Source: Capsicum annuum (taxonomy: Eukaryota > Streptophyta > Magnoliopsida > Solanales > Solanaceae). From it: a DNA stretch of 64,000 bases. Below the pieces are notes generated by a model, which did no database searches, was not told the DNA's origin, and worked only from the letters and a program-made list of their open reading frames with translations. Positions 1 to 64,000 of this stretch are shown piece after piece (within the stretch, counting starts at the first letter, position 1; each line of letters begins with the position of its first letter). Position numbers and translations under genes: made by a program. The stretch spans positions 97,772,810-97,836,809 of the forward strand of contig NC_061115.1 in NCBI RefSeq assembly GCF_002878395.1, in the 5' to 3' direction.

Positions 1-299
1 GGTCAAGTAAAGGAGAAAAAAGGGTATCACTTGTTAGGGATGGATAAAGGTGGTCGTAGGGCTTACTAGATAGAGAAAACCGTCCCCCCAATACAACAAG
101 ATGATCCAGAGTTGTCTTTGAATAAGGATATAGCAATTGAGAAGGAAGAAGTAGTTGTTTCAAAAACTATGGTGCCTATGCAGAATAGTGCAACTTAGGT
201 GCTTATATCTACGAATTGATTTAAAAGGTGTTGCAGTTTCTCAGTAGTTTGGTCGGTACCAATTCTAGTCTAGTTATTCCTAGATTATTGTCTCTAGCT

Positions 300-970
300 T
301 TGCAGCATGGAAGAGGGATCTAACACGAGTGTTTCGAGATAGGTATTGAGATTTATGATGACTGATGATGAATATGGACTATTCTATGAGTTTATAATAA
401 TGAGACCTCATGTATTATAGTGTACTAATTTTGAGTATGCATTCAAGTTCTTGATTGACTATCACAAGTGTCTGTATGAGATGGGTATTGTGGAGAGGTA
501 TAGTTTAGAGTTTGTTCCATTGTAGTTGTAGGTATAGGCCAGGCAATATTATAGGTCCTTTGTTGAGTGTACGGTTTCCTTATCGATACTTACTTAGGCT
601 TAGTTCCAGAATATATTTCTTAAGTAGTATGTACCTTGCATGTATTAAGATCAAAAGAAGGATGAGTTCCTAAAGATTGAGCGGGTGATATGTTTGTGGT
701 GGCCTATGAGGCCAAGTTTCATTATTTGTCCTATTATTAACTATAGTTGATTACTTTAGAGGCTATGAGGATCAAAAACTTTTTAAAAAGTTTGAATTTA
801 GCAATTTATATGACTACCCTATTGGTGGAGGCATCCGACAAGTCTTTTCTGGATATGGTTAAGTTTTCTAAGAAGGCTGAAGTGATTGGAAAGCAAGAAA
901 AGGTAAAATAAAAAGAAAAAAGGACCAAATATCTAGTCATTTTAGTTTTACTTATTTTATAGGTCATGGG
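300..970 (+). pseudogene. gag remnant of G1
   Basis: Frame-hopping translation gives a recognisable Retrotrans_gag-type sequence. It includes FEYAFKFLIDYHKCLYEMGI at about 430-490, VERYSLEFVPL just after, a YYRSFVE segment near 550 and KDEFLKIERV near 655-690. These correspond to the helical core of plant gypsy capsid proteins. Stops interrupt every frame, so no capsid protein could be made. No clear CCHC zinc knuckle survives between here and the protease. The minus-strand frame at 806-991 is a shadow. Confidence 0.6.
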
Positions 971-1359
971 TTGCAAGGTCATTCTTTTCATCCTTTCTGT
1001 TAAGCCATGCCTGCATCCACATAGGACTTATATAGGGTCAGTTATCAACCTTAATAGATAGGCAGCTATACAATGTTATCATCTTTAGTTATACTACCTG
1101 CCTTGGGTATTAGGTGCCATATGTTAAGGGATTTGAGTTATATCAAGTGGTTTTGTCCTAATTTCTTGTCTGCAGGTTAGTTGACTCAATAACCTACTTT
1201 TAGTGTTCTAGTTCCAGTAGTTCATGGTAGCGGTGGATACCAAGACAATTGTGGTGGAGTAAAGGTTGGTCGAGGTGTTTCTCAAGCTTGTAGAAATGGT
1301 GGTTAAGGTGGTGATAGGGCTTGTCTTTTTAACCTTTTTGCCCTATAGAAAAGTTAAAG

Positions 1360-1710
1360 CTTTAAATGTTGGGATCACAAGTACTATTCTTATTTGTGAT
1401 CTTATGACTTCTGTATTATTTGATCGTATGTATTTGTTAATTTTTCCTTGGGTTGGGACTTACAATGTTAATTTATTAATACTCCTATGTACGTGTCTAC
1501 AACAATTGAAATTTTTGTATTTGTTGATCAAGTTTATCGAGCATGTATTGTGATGTTTCTGGGTTAGAACTTTGGAAGACCTAGTGATCTTAGATAATAA
1601 GAAGTTTGATATTATACCAGGGATGAGTTCATTATCTTCTTATTGTGCTATTCTTGATTATTATGCTAAGACTATCATTGTAGCTATGCCTAGGCTGTAA
1701 AAGTTAGAGA
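1360..1710 (+). pseudogene. Aspartic protease remnant of G1
   Basis: The open stretch 1266-1553 contains ILICDLMTSVLFD, which aligns with the segment leading to the catalytic D-(S/P)-G of plant gypsy proteases. The catalytic triad itself is lost: the codons after LFD read RMY rather than PGS. Downstream, about 1600-1710, the tail CAILDYYAKTI matches the usual end of the protease and start of the linker to RT. Several stops separate the pieces. Confidence 0.55.
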
Positions 1711-1779
1711 AGGAAGGTACATGTAAAACCTTCTCCAATGAAAATTGTGCTTGCTATTCTTGTCTAAAATTTAGTTAAG

Positions 1780-2560
1780 ATGGTATGTAGGGCATTCTTA
1801 GTTCATCTTTTGGAAGAATATTTAACAGCCTCTCCTAGAGCTTTATTTTCTATAGTGTATGAATTCATTAAAGTGTTGCCCGATGATATTCCCGGTATGC
1901 CTTTGGACCATGAGTTTAACTTTAGTATAGACGTAGAGCTGGGAACTTACTATAAATATATCCCTGGTTATAGAATGGCACAAATAGAGTTGAGGGAATT
2001 AGAATCCCAATTGTAAGAGTTATTGGAAAAAGGTTTAATTTGCCCTAGTATTTCCCCTTGGGGTGCTCCGGCTCTATTTATGAAAAAGATTGTTAGTATA
2101 CGGATATGAATAGACTAAAAAAAGTTGAATAAGTTTCTATTTGCAACAAGTATCCTTTGCCCAGGATAAATGATCTATCAACCAGTTGCAGAGAACCGTT
2201 GTGTTATCCTAATTGATAAGGTTAGATTACCACCAACTTAAATTTGGGTAGAGGACATCCCACATACTACCTTCCAAACTTTTTATGGATATTATGACTT
2301 TTTATTATGTCTTTTTGTTTGACAAATGCCCCAACTGCTTTCATAATAGGGGTTTTAAGGTGTTTTTCGATTCATCACTCATTGGTTACATTGATGATAT
2401 TTTGGTTTATCCAAATAGGAAGAAGGAGCACAAAGCTCACTTACGTACAGTGTTGAGGTTGCTTAAGGAGAAGAAACTTTATGCTATGTATTAAAAGTGT
2501 TATTTGTTGTTGTCTTTGGTGTCTCTTTTAAGGCATATGGTTTCTAGGTAAAGGTTATGG
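1780..2560 (+). pseudogene. Reverse transcriptase remnant of G1
   Basis: The frame 1780-2016 carries the pol linker (VLPDDIPGMPLDHEFNFSID) and the start of RT ending in ELRELESQL. After a stop comes the fingers segment SPWGAPALF. The frame 2285-2494 carries the catalytic motif YIDDILVY at 2387-2410, with both aspartates intact, followed by KEHKAHLRTVLRLLKEKKLY. Stops and frame changes between the blocks make it non-functional. Confidence 0.8.
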
Positions 2561-2756
2561 TAGACCAACAAAAGCCTGAAGCTTTTAAAAACTTGGATAG
2601 ACCGATAAATGTTATATAGGTTTATAGTTTATGGGGTTGGCTAGTCACTATCATCAAATTTAAAGAGGACTCACTTCTACTAATTCATACATAACTCACT
2701 TGACTCAAAATTATCTATATTTTATATGAGCTGAGCATCCAAAAGCTCAAGACTTT

Positions 2757-3274
2757 ACTAACTCCAACTCCTATTCCTGCCTTTCATGTTGAAGCTGAGG
2801 ATTTCATTGCGTAATGCGATGCTTCTCAGACTAATTTAGGTTTTTTTTTAATGCTGAATCAAAATGTGATGGCTTACGCTGCAAGGCAATTGATTTCTTC
2901 AGAGAAGAACTACCCCACTCATAATATGGTGTTTGTAGCAGTGGTATTTGTGTTGATAATTAGTAAATATTACCTCTATAGGGTGAAGTGAGAAGTATTC
3001 ATAGGCCACAATAGTTCACAATATGTGTTTACCTGAAAACCCTAAATTTGAGGAAAAAAAAGTGAATGGATTTGATCAATGATTATGGATCTCAGTATTA
3101 TGTCACTCGAGTAAGGCCAATGTGGTGGCAGATGCATTGAGCCAAAGGCCATAAGGAATGGGAAGTTTGGAAAAGTTAGAAGTGCTGAGATGCCTATTGG
3201 CTAGAGAGGTATATACTCTAACTAATGGTTTCATGATATTGTTGGTGACTAGCAAGGGAAGGGTGTTAGCGCAT
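2757..3274 (+). pseudogene. RNase H remnant of G1
   Basis: Starts with TPTPIPAFHVEAEDFIA. It then shows CDASQTNLG (first catalytic Asp region), AYAARQLISSEKNYPTHN and, near 3115-3145, a decayed form of the VADALSRR motif that closes plant gypsy RNase H. The RH-integrase linker (LAREVYTLTNGF) is readable to about 3270. Then, without any HHCC or DDE integrase block, the sequence becomes the LTR at 3275. Integrase has been lost or cut away at this joint. Confidence 0.75.
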
Positions 3275-3854
3275 TGTAATAACACTCTACGTCATTTTCC
3301 ATATTCCACACATTTTAATAATTAGATCTTTCCTATAGCTTCCACATGTCATTTGTGACTTGCTGGAGCTGACAATTCAGTTATCTAGCAGTTCGTTTGG
3401 TTTTTAGAGACAATTCTCTCTTTTGAAGTCTTTGTTGGTAAGAATTGGCTACCAGGAAAAAATATCTATTTAACGACCTCATATGTAAACTTTGACAGTT
3501 CCATTAGCTCAAAGAATTCAATTTTAAGCTTTAGGGACCTTTGGTTTGGGTTCCAAGACTTCTGGAGTCATTTCAGTCTATTGGACAGAAATTGATTAAA
3601 ATAGCCAATGGGAGTGAGAGCCATATTTCATTGAAACAATCCCAAAAGGAAATTTTGACTATGAAATTAAGTATGGAATGTCAAATTAGATAGGGTAGAA
3701 TAGTTCATATGAGTTCACAGTATTACGAATGAAGCCCAAGGGGTCAATGGAAACTTTGAAAAATTCCAAGTTTCAGTTGGTGGACTCAGCTAGAGTATCC
3801 GCTAAAGCGGCTCCTTGGTCACTTTAACGGAGGCTGCTTTAGTAGCTAACAGGT
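3275..3854 (+). repeat. LTR of the G1/G3 gypsy family, first part (split by G2)
   Basis: Begins TGTAATAACACTC. Its first ~450 bp align with the reverse complement of 43796 downward (a minus-strand copy beginning TGTAATCACCC), which fixes the LTR start. At 3854 it is interrupted by element G2 and resumes at 22046. The two halves make one LTR of about 2.63 kb. A CG-containing palindromic word (CCGCTAAAGCGG, 3799-3810) lies near the break. Confidence 0.75.
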
Positions 3855-6369
3855 TGTAAGACCCTACAAAATCTTAAGCTTGATTCAGTCCTGTAAAAGC
3901 TAGTAAGGGGTCCCAAACTTAGAAAAATTCAGCTAAGTGTTCATACTTAGAGTTATTTTAGCCTTCATAAGTTGGCGATCCTTTTTCATGACCCATATGA
4001 CCTTTAAATATTGATTTTTAGGTTAATTCAGGATTAGGAATATCAGTAGGTGTTCTTGGACAAGTTTTGGATTTTTTGGACTTTGTTTGCAACATATTTG
4101 AAAGCTCAAATCAGTGGATTGACACGATCTTGATGCGCCATATCGTCCATCGCATCGATGAGTATTTTTCCCAAGATCCCAGGGCAAATTCCTGAGAACC
4201 AACGTGGACTTAATATGGCGCGTTGGCTATCGCGTCGATGCCAATGATGAGGGACGTCGGCTTGTGCGTCGCTAAATCAATTTTTATTTATTAAAAAGCT
4301 GCATCCTCAGGGGTAATTAGTGTCAGCCCCCAAAACATGAAATTAAGCCCCTTTAGAGGCAAAATCCATTCATCTTTCTCGAAATTTCTCAAGAAGTACA
4401 CCCTAGGATCTCTAATTCAAGATTCAGACTTCAATAACACTCCGTCGTTCTTCGCAAATTTGAAAACCAAGGTATGTGAAGTGTTCATCAAAGGGTTTCC
4501 TTTCACCCTTGGAGTTTAAGAAACTCTTTCTAAATACAAGTTAATTGATTTCATGGATTTCATGTTGGATCTTGAATGTATTAGTGATTATGATGTTAAT
4601 GGTGATCTAATTCCATGATTTGTCCCAAGTTTCATGCAAACTAGTTTAATTGTGAATTGAATTTTATGAACTACATGTCAAACTCTTGAATTCCATGTTG
4701 AATGTAGAATCCACGATATTACTACATGCTTATTGATATGTGAAATACTCATGCTCCCCAAGTGTTTGTCAAAATGCTTATGTGATTAGACTAGTCCAAG
4801 CATAACATGTTATTGTGTGATTTCAATCATGCACAAGCTCATGTATAACAAGTGTTTGACCATAGATGTCTAAGTGAATGTATTATTAGCAAGCTATTAC
4901 CATTATGCTACTAAAGTCATGCAGTGATTTACTTTTGATGCTGTTGAGTCCTGGGGGTATTTAATTACCGGCAATTTAGCTGTTTACATAGAGCCTGTGT
5001 CAGTTATAGAATAATCTCAGTCATGTCATGATCAATAGTACTCTCAGTTAGTTACAGAACTCAGGAAAAACTTAGTAGACTTAGTATCAGTCCAGTCCAG
5101 TTCAGTATTCAGTTCAGACCTTAGTAAATTCAGTAAGTTAATAGAATTTAGTAGTATTCCGTCAGTCGACGGAACTCAGTGAACTTAGTTCAGTTCAGTT
5201 AGACAGTATAATTAGTAACAGTTCAGTCAAGCCTAGTGTGAACTAGGAATCAGTTCAGTGCCTATTCAGTTGGGAGTAGGATTCAACATCCAGCTAACCC
5301 AGGGATGTGGGCATTCCTTCCAGCAGAGGGTTTGACCCTTAGTAGCAATCCCTGCGTTACAGAACTACGTAGCCAGCGCAGGGTGAGATATTTTCCTACC
5401 AGACTAGGGTTGATACATCTCATATGAGTTTTCCTGCCAGCGAGAGTTAATGAAAAAGCTTCCTGCTAGAGAGGGTTAACTCACAGTTGTCTTTAACTAT
5501 GGCACGATACTGACACCCTTCCAACTGGAGTTATAGGTTGGACCCCAATCTATTCATAAAGGGGCATGTCGGTTAGATGATTACCTCCCATAGTCTCACT
5601 TTCAGTCTTTAGAATAGAACTTAGTTCAGTTCTATAAAAATTAGGACTGTCAGACGCAATTGTTCAGTTCAGTACGGAACTCAGAATAGTTCTATAAAAT
5701 CAGGCCTATCAGACACAGTCACCCAGTTAATAGTAATAAAGTAATAGTAAACTCAGATATTAGTAAATCAGTAATTCAGAACTCAGTATCCAGTGTTATC
5801 ATGACCTCAGTTATAGTTTATGTATTCATGCATATACTCTCATTCAGTTATACTCATGTTATTTCAGTCAGTATTGTTGATGCATATGAACCCATGCATC
5901 TCAGCCTACCTCACTTAGCATATCAGTATATTCAAAGTACTGATGCATACCTTTCTTTTGTGCTATGATTTCTTATATCATAGGTTCAAACGCATGTGAT
6001 CCCCATCATATTTAGCAGCCTGATCCATCAACAACAGACTAGTGGTGAGTCATCATTGTTTAAGGATAGATTATTATTACAGTATCTCAATACTTAGTTT
6101 ATTTCAGTAGTCGGAGTTAGTTGGGGACTTGTCCTATCAACTCCTTGTTCAGAAAGTAGAGGCTGTTCAGACTAGAGTATTTTTAGACAGATGTTCAGTT
6201 TCAGTATTTATTTCAGATTTGAACCTTATGGAAAGTTTTCGCCTAATTTCTGCATAATTATAGTATCACTATTCAGTTGTTGTAGAAGGTACCAGTCATG
6301 GGTTAGCTTGTGGTCCTTCAAGATTATGAGCACCGTGTGGCATTCGGGGTACAGACTCGGGGCGTTACA
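3855..6369 (+). repeat. G2 5' LTR
   Basis: Starts TGTAAGACCC and ends GGCGTTACA directly before the PBS. It is collinear with 19529-22045 throughout. It contains a CG-rich block (4120-4273), a long tract rich in CAGT/CTCAGT words (about 5030-5260 and 5620-5800) and four imperfect copies of a TTCCTNCCAG...GGGTTNA unit (about 5312-5490). The open frames at 4337-4519 and 6191-6454 lie wholly or mainly in the LTR and show no domain. Confidence 0.92.
4120..4273 (+). promoter_or_regulatory. CG-rich block of the G2 5' LTR
   Basis: Within AT-rich surroundings this ~150-bp stretch is dense in CpG words: GCGCCATATCG, ATCGCATCGAT, ATGGCGCG, TATCGCGTCGAT, GACGTCG and GCGTCGC. It is followed within about 25 bp by an A/T box (TTATTAAAAAG). 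The 3' LTR has the same block at 19791-19933. A promoter-proximal role is inferred from position only. Confidence 0.45.
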
Positions 6370-6373
6370 AACT

Positions 6374-6386
6374 TGTTATGAAAGCC
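6374..6386 (+). other. Primer binding site of G2 (initiator-Met tRNA type)
   Basis: TGTTATGAAAGCC follows the LTR end by four bases. It matches the usual TGGTATCAGAGCC site complementary to the 3' end of initiator-Met tRNA at most positions, with typical decay changes. Confidence 0.8.
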
Positions 6387-6593
6387 TAAGGTTTAACAAA
6401 GTCCTAGGAAGTCTTAAAGCCGCGTATAATAGATTCTTATGCATGAGTGTGTAGCGTACCACACTTATGGACTGGAGGCTATTAGATGTTTTAGTAAAAG
6501 TTTCCCTTCTTTCAGTATTCATGTCATGTGAGTGAGCATGAGCTCAAGTTAAACTCTTAGTCTAATCCATTCTCTCCTTATCATTTACAGGAC

Positions 6594-7660
6594 ATGCCTC
6601 CCAAAAAGACTAATGAAAGAAGAACTGGAAATCAGTCAGAACCTCAGCCTGTTCAGGCAGGTCCCCTGGACGAACATGTCTCCCACGCTGAATTCTGAGC
6701 AGCTTTCACCACCCTAGCTTATTTTGTAGCAGCCCAGAATGAACGTCCAGCTGTCGTTCCAGCCAAAGCAGTGGCCAATACTGCTGCAGCCAGGATTTGG
6801 GACTTCACCCGAATGAACCCTCCATCTTTTACTGGGTCTAAGTCAGATGAGGACCCTCAGGAATTTCTTGATCAGGTGCAGAAAGTTATAGATATTATGA
6901 GGGTGATAGGTAGTGAGAGTGCAGAGTTAAATGTATATCATTTGCAAGATGTGGCTCACTCATGGTTCAAATAGTGGAAAGCAGAGAGGACTGTAAATAT
7001 AAGGCCCATAGAATGAGAGGAGTTTGCTATTGCTTTTCTGGATAGGCTTTTTCCACTAGAGTTGAGGGAGATGAGGGTTTTGGAGTTTATAAATCTAAGA
7101 CAGGGCAACATGATGGTACAAGAGTATTATTTTAAGTTTACTCAATTAGCCAGATACGCTCCTCATGTTTTAGCAGATAGCAGAGCAAAGATGAGTAAGT
7201 TTGTGTCAGGGGTGTCTAGCAGTGTGGTCAAGGAGTATAGGACCGCAATGCTGATTAAGGAGATGGACATATCCAGGTTCATGGTCCATGTTCAGTAGAA
7301 AGAGGAGGCTAAGAATAGGGAGAAGGAGAGGGAGAACAAAAGAGTGTGAATAGGTAGTTTCAACTTCACTCAGCCTAAGTCAAAGGGTGGTAATCGTTCT
7401 TAGTTCTACCCAAAATCCTCAGATCCATCTCCGTCCTCAACCAGTGCTCCCGTGCTTAAATTCAAAAGCGGCAATAGAGACAGGGCATTAGGACCTAAAC
7501 CCCAGGGTAGTGTTAGCAGTGCCTGAATAAATCCACTCTGCCAGCAGTATGGTGAAAACTATTAGGGTGTCTGCAGAACTGGCAGTGACATATGTTTCGG
7601 ATGTGGCTAGCCAGGTAACAGAGTCAGACCGTATCCTCAAGTTGGTTCGCAGAGTCAACA
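6594..7660 (+). pseudogene. gag of G2
   Basis: The start is taken at the ATG at 6594 (MPPKKTNERR), about 220 bp after the PBS. Open blocks 6771-6974 and 7062-7298 show the capsid core: WDFTRMNPPSFTGSKSDEDP, EFLDQVQKV, then FLDRLFPLELREMRVLEFIN, MMVQEYYFKFTQLARYAPH and KFVSGVS. The basic linker then leads to a CCHC knuckle at about 7533-7650 (CQQYGENY...CFGCG.PGNRVR) in which some positions are altered. In-frame stops at about 6696, 6973, 7011 and 7298 destroy the frame. Family role: capsid and nucleocapsid of the retrotransposon particle. Confidence 0.85.
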
Positions 7661-7769
7661 TAACCTTTCCTCAGCTCAGTACGATCGTCCGAATCAGTAG
7701 GGTTCCGTTTCCAGTGCTACCATTGGGCAACACCCAAATAGACTCTATGCACTTGTGTCCTGACAGGAT

Positions 7770-8342
7770 TAGGAAAGTTCTCCTGATGTGGTCACTGGTA
7801 CGTTACAAGTTTATCATTTGCATATTTATACTTTACTAGATCCAGGAGCTTCTTTGTCTTTTGTAACTCCCTATATAGCTGTTGACTTCGTAGTCAGTTC
7901 TGAAATTCTAGCAGAGCCTTTCCCAGTTTCTACCTTAGTGGGTAAATCTATCATAGCCCGGTGGGTATACAGGAACTATCCAGTTATGGTATCTCAGAAA
8001 GTTACTTCAACAGACTTAGTCGAATTAGAGATGGCCAATTTTAATGTCATTCTCTACATGGATTGGCTTCATTCCTACTATGCCTCAGTCGACTGCAGAA
8101 ATAAAATTGTCCTGTATCAGTTTTCGAATGAGCCCGTCCTAGAGTGGAGGGGTAGTACTTCAGCACTTAGGGGTCAGCTTGTTTCCTACCTTAGGGAAAG
8201 GAAAATGATATCTAAGGGATGTATCTACCATCTCGTTCGAGTCCAGGACTCTAGATCAGAAACCCCTACTCTTGAGTTAGTATCAGTAGTATGTGAATTC
8301 CCGGATGTGTTTCCCGAAGATCTTCTCGGAGTCCCTCCCGAA
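7770..8342 (+). pseudogene. Aspartic protease and pol linker of G2, cut by CACTA
   Basis: The open frame 7788-8381 reads [20 protein letters not shown]. This is the catalytic D-P-G-A-S loop of plant gypsy proteases, followed by [20 protein letters not shown] and the linker [19 protein letters not shown]. The genuine frame ends at 8342, where the CACTA element begins (first base 8343). The last 39 bases of the open frame are transposon sequence, not protease. The frame through this block has no internal stop, in contrast to gag upstream. The RT half resumes at 16330. Confidence 0.9.
8340..8342. other. Target-site duplication GAA, left copy
   Basis: GAA immediately precedes CACTACCA at 8343. 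The same GAA follows TAGTG at 16330-16332. Three-base duplications are the hallmark of CACTA (En/Spm) insertion. Confidence 0.92.
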
Positions 8343-8365
8343 CACTACCATAAATTTGATATTTT
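8343..8365 (+). repeat. CACTA terminal inverted repeat, left
   Basis: Matches the reverse complement of 16307-16329 at 20 of 23 positions, starting with the shared CACTACCA. Confidence 0.9.
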
Positions 8366-8375
8366 CCCACAGCAA

Positions 8376-8950
8376 ATATAGTCAGAATGTAGTCGAAAAA
8401 TATGGTATTTTCAACCACATTCCGACTATTTAGTGGTAGTTGAAAAAAACCTTGTCGAAAAAATATTTTCGACCACATCTGTCAAAATTTTTCAACTACT
8501 ACAATAGGAAATTTTAAGTTAAGAATTAAAAATAATTACTTAATAAATAAAATTTTTTCGATCACAGTAGTCGAAATATTTATTAAAAATTATTTAATAA
8601 AAAAAATTCCGACTACGTTAGTCGAAATATTAATTAATAATTATTCAATAAATTCAAAACGTTCTGAGTACAGTGGTCGGAAGATTAATAAATAATTATT
8701 TAATATATACATTATTTCCGACTACTGTTGTCGAAAATAATTTATATATTAAATAATTATTTAATAATCAGTAGTCGGAAATAATGTATATATTAAATAA
8801 TTATTTATTAATATTCTAACTAATGTAGTCGGAAGATTAATAAATAATTATTTAATATATAAATTATTTGCGATCACTATTGTCAGAAATATGATAAAAA
8901 ATTATTTAATAAATAAATTATTCCCAATCATTGTAGTCGAAATACCCTCT
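8376..8950. repeat. Left subterminal repeat array of the CACTA element
   Basis: About ten copies, in both orientations, of a CGACTACNGTNGTCGAAA-like unit at intervals of about 30-70 bp, separated by AATAATTATTTAATA-type spacers. Such arrays are where the CACTA DNA-binding transposase protein is known to bind. A perfect 44-bp inverted repeat lies inside (8684-8727 with 8769-8812). The minus-strand open frame 8266-8478 crosses the element boundary and is not a gene. Confidence 0.8.
8684..8812. repeat. Perfect 44-bp inverted repeat with 41-bp spacer
   Basis: Arm 8684-8727 is the exact reverse complement of 8769-8812. Each arm contains one subterminal unit (CCGACTACTG or CAGTAGTCGG) plus its AT spacer, so one repeat unit has been duplicated in inverted orientation. 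Confidence 0.9.
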
Positions 8951-9156
8951 CCTGTTCAACTAGAATATAAAAATTACAAATAAAACCAAAACTTAAAAAT
9001 TCAACCACTTTGAGACATCCAAAACAAATAGCGGAATCAAATAGTTTAAGCATTTCAAGACAAGTGTAAACGTCACAATTCAAAACAAACACCAATTGTA
9101 ATTATTTAAGTCTAAATGTCACAATGATAAACAAAAACCAACCACTACAATATAAT

Positions 9157-9522
9157 CTAAGCATCTGATTCACTATCTTCCCTATCCTCAAATGCTTGCT
9201 GCATATGCTTCTTGAATAACACCTCAAACTTGGCAAATTTGGCATCACTAACTGCACAGTGTTGCGTCAACTCTTCAATTTTTGTTCTCATCGCTTCCAT
9301 TTCTTCCGTATTTTGTGAAATAGAAGCAGAGTCCGGCAACATTAGGGAAGAACTACTCGAGGATGGGTTAACTCCAAGCCCGTAGGTTTTATCCTTCTTT
9401 AGACCACCTACCACAGTTGTCCATATTCTAGTCATATCAGCAGGCGGTGGTTGGACCATGGTACCATCCTCTGAAGTAGGTTGAGTTTGACGCCAATCTT
9501 CAATGCTTTTTTGAAATCCTTC
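9157..9522 (-). CDS. Transposase_24-like protein, last exon
   Basis: Terminal exon of the CACTA gene, 121 codons plus stop. The 3' splice site is inferred from a pyrimidine-rich TTTTTCTTTCAG just upstream (intron side at 9523-9525). It encodes KSIEDWRQTQ, then MTRIWTTVVGGLKKDKTYGLG, then a Ser-rich run, then a heptad-like acidic coiled-coil tail (EEMEAMRTKIEELTQHCAVS) ending EDSESDA. The W-x-x-V-x-G-G-x-K-K-x-K-x-Y-G-L-G signature followed by a coiled coil is typical of plant Ptta/En/Spm (PF03004) proteins. The frame is clean and joins exon 9605-9724 in phase. Confidence 0.75.
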   Translation of the reverse strand, partial: EGFQKSIEDWRQTQPTSEDGTMVQPPPADMTRIWTTVVGGLKKDKTYGLGVNPSSSSSSLMLPDSASISQNTEEMEAMRTKIEELTQHCAVSDAKFAKFEVLFKKHMQQAFEDREDSESDA

Positions 9523-9604
9523 CTGAAAGAAAAATAATTGTCATTATGTAAACAAGCTAAGTTGAATAATAAGAAAATAATATATATAAATTTTATTATC
9601 TTAC

Positions 9605-9724
9605 ATATGCATCCTTAGCACGCAGTTCAACCCATTCTTTTCTTGTATCGTCCGGCTTTTTCTTCTTATGTGTCTCTTCACAGGACTTAGGAAGAGGTAC
9701 ATCTACTCCCCCATTTAAGAATTT
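9605..9724 (-). CDS. Transposase_24-like protein, penultimate exon
   Basis: A 120-bp (40-codon) exon framed by TTTTGCAG at its upstream side and GTAAGA at its downstream side. It encodes KFLNGGVDVPLPKSCEETHK and a basic stretch, then RKEWVELRAKDAY. The 82-bp intron 9523-9604 has canonical GT...AG ends and joins the last exon in phase. The open, correctly spliced 3' end contrasts with stops in the middle exon near 11850. Confidence 0.65.
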
Positions 9725-11754
9725 CTGCAAAATTTTACCCATATACAGGTCAATGCTACTGTAAAAGTTCATCTATTAAGGACATATCAATACCATCCAC
9801 ACTGTCCGGACTTAAAGAACGTGGAAAATTTATCATAACTCTCATCATCACAAGCATTCATATACAAATGGAAAGTGACCTAATCATGCAGCCAATGCAG
9901 AAACAACGAAGTGTTGCTAAACATACTGTACTCTTGTTGTTGTTCTCTTTTGTCATGAAGTTAAGTCTTACTTTATACATAATATACCTTAATTTGCAAA
10001 TAGGTTAGTACAATTTCAACCATACTAACAATAGTAAAGATGTCATATGTCAATCATCGTCATCCTATGGAATGTGAAAGCTAATTAATACTGAAATAAA
10101 TGATTGCTTACTCATTGTGTACCCTACGCATGACATGATAGCAGCAGTACCTATCGAAGTTGATAAACATCATCCAGCAATAGCCAACAACGACAACCAG
10201 TTTTTTCAATGGTCTATTAAGCATTAACCAATGTTCAGAGACTTAACCCAATGCATAGTAAAAATTATTTCGACAGATCAATCATTCCTCTGGAGCATTA
10301 ATGTGTGAAAATATGTGCTAGTGTACCACTATAGTAGCATTGTCTTTCCAGTACTCATAATAGCTATGGATGAATCAAATTCAGTATCTTTACCTATCAC
10401 CTCAAACTGAAGCAGGAGAGGAGAAGACAGTAAACTTTCTGGAGATCCCAACTTTATGAGTAAGCACGAACAAACATGAGTGGGCGTACACTAGATCAGA
10501 ATAAGTTTAGCTCTAACGTAATAGCATAGATACGTACTTAGACTAGACATAACATAAATTGAACTCACATCTCGACTCATTGACATGCTCGATAAGAACT
10601 CTCTCTACTTTATTTGAAAATTAAGTGGTCTTTGGTTGAACATCATGATGAGAATATGAGATACAGTTCAATAAAATCACATAGAGATGTATGTAGATAC
10701 AGTTCACTATCAGAAATTCTTACAATACTTGGTATTAAATAACACTATGCAGTGAACAAGAAACTGTAGAGGCAAATATTTTTTATTTTTATTACTTTTC
10801 AGATACTTTTAGTTCCTTTTACGCAACTTCTTTTGTAGAGCAAACATGCTAGAATGTTCAGACCAAAAAAGGATGTCAGCTTATAACATACTTTACTAAA
10901 ACCAAAATATAAGGAATATAAATGAGATCCATGAAAAAGATCAGTGAGGAGGAGTGAGTAGAAGAGGCGCAACTGACTTGAGTTATTTGTTTTAAAATAT
11001 TGTTAGAAGCAAGCTGGTGATTGTGAAGTGTGCTTATTACTTTCTCTTTCTGATCTTGGCTATGTTATTTACATTGTTATAGTATTTTCATCTGTATTTT
11101 TGCTGGAGTCTATCTACTTCATTATGTATGTATCTGGTTTATTTTGCACAACTAGAGTACTGTACACCGTATATTTGCGTGTTTAACATCTTTTATTCAT
11201 CATGTGGCTTTGTTGGGAAACCTACTAACTGCTTTCTCTGTCTTGTTTCTTAGGCCCATCCATATTTATCGCAAGTGAGGGCCGCAAAAACTAGCAGGAT
11301 GAGGACACAGTAGCTTCGTTTAGATAAGGGTGAGTAAATGAACTCAGGAAATCTTTTGTGATGAACTATTTGCTACTACCTGCATTGTTTTTGCATGTGG
11401 AATGAGACTCTTCTAGTTAAAGAATTCCAGTTACTGTTAAAGACTTCCAGTACGAAAGCCCCGTATGCCCTATTTATCTAATGTTTAAAGACTTCTAGTT
11501 AGGTTAATTGGGAAACTTTATCAGCCAAAAGAAACAAGAAACTCGACTAGTAAGCACTATGCATTATCAGAGTTCAAACTTTATAGTTAAATGCTTAATC
11601 TGTAGGGTATTAATAAAAACTAAATTTAGACTTCTAGTTAGCTTAATTGCAGCTACAGAAGACACAAATTCGACAATAACAACAAATTATTTACTCAAAG
11701 TATCACGTGTAAATGGAAAAAAGGGTTGGACAAGAATAGAACGAGTCTGCATTG
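9725..11754. other. CACTA internal sequence without a recognisable coding block
   Basis: About 2 kb between the middle and 3' exons of the Transposase_24-like gene. It is presumably intron, perhaps with decayed exons. I found no domain on either strand. The plus-strand frame 11508-11762 has no recognisable features. Confidence 0.5.
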
Positions 11755-11960
11755 GTAGGTAGGAAACTCATCGAACCTCCGGTGTGGCGCGAGCCACCCG
11801 TTTTAGAAGCTCGATCCTATAATATCTAGAACTGAGTCCACACTTCATCATTCAACCAACCAGGTTTTACCAATTTCCTCCGGGCCTCATACAAGTGTTC
11901 TTTGATCTGTAAAGTTGTTTTCAACCGAAAAATGCGGTCTATTTCATTAGCATGACAATT
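11755..11960 (-). pseudogene. Transposase_24-like gene, middle exon with two stops
   Basis: Minus-strand reading gives QIKEHLYEARRKLVKPGWLN, then DEVWTQF, two TAG stops three codons apart (about 11820-11830), and then DRASKTGGSRHTGGSMSF. The order W..E.W followed by (N)RA-S-x-x-G-G-S-x-H-T-G-G-S-x-S-F is the PF03004 core. The stops, and missing residues between the two blocks, show that this copy no longer encodes a full protein unless an unusual splice removes them. Confidence 0.75.
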
Positions 11961-11999
11961 ACTCCATGAACACTTTGTATGTAAAATATTTTAATATAA

Positions 12000-12205
12000 A
12001 GCCATAAAATGAGTTGATGGATAAAATGGAAAAACTATCTTTAGGCAATGAGATTCATAGCTTATAAAACTGCTTATACCATAAACTATCTCCAACATGA
12101 CAATTTTAATTTCCCATGGAATCTCTAACCAACTATTCCACGGTTTTTTGAAAAATGGTTTAATTGCTTCTATAACCATATGCCCGGTGGCAAATGCTGG
12201 AGAAC
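12000..12205 (-). pseudogene. Transposase_24-like gene, second exon
   Basis: Follows a TTTATTGCAG acceptor (intron side at 12206-12208). It reads SPAFATGHMVIEAIKPFFKK and then PWNSWLEIPWEIKIVML, the W-x-x-W/IP segment of plant Ptta/En/Spm proteins. The downstream end is unclear: the open frame continues to 11991, but the residues after about 12060 no longer look like the family, so the true donor is probably near there. Confidence 0.6.
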
Positions 12206-12276
12206 CTGCAATAAAATTATATTAAACCATCATCTTAGCTTTTAAAAATTAAGGAAAATTTTAAGGGTTACTTAGC

Positions 12277-12715
12277 CATCACAATAAGGGGCAATTCGTA
12301 GCCTCCCAACATTGTCATATTCTAATACCTCTTTAAATTGCAAATTTTGAGAAGCAACTGCTGTAGCATTAGGCGTTGTAGCACTATAAATGGATGGCAA
12401 TGTTGGTGTGTTAGGAACTCTAACTCTCAATCCAGAAATACTTGGTACGGATGATGTCGAAGGAACAGATGAAGAGCTACTATGCAGACTATTTTGGGAT
12501 AAAGAGGTGTGGAACTGGTCAGACGGTGGAGGCATGAAAAATGCATTTGGTAGTAACATAGTTGATCTAAAAGGGGGAGGAATATTTGTAGTAGCTGGAT
12601 GAAGAGTTGTGGTAACATGTAGTGGTGGTGGTAGTGTATATTGACCTGTAGGAAGATTATCAGGTCCTTTATTACTTTTCTTACGTCGTCCATTAACATT
12701 ACCTTTAGATGCCAT
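12277..12715 (-). CDS. Transposase_24-like gene, first coding exon
   Basis: Opens with MASKGNVNGRRKKSNKG, a basic N-terminus. A low-complexity Pro/Ser/Thr-rich region (about residues 20-105) follows, then the conserved block KEVLEYDNVGRLRIAPYCDG that begins the family core. The frame stops just past the exon at 12272-12274. The best splice joins codon GAT-G to the acceptor at 12205 in phase. That needs a GC donor (G|GCTAAG), which may be a rare GC-AG intron or a damaged GT site. The plus-strand frame 12390-12602 is a shadow. Confidence 0.65.
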
Positions 12716-15480
12716 TGATTTTCTTTACTAGCCACCTGAAATAGAAGGAACCAAATTTAAGAATAGTCATGTTTGTTACGAGGTAGGCAGATATATACTT
12801 TAAACAATTAGGCCGGGAGTTCTACGAAATAGAAGGACACTTGAAATAAAAGGACAATGATGGTGCTACCGGCATTACTGTGGTTTTTGGACAAAGAAAT
12901 ATATTGCCACATACATAGTTATAAGGTTTTTGGACAAAGAAAACATGAAAATCAATCAACTGTCCTTAAATCCCAAATTAGTTGGGTACGCTTTATGAAA
13001 TCCTCTATATCCTAGTTTTCAAGGATTCAACATAGTTAAGACTACTTTCATATGGGTAGCCTACTTCAAACCTCCTCTTTTATCCGGATTTTAGAGTAGC
13101 TATGCTTTGCCAAACTCACATACACATGGTAGAACAAAACATAACAAAGTACTTTACAAGGGAGGAAAGATAACATGACAACGAGAAGAAAATGGTTGTG
13201 ATGACTGGATACCTCCCCTTCCCTTAACTTTATATTTTGCAATGCAGTTTTTAAATCTAAGACATTAAACTGACACAAAAAATCTGTATATGGTTAACCT
13301 ATAATATCAAATTCCAGTTCCTTGAGCTACAGCAAGTTCAGTGACAAGATAATTTGCACAACACTGCACATCCCTCAAAAGTACTATTCTATACTACTTT
13401 GTAAAAAGTTGAGGCCCTTTACACCAAAAGTTATTGTGAATCAGGTGAAGCTTTAAAGTCTGTCCCTGGTATATTGGCTACAAAGGGTAGGACATATCCA
13501 CTGACTCCTTTACAAGCAAAAGAAAGCAGGGCTATGAACTTTTCTTAATTCTACTCTTTGTCAGTATGTTAACGCCACTTCCTATATATACTGTCCTCCA
13601 CTCAGAGAGTAACAATTTGACAAGCATTACCTAATCTCTGTGATCCACATTTTTTCCTGTCATACAAATGTAGCATACTGAAATGCTACACCGTTAGTAA
13701 AGTAAGATTAAAGTGATTGTTTGGCATAACATAAATAATGAAGCTAGCAAATCAACCTTTTGTCACTATGTTCTATTTGAATCTTCTTAATGCCTTCTAA
13801 CAATATTACTTCATAAAAATAAATGATACGTCAACATCTTCAACAAAAAGTCTATGATGAAACCATTGAGATCCAGAGATTTCGTCTTCTACATAGTTTA
13901 TATATCAAAGTCATACCTTTTCTCAATGAAAGGTCTTCCAACCCAGTCCTCTTGTACTCAACTTATAAAGTATTTCCAGTTCCCCAACATAATATCCTGA
14001 TCTCCACTTCTTTGTCTCTCTGAACAAGTTTATGTAAAATCCCAGGATTTCAACATTTTAATATTTGTTTTGATACTACATAGAAAATATAACTGATAAT
14101 CTAATATCTTAAACTCCATATTCTTTCATATGGTGTCATATATAACCTACAGAGGATTTATCCCAAAAAACAGAAAAATACAGAGGAAGTGTTCCAACCA
14201 AATGCTCAGAAGTAATTCAATTCCTTTATACTCTATTCTCTATCTACCAAAGACTAGCTATCAATTGTTATTTTTGTAAGTTAAATACTTATCAATTACT
14301 TTATCCACACAAAAAAATAAAGCTCCAAATTCATTTACTTTAAAAGGTAACAAGTACATATTTTGCGAGATCAAAAAGCACAATCATCACAGCAGATTTA
14401 CAATAGACATGAGCTACATACTAATCTCGGCAGATGAAAGTTTGCTCCAGATATACCATTACTAGTCAAAGTGCGTGCAATACACATTAGAAATTGACTA
14501 AACCCTTGGTATAATCATAATTTCCCAAGGTACAAAGAATATGCACATACTAATCTGGTCAGGTGAAGGTAAAAGTTACTCTGGTAGTTTCGGAATTCAG
14601 CAAGGAAGTGCAACATATATTAGGAAATGATAACAACAAATCAATTTCCCATACAATCATCAGTGAAGAATGTACCACATATATGAACACAGATACTCAT
14701 CCAACCAGATGAAACATGCTACTGTAATAATAATAATATAATAGGCAAAGGGACCGAAATACACATCAGAAACTAATAACATCAAATCAATTTCCATATA
14801 ACCATTACCGTAGAAGGTATAACACATGTGAACCAGATATTCATCTGGTAATAACAAAACTATCAGGTAGGGGTCTCTAATACATATTAGGAATGGTAAT
14901 GACAAAGCTATTTTCCATCCATTCATCATACCAGAATGTACAATACAAATGACATAGATACTCATCCAGCAAGCTGAAAAATACCGATAACGGCAAGTCA
15001 ATTTGCGCACAATCATAACTACAGATGTTACACCACTTTTTTTTTTAAAAAAAATTATTTTATTTTTAATCAAGTAAACAAGATTTCATTGATCAGCAGA
15101 AGCTACACCATCACATGTATCCACTTGAACTTAAATTGAAATTGAATCATACCTAAGCTGGTAAGCTAGAATTCTCCTCATATAAAAATGATTTAAGCAT
15201 TACATATACATTTTTAACGCATCAATTATATTACAATTGGCCTGAATATGTTAAACAGAGTTGTATCAAATATTCTGAAACAAAGCAACTAATTCACACT
15301 ATAAACTCGATAAACAACATTGATCTACCTTCAAGTTTCAACTATACATAATGTTACTATGAACCATAATGCTAAAGTTATACGAATAGAGCATGTGTAT
15401 ATACCTAAAATCAAGCTAAATTTCAAATGTACCGTAAACATAAAATCGGAATCCAAACCAGAACACAGAAATTCAAGAGA
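12716..15480. other. CACTA interior without recognisable genes
   Basis: About 2.8 kb where a complete CACTA element would carry its TNP2 (Transposase_21) gene. I see no trace of it on either strand. Open frames at 13066-13278, 13823-14023, 14660-15073 and 15320-15595 show no family motifs. The stretch 14430-15010 holds loosely repeated sentences (ATACACATTAGAAATTG..., TCATCCAGCAAG/TCATCTGGTAA...) suggesting old internal duplication. Confidence 0.5.
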
Positions 15481-15489
15481 GAAATTCGC

Positions 15490-16306
15490 TTGGCCTTGGC
15501 CGTCGTCAGAAATAATATTTAATAATTTGTATATTTTATTATTTATATTTTCAACTATAATAGTCAGAAATATATTTAATTATTTACTTATTTGATTATT
15601 TATATTTCTGACTAACACAGTCGAAAATATATTGATAATAATTTATTTAGATAGTTATTTAATTTTTCTATAAGGTATGATTATATATCTAGTCATATAT
15701 TTATTTAGCTATTAGTATTTCTGACTATAGTGTTTAAAAATAAATATTTAATAATTTATTTATTTTATTATCTATATTTCCGACTATAGTGGTCGAAAAT
15801 ATATATTTAATAATTTACTTATTTGATTATTTATATTTTCAACTACAGTGGTCGAAAATATATTGGTAATAATTTATTGAAATAATTATTTAATTTTTGT
15901 ATAAGGGTATGATTATATATATATTTAGTCATATATTTATTTAGCTTTAGTATTCCGACTAAAGTGGTCAAAAATTTATATTTAATAATTTATTTATTTA
16001 ATTATTTATATTTTCGACTACAGTAGTCAGAAAATAATTGGTAATAATTTACTTAAATAATTATTTAATTTCTATAGAAGGGTTTAATTATATATTTATT
16101 AATGTATTTATTTAATTATTTATATTTTCGACTACAACAGTTGAAATATATATTTTCAGGAATTTACCGCCAAATATTCTGACTATTGTAGTCATAAATA
16201 GTATCGGGGAAATATTTTATAAAATAAAATAATAAAAAAGTAAATAATCCGACTGAAATAGTCAGAAATTTACGACTAAGTTTTTTTAGTTGGAATTTTT
16301 GGTCGA
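15490..16306. repeat. Right subterminal repeat array of the CACTA element
   Basis: More than ten copies of TTTTCGACTACAGTGGTCGAAAATATAT-like units in both orientations, spaced about 40-100 bp apart with AT-rich spacers (TTTAATAATTTATTTATTT...). Longer blocks of about 220 bp recur (compare 15600-15720, 15840-15960 and 16020-16110), which indicates segmental duplication inside the array. Confidence 0.8.
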
Positions 16307-16329
16307 AAAATAGCGAATTTCTGGTAGTG
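16307..16329 (-). repeat. CACTA terminal inverted repeat, right
   Basis: Ends TGGTAGTG. It pairs with 8343-8365 at 20 of 23 positions. Confidence 0.9.
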
Positions 16330-16332
16330 GAA
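16330..16332. other. Target-site duplication GAA, right copy
   Basis: Identical to 8340-8342 and directly abuts the TAGTG end. Confidence 0.92.
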
Positions 16333-17200
16333 TGGGAAATCAACTTCGGAATAGACCTTTTTACAGACACTCAGCCTATATCTATTCTGTCATACAGAAT
16401 AGCACTTGCAGAACTCAGAGAATTAAAAGAACAGTTGAAAGATATCCTAGATAAGGGATTCATCAGACCCAGTATGTCCCCGTGGGGCGCACCAGTTCTA
16501 TTCGTGCATAAGAAAGATAGTTCCCTCAGAATGTGTATAGAGTACCGTCAGCTAAATAAAGTTACGGTCAAGAACAAGTATCTACTTTCCAGAATTGATG
16601 ACTTATTTGACCAACTTCAGGTTGCCAGTTACTTTTCTATAATAGACCTCAGATCAGGCTATTATCAGCTCAGAGTCAGAGAATGTGCCATTCCAAAAAT
16701 AACTTTCAAAACTCGGTATGGTCACTTCAAATTCTTAGTCATGTCCTTTGGTCTTACCAATACCCCAGCAGCTTTCATGGACTTGATGAACCATGTGTTC
16801 AAGTAGTACTTGGACATATTCATCATAGTCTTCATAAATGACATCCTTTTCTACTTCCTCCGTGAGCGTGATCATACAGACCATCTCAAAATAGTATTGC
16901 AAACTCTCCAAAACCATCAGTTATTCGCCAAATTCAGTAAGTGGGAACTTTGGCTAAGGTCAGTAGCTTTCCTCGGCTATATCATTTCTGGTGATGGCAT
17001 TAGGTTGATCCCTAAAAGACCGAAGCGGTGAGAAACTGGCCCAGACCCATCTCTCCATCAGATATCCAAAGTTTCTTGGGTTTGGTTGACTATTACCGAC
17101 AATTTGTTGAGGGATTTTTGTCTATTGCATTGCCAATGTCTAGATTGACTCAGAAGAAAGTCAAATTCCAGTGGTAAGAATCTTGTGGGAAGAGTTTTTA
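16330..17200 (+). pseudogene. Reverse transcriptase of G2
   Basis: Picks up exactly where 8342 left off. It reads [63 protein letters not shown], the palm motif [13 protein letters not shown] and [19 protein letters not shown]. The catalytic YIDD box reads FIND at 16831-16842, so Tyr became Phe and the first catalytic Asp became Asn. A stop at 16804-16806 and a frameshift near 17030 also break it. The ATG at 16327 lies in the transposon end and is not a real start. Confidence 0.9.
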
Positions 17201-17204
17201 GGAG

Positions 17205-17720
17205 TTGAACACTCGACTCACTATAGGCCCAGTTTTGACTCTACCAAATGGTTCAGATAAATTTGTGGTATATTGTGATGCTTCTAGGGTTGGTATGGGG
17301 TGTGTTTTGATTCAGAGAGGTAAAGTCATAGACTACGCCTCTAGACAGCTTAAGCCCCATGAAAAAAACTATCCAACTCATGATCTTGAGTTAGCAGCAG
17401 TAGTATTTTCCTTAAGGATTTAGAGGCACTATTTGTATGGAGTGCACGTTGATGTGTTCACTGACTATATGATCCTACAGTATGTATTCTCTCAGAAAGA
17501 CCTAAACCTCCATCAGAGAAGGTGGATGGAGTTGTTGAAGGACTATGACATGAGCATCCTATATCATCCGGGTAAAACCAATGTAGTAGCTGATGCTCTA
17601 AGTAGGATGTATATGGGTAGTGTTGCTTACGTGGATGATGGTAAGAAGAATTTAGCTCAGAAAGTTCTTCAGCTTGACCGACTAGGTGTCCGCTTAGTCA
17701 ATTTAGCAGAATGGGCGTAG
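17205..17720 (+). pseudogene. RNase H of G2
   Basis: Frames 17205-17423 and 17433-17720 are separated by one in-frame stop. They carry [79 protein letters not shown] and the closing TNVVADALSR. The order of Asp, Glu, Asp/His-type motifs matches gypsy RNase H. It is the best preserved domain in the window after the protease. Confidence 0.88.
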
Positions 17721-19170
17721 AGTAGTTTAAAATCATCCCTAGTTTCCCAAGTAAAGGAAAAGTAGGATAGGGATCCTAGCCTAGTTAAGTTGAAAGAATC
17801 AGTCAGAGATTATAAGATACAGGTTTTCTCCCAAGGGGGATATGGTGTATTATGTTGTTAGAGTCGGCTATGTGTGCCAGTTGTAGATGACCTAAGAAAG
17901 CATATTCTTGCAGAAGCGCATGGCACACATTACTTTATTCATCCAGGGGCCACTAAGATGTATTATGATTTATGGGATATCTATTTATGGAGTTAGACGA
18001 AGAGATATATCGCAGAGTTTGTATTTAAGTTCTCTACGTGTCAGCAGGTTAAGATTAAGCATCAAAAACCTATTGGGTCTATGCAGAAGTTCAGTATTCC
18101 CATTTGGAAGTGGGAGGAGGTGAACATGAATTTTATAATGTGTTTGCCTCATACTCATCGTCAGCACGATTCAATTTGGGTCATTGTAGATAGGATAGCC
18201 AAATCAGCTTATTTCTTACCATTTCATACCTCTTATTTAGCTGAGGACCATGCCAAACTCAATGTCAGAAAGTTGGTCAGATTGTACGGAGTTTTGAAAT
18301 CTATAATCTATAATAAAGATACGTAGTTCACCTCTCATTTCTGGAAGGCGTTCCAAAAGGGTCTTGGTACCTAAGTCCACCTCAGTACAACCTTCCACCC
18401 TCATATAGATGGTCAAGTAGAAAGTACCACTCAGACTTTAGAGGATATGCTGTGAGCATGTGCGATAGACTTTAAAGGTAGTTGGGATGACCACTTGCCT
18501 TTGATTGAGTTCGCATCTAAAAACAACTATCATTCCAGCATTCAGATGGCTCCATTTGAGGTGCTCTATAGAAGGAGATGTGGATCTCCTATTGGTTGGT
18601 TTGAAGTGGGTAAGGCCACAGTGTTAGGGCCTAACTTGGAATTTGATACCTTAGAAAAAGTTTAGTTGATCAGGGAAAGGCTTAAGACAGCTCAAAGCTG
18701 AAAAAATCGTACACAGATGTACGTAGAAAGGATATTAAGTTTGAGATTAGTGATTATGTGTATTTGAAGATCTCTCTTATGAAAGGAGTGAAGAGGTTTG
18801 GCAAGAAGGGAAAACTTAGTCCCCGATATATCGGTCCTTACAGAATTCTCAACTATCTCGAAAAGGTAACTTACGAGCTTGTGTTGCCTTCAGACTTAGC
18901 TTCAATCCATCCAGTGTTCCATGTCTCCTTGATAAGGAAATTCATAGGTGACCTAGTAGTTGTAGTCCCTGTAGGGAGTATAGACGTTCTGAACAATCTC
19001 TCTTATGAGAATATTCTAGTCAAAATCTTTGATTATCAGATTCACAGACTGAGGAATAAAGAGGTCATTCTAGTCAAAGTTCTTTGGTGGAATCAGTCTG
19101 TTAAGGGAGCTACTTGAGAAGAAGAAACTGATATATGAACTAAGTATCCTTACCTCTTCCCCGCAAACTC
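17721..19170 (+). pseudogene. Integrase and chromodomain-like tail of G2
   Basis: The zinc-binding start is read as HGTHYFIHPGATKMYYDL followed by CQQVK. The DDE core shows WVIVDRIAKSAYFLPF (first Asp), then IIYNKDT and FTSHFWKAFQKGLG (second Asp region), then HIDGQVESTTQTLEDML (Glu region). The C-terminal frame 18758-19117 contains GKLSPRYIGPYRIL, VTYELVLPSDLASIHPVFHV and a tail VLWWNQSVKGAT resembling the truncated chromodomain of Tekay/Del elements. Stops occur at about 17718, 17995, 18325, 18452 and 18664. Confidence 0.88.
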
Positions 19171-19512
19171 AGACTCAGCCTAAGGTAATAGTTTTTCATT
19201 GAACTTACTCAGTTCCATACTCAGATTTTCCTTTATAGACTTGGTACCAGTTACCATTCCATATTCAGTTGTGACTTCATATATCAAATATGCATGTTTA
19301 TCATATGAAACTCAGCTTATTAGCAATCCCAGTCATGCCTTTATGAATCATGATCAGCTATGTACTTATACATCAGATATCCATATTTAGTAAGAAATTA
19401 TAGCATATCAGTAGTGTCAGTTATGAAATCATGTTGCATTTATGCATATCCAGTATCTAAATTCAGTCTATCAATATTCCTCGCTTAGTTAGTCTCATTT
19501 GAGGATGAATGT
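19171..19512 (+). other. G2 spacer between pol and PPT
   Basis: Non-coding 3' region typical of this element type, ending in CTCATTTGAGGATGAATGTTCC, the sentence that precedes the polypurine tract in related plant gypsy elements. The open frame 19199-19390 has no recognisable domain. The same closing sentence is seen in reverse at 61330-61375. Confidence 0.6.
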
Positions 19513-19528
19513 TCCAAGGGGGAGTTAT
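19513..19528 (+). other. Polypurine tract of G2
   Basis: AAGGGGGAG followed by TTAT directly before the 3' LTR. It is the plus-strand primer site of the retrotransposon. Confidence 0.85.
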
Positions 19529-22045
19529 TACAAGACCCCGCAAAATCCTAAGCTTGATTCAGTCTTGTAAAAGCTAGTAAGGGGTCCCAAACTTTGAAAA
19601 ATTTAGCTAAGTGTTTATACTTAGAGTTATTTTAGCTTTCGTAAGTTGGTGATCCTTTTTCACGACCTTTATGACATTTAAATATCGATTTTTAGGTTAA
19701 TTTAAGATTAGGAATATCAGTAGGCATTCTCGAATAAGTTTTAGATTTTTTGAACATCGTTTGAAACATATTTGAAAGCTCAAACAAATGGATCGATGCG
19801 ATCTCAACGCGTCGCATCATCTATCGCGTCAATGAGTATTTTTCCCTAGCTCCCAATGTAAATTCCAGAGAACCAATGCGGACTCAACGCTATGTTGGCA
19901 ATCACATCGATATCAATGACGCGACGCGTCGCTAAATCAATTTTTAGTCATTAAAAAGCCCTATCCTCAAGGGTAATTGAGTCTTTTCCTACCTTATGTC
20001 AACCCCCAAAACATGAAATTAAGCCTCTTTAAAGAAAAAATCCATTCATCTTTCTGAAAATTTCTCAAGAAGCAAACCCTAGGATCTCCAATTCAACATT
20101 CAGCCTTCAAGAATACTCTATCATTCTTCACAAATTTGAATACCAAGGTATGTGAAGTGTTCATCTAAGGGTTTCCTTCCACCTTTGGAGTTCAAGAAAC
20201 TCTTTCTAAATACATGTTAATTGATTTCATGGATTTCATGTTGGATCTTGAATGTATTAATGATTATGATGTTAATGGTGATCTAATTCCACAATTTGTC
20301 GCAAGTTTCATGCAAACTAGTGTAATTGTGAATTGATTTGTGAACTACATGTCAAACTCTTGATTTACAAGTTGAATGTAGAATCTATGATATTACTACA
20401 TGTTTATTGATATGTGAAATACCCATGTTCACCAAGTGTTTGTCAAAATGCTTATGTGATTAGACTAGTCCAAGCATAACATGTTATTGTGTGATTTGAA
20501 TCATGCATAAGCTCATGTATAACAAGTTTTTGACCAAAGATGTCTAAGTGAATGTATTATTAGCAAGCTAGTACCATTATGCTACTAAATTCATGCAGTG
20601 ATTTACTTTTCATGCTATTGAGTCCTGGGGTATTTAATACCCGACAATTTAGTTGTTTACCTAGATCCAATGTCAGTTATAGAATAATCTCAGTCATGTT
20701 AAGATTAGTAGTACTCTCAGTCAGTTATAAAACTCAGGAAAAACTCAGTAAACTCTGTATCAATCCAGTCCAATTTAGAATTCAGTTCAAACCTCAGTAA
20801 ATTTAGTCAGTTAATAAAATTTAGTAGTATTCCATCAGTCAATGAACTTCTATGAACTCAATTAAGTTCAGTTAGACAGTATAATCAATAACAGTTTAGT
20901 CAAGCCTAGTGTTAACTAGGAATCAATTCAGTGTCTATTTAGTTGGGAGTAGGATTCAGCACCTAGAGAACCCAGGGATGGGGGCATTCCTGCCAGCAGA
21001 GGGTTTGACCCTTAGTTGCAATACCTGTGTTACGGAACTTCATAGCCAGCATACGTTGAGATATCTTTCGTTCAAACAAGGGTTGATACATCTCATTCGA
21101 GTTTTCCTGCCAGCGAGGGTTGATGAAAGAGCTTTCTGTCAGAGAGGGTTAACTCACAATTGTCTTTACTCGTGGTACAATACTGACACCCTTACAACTG
21201 GGTTCTACATTGGACCCCAATCTATTTAGAAAGTGGAATGTCAGTTAGATGATTATCTCCCACAGTCTCAGTTTTAGTCTTTATAATAGAACTTAGTTCA
21301 ATTCTACAGAAATTAGGACTGTCAGACATAGTCATTTAGTTCAGTAAGGAACTCAAAATAGTTCCACAGAATCAGGACTGTCATACGCAGTCACCCAGTT
21401 AACAGTAATACAGTATCAGTAAACTCAGATATCAGTAAATCAGTAATTCAGAACTCAATATCTAGTGTTATCATGACCTCAGTTATAGTTTACGTATTCA
21501 TACATGTACTCTCATTTAGTTATACTCATGTTATTTTAGTCAGTATTGTTTATGCATATGAATCCATGCATCTCATCCTACCTCGCTTAGCATACTAATA
21601 TATTCAAATTACTGACACATACCTTTCTTTTACGATATAATTTTCTTATATCATAGGTTCAAACGCACGGGCTCCCAATCATACTTATCAGCTTGATCCA
21701 TCAGCAGCAGACTAGTAGTGAGTCCTCATTGTTCGAGGATAAATTTACTATTACAGTATCTTAGTACTCAGTTTATTTTAGTAGTCAAAGTTAGTTGGGG
21801 ACTTATCTTATCAACTCCTTGTTCAGACATAAAAGGTTTTTCAAACTAGAGTATTTTCAGATAGATGTTTAGTTTCAATATTTATTTCAGATTTGAACCT
21901 TATGGCATGTTTTCACCTATTTTCTGTATAATTACAGTATTACTATTCAGTTATTACAATAGGTACCATTCATGGGTTAGCTTGTGGTCCTTCGGGATTA
22001 TGAGCATCATGTGGCGTCCGGGGTACAGATTCGAGGAGTTATACA
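19529..22045 (+). repeat. G2 3' LTR
   Basis: Starts TACAAGACCC (original TG decayed to TA) and ends GAGTTATACA, collinear with 3855-6369. The CG-rich block is at 19791-19933. Open frames 20579-20800, 20909-21229 and 21865-22056 fall in the LTR and are not genes. Confidence 0.92.
19791..19933 (+). promoter_or_regulatory. CG-rich block of the G2 3' LTR
   Basis: Words GATCGATGCGATC, AACGCGTCGC, TATCGCGTC and GACGCGACGCGTCGC, followed by CATTAAAAAG about 20 bp on. It occupies the same place as 4120-4273 but with several different bases. Confidence 0.45.
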
Positions 22046-24098
22046 AGTCTATTTAGCACCCTTGGTTTTCCCAATTAGTTGTTTTAGCAGTATGTAAGGC
22101 CTCAGTAGATGCCGCTTTAGTGGTACCGAGACGCTATAGCGTTGATTGCTTATATAGTCAAGTGGGTGCTTAAGCAGCATCTAGGAGGCCATTAAATGCC
22201 TAATTACCCAAATTTTATCCTATTTTTCTCACAAGCACCAAACATTATAATCCTAGAGAGTGTGGGAAATTTAGAGAAAATTATTGAGGGATTGTGGAGT
22301 AGTTATGAGATCGGATTACTGATTTCTCCTTTGAAATCTTGGTAAGTTTTCATTAAATTCTTGGTTGATCACTCAATTTATTACGAAAACCCCTAGATTA
22401 TTTTGGTTTTATTTTAGTGTTATTTGAGCATAGAATTTACCCATTCTTGAGGGTCAATGAACCTTTAGCATCGAGGGATGCATTGACGATTTTAAAAGTG
22501 TGATTCCGCAATCGAACCCCACATAAGATTTTTATGTGATTTTGGACCCAAATCATACAAATTCAATAGGGATACTATTGTTCTCATATTGATTAATAGA
22601 TTACCATTGTTATAGTATATCATAGATTTGAAGCTTCTCAAAAGGAGAAAATATCAATTTAGCAGATTTCATTGGGTTTCTTTGGCATCCAGTAGGCTAC
22701 GTTTAACTTTCTCTTAGATTGACCTTAATTATAATATGAGTATGATATTATTCTAGCTTTGGGATGAGAGTTAGGACTTGGAGGTATATTTTGTGTGATT
22801 TGGATCTTTTAGTCAAATAAGGAATAGTAATTAGGCATAACTGACTTCATTACTCATTTTTAGGTAGATTTATTATCTTAGGACTAAATTGTGTCTTATT
22901 TAATATCTAGTAGCAAAATTAGGCACCTTATCCTAGTTCAGGGTAGAATTTACCTCAGAATAAATTTAGGAGATAGAAGTAGGTCCCCGTAGCCCACCTT
23001 AGGCCAAGATTGATATAAACTCCTTGTAGGACCTATAATCCTTGCACAATATTCTAAATTACATTCTTGAGCCCAGGAGGTTTAGAATCATGATTCTTTA
23101 TTATAGATTGATACTTGGGTCATGATATGAGTTCTAGTTTGAATCTGGAAATTTATGATATTAAGATTGGTTCGATTGTGGCATTATCTATGATATGAAA
23201 TCAGGTTCATGTTTAGCAAATAATAATATGAGTTTCAGCTCAATTACAAAAAATTATGATATGAGTTCCTATTCATGTACGACAATGAGGTATTGATTAT
23301 GACAGTTATAGAACCAGTTTGAGCCTATTGTTCCACGATATGGAATATTTAACAGTTAAGATTTTGAAATATGGTTAAGTTGTATAATTCTAATTGTTAT
23401 TCCTCCTTGATTTCACCCTCTGGACTTATGGGAGCGCACATTGGATTAGTTACTTTATTCATACTTTCTAGCTTATAGAGGCCCGTTATATAGAGATAGC
23501 TATTCTTTTCCTTTATTATTATATCACTATTGTTTATTTTTAGTATTTGAAGTGATATTCTAGGTTTGAACTCTCCCCTTGACTTGGCATTACTTATATC
23601 GCATTTTATTATATTTATATTATGATTTAGTTGAGCAGATCGATGATGCATATGATTATCTATAGCTTTGGTACTCATAGTACATCTTGTACATTTTTGG
23701 TATAGATACGAGAACTACCTACCATTGTTGATAACAAGATATATGCTTGTAAAAGTTTAGAGATAGGCTGAGCTCTCAAAACCAGAGTTGACCTTTTCTC
23801 CTTCTTTAATTTTTTCTAGTCTTTCAACTTTTGAGACAACTGTATATTGACTTGATAGTACTTGTTTTCCTTGGGATTTGAGGCTCTTGTACCAATATTA
23901 CTAAGTCATGGATATTCTTATTTCTCCTTATTTCTTTTCCTTTACATTATTATCCTAAGATTTGTGGCTTGTAATTCCTTTACTTGAAGTTTTCTATCAT
24001 TTATGCCATTTCTACAAAATTAGCCTATTGCTTATAGGTTTGAAATAAAATTTGGCATCTCTATTAGTGCATCCTGACTCATAAATTGGGTTATGACA
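22046..24098 (+). repeat. LTR of the G1/G3 family, second part
   Basis: Continues the LTR broken at 3854. It includes the exact palindrome ACGCTATAGCGT (22131-22142) and an ATTAAATGCC box about 50 bp on. The end is placed at GGGTTATGACA (24098) because a PBS follows. The minus-strand open frame 23397-23678 has no domain. Confidence 0.7.
22108..22200 (+). promoter_or_regulatory. CG-containing palindromic block of the G1/G3 LTR
   Basis: Together with 3799-3840 this formed one block before G2 inserted: GCTAAAGCGG, TTTAACGGAG, GCCGCTTTAG and ACGCTATAGCGT. An A/T box (CATTAAATGCC) follows. Confidence 0.4.
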
Positions 24099-24100
24099 AA

Positions 24101-24119
24101 TTTGTCTAAAAGATCTTAG
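24101..24119 (+). other. Degenerate primer binding site of G3
   Basis: TTTGTCTAAAAGATCTTAG two bases after the LTR end keeps the spacing and several bases of the initiator-Met type site (TTGGTATCAGAGC). It shows that the LTR 3275-3854/22046-24098 serves as a 5' LTR for what follows. Confidence 0.55.
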
Positions 24120-24303
24120 TTCACCAATATTGTTGGTATAGGAGCAAGTGACTCGTAGAGTCCTAAAAATCAGAATGATGACATCTATTTCTTATATTCA
24201 AGAGGCTATAGGACATTCAGAGAAGAACTTCACTTCTTTCACTCATTTTGCGCTATGTGTCTGATTTGGTTTCAAAAGATTCATTTGGTTTTACATATTA
24301 AAA

Positions 24304-25740
24304 ATGACAAGGACGCGTGCTACTACTATATGAGACGAGGACCCCAAGACTGTGAATAACCTAGAGGTTGAGGACATCTAGGAGATACAGCACTGGCTAA
24401 AGAGCAAGATAGAATGACTTAACAAGACCCAATTCTATCTCCTGTACTAGAGATTTCTCCACACTGACTAATGGTGGTCCAAGGCCTAGGCAAGGCTCCA
24501 CCAGGGATTATGTCATTGTCACTACTCAGGTATGCATTGGTTTAGCTCTTGGTATTAATTGGTGGTGCACCATCTAATGGTGTGCAGTCTATTAATGAGA
24601 GTGGTATTGAGGCTAGGGCGCAACATATAATTATAGCTCCTAGATTTAAGGTTTCTCTTGCACCGGCAGTTGCTCAGTTGGTAGTTTCCTAACCTACTAT
24701 ATCTATTAAGGATTAGAATATCCTGGATAAATTCTAGCAATTTGCCCTAGTTAGGTTTATTAGCTCATTGGGCAACGAAGGTTGTGATTTCATGGTTGCT
24801 TGCGAGGATAGGGTCCATAATTTTGACCTAGTTAAGAGTCCTATTCTGGATTACACAACTTTTTAGTTGGATTTGGTAGCTTGACACTATTTGAGAGGTT
24901 ATCTTGATTCCAAGGTAGCGGTATCTCCTTCTTTTGCATGGACTTAATTCTTTAAGGTCTTCTTAGAGAAGTATATTCTTTGCAACCATAAAGATTGTCT
25001 AAGAGAATAATTCATGAGATTAGAGTAGGGTTCTATGCATGTGGCTGAGTATGAGGATCAATTCCATGAGTTGTTTATGCATGTTACATCTATCTTGACA
25101 ACTAAGTATAAGTGGGTTTGGTGGTTTGTTTGGGGATTATGACTTCATCTTATCATGGCTATGCAAAGTTTGGTTGTGGATGGCAGGTCTTTTGTATTAT
25201 AGTCTAATCATAATAGAAAATAGAGGAGATGTATAGCGAGGCCCGATGGGGTAGCGATAAGAGGTTGCGATATCATAAAAAGTAGGAGCCAAAGTGGCTC
25301 ATAGTTCAGAGGTAGTGGTTCTCAAAATAGTTACCCTTTGCATCAGCCTTATCAGCATTAGGGTCATCCTAGTAGCCCCATTAATGTTACACTTTATATT
25401 ATCAATGAAGGCCAATCTAGCTACAGTAATCTTCTTTGTCAAAGTAATAGTTTCCTTCTGAGAGGTTTATATTTTGTGTATTCTAGTCGAGGTGGTTTTC
25501 TTGGGTCATCTATATATTTTGAGTTCAGTACAGAACCTGGGGCATATAATGGTTGTGGGGAAATTGGCCATTTCTCTAAAAATTATCTCAAACGTGAGGA
25601 AGTTGTTCCGACAACATATAGTATTTCATCAATTATGTTTCTCACCTCCATCTAGTAGTGGTATGCGGTCGCCAAGTGGTCCTTAGGGTGCTCATAGAGG
25701 TCGTCAGGCAGGTAAGATAGAAGATCAATTAGACACCCAA
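24304..25740 (+). pseudogene. gag of G3
   Basis: A plausible original start is the ATG at 24304 (MTRTRATT). The capsid core is legible around 24750-25150: VACEDRVHNFDLVKSP, RGYLDSKVAVSPSFAWT, FFKVFLEKYIL and HVAEYEDQFHEL. A CCHC-like knuckle at about 25553-25600 reads CGEIGHFSKNY, where the final Cys is replaced by Tyr. Many stops are present. Confidence 0.7.
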
Positions 25741-25789
25741 CCAGGTGGCAGGTGAGGTCATTTGTATGTCGCACCTAGTAGACCCAAGG

Positions 25790-26280
25790 CAGAGTCTTCA
25801 TATGCTATCATTACAATTACTATTTCAGTATGCCATCAATAATATTTTGCTTTATTTTATCCAGGATCCTCTTATTCATATGAATCTACTTATTATACAC
25901 TAAAGTTAGAGTTATCGTAGGATTCTTTATTTGTGTGTTATACGTATCTACTCCCATAGGTGATTCTTTATTAGTACATCGGGTTTATAGATCACGTGTT
26001 GTGTCTATTTGAGAGTTTGATACTTAAGATGATCTTATTGTGTTAGACATAACAGTTTTGATGTGATTCTGGGCATTGGTTGTTTATCCTCTTATCATGC
26101 AGCATTGTATTATTTTGGAAAGACTGTTAACTTAGCCATGCAAGATATACCCCTATTTGTGTGGTAGGAACCTATTAGCTGTGAGTCAACGTGGATAATT
26201 TCTTCTATTTAGGATAGGAGACTATATTGAGAGTTTGTAGTATTGTATCACTTATATTTGTAATGTTATTGTGGAGAGTC
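25790..26280 (+). pseudogene. Aspartic protease of G3
   Basis: Short legible segment near 25855-25900, LFYPGSSYSYEST, corresponding to the D-P-G-S catalytic loop with Asp changed to Tyr. The rest is frame-broken. Its place between the zinc knuckle and RT supports the call. Confidence 0.5.
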
Positions 26281-27140
26281 CCTCACTTGAATCTATTTTT
26301 ATAGCCTATAAATTTGATATTTTTCTATCGATTAGCTTGGTCTTCCTCCTGAGTGTGATATTGAGTTTATAATTTTTCTTGAGTCGACCACTAACCATTT
26401 CTAAGAAACCTTACCATTTGTCTCTTGTTGAGCTTAAGGAGATGAATTCTCAACTTCAGGATATTCTATGTAAAGGTTTCATTAGACAAAGTGTGTCACC
26501 TTGCAGTGCTCCTATCTTATTTATAAAGAAGAATGATGGCTCCTTACATATGTGTATTAACTACAGGCAGCTTAATAATATGCCCGTGAAGAATATGTAT
26601 CCTATGCCTCACATTGATGATTTATGTGACCAATATCATGGAGAAACAATGTTCTTTAAGGTTGACTTGAGGTTTGATTACCATCAGTTAAGGACATCCC
26701 AAAGATAGCCTTTAGGACTTGTTATCATCTTTATGAGTTCCTATTTCTTTCTTTCTTTAGGGTTGATAAATGACACAACAATATTTACGAATTTGATGAA
26801 CTTCGTGTTAAGGCCATGTTTGGATTCCTTCATGATTGTGTTCATTGGTGACATTCTTGTGTATTCGGGAAGTAGGTAGGAGCATATGCAATATTTGAGA
26901 ATTGTTCTCCAAAATTTTTGAGATCATATGCTTTTTGTCAAATTCTCAAAGTGTGAATTTTGGCTCGAGTTAGTGATATTCTGAGTATATATGGTGTCTA
27001 AGGATGGGATTATGGTGGACCCAACAAAGATAGAGGCTATTCGTGATTGGTAAAGGCCTACATCTCCATTTGAGGTTCACAACTTCATCGGTTGGATGGT
27101 TACTATAGGTGGTTCATTGAGGGTTTTGCTACTAATCCAA
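26280..27140 (+). pseudogene. Reverse transcriptase of G3
   Basis: The open frame 26379-26708 carries SLVELKEMNSQLQDILCKGF, SPCSAPILFIKKNDGSLHMC and INYRQLNN. The catalytic box FIGDILVYS at 26841-26867 replaces YIDD, so the first catalytic Asp is lost. The thumb region (KIEAIRDW) is readable near 27030-27055. Frame changes occur throughout. Confidence 0.82.
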
Positions 27141-27179
27141 CACCAATGAACAAATTAACTCGAAAGGAGGTTCCCTTCT

Positions 27180-27640
27180 AGTAGTCTAAGGAGTGTGAGT
27201 TGATCTTTCGAGGGCTGAAGGGATTTCTCACCTCAGCTCCTATATGGGCTCTTTCTGTTGAGGGTGAGGGATTCACTATATATTGTGATAATTCTAAAGT
27301 CTGTTTGGGTTGTGTTTTGATACAACAGGGTCAAGTTATTACTTATGAGTCTAGGCAGCTAAAAGTGCATGAGCATAACTACCTAACTTATGATTTTTAG
27401 TTGGCCGAGGTATTTTTGCCCTTAAGATTTTGAGGTATTATCTATTTGGTGTGCATTGTGAGATCTACACCAATCATTGTAGTCCTCAACAACTTATGAC
27501 CTAGAGAGCTTAATTCTAAATAACGTAGATAGTGGGAGTTGCTTAAAAACTATGATATCTCTATTCTATACCATAAGGGCAAATCAAACATTGTAGCAGA
27601 TGCCTTGAGCCGAAAGGCAGTGAGTATTTGTAGCTTGGTT
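27180..27640 (+). pseudogene. RNase H of G3
   Basis: The frame 27200-27400 shows [31 protein letters not shown] and [13 protein letters not shown]. After frame changes the stretch 27540-27630 reads LLKNYDISILYHKGKSNIVA and then DALSRKAVS, the normal end of the domain. Confidence 0.82.
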
Positions 27641-27649
27641 TCTATTTTA

Positions 27650-28924
27650 GTTTTTGAGATGTTGTTGGAGTGGGACATTTAGTCCTTAGCCAACATTATG
27701 GTGCGACAGGACATTTTCAACCCAAGAGGATTCTTACTAGGGTTTGAGAAGATTTGGAGTCATCAATTCAAAGATATAAGGCTTGGTATCATCCATTATC
27801 AGGTGTTGAGTGGTGAGACCACGGGGGATACCATACCTTCTGAGGGTCTTTTGAGATTTGATGGTTGTGATTGTGTTTCAAAGGTTGGAACTTGATTCAT
27901 TTGATACTGCATGATGCTCCAGCTTTAGCTATTGTATTCATTCTGGTAAAGCTAAGATGTATAAGGATTTGAGGCAGCTCTATTAATGGATCAGTATAAG
28001 AGAGATATGGAAGACTTTGTAGATCAATGCCTAAGTTGTCAGCAGGTGATGGCTGAACATCAGAGTCCCGATCAAGTGATTTAGAGATTACCCATTCTTG
28101 AGTAGGAGTGGGAGGGGATCACTATGGTTTTGTTAGTATCTTGCCTTTCACCTCTTGTGGTTCCGACTGTATTTGTGTTATTGTAGATCGATTGACCAGA
28201 TCAGCATATTTCATTCCTATTTAGATATGCTTCAGTGCAGAGAGGTTAGCCCGTTTCTATGTTCCTGAGATATTTTACCTATATGAAGTGCCTATATTTA
28301 TCATTTCAGACCGAGGCTCAGTGTTCACTTCTAGATCCTGGAGAGATTTTCAGGAGGAGTTAGATACTCAGGTAGATCTCTACATAGCTTTTCACCATCA
28401 AATCAATGGGTAGTCAAAGTGAACTATTCAGGTTTCAAGGATATTCTACGAGACTATGTTATAGATTTTGGAGGCTAGTGGGAGCACCTTTTGGCCTTGG
28501 TGTAGTTTACGTATAACAATAGCCACCATTAGAGTATCGAGATGGAACCATTTGACGCATTATATTGTAGGAATTGTTGATCTTCAATTGGATGGTTCTA
28601 GATCTCCTATATTAGACCCTGTGCTACTGACTTCCTTCAGGAGTCATGGGATAGAGTTAGAGTGATTTAAAATAGGCCGAGGGTCGCTCAGAGTAGACAA
28701 AAGGTTTATGCAAATCATATACTTCGTGCCTTTAGGTTTTGAGTTGGAAACCGAGTAATCCTTCGAGTATCACCCATGAAAGGTATGATGAGGTTGGGAG
28801 AAAGAGAAATCTCGTCCCAGGTATATTGTACCTTTTGATATCCTTCGTACAGTTGGAGAGGTGGCTTATAAGTTAGCCTTACTCCCAAATTTTTTTGTTG
28901 TTCATCTGGTGTTCTATCTTTCGA
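27650..28924 (+). pseudogene. Integrase of G3
   Basis: Frame-hopping matches include DFVDQCLSCQQV (zinc-binding end, about 28010-28045), TVFVLL.ID (first Asp region, about 28165-28190), ITMVLLVSCLSP and the C-terminal segment MKGMMRLGE with VHLVFYLS (about 28780-28924). Coding similarity stops abruptly at about 28925 and resumes near 30367 with WWHIPNESHVL. Confidence 0.72.
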
Positions 28925-30366
28925 TGTTATTTTCACAACGAAAAAATCAAGGGTCATCATGACACTTGTTGCGAAAAGCCTTGACAAGTAAGCCTATCTC
29001 CGAAATGAATATAAAATGAGAAAAATAATACCAAAACCCAATACCCACACCCACAACATGATTTTATACCAATATTAAATACTCAACCCAGTTTGAAGAA
29101 AGTTAAGTCATAACCTACCTACAATTTAGAAAACTTGTCCAAAAGCATTTACCATAAATATTTTTCCTCACGAACAGACCCAAAATCAATTAAAATGCAC
29201 AAATGTATAATCTACGGGTTAAAGGAAAATCAATGATAGCCATATTGCCCACTTTTGAGTTGGGGCCAAAATGAACCCTCGAAATGGGGTTTTGGAAAAG
29301 AAGGGTATAACCAAAATTATAGTACAAAAACATAATACCCATAGTTAAAGGAAATTTTAGATGAAAACCCAAGTGATAATGAGTTGGAATTGAGGTTTCA
29401 ATCAAAAAATTACAAATTTTAGTCCTTTCGAGCCTAAATTTCTCTATTCAACCTCTGAATTTCCGTTTTAAAAGGATTTAAATGAAAAGAATCAAAAAAT
29501 AATAATTAAAATATGTTTTTGGAGCCTACCCTAGTTTAAAAATAGAAGAAATCATCCAAAAACATGAAAAACCAAGCTCCAAGTAGTAAAAATGGTGAAA
29601 ATTATGAAAATAGGGAATTTAACACCGCTAAAGCTACCACCGGGTTGCTTAAGTGATCATCGCTTACGAACAAGTGACTCTTTACAAATACCTGCCTCAT
29701 CGCGTATGCGACATGACTATCACTTAAATAATAGACACCTAAGCAATGGGGGAGTCGAAATTAAGTGATACCCCCAACTGGATGCTAGGTCTTTTAAGAA
29801 ACTAAAAGGTCATCTAAGCGGGTACCCTATTTGGAGACTTGGAGAATTCCAAGTCTTTGTGGAACCCTTGATATTTATTTGAAGTACCGAGAATAAAAAT
29901 GAGCTATGTTATTAGACTAAATTTGATGCTCTAGACTCAATAGCGATATCAAATTTTAGGAAAAATGATGTTTACACAAAGTTGACCCAAAAAAACAAAA
30001 TTCACAACTTTTCAAACCAAGGGTCGAAATGAGATTCACAAATCATAAAATTACACAAAGCATGTTACTAACCTAAAATCGACGTTTCAGATCTACTAGC
30101 ATAGTTCGTTCTACCATACGATGTATAGATCAATAAGTGTGGATCAAAGTAAACTAATAGGCCTTTTTACCACCAAAAACCACAATCTCACAGGAATCAA
30201 AACTAAAAACTAAAAACTCAAACAAATTACATCACAAGGCATTGGAAACTATTCTAATCATCTTTCATACCCGAAAATACCACAAAGCAACCACGGGGAG
30301 GGGAAAATGGTCAAATCGCACAAAAATGAATAATTCAAAAAGCCCTAAAATTTATGTCCTTCCTGT
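28925..30366 (-). repeat. Solo LTR of the G1/G3 family, antisense inside G3 integrase
   Basis: About 1.44 kb interrupting the G3 integrase C-terminus. Read on the minus strand it contains the same sentence seen in the G1/G3 LTR (AATTCCAAGT-type stretch near 29860, then GGGTACCCGCTTAGATGACC). It ends TGTGAAAATAACA, in the style of a nightshade gypsy LTR terminus. Possible 5-base duplications are TGTTA (28925-28929) and TGTAG (30364-30368), an imperfect match, so the edges are good to a few bases only. No internal region accompanies it. Open frames 28715-28987 and 29190-29405 are not genes. Confidence 0.65.
29625..29830 (-). promoter_or_regulatory. CG-containing block of the solo LTR
   Basis: Words ACCGCTAAAGC, ATCATCGCTTACG and ATCGCGTATGCGAC (about 29632-29730) and AAGCGGG near 29817 stand out in AT-rich sequence. 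They lie at about the same distance from the LTR start as the blocks in the related LTRs. Confidence 0.35.
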
Positions 30367-30490
30367 AGTGGTGGCACATTCCTAATGAGTCTCATGTACT
30401 TAAGTAGGACTCAGCTCAACTGGATGAGAGATTGACCTTTGTGGAGGAGCTTATGTTCATACTAGCCAGGGATGTCAAGTAGTTGTACTC
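30367..30490 (+). pseudogene. Integrase tail of G3, resumed
   Basis: Reads WWHIPNESHVL, then QLDERLTFVEE and FILARDVK. This is the segment after integrase that normally follows VHLVFYLS directly. It ends where the minus-strand LTR begins at 30491. Confidence 0.7.
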
Positions 30491-32142
30491 TGTTGCACCC
30501 AAGTGTATATAAAAGTGTACGTGGTATCACTAAGTCATATAATGTCCTTTTGCAAGCCAAGTATCGATACCTAAGAGACTTGTGTTGATAACTACTCAAT
30601 TCTAGTCCACTATTGATATTAAATTAGTGCAGACGTAACCACGAGAGTTTGAGAGTTATAAGTAAAAGTAGAGTAAATAATGCGAAAAAATAAAGGTTGT
30701 TTGACAATAAATGGGGAGAAACCCAGGTTTAAGGCTCTATGAACAATAATACTTTGCTGTTGAACTTCATTAGTTAAGTTACTTATCTTGGTTGTTGATT
30801 CACGAGGTTGATATCACGACTATGGTCTTCCGAGCCTCTAATCACCTACATAACTTAGACCCACAAATACATCATGGAGCGAGGATGAGAGAACTAAATT
30901 AAATGCATTAATATTTCATCCCATAAGTGAACTAAAAAGGTCACTTAGGTATATTCCTATCCTAAGTACAAATTATAACTTCATTCTGTAGAAAATTACA
31001 ATCCTACTCTATTTAGCCCATATTCTATCCCCTTGTTCCTCCTCCCGGGCTCACAAAATGACAATGGATGTAGTATAAGGGTCCAAAATACTTAAAATAG
31101 TAATAACAAGGTTAAATGCACAACCAAATATTATAAATAATAAAAACCAAATAAATTCATAACAAGAGTAATTATGTTCTTGGCCTAAACCCCGGAAAAG
31201 GGCTTTTAGCCACTCATGGACATAACCTTAATTACGATAGATAAATACATGATAAAATCCATAAACAAACTAAAGTAAGGAAATAAAAAACCCTATTTAA
31301 ATTTTTATCTAGCCTCCCTCAAAGTTTCAAAGCCGTCCAAGGTGTTTTGCATTGTGTTCAAGTGTCCTATTTATAGGAGGACAAATATGGTCGAATTTGC
31401 ACTAGGTCCGTGTTGCGCCACTTATTCAATGGACTAGGGTATGCATCATGTCCTGATCATGGGTATAAACTTGAAATCATACTTAGGAAGTTTCCAAGTA
31501 CGTGGCACAGACCTTATAGCCTTTTCTATGGTCCGCAACGTGCCATAGGCTCCAAAGTGTCCATTTTCATTAAATCTTGCTCCTTTGCCTCAGTCTATCC
31601 ATTCCAAGCCTTGTGATGTTTTTAAAAATTGATTTTCAGCTTGTATATCATCTATATATAATCATAATTAAATCAAAAAGCATCCAATATCATCAAAAAA
31701 CACGAATTAGAGTTTAAAACAATACATAGTGCACAACGGTGAACTAGAAACTTTAGCTAAGAACTAGTTTTGCACTTTTGATCTTAAACTTAGGTTCGAC
31801 CCTTGGCTTGATTCAATTGAACCTTGAAAACTATAAACATGCTTTTACACACATAATTACACAATAATATCATTATGAACTCATAATTCAGACTAGAATT
31901 CATTGAGATCAACTAGAACAATATATAGCTCAAACTAGTTATACTAGTTTTCTCGATTAAACTCTAAGTGATCAATTTGAATCCAAACTTGTTTGAAAAA
32001 CACCTTAACCATTGTAATTAAGTAATTTAACACTTATATGATTATTTATACCATTCAGAAAATATCAAGAACAAAATAAGTACTCAAAATAAGGATAAAT
32101 AAGCTCGGATAACAACATTGACGTGCATAAATCCACCTCAGA
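30491..32142 (-). repeat. N1 3' LTR
   Basis: 1652 bp, homologous along its length to the N2 3' LTR (40697-42337, 1641 bp) in reverse. On the minus strand it ends CTTGGGTGCAACA at 30491 and starts near 32142. A TATA box CCTATAAATAGG is present at 31366-31377. The open frame 31410-31616 is not coding. Confidence 0.82.
31366..31377 (-). promoter_or_regulatory. TATA box in the N1 LTR
   Basis: CCTATAAATAGG on the minus strand, placed as in the N2 LTR (TATAAATA at 41449-41456). A CG-containing stretch (GTTGCGCCAC, GTCCGCAACGTGCC, about 31400-31550) lies directly upstream in transcription order. Confidence 0.6.
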
Positions 32143-33480
32143 TCATAACCCCATACTTAAAGCCTTGTTTGTCCATAAAAAACTCTTTACTCTAAGTATC
32201 ATAATCCTAGGATAATCCAAACTTCTACAATCAGCAATACACTCAAAATTACATTAGATGATGACACAAAATGCAAGTATCTACACTAAACATTTTATAC
32301 ATAATTGAAGGCTCAAAAATACTACTAAAAAAATCCTAACCTCAAGAATTGACTCACCAAGTTGGGAAAACTCATACATATTGTTCAATCAAGGAGATCA
32401 TACTAAGTACCCAAATCTTATCAAACATGTTCGCTCATAATAAGAGAGTTACCTATAATCACTAACATAAATGTAATTTATTGCAAATGGGGTACAAGAA
32501 TCAAATTACGCTCACTCTCACAAAGAATTCACAAGTTACATAAGATGAACCATATGCTTCCCCTTAGTGTAGTACTCCACTAATATCTAAATTTTATGAC
32601 TTAGGATCAAATAGGTCTTTAACGGTTGTAATGTTTGCTAAGGTTTGGGCAAAAACTATTTTTACCATTCATAGTGACTATCTTCCCTAAGCGCTTTAAT
32701 ACATTACACTTTTCATTCAATTAACTTCTAACGACCAACTTTCACCACTCTATCTACAAACACCTTTTGTTTTATCCCACATAATTAAGTTCACTCACAT
32801 AAAATATGGAAGGGAGTATTGTCTATTAATTCATGATGCAATTTTAGCACAAATTTTGTTCACTCATAACCACAACACATCACTTGTATGCAACAATAAC
32901 TATTACTTTGGGGCTTCAGTTAGACCTTTCTCCTACTTGAATTTCAAACTTATTAACTCAATTAATTTTACACTAAAGCGCTTAGGATCTTTGGATCAAC
33001 TCAAGGTCAGTCAAAAAAGGGAATTAGGCTACATTGAGGCTACTAAATAAACAAGCTAAAGACTTAATGGTTCTAACTAGGAATATGCACAATGGTAGGT
33101 TAAAAGGGTTATAAAACATGGCTACAAAGAAATGCCCATATTATCTCCTTAACCCACACTCTTTATTTTACTTTGCATACACACCAAACAAGTTCTACAA
33201 ATCACATGTAACAAGAAATATTCAAACACCTCACAAACTCATGGCATATGCTCAACTCAAGTAGGATCATCATAGATTCTCAACAAAACAATAACATGAA
33301 TTCAACATTAAGCCAACGTGTGACAAGAGTCATAATCATGAGCGTAGGAGTATCAAAAGAAGTCATTCACACAATCAACATGGCTTTTGTATTCAAAATA
33401 TCTTCCATCATACAATCACAAATAGCACCAACAAGAATATCTCACTTACCTAAAACAAAAATTTTAAATATTTACTCCTA
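32143..33480 (-). other. N1 non-coding 3' region
   Basis: AT-rich sequence between coding remnants and LTR, collinear in reverse with 39360-40690 of N2. It includes a purine-rich stretch just before the LTR (TTTAAGTATGGGGTTATGA on the minus strand) in the PPT position. Plus-strand frames 32856-33050 and 33248-33481 are shadows. Confidence 0.6.
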
Positions 33481-33759
33481 AATTAGAATTTCCCCACCCT
33501 ACACTTAAAAATCTACTTTTTCCCCAAAGTATAGAGATATAAATACTCTCTGAGGCCTCTAGAACTAACTAGTAGCATCTTTTTACATCAAAAGAATCCG
33601 GGGACCCCGCACTTAGTCTTCGCCATGCTCTTTAGCTTAGGTTTCCATACTTACACATCCCGTCAACCTGTGACTCAAAAAAAACTACCTTAAGTAAAAA
33701 CTAAAATATTGAAAATATAACCTACCTTAACTTGGGTTGATCCCAAGAAGCACCTAATT

Positions 33760-34400
33760 TAGTATCGTGGTATGACCCAATCATCACACTTAACCATTTT
33801 CCTTTACCCTCTTCCTTATACTCGGATGCTATCTTCTCACTCATTTCTGACCTCTTAAGTATGAACTCTCAAGGTCAACAACTTTTTCAACAATATCCTT
33901 TTCCGGATCCTCAATCAAAATCACTTTAGGATTAGCTATTTATGGTTTAGACAACTCAATGAGAGAGTCTGAAGATGGCTTTGGTGGATTAGGCTCTACC
34001 ACCCCACACTCATCCACTTCCACCACTATAATTATGCATAAAACTTTGTAGTGGGATAGTGTATTGAGTTGTTTGTATGCTTAAAAGACCACCACTTCTT
34101 CATCCAACCTTATTGATTAATGATCCTCCCATCTCCATGAATGGATGTCATAAGATGATTGGAACCCTTTCATATGCCTTATAATCCAAAACTATTAAAC
34201 CAGTAGGAGTAATAAACTTACTACCCTTGATGAGAACATCCTCAGTGATTTCTGTTGGACGGATTAATGATCGGTATGCTAAATGGAGTATTAAAGATCT
34301 TGGTCTCGGTGTCCCCAAGCCCAAAGTATTAAACATCAATGGGGGCATCAAATTAATACATGCCCCTAGTAACTCAGGGCGTGGACCACCTCATTATTTC
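33760..34400 (-). pseudogene. Protease of N1 and the joint that skips RT-integrase
   Basis: The minus-strand frame 34351-34148 reads MFNTLGLGTPRPRSLILHLA, then IRPTEITEDVLIKG and FITPTGLIVLDYKAYERVPI, the body of an Athila/Tat-type protease. Upstream, the catalytic loop is damaged (a stop and a frameshift around INLMPP at about 34340-34375). After VPIIL the reading continues in fragments (about 34130-33850) and then meets the post-integrase sentence at about 33750. Confidence 0.8.
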
Positions 34401-34499
34401 CAATATGTATGGCAAAAGTGAAAATCTAAGGATCCTTAAACATTTTGGGCATCTTCTGCATCACCATAGAGCTATACTCCTTCACCATGTCCTTCAAGT

Positions 34500-35445
34500 A
34501 CTTAGCATACATGGTCATTCCCTACAAAATATCTAAAAAAGAAAGGTTAATGTGAAGCACTCTAAAAATGTCAAAGAACTTCTTCAAGCAGGCATCCTCC
34601 TCTGCTTTTATTAGCCTCTGTTGAAATGGAGGTGGTGGATATACCTTAACCTGTTCAACAACTTTTATTTTTAAGTACTCAAACTATCCCAAATAATCAC
34701 CAACTTTGTCTGCAATCGATTGAGGTATCAACATTGTATATATCTCCTTATTTATCTTTGGAGGAATGTCAATCAACTTTTTACTCCTTACCCCTTAAAG
34801 TGATTGTAATTACTTTTTTAGGAGGTTTATTTTCACTTGGAAAACCATCATGAGGCCTGGCACTATATTTTTCCCAACTGGTACTCCAATTACTTCAAAA
34901 GTACTTGCTAATTTTTGAGTTCATCATCTATCTGTTCATGGGTATTGTCCATGAGCTTCTTTAACATAACTTCTATGCTACTAGCCTGTCTATTTTGTTG
35001 CTACTGAAGTTGATAATTACTGTTCCATGAATAGTTTAGTGCCTGAGTATGCCACTTTTGGTTGTAGTCATTACCATACTTTGGCCTTTGAGCGTTACCC
35101 ATAAAATTGATTGACTCGAGATTTACACTACACATATCTGCAGACTTGCCACTATTGCCACAAACCTTACACCATGATAGAGTTTGTTGCACTACATTCA
35201 CCTAAGTCTAAGACTGTTGTACACCCAACTTGATAAATAGTGTCATTATTAGGTTCTATAAAACTGATGTTGGGTGGATAATGTTGTAATATTATTATAT
35301 TTAATCATGTTTGCAGCCTTTTTTATTGAGTCTCTTGAGGAACACCATGCCAATAAGGATTTCCTTGTGCAATCCAGTTTAACAATATATATAGCTCATT
35401 ATAAGTATTTTCTAGATCCTGACAACCTACAGCTGATCTAGCAAA
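34500..35445 (-). pseudogene. Partial gag of N1
   Basis: The minus-strand reading from about 35440 includes ELYILLNWIAQGNPYWHGVP. Further on the frame 35201-35001 carries the zinc knuckle (CKVCGNSGKSADMC) and NPESI-type motif (NLESINFMGNAQRPKYGNDY). The same order occurs in N2 gag at 37370-37730. The N-terminal two thirds of gag are missing. Confidence 0.8.
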
Positions 35446-36514
35446 ATTTTCATGTTAATTTCCAAAAAGCCCATGCAATATGGATGCGTTGCAGACTGCT
35501 ATCTCTTGCAGTAAACTAGATGATGCAGACCTCTATCATGGGACTAATATCTATGATGAATACCTCTCTCCCAGAGACTGGACCAATATAACATGTTTCT
35601 TAGTCCACACATAACCAAAGTGCACTAATATAAATAAGATTTCGTCCCTTGTTTGTATTCACTTTTGGATGGACCTTGGACCACTTTGAAACTTGGAGTG
35701 GGGATGGAAAACACTTCAATTAGGGTTTTTCTTGTTTTACTTTAGATTTTTAATGGGTTTTATCTTGTATCCAATTATCTTGATTACAACTATGTCCATG
35801 AGTGGCTGAAAGCTCTATTACAGGGTTAAGGTCAAGAACATGATTACTATTGCTTTGAATTGATTTAGTTTTGATTGATTATCATATTTGGTTGCTCATT
35901 TATCCTTGTTATAACTATTTTAAGGAGTATCTACCCTTAGGATACATCCATTGTCGAATTTGTGAGCTTGGGAGGGGGAATAAGAAGATAGAATGTGAGG
36001 ATAGATAAAACACGGTTCTTATTCTTTTATAAAATAAGGAATTTGAATTAGTGTCTAGGATAGTGATATACCTAGAATCCTTGTTTTTTTCAAATGTAGG
36101 ATGATAGCTTCATGCATCCAATTGGATTATTACATCCCCGCTCAATAATGTAGTTGTAAAGTCAAAGTTAGTTAGATGATTAGAGATCGGGAGACCATGA
36201 TCATGCGATAAAACCTATGAATAATTAACCAAGATATGTAGTCTAACTAATGAAGTTCAATGGTGTAGTATGATTGTTCATAAGCCTTAACCCTGCGTCT
36301 CCATCCATTGATTGTCCAAAGTCATTACTTTTCCACATTAGTTACTTTACTTTTAGTTTACAACTCAAAAACTCTCTTGGTTACTTTATCTTAATAGTTG
36401 ATCTAGAATTGGATAAGTTGTCAACTCAAGTATCTGAGGGATTGATATTCATCTTTAATTAAGGCCACCGTATTACTTGGTGAGACCACGTACACTTGCG
36501 TGAGCACTTGGGCA
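35446..36514 (+). repeat. N2 5' LTR, left part missing
   Basis: Collinear with 41270-42330 of the 3' LTR. The first ~570 bp of the LTR are absent. A TATA box (TATAAATA) sits at 35629-35636, matching 41449-41456. Several differences between the two LTRs are C-to-T or G-to-A (for example GCGGC at 41408-41412 versus ATAAC at 35588-35592). The open frame 36274-36462 is not a gene. Confidence 0.82.
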
Positions 36515-36528
36515 GTTGTTGCTGGGGA
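36511..36528 (+). other. Primer binding site of N2
   Basis: GGCAGTTGTTGCTGGGGA resembles the TGGCGCCGTTGCCGGGGA site used by Athila/Tat-group elements. The LTR's last bases (GTGCAACA in the 3' copy) are lost or fused into it. Confidence 0.6.
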
Positions 36529-36849
36529 CTTATAATTTGGCAACTGTTTTATTTTTAGTTTTTAGATTTCTTTGGTACTTTACTCTTTTTTTTGGGATTT
36601 AATTTGTAGGACATAGGTTTATAGGCTAGAAAACTGTTAATGGTTAGGGAGTTAGTTGTACCAAGCCCCGAACCCGAGCAACGCTTCCATAAATTAAGGA
36701 GAAAAGCAATTCTTCTCCCTCATATCCTATAATTTCAAGAGAAACAAGACAATCCTGCTCTAATGGCTGAAGTTCAACCACCCTGCAGGATAATTCGTGA
36801 AGTGGCAATACCACTTTAGATAAATTTGACCTCCCTTTTTTATAAAACC

Positions 36850-37800
36850 AGCCACTGGAGGTAATTTTGAGCTGAAGCAGAATATGGTTCAGCTTTTGAT
36901 TAGAAGTGGACAATTTATCAGGCTTTCACATAAAGATCCACAAGACCATCTACATAACCTTCTGGAGATCATTGACACATTCATCCCAATGGGTATGACA
37001 ATGGATTATGTAGGCTGGCACTATTCCCCTTTTCACTAATAGGGGAAGCAAAGAAGTGGTTAAACGCTGAGCTGAAAAGTTCAATCAAAACATAGGATGA
37101 CTTAGCTCAAAATTATCCATCCAATTCTTTCCATCTGGCAAGACGGCAAAACTACAAAGTGAGATTTTGTGCTTTAAACAGAAGCCAGATAAGAATTTAT
37201 ATCATGCTTGGGAGCGCTTCAGAGATCTTTTTTGGGACTATCCATATCATCAGCAATCCAATAGCATATTAGCTCACACTTTTGTTGAGGCACGTGGCCA
37301 TAACACAAATATTTTGCTAGATTCAGCTACAGGTGGTTAAGCATTGGAGTTGAATTATAATGACCTTTATACTTTGTTGAACTGGATTGCTCAAAGGAAT
37401 CTTGAATGCTTTTTTACCTTAAGAAGCATGACAAAGAAGGTTGCAGGTGTATTACAGGTTGACCAATTGACTTCTATATCTACCCATATTGCTTCTCTGC
37501 AAAATAAGAAAAGCAGTATGAAGTTAGGGGTTACATAGCTTGCAGCCACAGTCAATGCAATTGAACAGACTGCAGGTTGGTATAAGGTTTGTGGTAACAA
37601 TAGGTATTCAGCGTCTATGTGTGCTACAAATCCTGAGTCTATGAAATTTATGGGTAATGTTCAAAGAATGAATTATGCGAATTCCTACAATCAAAAGTGG
37701 CAGACTCAGCCACTAAATACTTGATGGAACAATCAGCAACAGTATCGGTAACAACAAGTTCAGAATAATTAGTGCACAACTCAGACTAGCAATGTGTAAG
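36850..37800 (+). pseudogene. gag of N2
   Basis: Fragments in order: FELKQNMVQLL and SGQFIRLSHKDPQDHLHNLL (about 36860-36960), FIPMGMTMDYV, LGEAKKWLNAEL-like segment near 37040-37075, LARRQNYKVRFCALNR-like segment near 37140, WERFRDLFWDYPYHQQSN near 37210-37260, then ELNYNDLYTLLNWIAQRN. The zinc knuckle region (VCGNNRYSASMCATNPESMK) follows at about 37585-37650. This is Athila-type gag with about a dozen stops and frame changes. The minus-strand frames at 36644-36913 and 37391-37600 are shadows. Confidence 0.85.
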
Positions 37801-38389
37801 AGATATTAAAGCAAATTATGGCTACTTAAGTCTAATTGGCAGCAGATATAAAGAGCTAGCATGCAGCTTAGAGTTTCAAATTGGTTAGTTCACAAAGTCA
37901 CAAAATATCAGGCCTCAAGGTGGTTTGCCAAGTCATACTAAAAATTCTAAACAAGTAATGGACATCACTTTGAGGATTGGTAAAAATCTTAATGAAGGAC
38001 CTCTAAATAAAACCAAAGAGATAAATACAGAAGAGGCTCCTAAGTAGGTAGATGAAAAAGCTACTAAAAAATTATGAAAGTCTGAGTACTCAAAAACAAA
38101 ATTTATTCAAAGGTGAATGAGAGACCACCATTACCTTTCCCACAGAAGCATATAAAGGAAAATGAGAATTCATGCTTCAAAAAGTTCATTAACACATTTA
38201 GAAAGCTTCATATTAACCTTACTCTTTTATATGTTTTGGAGGGAATGCCCAATTATACTAAGTACTTGAAGGATGTGGTCACTAAAAAGTTAAGCTGCAG
38301 GATGTTGAGATAGTAGAACTTATTGAGGAGTGTAGTTCTATGGTGATGCATAGAATGCCCTAAAAGCTTAAGGACCCTGGGAATTTTAC

Positions 38390-38690
38390 TTTCCTAATTC
38401 AAATTGGTAACAGCGAGGTGGTCTATGCACTAAGTGATTTGGGGGGTAAGTATCAAATTGATGCCCCTCTCCTTGTTTAATACCTTAGGCCTGGGAAAGC
38501 CTAGACCAAGTACTGTGATACTTCAATTGGCAAACCGAACCATAGCCCATCCCGAAGGGATCATCCTATTGATTTAATTATTTTAGATTTTAGGCAGACA
38601 AAAGAGTACCATTTTTCTTGGGAAATCTATTTTTAGTAACAAGAGGAGATCTTATAGATGTGAGAAAAGGAACGCTCTCAATGAGGCTGG
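38390..38690 (+). pseudogene. Aspartic protease of N2
   Basis: Reads GNSEVVYALSDLGG (catalytic D-L-G loop, about 38408-38448), and then FLGNLFLVTRGDLIDVRKGT and MRLDDEVAMFKIYK in the frame 38618-38908. The middle is frame-shifted. The C-terminal extension carries on for about 80 codons (to VESVPQNTSSDFLIEQS...) and corresponds to the N1 tail, including a conserved acidic sentence. Confidence 0.8.
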
Positions 38691-38999
38691 ATGATGAAGT
38701 GGCGATGTTCAAAATATACAAGCCTCTCAACAAACTATCCTACTACAAAGATTTGTGCATGATTACATTAATTGAATGGGGTGAGTGTGTGGTAGTGGAG
38801 TCTGTCCCACAAAATACCTCTTCGGACTTCCTTATTGAGCAGTCCAAACCTACAATACCTCAGCCCGACATGATGGAAATTGATGATCATGAAAGGTATA
38901 AAGTTTAGAATGTTTTTGACCTTTAGAGTTCACACTCAAGAGGTCATAAATGAATAAGAAGACGGTGTCCTAATGTGAGGAAAAAAATGAACAAAAATG

Positions 39000-40675
39000 G
39001 ATAAGTGTAGATTGTGTCGTGTTGCACCACTAAATCAGGTGCTTCTTGGTAGGAAACCAAGTAAGGGTAGTTTTATTTTTAGTATTTTTAGTTTTTTTAC
39101 TTCACTAGTTTTGGTTCTTGTTGAGTCATATTGAGTCACAGGTTTATGGGAAGACTGAGTACCGAAAAACCTAAGCTAAGGAGAACGGCAAAGACTAAGT
39201 GTTAGGTCTTCAGACCCCTTGATATGTAAAGATGTTGTTAGTAGTCCTAGATGCCTGAGGTAGTATTTCTATCTATACCATTTAAAGTATACTTTGGGGA
39301 TAAAGTAGATTTTAAAGTGTGGGGTGGGGAAATTCTCATTTTTTAGGAGTACTTTAAAATTTTTTGTGTTAGGAATAAGTGTGCGATGTTCTTGTTAGTT
39401 CTATATTTGACTACATGATGCAAGTGTGTTGGTTGTAAAAGCATGTTGATTGTGTGAACTACTACTTTTGAAATTGGAGGGCTCATCAGTACGACTCATG
39501 TACTTGTTGGCTTAAAGTTGAATTTATGTGATTGTTTAGGTAAGAGTCTATCATGATCCTACTTGATTTGAGAATGCTTCATGAGTGTGTGAGTTATTTG
39601 TATATTCCTTGTTGCATGTGATGTCTAGAACTTGCCTGGTGTGTGTGCAGAATAAAATAAAGAATATGGGTTTAGGAGATGATATAGGAATTTCTTTACT
39701 AGCCTTGTTTCATACTCTCTTTTACCTACCCTTGGGCATAATCCTAGTTGAACCCTGCTGATCCTTTAGCTTTTTCTTTAGAAGCCTCATATGTAACCCA
39801 ATCCCTTCTATGATAGGCCTAAATTTGATCCAAAAGCTCCTAAGCTCTTTACTATAAAATTAATTGAGTTTAAGGAGTTGGAAATTCAAAAAGTAAAGGT
39901 GAAATTGAAGCCCCTAGTAATCGCTATTGGTGTTTAGAAAAATGATGTGTGTTGTGGTTGGGAGTGGAGTAATTAAAAGAATAAAAATGTGTTCAAATTG
40001 ATAAGTTAGGCATAGAAAATACTCTCACCATAGTGCATGTGAGTGAGCTTAATGAGATAGGGAAAAATAAAGTATAAGGGTAGATAGAAGTGGTGTAATT
40101 AGGTTATTAAAGGTGAGCTAAATGACATGTGTGATGTATTAAAGCACTTAGGGAAGATAGGTACTATTCTTCGCCAAAATAGTTCTTACCCGTCCCTTAG
40201 CCTGCATTACAACCATTAAAGACCTATTTGATCTTAAGCTTCAATATTTTGATATTAGTTGAGTACTACTATGAGGGAAAGCCTAAGGTTCATTATTTGT
40301 AACGTGAATTCTTTGTGAGAGTGAGCACAATTTGATTTTTTTACCCATTCTGTTATGGATTGAATGATTGTGAGTGATTATGGGTAACACTCTTGTTGTA
40401 GGGGAACATGTTTGATAAATTTTGGGTGAATTATATGATGTATTTAATTTAACAATGTGATTGATTTAGCTAACTAGGTGAGTCAATTCTTCAGTCTAGG
40501 ATGTTTTGAAGTAGTATTCTTGAACTGTCAATTGTGTATGTAAGATGCTTAGTATAGAAACTTGTATTTTGTGTTGTCATTGTAGTACTAGATTGACTGT
40601 CTTGCGTGTAGTAGAGTTTTAGAGTATCCTCTTCTTATGATGCTTAGATTAAAGAGTTGTTCGAGGATGAACAAG
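39000..40675 (+). other. N2 non-coding 3' region
   Basis: Starts with the post-integrase sentence (AGGTGCTTCTTGGTAGGAAACC, 39033-39054) and runs through AT-rich sequence collinear with N1. I see no coding content. Confidence 0.6.
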
Positions 40676-40696
40676 GCTTTAAGTGTGAGGTGGTGA
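40676..40696 (+). other. Polypurine tract of N2
   Basis: AAGTGTGAGGTGGTGA directly before the LTR start at 40697. N1 has AAGTATGGGGTTATGA in the same place. Confidence 0.6.
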
Positions 40697-42337
40697 TGTT
40701 GGGTGTATTTATGCATTTTAGTATTGTTATCCTAGCTTATTTATCCTTTTTTTAGGGAAATTCATTTTCTTTATGTGTTAATGATGATATAATTGAGAAT
40801 CTAAGTGTTTAAGTATGTGATTACTATGTTTAAAGGTGTTTTAAACATGTTTGGGTTCAAATTGATCACTTAGAGTCTAGATGAGAAAAATAGTTTTACT
40901 AGCTTGAGCTAGGTGTTGTTCTAGTCTATCGAGATGGATTCTAATGTTTTTAATAATTTAATAATGGTTTTATTGTGTAATTATTTGTTTAAATTTTTTT
41001 TATAATGTTCAAAGTGTAATTGAATTAAGCTAAGAGTCAAAACATGAAGTAAAGATCAATATGGGTAAGCCAAATCTTAGCTCGAGTTTCTAGTTCAACG
41101 TTTTTGATATCGTGTTGTTTTGAGTTCTTATATTTTGGTTTTGATCATGAGGATGCTTTTTTTATTAATTATGGTGATATATGGATGAAATTCAATCTGT
41201 AAAATAAAGAAAAATAACACCATAAGGTTGGGATGGAAAGAGAAAGGGTTAAGACAAAGTTAACTTGGAAAATGCAATTTCCAGAGAGCCCACGTGATAT
41301 GGATGCATCAAAGATCTCTCTCCCTTGCAGCAAGATAGGAGAGGCGGAAATATTTCCATTCGAATAATCTCCCCAATGCACATCTCTCTCCAATAGGCTG
41401 GACCAATGCGGCATGTTTCTTAGTCCACACATGGCCGAAGTGCACTACTATAAATAGGATTCCTTCCCTTGTTTGTATTCACTTTTGGACGGACCTTGGA
41501 CGGCTTTGAAAATTGGAGAAGGGATGTAAAAAACTTCTATTAGGGTTTTTATTCTTTTACTTTAGATTTTAAATGGATTTTATCTTGTATTCAATTGTCT
41601 TGATTACGGCTATGTCCATGAGTGGCTAAAAGCCCTATTCCGGGGTTAAGGCCAAGAACATGATTACTATTGCTTTGAATTGATTTGGTTTTTATTGTTT
41701 GTCATATGTAGTTGTTTATTTATACTTGTTTTAACTATTTTAAGGATTATCTACCCTTAGTATACATCAATTGTCATCACTGTGAGCTCGGGAGGAGAAA
41801 TAAGAAGATAGAACATGGGGATAGATAGAACATAGTTCTTATTCTTTTATAAAATAAGGAATTTGAATTAGCGACTAGGATAGGGATATACCTAGAAGCC
41901 TTGTTTATTTCATATGTAGGATGATATCTTCATGCATATAATTGGATTATTACATCCCCTTTCAATGATGTGGTTGAAATGTTCAAGTTAGGTAGACGAT
42001 TAGAGGTCGAGAGACCATGATCATGCGATAAACACTACGAATCATTAACCAAGCTATGTAGACTAACTAATGAAGTTCAATGGCTTAGTATGATTGTTCG
42101 TAAGCCTTAACCCTGGTTCTTTATCTATTTATTGTCCAAAGTCTTTACTTTTCCGAATTAGTTAATTTACTTTTAGTTTACAACTCTAAAACTCCGTTGG
42201 TTACTTTATCTCAGTAGTTGAACTAGAATTGGATAAGTTGTCAATATAAGTCTCTGAGGGATCGATGTTCGACTTTAATTAAGGACATTGTATTACTTGG
42301 TGAGACCACGTACACTTGCCTGCGCTTGGGTGCAACA
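40697..42337 (+). repeat. N2 3' LTR
   Basis: 1641 bp, beginning TGTTGGGTG and ending GGGTGCAACA. TATA box TATAAATA at 41449-41456. It is the most complete LTR of the N family in the window. The open frame 41169-41432 on the other strand is not coding. Confidence 0.88.
41449..41456 (+). promoter_or_regulatory. TATA box in the N2 3' LTR
   Basis: TATAAATA followed by GG, about 750 bp from the LTR start. It is conserved in position in three N-family LTRs. Confidence 0.6.
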
Positions 42338-43796
42338 ATATTCTCATTCAAAACATGAGCCATGAAACCTGAATCACCGAAGGCAAAAGGAAGTAAGTTT
42401 TGTACTCCAAGTCTACGGTTTCAAGGTAGCCTAAATGTTCCAACTAACCCAGGTCTTGAAATTCACCACTCCAACACCTAAAAACCCATCACAAATCTAA
42501 CACAATATCATGAAAATACTATGAACTAGCTCAATCTATAAGGAAGGTAAGCCTAGCCTACCTAGGCTCCTAAGAAATCTCAAACGATCTGCTAAATCAC
42601 CAACTTTTCCCTTTTGATAAGCTTCCACTATATTCCACTCTATTAAAATCATATTCTACTCATCATTACAATAATAATGATACCCACATTGCACCATTGT
42701 TTGTCGAGTCCAAAAGTCAAACCAAAACCCTATGTGTGTTCCATTAATAGAAATCACGTTTGCAAGGTCTACCCTATATTTCCTCATGCTGAAGTAGCAA
42801 TTACCCTAAGAAATGAGTGAAATCCGAGCATCACTGTTAAATTTAAGACCGCAAGTTTTAGGAATTTTGGACAAGAAAAGAGAAAACCAAAATGAAATTA
42901 CAGGAATCTTACCTCAAATCAAAAGAAGAATCAATAAGTAAGCATTAATCAAGCTTCCCAAATACACTACAATATTAAACCCTAAGCTATTGTACTCTTC
43001 AAGTATGTAGATCTCTTAGAAAAGATGAAGAATGGGGAGAAAATGGGCTAAAAGGGTCATTTTAGAGATCTCTTGAAATTGATGAAGAATGGGGAAAATG
43101 GGCTATGACGGGCATTTTATACCCATCCAAGGTGTTCGGATATCGCTATAACGGCTCGGCACCTCGCAATCACGGCTTCTGGGGACTATCATGCTATGTT
43201 CACAACTTGTGCCCGTTATCGTGGAACATGATATACTACTAAGGGTATCGCGATAGAGACACCTGGCTCACTATTAGCGAGTGCACCAGATACAGTTAAG
43301 ACTTGGAATTATCCAAGACTCCGCCAACCCTTCGAGATTCATTCAAAATAGGTTATATGCAAGTGGACCATGCAACTATACCAAATTCTATGTTTCGAAC
43401 TCTATGGTGTAGTTAAAATTTTAATCCAGGGTCATTTCAACAAAAAGTAGGTACCCCAACTATACTCTATTTTCTTAACTTTTTGATAAATAGTTCAAAA
43501 TGAACCCAGGTGCCTCAACACCTAAACTAAGATTCCTCTTAGCCAAAATTGATATTTTGGAGATGCTGGAATAGCTAGAATTTGCATACGAGATTGTTTG
43601 AATGAAGTTTTTGCTTGGTAACTAGTTAGAACCAGTGAAGATTTCAAAATAGGGAATTGTCTCTAAAAAACAAATGAGCTTCTCAATAATTGAATTGTCA
43701 GTTATAACTTGTTATAAATGACTTGGGATAAAAATAGAAAAGATCTAATGGCAGAAATAAGCAAAATGATGCAAAATAACCTAAAGGGTGATTACA
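42338..43796 (-). repeat. Partial 3' LTR of minus-strand gypsy G4
   Basis: On the minus strand it starts TGTAATCACCC at 43796 and is homologous to the G1/G3 LTR. It is cut at 42338 by the end of N2. It contains a CG-rich block at 43137-43275 and a TATA box (TATAAAAT on the minus strand at 43114-43121). Confidence 0.75.
43137..43275 (-). promoter_or_regulatory. CG-rich block of the G4 LTR with TATA box
   Basis: ATATCGCTATAACGG, ACCTCGCAATCACGG, GTTATCGTGG and TATCGCGATA (about 43246-43255, palindromic) lie within 140 bp. The TATA box begins 16 bp beyond the block in transcription order, the clearest promoter-like arrangement in the window. Confidence 0.5.
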
Positions 43797-44901
43797 ATAT
43801 CCACTACTAAAAGGGACATTCGTTCTTCAAAGTTAAGAATTAGGATGTACCTGAAGTCTCGAACATGTGGGGATACTGGGTCTACATCTCACTTTCAATC
43901 TCGTAAGTGAACTCCTTAACTAGGTGATGCCTCCTCTGAACCTGAACTACATGAAACTCCCTATTGTATAACTACCTAACATCACTAGCAAAAATGATAA
44001 CAGCCTCCTCCACAAAGTTCAACCACTCATCCAATTGTACTGAATCCCATCTAAGTACATAAGATTGATTAGAAATATATCATCATAACATGGAGACATA
44101 GAAAATAAGATGGATATAAGGAATATTTGAGATACGGCTAACTCATAAGACACTTCACCAATGGTACAAAAAATTTGAAAGGTCTAATATATCTGGGGCT
44201 GAGCGTTCCTTTCCTCTCGAACCTCATACACCCTTCATGGGCAATATACAGAGAAACACCCGATCACCAACACCAAATATTAAGGTATGAAGAATACGAT
44301 CTGCATAGGCCTTCTTCCTACTCTGAGATGCTCTCCACTTATCTTGAATTACTTTAACTCTATCTAACAACTCCTAAAGTAAATCAATACCACGGGGTCT
44401 AATCTTGGATATTTCAAACCATCCAATAGGGGAATGACATCACCTGCTATATAAAGACTTAAAAGGTGCCATCTCAATACTTGAATAATACCTATTATTA
44501 TATGCAAACTCTTCCAAGGCTAAGTATTTCTCCCACTAGCCTCCGAAATCCATAATAAAGGCTCAAAGCACATCCTCAAGAACCTAAATAGTTCACTTCG
44601 ACTGATCATCTATCTACGAATGAAAGCCTATACTAAGGTCCACTTGAGTACCCAACTTCTTCTAAAATTTTTTCTAAAATCTAGAAGTAAATATGGAACC
44701 CCGATCTGAAATAAAAGAGATGGGCATGCCATACAAACAAACTATCTCTAGAACATAGATACGAGCTAAGCTCCCAGCACTAAAGGATATCTAAATAGGA
44801 ATGAAATATGCTCACTTGTTCAACCCATCCACAACGACTTAAATACTATTTTAACCATAGGAAGTACGTGGTAAACCACAAATAAAGTCCATGGTAATTA
44901 A
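43797..44901 (-). pseudogene. Integrase of G4, C-terminal two thirds
   Basis: The minus-strand reading from 44893 gives MDFICGLPRTSYG, VVVDGLNK.AYFIPI (first Asp), VCLYGMPISFISDRGSIFTS (second Asp), FHS.IDDQSK and LEDVL (Glu region), EEFAYNNRYYSSIEMAPF and GWFEI. After these come a C-terminal KRKGTLSPRYIRPFK and the tail before the LTR. There are about ten stops. It is cut at 44901 by element N3, so the zinc-binding part and the rest of pol lie beyond that nest. Confidence 0.85.
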
Positions 44902-46347
44902 TTAGTGGTAAATTTACTAGTCATTTATGCCCAAATGTATGCATGCTACTATGATTTAATAGTATAAATAAGACAACTTTGGTAATTGAATGTACTAATT
45001 CTAATATTTTATAGGTATATAGGTAATGAGATAAAAAGAAGTAAAGTGAGCTAAAAATGATCAAAAAGGGAAAGTAAGTGCAAAAGCTTGAAAAGCAAGA
45101 GTAGGATCTGACCTCAGTTACCATGATCGCGGGCAGTCAAGATTAATCAGAGCCTTCAATTGGGAAGGACTCATTGCAATCGTGGGAGTCGGAATTACGA
45201 TCAAGGTGGGGAGATTGTGGTAGCACGGGTTTATGCCAAGGGGTAGATTTGAAATTTCAAAACCAACCCTAAATCCATTATAGTGCAAAAACCCTTTCTT
45301 TTTTGGGTACCTTCCCAACTAGAATTAAATTTTGAACAATTTGAAACCCTACAAAATTGGGAAACTATTTTGTGGCTAATTTCTCAAGTAGTTTTGATTG
45401 TAATTGAAGTTGGATATTGGATTACTCTTACTTTTAATTTCCATGGAAGCATTGAGTGATCCTTTTGGTATATTCCTTTCTTTTAACTTCATGAGTAAAT
45501 AAACATTTATTTTTAGATTATGTTGAAATAGGGTAAAAATATGTGTGGATTGTTATTTATTAGTGTAGATTCTTGGTTATTGATGATGGTTTCACTATGT
45601 CTTTATTTATTGAGTTCGGATTTCAGGGTGAAAACCCCAAATTCCCAAAATGGATTTGTGGGTGAAAACCCTAAATTTTCAAAATCTCATATCATCCTTT
45701 AATGAGGGATTTGAGTATACTTTTAGATCCTATATCATCCTTGAAAGAGGGATATGAGAGACAAGACATTAACAAAAAAAATCATTATGTACAACTTATT
45801 CCCATTTCATTATCTTAAAAATAAAAGTGGATTGAGAATAAGCTAAGTATTGGGCATCTTCCTAGATATAGGGATTCCCAATTAACGTATTGGGTGTTTT
45901 GGGTTGCCACATCCATGAGGTATCCAAAAAGGTCCATGGGTTATATTCTTGAGGTTTGGTTAACAAACTAGCCTGAGGAACCCCTAACCTAGGCTACCCA
46001 TGTAGTCATCAACTAGAATTTGCATTCTATTGTCATGAACCTATGCATTATTTGCACCTAGGAAGAAATAATCACAAGACGGCTCATATTAAAATCTTAG
46101 CCAAATTTGTTATTTTGAATTGGTAGTTTGATTTGATTTTGGTAAATTAACTTTCCAAAATAATTCCCCTATTTTAATTCATGTATTTTAATTTTTTACA
46201 TTATGGGTATATCTTTAAGCTATTAACACCCATATGATTAGAAGATGAATTCCACTCCTCTAGTATTAGACTCTAATTCACATTTGGTTAATATACTTGA
46301 CAACGATCACCTTGCCCATAAATTATGAAGTGAGTTAAGAGTTATCA
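44902..46347 (+). repeat. N3 5' LTR
   Basis: Aligned with 52875-53727: both continue GAGTGGTAAATTT (here TTAGTGG at the very start). Ends GTTATCA before the PBS. CG-rich block at 45118-45205. The LTR holds near-repeated sentences AAACCCCAAATTCCCAAAATGGATTTGTGG and AAACCCTAAATTTTCAAAATC. Frames 44921-45124 and 45118-45318 are not genes. Confidence 0.85.
45118..45205 (+). promoter_or_regulatory. CG-containing block of the N3 5' LTR
   Basis: ACCATGATCGCGGGC, GCAATCGTGGG, GTCGGAATTACGATCAAGG within about 90 bp. The 3' LTR has the related block at 53095-53200 (ATCACGACGG, CACGATCGCCG, TTACGATCATG). Confidence 0.4.
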
Positions 46348-46350
46348 AAA

Positions 46351-46368
46351 TGGCGCCATTGCTGGAGA
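46351..46368 (+). other. Primer binding site of N3
   Basis: TGGCGCCATTGCTGGAGA, differing at three positions from the TGGCGCCGTTGCCGGGGA site typical of Athila/Tat-group elements. It is the best preserved PBS in the window. Confidence 0.88.
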
Positions 46369-46660
46369 GTGAGACTTAGTTTTCCCTTGTGTAGTGTTGA
46401 TAGTAGCTTTGGGTTTACCTGTAGTGGTTGTTATTTATTTTGATTGTTGTATTTTATTTTTAGGTGATTTCAAAATTTTCCATGACACCATAAGTGACCA
46501 TGCAAGTAATGGCGGGACCTTTGATGGGTCCTTTGATGATGAGGAACAACTCCATGATGTTGGACGTACGAGGGCTATCTGTATCCTACATAATCAAGGG
46601 AATGGGGTATTACACATCACAATTTTTATGTTGCACATGTTTTAAAGAAAAGGTCTCTCT

Positions 46661-46673
46661 GGGGGGGGGGGGG
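46661..46673 (+). repeat. Run of 13 G
   Basis: Pure homopolymer inside the N3 leader/gag region. Length could be an assembly error. Confidence 0.7.
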
Positions 46674-46879
46674 AGTTCATGACGACCCCTATTTGAATTT
46701 GAAGAATTTTCTGGAAGTTTGGGGCCCCTTCGACATTGCGCATATATCACAAGAATCCATATAATTGTGCCTCTTTTCATTTTCCCTAATATGTGAGGTG
46801 GTATTGTGGCTACGGTCTCTTCCCACCGGGTCAATCACATCATGAGAGGAACTTATTGTTGCATTCTTTGACTGATATT

Positions 46880-47460
46880 TCTCACCATCCAAGATGTTGT
46901 AATTGCATGACAAAATCACTAATTTTGTCAATTGAATAAAGAACCTCTATATGAGGTATGGGAGAGATTTAATGGGAAGTTTATTCAATGTCCTAACAAT
47001 GATGTCCTGGAGAAGATGTTTCTCAAAATCTTCTACCGATCTTTGGATCAACTAACCCTAATCATAGTGGATAATGCGGCCAAGGGTTCACTTGTAAAGT
47101 TGTCTTATAATATGGCTATAAAATTGCTTGAGAAAGTCATAAAGCAAAATTATTAATGGCATACCAGAGACACCGAGGTAGATAAAGGGTCTCTAACACC
47201 TCTTATGCTAATAGAGATTAAAGGAAAAGAGATGAAGAGAGGGAGGAAAACATGCAAAAATGATGACATAATTAGAGTTGCTATAAAACATGTGATGGGT
47301 GCACACAGAAAATGGTAAATGTTGTAGCATCCAAGGGTTATGATGAAGAAGAGGCCAAAAGACTAGATGATGAAATTCGGTATTTAGCTAACTATCCAAT
47401 CGGTTTCTACCCAGAATATCAAAGGCAAGGTGGGAAACATGGTTAGACCAATCGTGAAAG
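46880..47460 (+). pseudogene. gag of N3
   Basis: The frame 46932-47156 reads LYEVWERFNGKFIQCPNNDV, then FYRSLDQLTLIIVDNAAKGS and YNMAIKLLEKVIKQNY. This is the C-terminal half of Athila-type gag (YEAWERFK...C-P-H..., ...VDAAAGG..., ..LLEE...NNYQW). Further on comes DEEEAKRLDDEIRYLANYPI near 47340-47400. The N-terminal half is not legible between the PBS and 46880. Confidence 0.75.
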
Positions 47461-48199
47461 AGAACGAGATTAGTGTGATAAGGATAGGGATCCAGATTAG
47501 AAAGACTAGAAAAGGGAGTATGACTGATATGTGCCTCTCTATGATCGAATAAATTACAAAGAGTCTAATTTTGTTAATCCTAAAAAATTCAAGATCGAGC
47601 AAGGATCTTGATGATAATAGAGGGAACGAACAATATGATTCAATAAATAAAAGGCAACTTTTCATAAATCAACCAAATAGTTGTATCACACTCTGCCTCA
47701 ATCAAGCAATTTGAGACTCAAATTGGCCAAATCTTCACTCAACATAATGCTACACAAAAAGGAGGCCTTCCTAATGATACCATTGTGAATGCAAAAGTTG
47801 ATGCTCAAGTATTGGAAGATGTGGTTGATTCAAACAAGGAAGATCTTAAGTCACAAGAAGGGGATGAAAAAAAACCAATGATAATGGAAGAAATGGTTGA
47901 TGAAAAGGGAGATTCGAAGGTAGTTGAGAATAATTAACAACAAAGTGATTTGATGCTTACCATGGATGTTCCTCCCTTATTCCCTCAAAGGTTCCAAAAC
48001 AAGGAGGACAATACAAAATTCAAGATGTTCCTTGCTAAGATTAGCAATCTATCTATTAATATCCCATAGATAGAGGCCATTAAAGAAACCTCGCGATATG
48101 CTAAGTTTATGAAGAAGTTGATGTCAAAGAAATGTCTTGTTGATAGTTAAACTAAAGAAATTACCCATGGGTGTAGCGTTATCATGCAAGTGCTATAAT

Positions 48200-48611
48200 G
48201 TAAAATAAAGAGGATCGTGGGGCCTTTATTATACCTTGCCCCGTAGGGACACATAAGTTTGAGAAAGCATTGTGTGACTTTAGTGCAAGAATCAATCTCT
48301 GGCCCTATGAAATCTATCAAAGGCTCGGGTTTGTCACTCCTAATCCAACAACAATGAGGCTATTGATGGCGGATCAGTCTATCAAAAGATCAGTAAGAGT
48401 TTTGTTTGATGTTTTGGTGAAGGTGGATCACTTTATTCTTTCAACGGATTTCATTGTGCTTGATTGTGAAATCGATCAAGAGAGACCTATTATACTTGGC
48501 CGACCTTTCCTTGCAACCGAAAGATCTATTATTTATATGGAGTTAGGAGATATTAAATTTTGGGTCCATGATAATGAAGTGTCCTTTCAAGTATGCAATA
48601 CTAAGAAATAA
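48200..48611 (+). pseudogene. Aspartic protease of N3
   Basis: The open frame 48270-48611 contains CDFSARINLWPYEIYQRLGF. Here the usual D-L-G-A-S catalytic loop reads D-F-S-A-R, so the catalytic glycine is lost. TMRLLMADQSIKRSVRVLFD, DFIVLDCEIDQERPIILGRP and FLATERSIIYMELGDIKFWV follow. Otherwise the domain is continuous, with no stop for 113 codons. It is followed within about 120 bp by VLGGRQPSN, the post-integrase sentence, so the polymerase region is missing. Confidence 0.88.
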
Positions 48612-49900
48612 CCCATGGAATTACAAGTGGCATCCTCCATTGATTTAGTGGAAATAGAGAAGAATGGTGGGTCCCTTAAGGATCCTACTTAAAAAGGTGA
48701 AGAACGTCAAGATGAGATGATAAATTAGGTGCTAGGTGGGAGGCAACCCAGCAATGCCTCGAAAATTGCCTATATTTTTTATTTTGATTTACTAGAGTAG
48801 GCTTCTTTTTTGGTTTGTGATTATCCTATGAAATTGTGGTGCTATAAGGTGTTTTAAAGGAGGTTGAATAGGGGAATGTGTGAAAAATTTGTGCAGTGGA
48901 CTGAGTAGGGGAAAAAAAAGGACCAAAAATAGCCTCAGTTACTGCGTTCGTGCCACTCGTGCTATCGCAATCGCAGAACTTGGACCGTGATCGCGGTCAT
49001 GACTAGTTAAAAGACCAGTTGGCTACAATTCCCCCCCCCCCACTCCCTTTTAAATTTTCTATCAAGGAACCTCCTTGCAAGGACAAAACTTTTCTGCCAT
49101 CCAACTCTCTGATTCACACCCCATCTCCTCAAATTAGCTCATGTCCTTATCTAATAGCCCATATATATCATTAATCTACTTAACCTCAAAGTGCACATTC
49201 TTCCCCAGGTTTGTACAACTGGTTTGGAGAAAGATACTATGCTAAGTTAGTGTACAATTCCCTTACCCAATGCTCATTTTCTTGTCAAGGATCTAGGGCA
49301 AAACAACTCTATATGGTGGCTACCAAGTGAGTATAAAATAACGAGAGCTTCTCTGATACTCTCTCCAAACAAATACCGCTCTCAAGGAGCAATTTGGATC
49401 TGGGGAGATTGACATAGTATTAATTATGGAATTTTGGGGCCATGAATTGAGTTTGATCATATTCTTCCAAATTGAGCCTTAAAAACCTAAAAATCACATA
49501 ATAGTAGTAGTTGTCAACATTTACATGTGAAAACTATGTTATGTTATCAATTTAAGCTCATGGGATGGTACCATGATGGGTTATTGGTATGAAATGGACT
49601 TAGCAGATTTTTGGTCAAGGATGAAAGATATCCTCTAATGCTATGATCACGGGTCTCTGAGCAGCGATTATATGACCGCAATATCAGTAATAGAGGCTAT
49701 TTCGACCAGAATTTTCAAATACTCAATTTGTCCAATTTCCATGCCAAATTGTGCTCTAACACTAAAACATGCATTAAGAGCAAAGAACATGATTCCAAGG
49801 TGCTCGATTATGCCCTTAGAACATGGAAAACTTGAAATTGAACTTGCTTGGGGATTTAATAGTGCAATTGGTATACACAACTAATTCTATCAAATTTATC
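48612..49900 (+). other. N3 spacer after the protease
   Basis: Contains the sentence GGTGCTAGGTGGGAGGCAACCC (48728-48749) that normally follows integrase, a second CG-containing stretch (ACTGCGTTCGTGCC, CTATCGCAATCGC, GTGATCGCGG, about 48940-49000) and a run of 11 C (49031-49041). No gene is recognised. The overlapping frames 49668-49880 and 49672-49884 are on opposite strands and show no domain. Confidence 0.5.
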
Positions 49901-51000
49901 AAAATTTGGGTACTCAAGGCTTTACCAAATGTGTGCAGACCAATTACAACAATGGACCACACCACACAAGCAGAATTCAACAAAGATTTAGCATGAAAAG
50001 AACAATTCTAGGCCATTCCCAAAACATGTGTTCTAATGGCTAAATATATGCGTAAAAAGAGGAATTTGAACCGCATATCAGTTAAGGATGCAAAGGGGTT
50101 TTTGATGCATAAATTGGATGCCAAAACTTAACCAAAGTCCATTGCAATTTGGGTGGAAACTAAAAGGGGTATATCGATAAATGACTTCACAACGAAGGTA
50201 AGGATATGGATGAACATTATTTTTAGCAGGTTTTCTCCATGCACAAACATGACCGTTGTTCTATATATACGAGCTCGGATAGTTATATGTATACTAGACA
50301 ACATTTCTTTGAATGCTGGTCGGCTTATGATTTGAGACATAAAGCATTTCAATATCCACGGTGGTACACTCTTCTGATACCCTTCTTTAATTACTAAGAT
50401 ATGCAGGAGAGCAAGGATTTAAGAATACCTCAGAGACACTTGGATATACCCAAACAACCTCATTTATCCTCTCAAGAATCAAAGAAAATGAGAATCAGGC
50501 AAGAGCGATAAGAGGAAGATCGACTTGGGCAAGTCAACATTTGAGGACACAAACTCGTGCAAGCCCTATAGTGAAGGGCCTTTTTATAAAATCTCAGTGG
50601 AGATGAGGGTGATAAAAGAGCTTATAGTAGGGTTGCCTCAAGGGCTGAGACAGTTCCACCACCTGTCATTCTTATGTGGCTCATTTTTATTATGAAAAGT
50701 ACTTAAAGGATAAGAAAATACAAAAAGAAACTATTTCTAGGCTTGAGAGGGCCTATTCATCTTTCGTAGATTCACACAGAGAGCTCAGGGACTCTTATGA
50801 GAAGATGAAGAAGAGAGATAAAAAGAGAGACAAATTCTTTACTAATATATGGAAGGGGTGAAGGGCCTCTAGAAGGTCCTAAAACCCAGAGACAAGCTTC
50901 CCTCCTCCATAGTTGATAGTGATGATGAGGCCCCAGATGAGTGGTCTAATTCTGATGATGCTAGAGGTGTTGCTGAGTCCAAGAGCGACAATAACTTTTG
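49900..51000 (+). pseudogene. Degenerate third ORF of N3, resembling 'putative plant transposon protein'
   Basis: Scattered plus-strand segments resemble the protein found downstream of pol in some Athila/Tat elements: IWVETKRGISINDFTTKVRI, FSPCTNMTVVLYIRARIVIC, ISLNAGRLMI, PSLITKICRRA and the linker to KISVEMRVIKEL. The end, 50676-50861, is a basic heptad-like stretch (RLERAYSSFVDSHRELRDSY) followed by acidic SDDEAPDEWSNSDDA. Stops interrupt it. The assignment rests on motif order rather than a strong signature. An env-like or Transposase_32-type origin is possible. Confidence 0.45.
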
Positions 51001-52858
51001 ATGTGGTTATAGAGAACACCCTTTTACTCTCTTTATGCTTTATTACTGATACAGTAAGGTCACTGCAATCTTTTTATTTGGGGGTGCCTATCTCCGTATT
51101 CATTCATTTTTTGTGTATTATTGAGATATTTATGGATGTTTTAAGTTTATTTGGATGACATCTTTTATTTAGGGTTTTAATATCCAAGTACTCTGATGGC
51201 TAGTTGCTTGTTTTAGTTTTAGTTTTTTTAGCTTTATCTTGTTTATGATGATATCAAACAAGTCATTCCATATTATAGATTGAGTGACGACATTCTTAAC
51301 AGAAAATTTTCATGATTTTACTTTGAGCCATGGATGTAAGGAAAGTCTGAGTACCTGTAGCATCAGAGCTATAAATGCAAGGGAAATATAAGTACCTATG
51401 GCATTTTGGATTTGGGATCACCCTTATACCTATGGTGGAGTCTGAGTAGCCATATGGTTTTACTTCATGAAAGTGAAAATATAAGACAGTGGCTTAGTTT
51501 GGCACACTAATAGAAAATGTTAGGTGGTGTAATACAAAGCAAACACCCCATCTATCTAAAAAGTTTTAAAATCCAAGGGCATTGACGTGAATAATTTTGT
51601 ACCAACCCTTTTCCTCTTTTGTGACTTCTAAGTCTTTAACTTGTATAAAGTGGTAAATACTTCTTTTTATCACTAGTAGGAAGTGCAATTGACCCTCCTT
51701 GAAAAGTTTGCATGCCATGTGCGATTAGCATAATTGTCTAACTCCCATGCATACTTGTATAATCCATAACTTGCCCCGTTAGTCTCTCAAGGCTAATTAT
51801 GATTATGCTTTGTTGGTGAAATGATCTTAGGCATTCTTTGTGAACATAGAAACCCACTTTGGCCTAAATAGACTACTCATACATAGAATAGTGTCCTTAG
51901 TTGCCCATTTTGAGCCTTCAAGCCTTTCTATGGCAACCACATTACAAGTCGTGAACCATTCAAAGTTTTACCCTCTTTGAACTTTGAAAATTAAACTTTA
52001 GACCAAATGCTAAGTTGGGGATGGTATGTTTTGGGAGAAATGACTTTGGGCCATGATAATGTAATTGGATGCCTTTGATGTTAAGCAAAGAAAGAAATGA
52101 AAAAAGTGAAAAAGAACGGATTCATCAAATGAAGGAATAGCATGATAAGAATCATTGAAAAACAAAATGCTTTCAATGAATTAGGTAAACCAAGGTAGCA
52201 AAAGTAGGCATATGTGAATTCTTAAAATAACTGAAGTGGTCCATGGTCCAAAGTTGGGTTAAAATAGTATGATATAGATATTAAAGGATGGTGGAGTCAC
52301 TTTGTTCCTAAATGATATTGTACCATTTCCCTGAACCTATATTACAAGCATAAAAAGTCATTCAAGATCTCCAAATGAGTGTATTTATTATAGTGGCGAT
52401 TGAAAATAAGGGCAATCTTATGGTATGGTACTTGTTAGCATTGAGAGAAACTTTTCTAGAAAGAGTGCTCTGCACTAATATCCTTTATTGTATAATGTAT
52501 AATTTGTTGTGTGTGGGATTTCCTTCTTGTAAGGAGGCATATAGATAAATTGAGGTGCGCGAAATTAACATTTTCTTAAAAATGAGGCAAAGGAGTATAG
52601 TGAAGATGCTATCGATAGGGAGTCACCTCTAGAGAGTTGGTGAGTGTTGCATTATTATTCTTTAAAGTCTTTTGCATCTTTGAAATTATGTTTCGTGTTG
52701 AGGAAAATTGTGAAAATAGAGTTGCCCATGTTTGATAGTTACTTGTTGGTGTTAATCAAGTTCAAAGTCATTGTGATCATTTGGTTTCATAAAGGGTCTT
52801 AGAATTACATGGTCTCATTAAGTAAGAAGTTGTGTTGCTTGAGTACAAGCAAAGGTTT
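51001..52858 (+). other. N3 non-coding 3' region
   Basis: AT-rich with no recognisable domain. It closes with GAGTACAAGCAAAGGTTTAAG before the PPT, the usual lead-in in this element group. Confidence 0.5.
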
Positions 52859-52874
52859 AAGTTGGGGGTGTTTA
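52859..52874 (+). other. Polypurine tract of N3
   Basis: AAGTTGGGGGTGTTTA immediately before TGAGTGG, the start of the 3' LTR. Confidence 0.8.
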
Positions 52875-53727
52875 TGAGTGGTAAATTTATCGATCATTTA
52901 CGCTCAAATATATGCACACTACTATGACTTAACGGTATAAATGAGACAACTTTGGTATTTGAATGCACTAATTCCCATATTTTGCAGGTATACGACCGAT
53001 GAGATAAAAATAAGCAAAGTAAGCTAAAAATGATCAAAAAGGGAAAAAAAGTGCAAAAGTTGGAAAAGATGGAGCCGGATCTGGCCTCTATTACCACCAT
53101 TACAGTAAGTCAAGATTAGTCAAAGCCAGCTATCACGACGGATGCACCACGATCGCCGAAGTTACGATCATGATCAAGCTGGGGTGATCGTGGTAGCTCG
53201 GGTTTATGTTAAGGGGCAGATTTTTAATTTCATAAAATTAACCACAAATCCCTTATAGAGGAAAAACCCTTTCATTTTTGGGCATCTTCCTAACTAGTAT
53301 TGAATTTTTAACAATTTGAAACCCTACCAAATTAGGAAATTATTTTGTGGATAATTTCTCAAGTAGTTTTGGTTGTAATTGAAGTAAGATATTGGATTAC
53401 TCTTACTTTCAATTTCCATGAAAGCATTGAGTGATCCTTTTGGAATATTCCTTTCCTTAAACTTCATGAGTTGCTAAACATTTATCTTGGTATTATGTTG
53501 AAATATAGTGTAAATACGTGTGGGTTGTGATTTATTAGTGTATATTCTTGGTTATTGATGATGGGTTACACTAATTCTTGATTGATTGAGTTGGGAGTTC
53601 TGCATGAAGACCCCAAATTCCCAAAATGGATTTGTGGGTAAAAGCCCCAAATTTCCAAAAGCTTACATCAATTGTGAAAGAGAAATGTGAGTATACTTTT
53701 AGATACTATATCATCCTCAAAAGAGGG
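52875..53727 (+). repeat. N3 3' LTR, left 853 bp
   Basis: Collinear with the 5' LTR up to ATCATCCTCAAAAGAGGG (5' copy at about 45730). It is interrupted there by element G5. About 610 bp of LTR should continue beyond the G5 nest, outside this window. Confidence 0.82.
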
Positions 53728-56284
53728 TAAAACACCCTGGGCACCGTTATAAAAAAAATTGATTTCTTGGTTCTGGACAACCTACGACTGGTGGGTACCA
53801 GTCTTATAATAGGGTACGAGTGGTATGCTGACCATTGTTGGTTGGTGGGTTAGATAGGCTTCTGGAATAAGTACAATTTTGGTTGGTATGAGTCGTATTG
53901 TTGGATATGGGTCATTTGGTTTGAGTTTTTTGTTCACTTGATCAGACACTTAGTAAAATAACTTGGTTCTGAGTACTAATGGCTCACCATGAGTTGTAAT
54001 GCCATGGTAAGTGTCGTATCATAGACTCGTATAGTGGACAGTGTTCACACTATTTGTGATTCTATTCTTCCTGGGGTATAGGTCAAGGGTACTAGTCATA
54101 TGCTTAGGTATGACTTGGTTTTGTTAAATCATATGTTGGACAGTGTTGGGTCCATGGAGGAGACCTATGGTACGAGTGGTAGGTACCACTCGTATTAGAG
54201 GGTACGATCAGTATGGTATATCGTATCGTATGATGGGATTTCATGCAATTTAAGTGAGGGCAATCTTGATATTTCTCCACTTAACCTATTAAGGTCCCAT
54301 GACTTATATTACACTTGGGAAGTTATTTACCCTATTATTCTATTCATTAACACTTAGAAACACTCTCTAATCCTCTCTATGGCTTTTTGGTAAAGAAATG
54401 TTATGGTTTCACTAAGGTGATCAATTTGGGGCTTGTGTTGGTGATTTCTCTCCATCATCTTCTCAATTTATGGAAAGATTCTTCTCCCTCATAGTTAGTT
54501 CCAACTAAAATCATTTTTATATAATGTTTTCATGGCATGATTATTGTATAATTTAGGGTTTTCAAATATATGTTGGGGTTTTGGTATTAAATTCTTGGTT
54601 ATGGTATTCCCATGTTTTAATAATATTTTTACATAGTTTAATGGTGGTTTGGATAATTAGTTGCATGGGAATGGTTAACTGGTAATAGGATTTGGTTTTG
54701 GAAACACTATGCCCCTAACATGGTTGATAAAAATAAATATAATAATGCTTTTACTATATTATTGGAATTTTAATGGAACTATTGCATGGTGTGGTTTGGT
54801 AATGGAACCCTAAATGGCATAAATAATTTAAATAGTGTGGAATAGTTAAACAAAATGGTTTGGTGGTCAAGGTTATGGTTAATTTAAACTTTTTTATGGG
54901 GTACAATAGAATCGCCCAAGTATGCATGCTAATAAAATACGTATGGAGTACATGGGATTCGCCCAACCAAACTTAATAATAGAACACTTGTGGGGTACAT
55001 GGGAATCCTCCAAGTTAGTTTGATAATGTAATATATGGGTACATGGGAATCCCTTTAGAAAAAAGGTTGGCTAAGGATATTTCTTACAAGCTATAGACGG
55101 TATGACGATACCACCTCTTATAGCCTTGGTTAATAATAATAAAATAATGGTTTGGTTGGTTGGAAATGGTTTTAATGGGGTAATAATGGTGGGATATGAT
55201 AGCTTACCGTGAAGGTACGAGTCCAATGGACGGACACTAGAAACTCATATTGCCGACATGAGGGGTTGGTCATAGTGACCATATATAATACTATGAGGTA
55301 TATGGAAATCTTCTAAGTACGCAGTACATATGTATCATGGACAGCGAAGGGTACTAGGGAATACCCTACTCTTATGGTATTTTTTATTCACGTGGCTACA
55401 TATATTGGGTCCCGTTCAGGGGGTTACACTGGACCCATAAAGCCCATGGGTGGTTCTAGGATGGTTAAGCTAGACAAACCTAGGTTAATAGTTTTAAAGG
55501 CATGCTAAACCCGATTCCCTTTCCCGACATAGTTATATATATTAGATGTATGGTTTGTATGCATGTGGTTGGATTACTTAGTTTTACTGGATGGTATTAT
55601 TTTATCCTTATCCTGAGTACTTGCTTGCGTTCACCTGCTAACCCATCCTTAGGTGGTTGTATCCCCATGGTAGGAACTGACTATTCTACTACACCTTCTT
55701 AGTACTTGGATTTGAGATCAACTACTGGACTAAAATGGTGAGCTTCCATATTTTGAAAAGCTCCATTTTATGTTCATGGATATTCTTACATATTTTGGAT
55801 TATTTATGGATATTAGTTTTGGCTATAGTTAGGGGCATGTCCCAATTGGATATTGGTTTTCATTTTGTTAGAGGCTTTTGTGGAACTGCCATGGGTCCGT
55901 ATAGCTGGGATCGGTATTGGTGTCTACCTTAGTATTGGCATTGGTATTGGAGATGATGCCGGTGGACTAAATTTCTCACTGTTCCATCCTTTTATATTGT
56001 GTTATGGAACTTGGTTATTGTTATTGTTCTGGTTTTGGTTTATGGTTTGGTTTGGTATTGGTTATCGATTGGGTATCAGATGGTTAGACTCATTTGGGTG
56101 GTCATAGACATTAAATTATCCCAGAGTATGGATTTGTTCAATTACACGCAATCTTGTTATACATTCTAAATTCATATAACTCGAGATATGCATAGGTTGG
56201 TTGGGTTGGGTTATGAGGATGGTCTCCAGTCCTTGTTAAACTTGGGATGTCCATTACAATAAGGCCCCGAGTAGGGTCATGTCA
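53728..56284 (+). repeat. G5 5' LTR
   Basis: 2557 bp. Starts TAAAACACCCTGGGCACC (probably from TGTAACACCC) and ends GTCATGTCA before the PBS. Contains a 24-bp palindrome (54171-54194) and many GTACGAGTGG/TGGTA words. Frames 55502-55702, 55735-55932 and 55853-56107 are low-complexity LTR sequence, not genes. Confidence 0.78.
54171..54194. repeat. Palindrome in the G5 LTR
   Basis: TACGAGTGGTA and TACCACTCGTA, exact 11-bp arms around GG. Related words (ACGAGTGGTATG at 53817-53828, GTACGATCAGTATGG near 54203) recur nearby. Confidence 0.85.
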
Positions 56285-56285
56285 A

Positions 56286-56300
56286 TTTGGTATCGGATCT
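56286..56300 (+). other. Primer binding site of G5
   Basis: TTTGGTATCGGATCT one base after the LTR end, close to the initiator-Met type site TTTGGTATCAGAGCC. Confidence 0.82.
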
Positions 56301-56490
56301 TTAAGTTCATTCTCAAGTGTGATTCCACAAATCCGTGTTAAGTAGAGTCTCTTTTAGGGATGTGTAGTGTGCTATACTCATAAGGGAGAAGCTACAAGTC
56401 ATTTAGGAATGTTTCAATTTCTTGTTATTCTATTTTCAAGCTGCAAGGTCTAAGGTTTTTTCTAATCTTGGTTTGTTTGCTTTCCAGATC

Positions 56491-57600
56491 ATGCCTCGAT
56501 GATCTTAGATGGAAGTTAACTCTTCTATCCTAGCTTGGGATAATTTTGAAGGGACACATACTACATAGGGGGATCCATACTCGGTCTAGGGGTCTAGGCC
56601 CTAATATTTTTATAGCCCCACCGGTTGCTACTAGTCCTCCTCAGGATAAGGTGACTAATGTAGAATTTTGCCAATCAATTCATGTTATTGCTTAGTTGGT
56701 TGCTTCTTAGTCTGAGTAGAATGCATCTGGTATTTCATATATTGAGGCCACAAGGGTTGTCCAGTTTATGAAGATGAATCCTCCTACTTTTACTGGTGTG
56801 AAGGTGGAGGAGGATCCTCAGGGTTTTTGGGATGAAATGGAGAAAATATTTTAGGAAATGTAGGCAACAAATATTGAAAGCATAAATTCTGCAGCTTATC
56901 ATCTCAAGGATGTTGTATACCATTGTTACAAGGAGTAGGATAGGGATAGAGGTGATATTGAGGAGTTGTCCTTATGGGAGACTTTCTCATATACTTTTCT
57001 GGATCACTTCTTTCCTCGGGAGTTGATGGAAGCAAAAATACAAGATTTTATGAATCTTATGCAAGGGAAAATGTCTGTAAAAGAATATGCCTTGAAATTT
57101 CATCAGTTGTCAAGGTATGCTCTGGACTTGGTGTCCGAAATGAGAGCAAGGATCAGAAAATTCACATATGGTCTATCTCGGGATTTGATCATTGAAAGGA
57201 AGAATGCATTGTTGATCAAAGATATGGATATTTTTAGGTTTGTTATTCATATGAAGAAGGTGGAGGAGGACAAGAGAAAGCAGGCGGAGTTTTGTGAAAG
57301 GCAGGGTAAGAGGAGCAGGTTTTTTAAGCAAGGTGGTTGACATGGCGATAAATGGCAAAAAAATACGAGGTGAGTTCTGGTTCCTTCTTAACTACCAGTG
57401 ATTATTGCCTAAGATAGTCAAGTGATATGCATCAGCAGGTGGCAATAATTTCTAGTCATAGGGTGCCCAATCTCAAGCGAGTGGGGCTCAATCGGCTTCT
57501 TTTTGCCCTTATTGCCAGTTTTATGGTAGTCTTCATCGGGGATTTTATGATGAAGGAAGGGACAAATATTTATAATTTATCCTACCAGGATATTTCTTAG
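56491..57600 (+). pseudogene. gag of G5
   Basis: A plausible start is the ATG at 56491 (MPR). The capsid core is well kept: IEATRVVQFMKMNPPTFTGV, EEDPQGFWDEMEKIF, then the open frame 56966-57340 with WETFSYTFLDHFFPRELMEA, FMNLMQGKMSVKEYALKFHQ, LSRYALDLVSEMRARIRKFT and KDMDIFRFVIHMKKVEEDKR. A zinc region near 57500-57560 (CPYCQFYGSLHRGF) lacks some ligands. Its similarity to G2 gag marks the same broad group. Confidence 0.85.
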
Positions 57601-57619
57601 GAATTTTTTGATTGATAGG

Positions 57620-58020
57620 GGTGCTTTGGTAGCGGTCAAAGCTTCAATCACTTCATCTTTTGCTCTTACACCAAAGGTTATTGATTTTGCATCTCTTTCT
57701 GTTTCTAGTACCGGTACACTTTTTTCTTGTGATGTGTATTGCTAGCTTGATCTAGGGTCCACTCTTTCTTATGTGACCCTATTTGTGGCTATGTATTTTG
57801 GTTTTGATCCTAAAGTTATCTCATAGACTTTTTCTGCTTCTACATTGGTAAGAGACTCTGTGATTACTAAAAGGGTCAATATGGGCTGTGTGTATCTGTT
57901 GTAGTAGGAAGACTTTGGTGGATTTGTTTGAACTTTATATGTTGGATTTTGATGTTATTCAGGAGATGGATTGGTTACACTCTTGTTACGCATCCTAAGA
58001 CTGTCGGACCTATAAGGGTG
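57620..58020 (+). pseudogene. Aspartic protease of G5, cut by N4
   Basis: Near 57745-57790 the reading is LDLGSTLSYVTLFVAMYF, the catalytic loop with D-L-G-S. Then come FSASTLVRDSVITK, LDFDVIQEMDWLHSCYAS and DCRTYKG, ending at 58020. It corresponds domain by domain to the G2 protease. Confidence 0.82.
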
Positions 58021-61000
58021 TGTAATGATGCGAGACTACCCCCTTTATCGTTGTACGGTGCTTGGAACCACAAGTGATCTATGCTAACCCATAAACTGGC
58101 ATATTGTTAAGTAACTGAATTATAACATAATAAATAGTTGTTCTACTGTGAGGAAAAATAATCATACTAAAAATAAAAAATAGATACAATACTGATAAAG
58201 CTTTACAATCTGATAAATGTGAAGTATGAAACTCAAATTAGATGACTGACTCTAACTTACATCTATGAAGCCTCTTCTATACTAACTATAGATAGCCGGG
58301 ACATGCCTCCAACTACCACAAATCAATACACATGAAAATAAATAAACTGTACATGAACTAAAACTGTCTGGAGTTCCCAAAGTAGGAGAACTCATCACCT
58401 GTTGGCTGGAATCTGCAACTGTCTGATCATAATTCATAGGCTATAACTGATACCTACATTATCAAAACAATGTAGCACATAGACATATATGTGGATCAGT
58501 ACTTTTGTAATGTACTGAGTATGCAGGGGTGAATGGAATAAGTAAAATTGATTTCATACGTAATCGTAAAATATACATGCTAAGTGTAAGTAGACTTACC
58601 AATTGGCTGGAATAAACTGAAATATCTTAAAGTATGAGTGACAAACATTCTCTAATAAGATGGTGAATCTCTACACAGTTTCTATAAACTTACTTTAATA
58701 ATATAAGTATAACTGAAGCTAGAATATGATAAAACATAGATATTTTATGAATACTGGGTCTGACACTATGTCGTGATAGAGATTGACATAAACTGAGGAT
58801 CTGAATATGCAATCACACTTAGAATGAATGCATAAACATACTAACTTATCTAATTAACTAAATATCTAATACCTGAATACTGGGAATGTAAGACTGACTG
58901 AGTAACACAAGATAGCTGAGCATGATTTGGTGAAAACTTTATTATATGAGAATGCAAGACCAAATGTATAATATAATTCTGAAATAGTCTGTAAACTGAG
59001 GTACTGAAATACTAATAACTAAATAACTGATAATTGTATGCTATGGTCAAGCAAACCTGAAATTAAACTAAGTTATTGATCTGGTTACTCGACTGAGACT
59101 GAGACTGTAACTAAAATGAAAACTGAGACTGTAACTAAGACACTAACTGGGACTGAATACTGAGTTCTCATAACTGAGTAACTGATAGCTGTGATTATTC
59201 ATAACTGAGTTACTGATAAATGGGTGAATGTTTTTAACAGTCCTGATTCTGTAGAACTAAACTGAGCTCTATACTGAGTCTGAAACTGAAACTATGTGAA
59301 GTAATTATCTAACCGATATGCCTCTCTCTAAACTGATTGGGGTCCAACTAGTAATCCCAGCTAGAAGGGTGTCAGTACCGTGCCACGGGTAAAGACAAGC
59401 TGAAGGTTCACCCTCAATATAACAGGTGCTCTGAATAAGAATAGTGGTACCTTTAATTCGGTAGGTAAAACACCTCATCAACCCTCAATATGTCAGGTTG
59501 ATGTCTCAACCTACCTTGGCTACGTAGTTCTGGACAACAAGGACTATTTCTAAGGATGACATCCTCTACTGGAAGGTGAGTCCCTATCCCTGGGTTCACT
59601 CGATGCTGAATGCTACTCCCAACTGAGTAGACGCTGAACTAATTTCTAAACTGTACAAGGTTGGACTGAACTATGACTGATCGTGTTCACTAGCTGAATT
59701 GGACAGAGTTTACTGAGTTATGGTGTCTGACTGAATACACTAAGATCTGAACTGACTAAATGCTACTGATCATGATATTTCTGAGACTATCCTGTAACTA
59801 ATGTAGCTCTAGGTCAACAACTAGATTTTTGGATATAGAATAGCCTCAGGACTCGATAGCATGAAAAGTAAACCATAGCATGATCTTGAAAAGCATAGCG
59901 ATAGTCAATTTTTCACAATTTATTCACTGAGACATTTTATCAAACACTTGGAGGTTATGGACTTGTAAATGAATGAGAACACATGGTAATGTGTCATGAT
60001 TACCCTATTCAATTTACATGGGCATTCTCTCAAGCACGTGGAGATTAATATTTTAATACGGGGATATTCGCCAAACACATGGGAATTATGAACTTGGACA
60101 TGGGAATATCTTAAACATTGGAGCATAGCATGATTACATAACTAAGATCATGAATTGGAGAATTCACATGTAATTCACTTGAAATAGGACATGAGTGTTT
60201 CATCAAAACATGTAAAGTTCACTGCTTGAACGTAAGAATGACTTAAACTTGAGGGAACAATAAGGTTCCATGGCAAAATTCATAACTTGAGGATTCATCT
60301 TGAAATTGATTGGACATGATATGAGAATTTCATCAAACATGTGGGAGGCATGAATTTAAAATATGGGAATATTGCTAAACATCATGAATTTAGGTTCCAT
60401 AATGGAATTTACTTGAATAAAGCATGGGAATTTCAAATTCATAGCATGCGGAAATTTAAACTCTTGCATGGAATCACACATGAGATGATTCAAATTAAAA
60501 CCACCATGAAAACATGAAATTCAATCTTTCCTAAAAATACAAAATAACATAATAATGGAAAATTCATTCTTTAATTAAAAGAAAAGAGTTTTTGGGCTCC
60601 ATGGGTGAAAAAGGACCCATGGATGAACTCACACATACCTTAAAGCTTTAATATTGAAGGATAAACACAATCTTGAAAGTATTCTTGATTTTGTAAACTT
60701 GAGTTCTTGCTTTTCTTAAAGAAAAATTGATGAAGTTCTTGGTGTTCTTGAGGAGGCTAGGGTTTTCTTTTGAGAGAAAAGATGAATAATTGAGTATATA
60801 TTGCTTTTGGGGACTGAAATTAATTGTTATGGGTGGATTTGGGTGAGGAAAAGTGACCAAAGTACCCCTAGACCCTTTAAAAACTGAATTAGCGTGTGAA
60901 GTAGTTTCTTAATGCGCTAGCCGATGGGTCGCATCGCTATAGCATCGGCTTACTACCTCATACAGAAAATTCCATAACTCTTTGCTTGGGTATCGGATTT

Positions 61001-61322
61001 TTGTAAAACTGATATATGTCGAAAGGTAATTCAATTATCTACAATTTGGTGGGTCTTGAGATAAAAAATTCTACGTATATAAAAAGTTATATACGTTTAA
61101 AGTAGACCCTTGTAGAATCAAATGCCGAACTTTGGACGAATCTAAGGCTCTAAGCTCAACTTAGTTCTAAGTGATTCTTATGAACATTTTTCACCTTAAA
61201 AGAAAATCAAACATGAGGATAAATATCATAAAACTCATATTTAAATGGAAATCATTTAGATCATAGCTTATACACGTAGGAACAACGGTTTAAATACTAG
61301 CCTAAAAATGCGGGGTATTACA
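58021..61322 (-). repeat. N4 3' LTR
   Basis: On the minus strand it starts TGTAATACCCCGC at 61322 and ends GCATCATTACA at 58021. The end matches 63386 onward almost word for word. ACTGAGACTG-type repeats occur at about 59090-59280. CG block at 60890-60962. Frames 59920-60126 and 60648-60860 are not genes. Confidence 0.88.
60890..60962 (-). promoter_or_regulatory. CG-containing block of the N4 LTR
   Basis: AATGCGCTAGCCGATGGGTCGCATCGCTATAGCATCGG-type sequence within 75 bp (given on the plus strand in parts). It is followed in transcription order by TTTTTAAAGGG, an A/T box like that in G2. Confidence 0.4.
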
Positions 61323-61345
61323 TTATTTCCCTCTTGGGAATATTC
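61323..61345 (-). other. Polypurine tract of N4
   Basis: On the minus strand, TTCCCAAGAGGGAAATAA directly before the LTR start, preceded by CTCATTCGAGGATGAATA, nearly the sentence before the G2 PPT. Confidence 0.75.
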
Positions 61346-63360
61346 ATCCTCGAATGAGACTGGTTAGACTGAGAGTACTGTACGAAGGTAACTGAGATCA
61401 TATTCTAAACATGCATGACATTGAACATGATTGCATATCTAATTCTGAAACATGATACATGAGCTGAATATCATGAACTGAATTGATTTCTTGAATACAT
61501 ACAATGACAAGAGAATGATTATAAGGATGGGATAGAAACGAGAGAGTCAACTGATGAGTAACCATTACTTCAAACTGGATCCTATTTCATGAAGGAAATT
61601 GAAAGGTTTAGACATGAATACTCGGGGTATTATAATACATCTCTCCCTTGGGATACTTCATCCCCCGTGTGATACTGACTTAGCATAAATACTAAGGAAA
61701 GATTGAGATGATGCACAGGAAACTTAAGGACTGAATCATGACTGAATATCTGGGATCTAAAATAGATTCATGATGCATGAACTATGCTGAATTTATGAAT
61801 TACATGGATGAAAATGAATTACCTCTCATAATATCCATATTCATGAGAATTTCAAATAGTATGACTAAATGGAAAGATGGAAAGACATAAGAACTTATCT
61901 GTCTAACTGCTAGACTGGATTGCTGGCTATACAGACTGAATTATACTAAAAGCTTATACTCAACTATAAATTCCACTTGTACACCATCATGACATTCAAG
62001 CCTATCTTCATAACTACACATGAACCTATTGGAAAACTACCACAAAAGCATCTTTCTCATTTTCTCTAAAACTCTATCCTTACAACTTTCATGCACTAGC
62101 CCAAGAAAACATACATAGAATTTTAACTAATCATGACATAAAGAGAGGCCACTGAAAGTTAGAACATGAGGACCTAAAACATGAAAGAATAACTTTGACA
62201 CTTATCTGAGGCCTGAGGAATAAAGTATCAATGACATGAATTCATCAGAGAGGTCTGAACTAAGGACAAATATGACATAATATGAATTCACTAATCATTA
62301 GAGGTGTATCATGAGCACCTAGAACTTAACATACTGTAAAACATGAGTACCTAAGTTATGAGCTGCATAACTTGAGTTTGGAGTTCATGATTTCATAGAA
62401 CACAATTTGTACTGCTGAGTGAACTAGAACTCCTCATACTAGAAACTGAAAGCGTACATGGTTTTTCTATTAAGTGCATGAATATGAGTTATGGTAAAGG
62501 AGCTGACAATGTAGTCATGAGTACATATCCTGATGACTGAAAAACTTTGCACTGAGCTAAGAATAGGTTGGGAATTGCCTTTTCTTACTGCTTTTCTATA
62601 CATACTGGCACAACTAGTAGAATCTGAGAGCCTGACTGGGTCACTTGTTCTATCATCACATACTTACACTCTTTTCGGCACACACTTGCCTCACTAAATA
62701 CAACATCTACTTCTATTTCTTCATAGACTACTAATATTATATCTCATAACTCACATCCACACTATCATACTTAATTTCAAATCAATAAACTTAAATTCTT
62801 GTATGCACAGTTCAAGCCTATTGATCTACCTTTAGTACAACTATCTCATAAATACATAATCTGCTCAATCTGGATAACTCTATCCCAACCCTACTACTAC
62901 TAAATTTCTGGGTTCATGATTTTAACTCTAGATCGTATACTCTAAAATGGATTCTGAGAAGGGATCTAAAAACACATTTGAATTTTCCTTAATTTATAAT
63001 TTTTATGAAGATGAATGAATTATTTCAAAATTTAGGACATGAGGGAACTAATGGGATACTTTTTGAGCCTATATGAAATCCCCTAACTATCTGTGGGGAC
63101 TGGATAAGGCAACACTGTCTGTAAGGACTTAAGATTCATTGTTTCTATCGCCTCAAAACTAAGGCAGAGTTAGCATGAATAGTTTAAGATGGGGATCTGC
63201 ATAAATTTCTTAGCTAATACTTCTACTGTACTATTTGAGACTTAAAAGAAGGAAAATAATTCCTAAATACCCTGTAGCCTCTCGAAGAAAAGTACAAATG
63301 TCTCTGTACCATTTTGCAAGACTCTACTAGAAACAGCTTCATAGACACCCTTGGGCACTT
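61346..63360 (-). other. N4 internal region without coding sequence
   Basis: About 2 kb. No gag, protease, RT or integrase motif on either strand. A second copy of the PPT/LTR-start junction lies at about 61630-61690. The minus-strand open frame 63263-63529 spans the LTR, the PBS and the leader and is not a gene. Confidence 0.7.
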
Positions 63361-63382
63361 GAAATTTGTTCTCTGATAGCAA
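63361..63382 (-). other. Primer binding site of N4
   Basis: TTGCTATCAGAGAACAAATTTC on the minus strand, four bases from the 5' LTR end. It matches TTGGTATCAGAGC at most positions. Confidence 0.82.
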
Positions 63383-63385
63383 GTT

Positions 63386-64000
63386 TTTAATGATCGAAAC
63401 TACCCCCCAGTCGTCACACGATTCTTGGAAACACAAGTGATCCCAAGCTAACCCATGAACTGGAAAACTATTAAGCAACTGAATTATAACATAATAAATA
63501 GCTATTCTGCTATGCAAAAGCATACTCATACTAAAAATCTAAAATATATACAATACAAATAAAGCTTTACAATATGATAAATCTGAAGGATGAAACTCAA
63601 ATTACATGACTGACTCTGACTGATATCTATGAAGCCTCTACTATACTGACTATAGGTAGCTGGGACGTGCCTCCAACTACCACTAATCAATACACATGAA
63701 AATAAATAAACTGTAGATGAACTAAAATTGTTTGGAGTTCCCAAAGTAGGAAAACTCATTACCTGCTGGCTGGAATCTGCAACTGTCTGATCATGATGCA
63801 TAGGCTATACCCCATACCTAGATTATGAGATAATGTAGCACATAGTGGATTAGTACTTCTGGAATTTACTGCGGATGCAGGGGTAAATGCAATAAGTAAA
63901 ACTAATTTCATATGTAATCATAAAATATGTATGCTAAGTGTAAATAGACTCATTAATAGGCTGGAATAAATTGAAAACTAAAATATCTTAAAGCATGAGT
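63386..64000 (-). repeat. N4 5' LTR, partial (runs off the window)
   Basis: The last ~615 bp of the 5' LTR, collinear with 58021-58620 of the 3' LTR. The minus-strand open frame 63526-63801 mirrors LTR sequence and is not a gene. Confidence 0.88.

Follow-up and report, generated by a model that had tools for sequence, protein, structure and literature searches.

An old, probably semi-autonomous Athila-like Ty3/gypsy family with Gag and protease and no detected pol in Capsicum annuum

Two facing elements in the window

The window, a stretch of 64,000 nucleotides of Capsicum annuum (contig NC_061115.1, positions 97,772,810 to 97,836,809), contains two heavily decayed gag-pro-only LTR retrotransposons which face each other. 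The plus-strand element N2 (35457..42337) has a truncated 5' LTR (35457..36516, inner end approximate), aligned to its own 3' LTR and lacking the first ~580 bp, a degenerate primer binding site (PBS) at 36515..36532 and a 3' LTR with the ends TGATGTTGGG...GGTGCAACA at 40694..42337 (start approximate), directly preceded by the polypurine tract GTGTGAGGTGG (40683-40693). At the place of the PBS the genomic copy L014 reads TTTTTGGCGCCGTTGCTGGGGACTT, which we take to be of the tRNA-Asp type. A regular-expression scan for the PBS matched 3 of 26 sequences, the pattern being too strict. The minus-strand element N1 (30491..35457) was delimited by its collinearity with N2. It consists of a 3' LTR (30491..32145), whose approximate inner boundary was set by alignment to N2, and of the remnant of a gag-protease reading frame with an acidic tail (33784..35457); the 5' LTR, the PBS and the initial portion of gag are missing.

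In a self-comparison the two elements are collinear in two blocks, 30491-34481 against 42337-38326 (70.6% identity over 4081 columns) and 34484-35457 against 38279-37301 (63.7% over 992 columns). The two LTRs of N2 are 84.9% identical over 1050 columns (K2P 0.178), and the 3' LTRs of N1 and N2 differ by 29.9%. A reading made earlier from the sequence alone had described a head-to-head pair of gypsy elements. They do face each other, but their 5' ends are not complete: at the meeting point, 35457, N1 is cut inside gag and N2 ~580 bp into its 5' LTR. An insertion of N2 into an intact N1 was rejected, as both are truncated at this point and the self-comparison shows no remainder of N1 to the right of N2. 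A tRNA scan of the window found no tRNA, and an Rfam scan found one snoRNA elsewhere in it.

A common joint in place of pol

In both elements gag is followed by an aspartic protease and an acidic tail, and these at once by the stretch that would normally come after integrase, as the sequence-only reading had proposed. The joint lies at 39003..39065 in N2 (plus strand), where a stop codon is followed by a stretch reading like 'gcgctgcttgggaggcaacccaag' in the copies, and at 33735..33790 in N1 (minus strand). Pfam profiles for reverse transcriptase (RT), RNase H and integrase found none of these domains in the three plus frames of N2 (36601-41200) or the three minus frames of N1 (32145-35457). 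As a control of the method, a neighbouring decayed element gave RT and RNase H above the cut-off and integrase below it. The larger collinear block runs through the joint unbroken, and the base-level alignment proposed earlier places it at the same position in N1, N2 and 20 genomic copies that had been selected for spanning it (22 aligned sequences), in line with the earlier argument that independent decay would rarely delete the same segment twice.

Queries ending on either side of the joint gave the same picture. With a protein query that ends before it, the best 150 of 31220 candidates were scored and 40 of these were followed; 39 of the 40 run on across this joint, and the sole exception, L096, had no Pfam match. 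For queries that start after the joint, the best 40 of 9348 and the best 40 of 7701 candidates were scored. The protease lies upstream in 28 of 39 of these copies and a second reduced form in the other 11; in 34 copies which a post-joint query added to the 22 aligned sequences, protease and tail stand directly upstream in 23. Pol was found at the joint in none of the 40 pre-joint and none of the 39 post-joint copies. Neither of the two outcomes named beforehand as evidence against a non-autonomous subfamily, pol in most members or differing joints, was seen in the sampled copies. Pol-bearing members could have escaped a sample of the best-scoring candidates.

Gag, protease and their reading frame

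In N2 the remnant of a single reading frame for gag, protease and acidic tail extends over 36763..39005 (plus strand). The Retrotrans_gag profile (PF03732) matches at 37101..37287 below its cut-off (E 0.0011, 19.6 bits against 24.1) and reaches 30.2 bits, above the cut-off, in the genomic copy L016. The aspartic protease remnant (38360..38770, plus strand) was assigned by motif and order. A DLGAS-type motif with its flanks, presumably that of an Athila-like protease, is present in N2, N1 and the genomic copies, which bears out the retention of the protease beside gag. In two of six protease pieces Asp_protease_2 gave 15.2 and 14.5 bits, short of its cut-off of 24.3, and a profile search of these pieces against solved structures gave one chance match only (E 0.94), so that the protease call rests on motif and order. 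The stretch behind the protease, used as a query against a large protein collection, returned 42 candidates, none at E <= 1.

The frame has a common ATG in 14 of 17 sequences and a common stop in 18 of 22, and in 21 of 24 sequences of a second set which includes N2. In these pol-less copies it is depleted of stops, with 2.5% of codons in the gag alignment, 1.7% in the protease-tail alignment and 2.2% in the second set, against 7.9-11% in the non-coding frames. The coding frame has the fewest stops in 25 of 30 windows for gag, in 11 of 11 for protease and tail and in 8 of 9 for the second set, and the depletion extends through the acidic tail to the common stop right at the joint. Since stops per 60-column window fluctuate by chance in non-coding DNA (0.2% in one phase behind the joint), only runs of windows in one phase were counted as evidence. 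Between N2 36813 and 38540 the third codon position varies most in 22 of 28 overlapping windows, in the protease up to 2-3 times as much as the other positions; behind the joint the phase ratios are only 1.1-1.3. In the protease-tail alignment the third position leads in 8 of 15 overlapping windows, and in the second set in 4 of 9, an unevenness that is partly due to alignment gaps. Each of the 17 sequences counted has 9-23 in-frame stops in gag and the 5' part of the protease. Furthermore, an in-frame TGA upstream of the common stop occurs in 12 of 22 sequences and is read as decay of CGA to TGA. The scarcity of stops and the codon-phase patterns point to Gag-Pro as a protein gene that probably remained under selection once pol had gone. 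Exchange of gag-pro with pol-bearing relatives could leave the same signal.

The family in the pepper genome

The gag-pro-only family is dispersed in the host genome. The eight most complete of its two-LTR copies are 7.25-7.69 kb long with interiors of 4.0-4.4 kb, which answers the earlier proposal to compare internal lengths. LTR pairs were measurable in 14 copies, and PBS and polypurine tract are present in copies. Of the 16 copies scanned, five were flanked at plausible LTR ends by an exact 5-bp target duplication, ten had none and one showed an apparent chance match. Together with the LTR pairs and the stop-depleted frame, these duplications speak for the mobile gag-protease-only subfamily that had been suspected from N1 and N2. 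The divergence of the LTRs suggests an age of about 5-7 million years. The ATHILA ORF-1 domain (PF03078) had no match in the host genome, and as no control genome gave one either, this negative is uninformative.

A second reduced form shares the LTR and the 3' stretch, and its gag-pro is reduced or swapped for another segment. Its members are L029-L032 and 11 of the 34 upstream stretches mentioned above. One frame is stop-depleted here as well, with the fewest stops in 8 of 10 windows, but the third position varies most in just 4 of 10.

Relation to known elements

In its PBS, putatively of the tRNA-Asp type, and in its protease sequence the family resembles Athila; unlike Athila, it has no RT, RNase H or integrase that could be found in N1 or N2. 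Large retrotransposon derivatives (LARDs) have a large non-coding interior, and the pepper family departs from this definition, as a former reading frame takes up ~2.2 kb of its interior of ~4.2 kb.

Keeping a protease without pol is already known from wheat. RLG_WHAM and RLG_Sabrina_SA are described as 'semi-autonomous' gypsy LTR elements of high copy number with GAG and protease only, without RT and INT, and with a PBS of the tRNA-Asp type (PMC9744471). The same account describes Sabrina_SA with an intact GAG-Pro frame, companion variants of Sabrina with other short coding segments in place of gag-pro, and RLG_Wilma/BAGY2 as the likely autonomous partner (PMC9744471). As described for these elements, the pepper family has gag and protease (here called by motif) in one frame with no RT or INT seen between the LTRs. 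It is likewise a multi-copy family with LTR pairs and some target duplications, and its coding frame was maintained, as judged by stop depletion and by a third-position excess that is weaker in the second set. However, it belongs to a eudicot and not to grasses, the comparison is one of described designs, and the copies examined are old and decayed in contrast to the intact frame described for Sabrina_SA. Whereas a likely partner is named for wheat, no pol-bearing or autonomous partner was found among the best-scoring candidates in the pepper genome. Our literature search returned GAG-Pro-only cases from wheat only.

Other pol-less elements are more distant. RLG_Quinta of wheat, a gypsy element contributing Gag, is thought to be mobilised by the autonomous RLG_Cereba; it is centromere-specific and is described as encoding Gag together with a domain whose function is unknown, and a protease is not named, in contrast to the Gag-Pro of pepper (PMC11302176). 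Plant TR-GAG elements are described with two LTRs and one frame with GAG only, and one of them, a Copia element, transposed in Arabidopsis ddm1 (PMC9784723; PMC8704663). The pepper family shares the two LTRs around one Gag-bearing frame and differs from the TR-GAG definition by the protease motif and the acidic tail in the same frame.

Alternative explanations

Internal parts are frequently lost from old elements, and N1 and N2 are both heavily decayed, so pol might have disappeared from each after insertion, the common joint being a coincidence or a hot spot. The agreement of the joint to the base with 20 other copies and its recurrence with queries from both sides leave this explanation with hardly any credibility. 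That a host-domesticated gag-pro gene was amplified by ordinary duplication would fit a frame apparently under selection, and is just as implausible given the in-frame stops in every sequence counted and copies with LTR pairs, PBS and polypurine tract. It is improbable, to a much lesser degree, that a single inverted segmental duplication, instead of two insertions, produced N1 and N2. Their flanks are similar in inverted order, with 70.5% identity between 28118-28930 and 44898-44085 and 73.5% between 30353-30488 and 44100-43966. However, the right flank matches integrase weakly (rve, E 0.0017, below the cut-off) and the left flank is a gypsy pol remnant, so that the similarity can go back to separate copies of this other element. 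In addition, a protease tree, drawn without support values, pairs N2 with L022 and N1 with L018, and the self-comparison finds nothing next to N1 that matches the right flank of N2 (42338-43965).

The selection signal might also come from an unsampled pol-bearing master, from which pol-less copies giving no protein received gag-pro by template switching. Such switching between partner families has been proposed for wheat elements (PMC11302176). We regard this explanation as unlikely, if slightly less so than the inverted duplication, since none of the 40 sampled pre-joint copies has gag-pro followed by pol and the stop-depleted frame reaches its common stop right at the joint.

A probable long-lived family without pol

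With good confidence we favour an old, dispersed, semi-autonomous family of Athila-like Ty3/gypsy elements which kept Gag-Pro, was pol-less before the sampled copies diversified and presumably obtained RT and integrase from a partner; N1 and N2 are two of its dead members. RT, RNase H and integrase would have been lost, or never present, before these copies diverged, while a single open reading frame encoding Gag and protease, with a short acidic tail, would have been retained. We infer that the polymerase was borrowed by trans-mobilisation: an autonomous element sharing the family's tRNA primer and LTR ends would have supplied RT and integrase, and the gag-pro-only family may have contributed Gag-Pro to shared particles.

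More tentatively, and with the odds rather against it, the family could belong to a multipartite gypsy system, a eudicot counterpart of Wilma, Sabrina and WHAM in wheat, with a Gag-Pro member, a member encoding a different small protein and a separate autonomous member for RT and integrase. If so, this division of labour would either be as old as the split of monocots and eudicots or have arisen more than once among gypsy elements that use the same tRNA primer. With regard to the origin of such systems, the wheat work calls for surveys of further plant genomes (PMC9744471), and the form in which gag-pro is replaced, sharing the LTR and the 3' stretch, makes the wheat parallel testable in a eudicot. 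The pepper copies indicate that a dispersed plant family lived on for long after it had lost pol and kept Gag and protease, and that this loss was not a one-off decay.

N1 and N2 in the window

N1 (30491–35457, minus strand) and N2 (35457–42337, plus strand), two decayed gypsy LTR retrotransposons facing each other, align with one another from the end of the 3′ LTR to the middle of gag. In the self-comparison of the window the identity is 70.6 % across 4081 columns from the 3′ LTR to the protease and 63.7 % across 992 columns in gag. The break between the two alignment blocks, about 46 bp of N2 (38280–38325), lies within the gag-protease linker rather than at the joint, the site where protease and an acidic tail pass directly into the stretch normally following integrase (39003–39065 in N2, 33735–33790 in N1). 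The 3′ LTR of N2 (about 40694–42337, plus strand) starts with TGATGTTGGG, ends with GGTGCAACA and is immediately preceded by a polypurine tract; the 5′ LTR lacks about its first 580 bp, and the pair is 84.9 % identical across 1050 columns. N1 terminates within gag. Homology is lost in both elements at their shared end, base 35457, and from the sequence we read them as two truncated facing copies joined at a breakpoint there.

The Retrotrans_gag match in the plus frames of N2 is weak (19.6 bits vs a cut-off of 24.1); the genomic copy L016 reaches 30.2 bits, above the curated cut-off. N1, N2 and many copies carry the active-site sentence by which the protease was identified. Pfam Asp_protease_2 gave full-domain but sub-threshold matches in two of six protease pieces, and solved-structure profiles gave a single match to these pieces, judged to be chance. 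A Pfam domain scan of N2 36601–41200 and N1 32145–35457 found no match to RT, RNase H or integrase, although a decayed gypsy element nearby gave RT and RNase H matches above cut-off with the same method. The sequence-only reading of both elements as gag-protease units without pol was thus borne out.

Several other repeats lie in the window. Remains of a gypsy pol, presumably of chromovirus type, occupy 26300–28950 (plus strand) and comprise RT, RNase H, a weak integrase and SH3_Tf2-1. LTR-like direct repeats at 3858–6367 and 19532–22041 (86 % identity, 15.7 kb apart) are accompanied by remnants of RT, RNase H and the zinc-binding domain of integrase at 16228–18950, and two further pairs of LTR-like direct repeats are located at 44898–45751/52871–53727 (82 % identity) and 58018–58622/63383–63976 (84 %). 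The flanks around N1 and N2 show inverted similarity (28118–30488 vs 43966–44898). A snoR71 match (RF00097; 43.1 bits, gathering score 40) is situated inside a repeat-rich stretch at 46901–47005, minus strand.

The joint in the pepper genome

Searching the 3.21 Gb assembly containing the window with the N1 joint region gave 47 matches including N1, from the best 40 of 9348 candidates scored. Twenty places were chosen for long matches spanning the joint and taken as 10-kb loci; N1, N2 and all of these copies, so chosen, align across it without a break, as had been proposed for N1 and N2. Because this first query included the joint, two joint-avoiding queries were added.

With the post-joint stretch (N2 39010–39900), the best 40 of 7701 candidates scored were N2 and 39 others, and the upstream 600 bp were retrieved for 34 of the 39. 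Protease and tail precede the joint in 23 of these 34 (L041 across 304 bp only), and a segment of a second reduced form, in which gag-pro is reduced or replaced, in 11 (L052 across 189 bp only). The other five are L010 and L011, both aligned across the joint in the first sample, and three with collinear protease matches in the first search, so that the sample comprises 28 gag-pro copies, 11 reduced ones and none with pol (n = 39). The pre-joint protein query was the gag C-terminus plus protease of L010. From the best 150 of 31220 candidates scored, 40 were followed, 34 at intervals of about four ranks (passing over three that were already in the sample) and six picked for open frames. The same joint is traversed by 39 of the 40; in L096 the protease side passes into sequence unlike the family, with no Pfam match in three frames. 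In total, the joint of N1 and N2 is common to 82 genomic copies (20 + 23 + 39 in the three samples).

Size, age and insertion marks

LTR pairs were measurable in 14 of the 20 loci. The internal lengths, whose comparison the earlier reading had proposed, are 3.98–4.39 kb in the eight fullest copies (L009, L012, L013, L015, L017, L023, L025, L028), which span 7.25–7.69 kb; in the remaining six the repeats are partial or extended. N2 has an LTR divergence (K2P) of 0.178 and the 14 copies range from 0.12 to 0.194, corresponding to about 4.6–7.5 million years at a rate of 1.3e-8, the value given in PMC9744471. Among 16 copies scanned for a 5-bp target duplication, with ends guessed for L011, L018 and L019, five (L012, L013, L015, L017, L021) carry the duplication at plausible LTR ends, the match in L014 looks like chance and ten have none. 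L024 and L026 contain direct repeats of LTR plus gag (about 1.8 and 3.1 kb), which suggests tandem arrays of the family with common LTRs.

Probable retention of the Gag-Pro frame

In the protease-tail alignment (22 sequences), 1.7 % of the coding-frame codons are stops, vs 9.1 and 11.0 % in the other frames; the corresponding values are 2.5 % vs 9.0 and 7.9 % in gag (17 sequences), and 2.2 % vs 10.2 and 10.4 % in a second set made up of N2 and another 23 copies. The coding frame has the fewest stops in 11/11, 25/30 and 8/9 windows, respectively. An ATG at the start is common to 14 of 17 sequences and a stop at the joint to 18 of 22 (second set 21 of 24). About 17 codons before this stop, 12 of 22 sequences have a TGA, which we read as CGA-to-TGA decay since other sequences have CGA there. 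Variability is highest at the third codon position in 22 of 28 overlapping gag windows (from N2 36813 on), in 8 of 15 overlapping windows of the protease-tail alignment and in only 4 of 9 of the second set. Third-position ratios range from two to three within the core of the protease and are about 1.1–1.2 in the tail and 1.1–1.3 on the 3′ side of the joint. Because the copies have the joint in common, selection on the Gag-Pro frame is most simply placed after the loss of pol; alternatively, the signal could derive from gene exchange with pol-bearing relatives.

In the second reduced form, L029–L032 have the LTR, leader and post-joint stretch of the family, with gag-pro reduced or replaced by a segment; L033, L038, L039, L050–L052, L054, L055, L059, L061 and L062 also belong to it by their post-joint stretch and segment. 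A Pfam scan of L029 and L030 gave no match. Across 13 sequences of this form one frame has 1.6 % stops vs 11.3 and 6.7 %, but only 4 of 10 windows have their greatest variability at third positions, for which reason retention of a putative protein is rated only as likely. The wheat Sabrina variants with replaced gag-pro (PMC9744471) resemble this form.

Place among known elements

The family possesses LTRs, PBS-like and PPT-like sequences, dispersed copies, a fixed joint and a stop-depleted Gag-Pro frame. Its RNA would have been packaged into Gag particles, reverse transcribed from a tRNA primer by an enzyme of another element, and integrated likewise by foreign enzymes. No autonomous partner was found among the best-scoring candidates from the pepper genome; the ATHILA-domain search was uninformative, as control genomes were also blank. 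Titles and abstract openings on pepper, Solanaceae, gag-pro and semi-autonomous elements, mostly outside subscription journals, do not report the family. For wheat, PMC9744471 describes RLG_Sabrina_SA and RLG_WHAM as 'semi-autonomous' GAG-Pro-only gypsy elements; RLG_Wilma is named as their likely partner, and the primer site is of tRNA-Asp type. The GAG-Pro-only gypsy design is hence already known from wheat, and the N1/N2 family is probably its eudicot counterpart.
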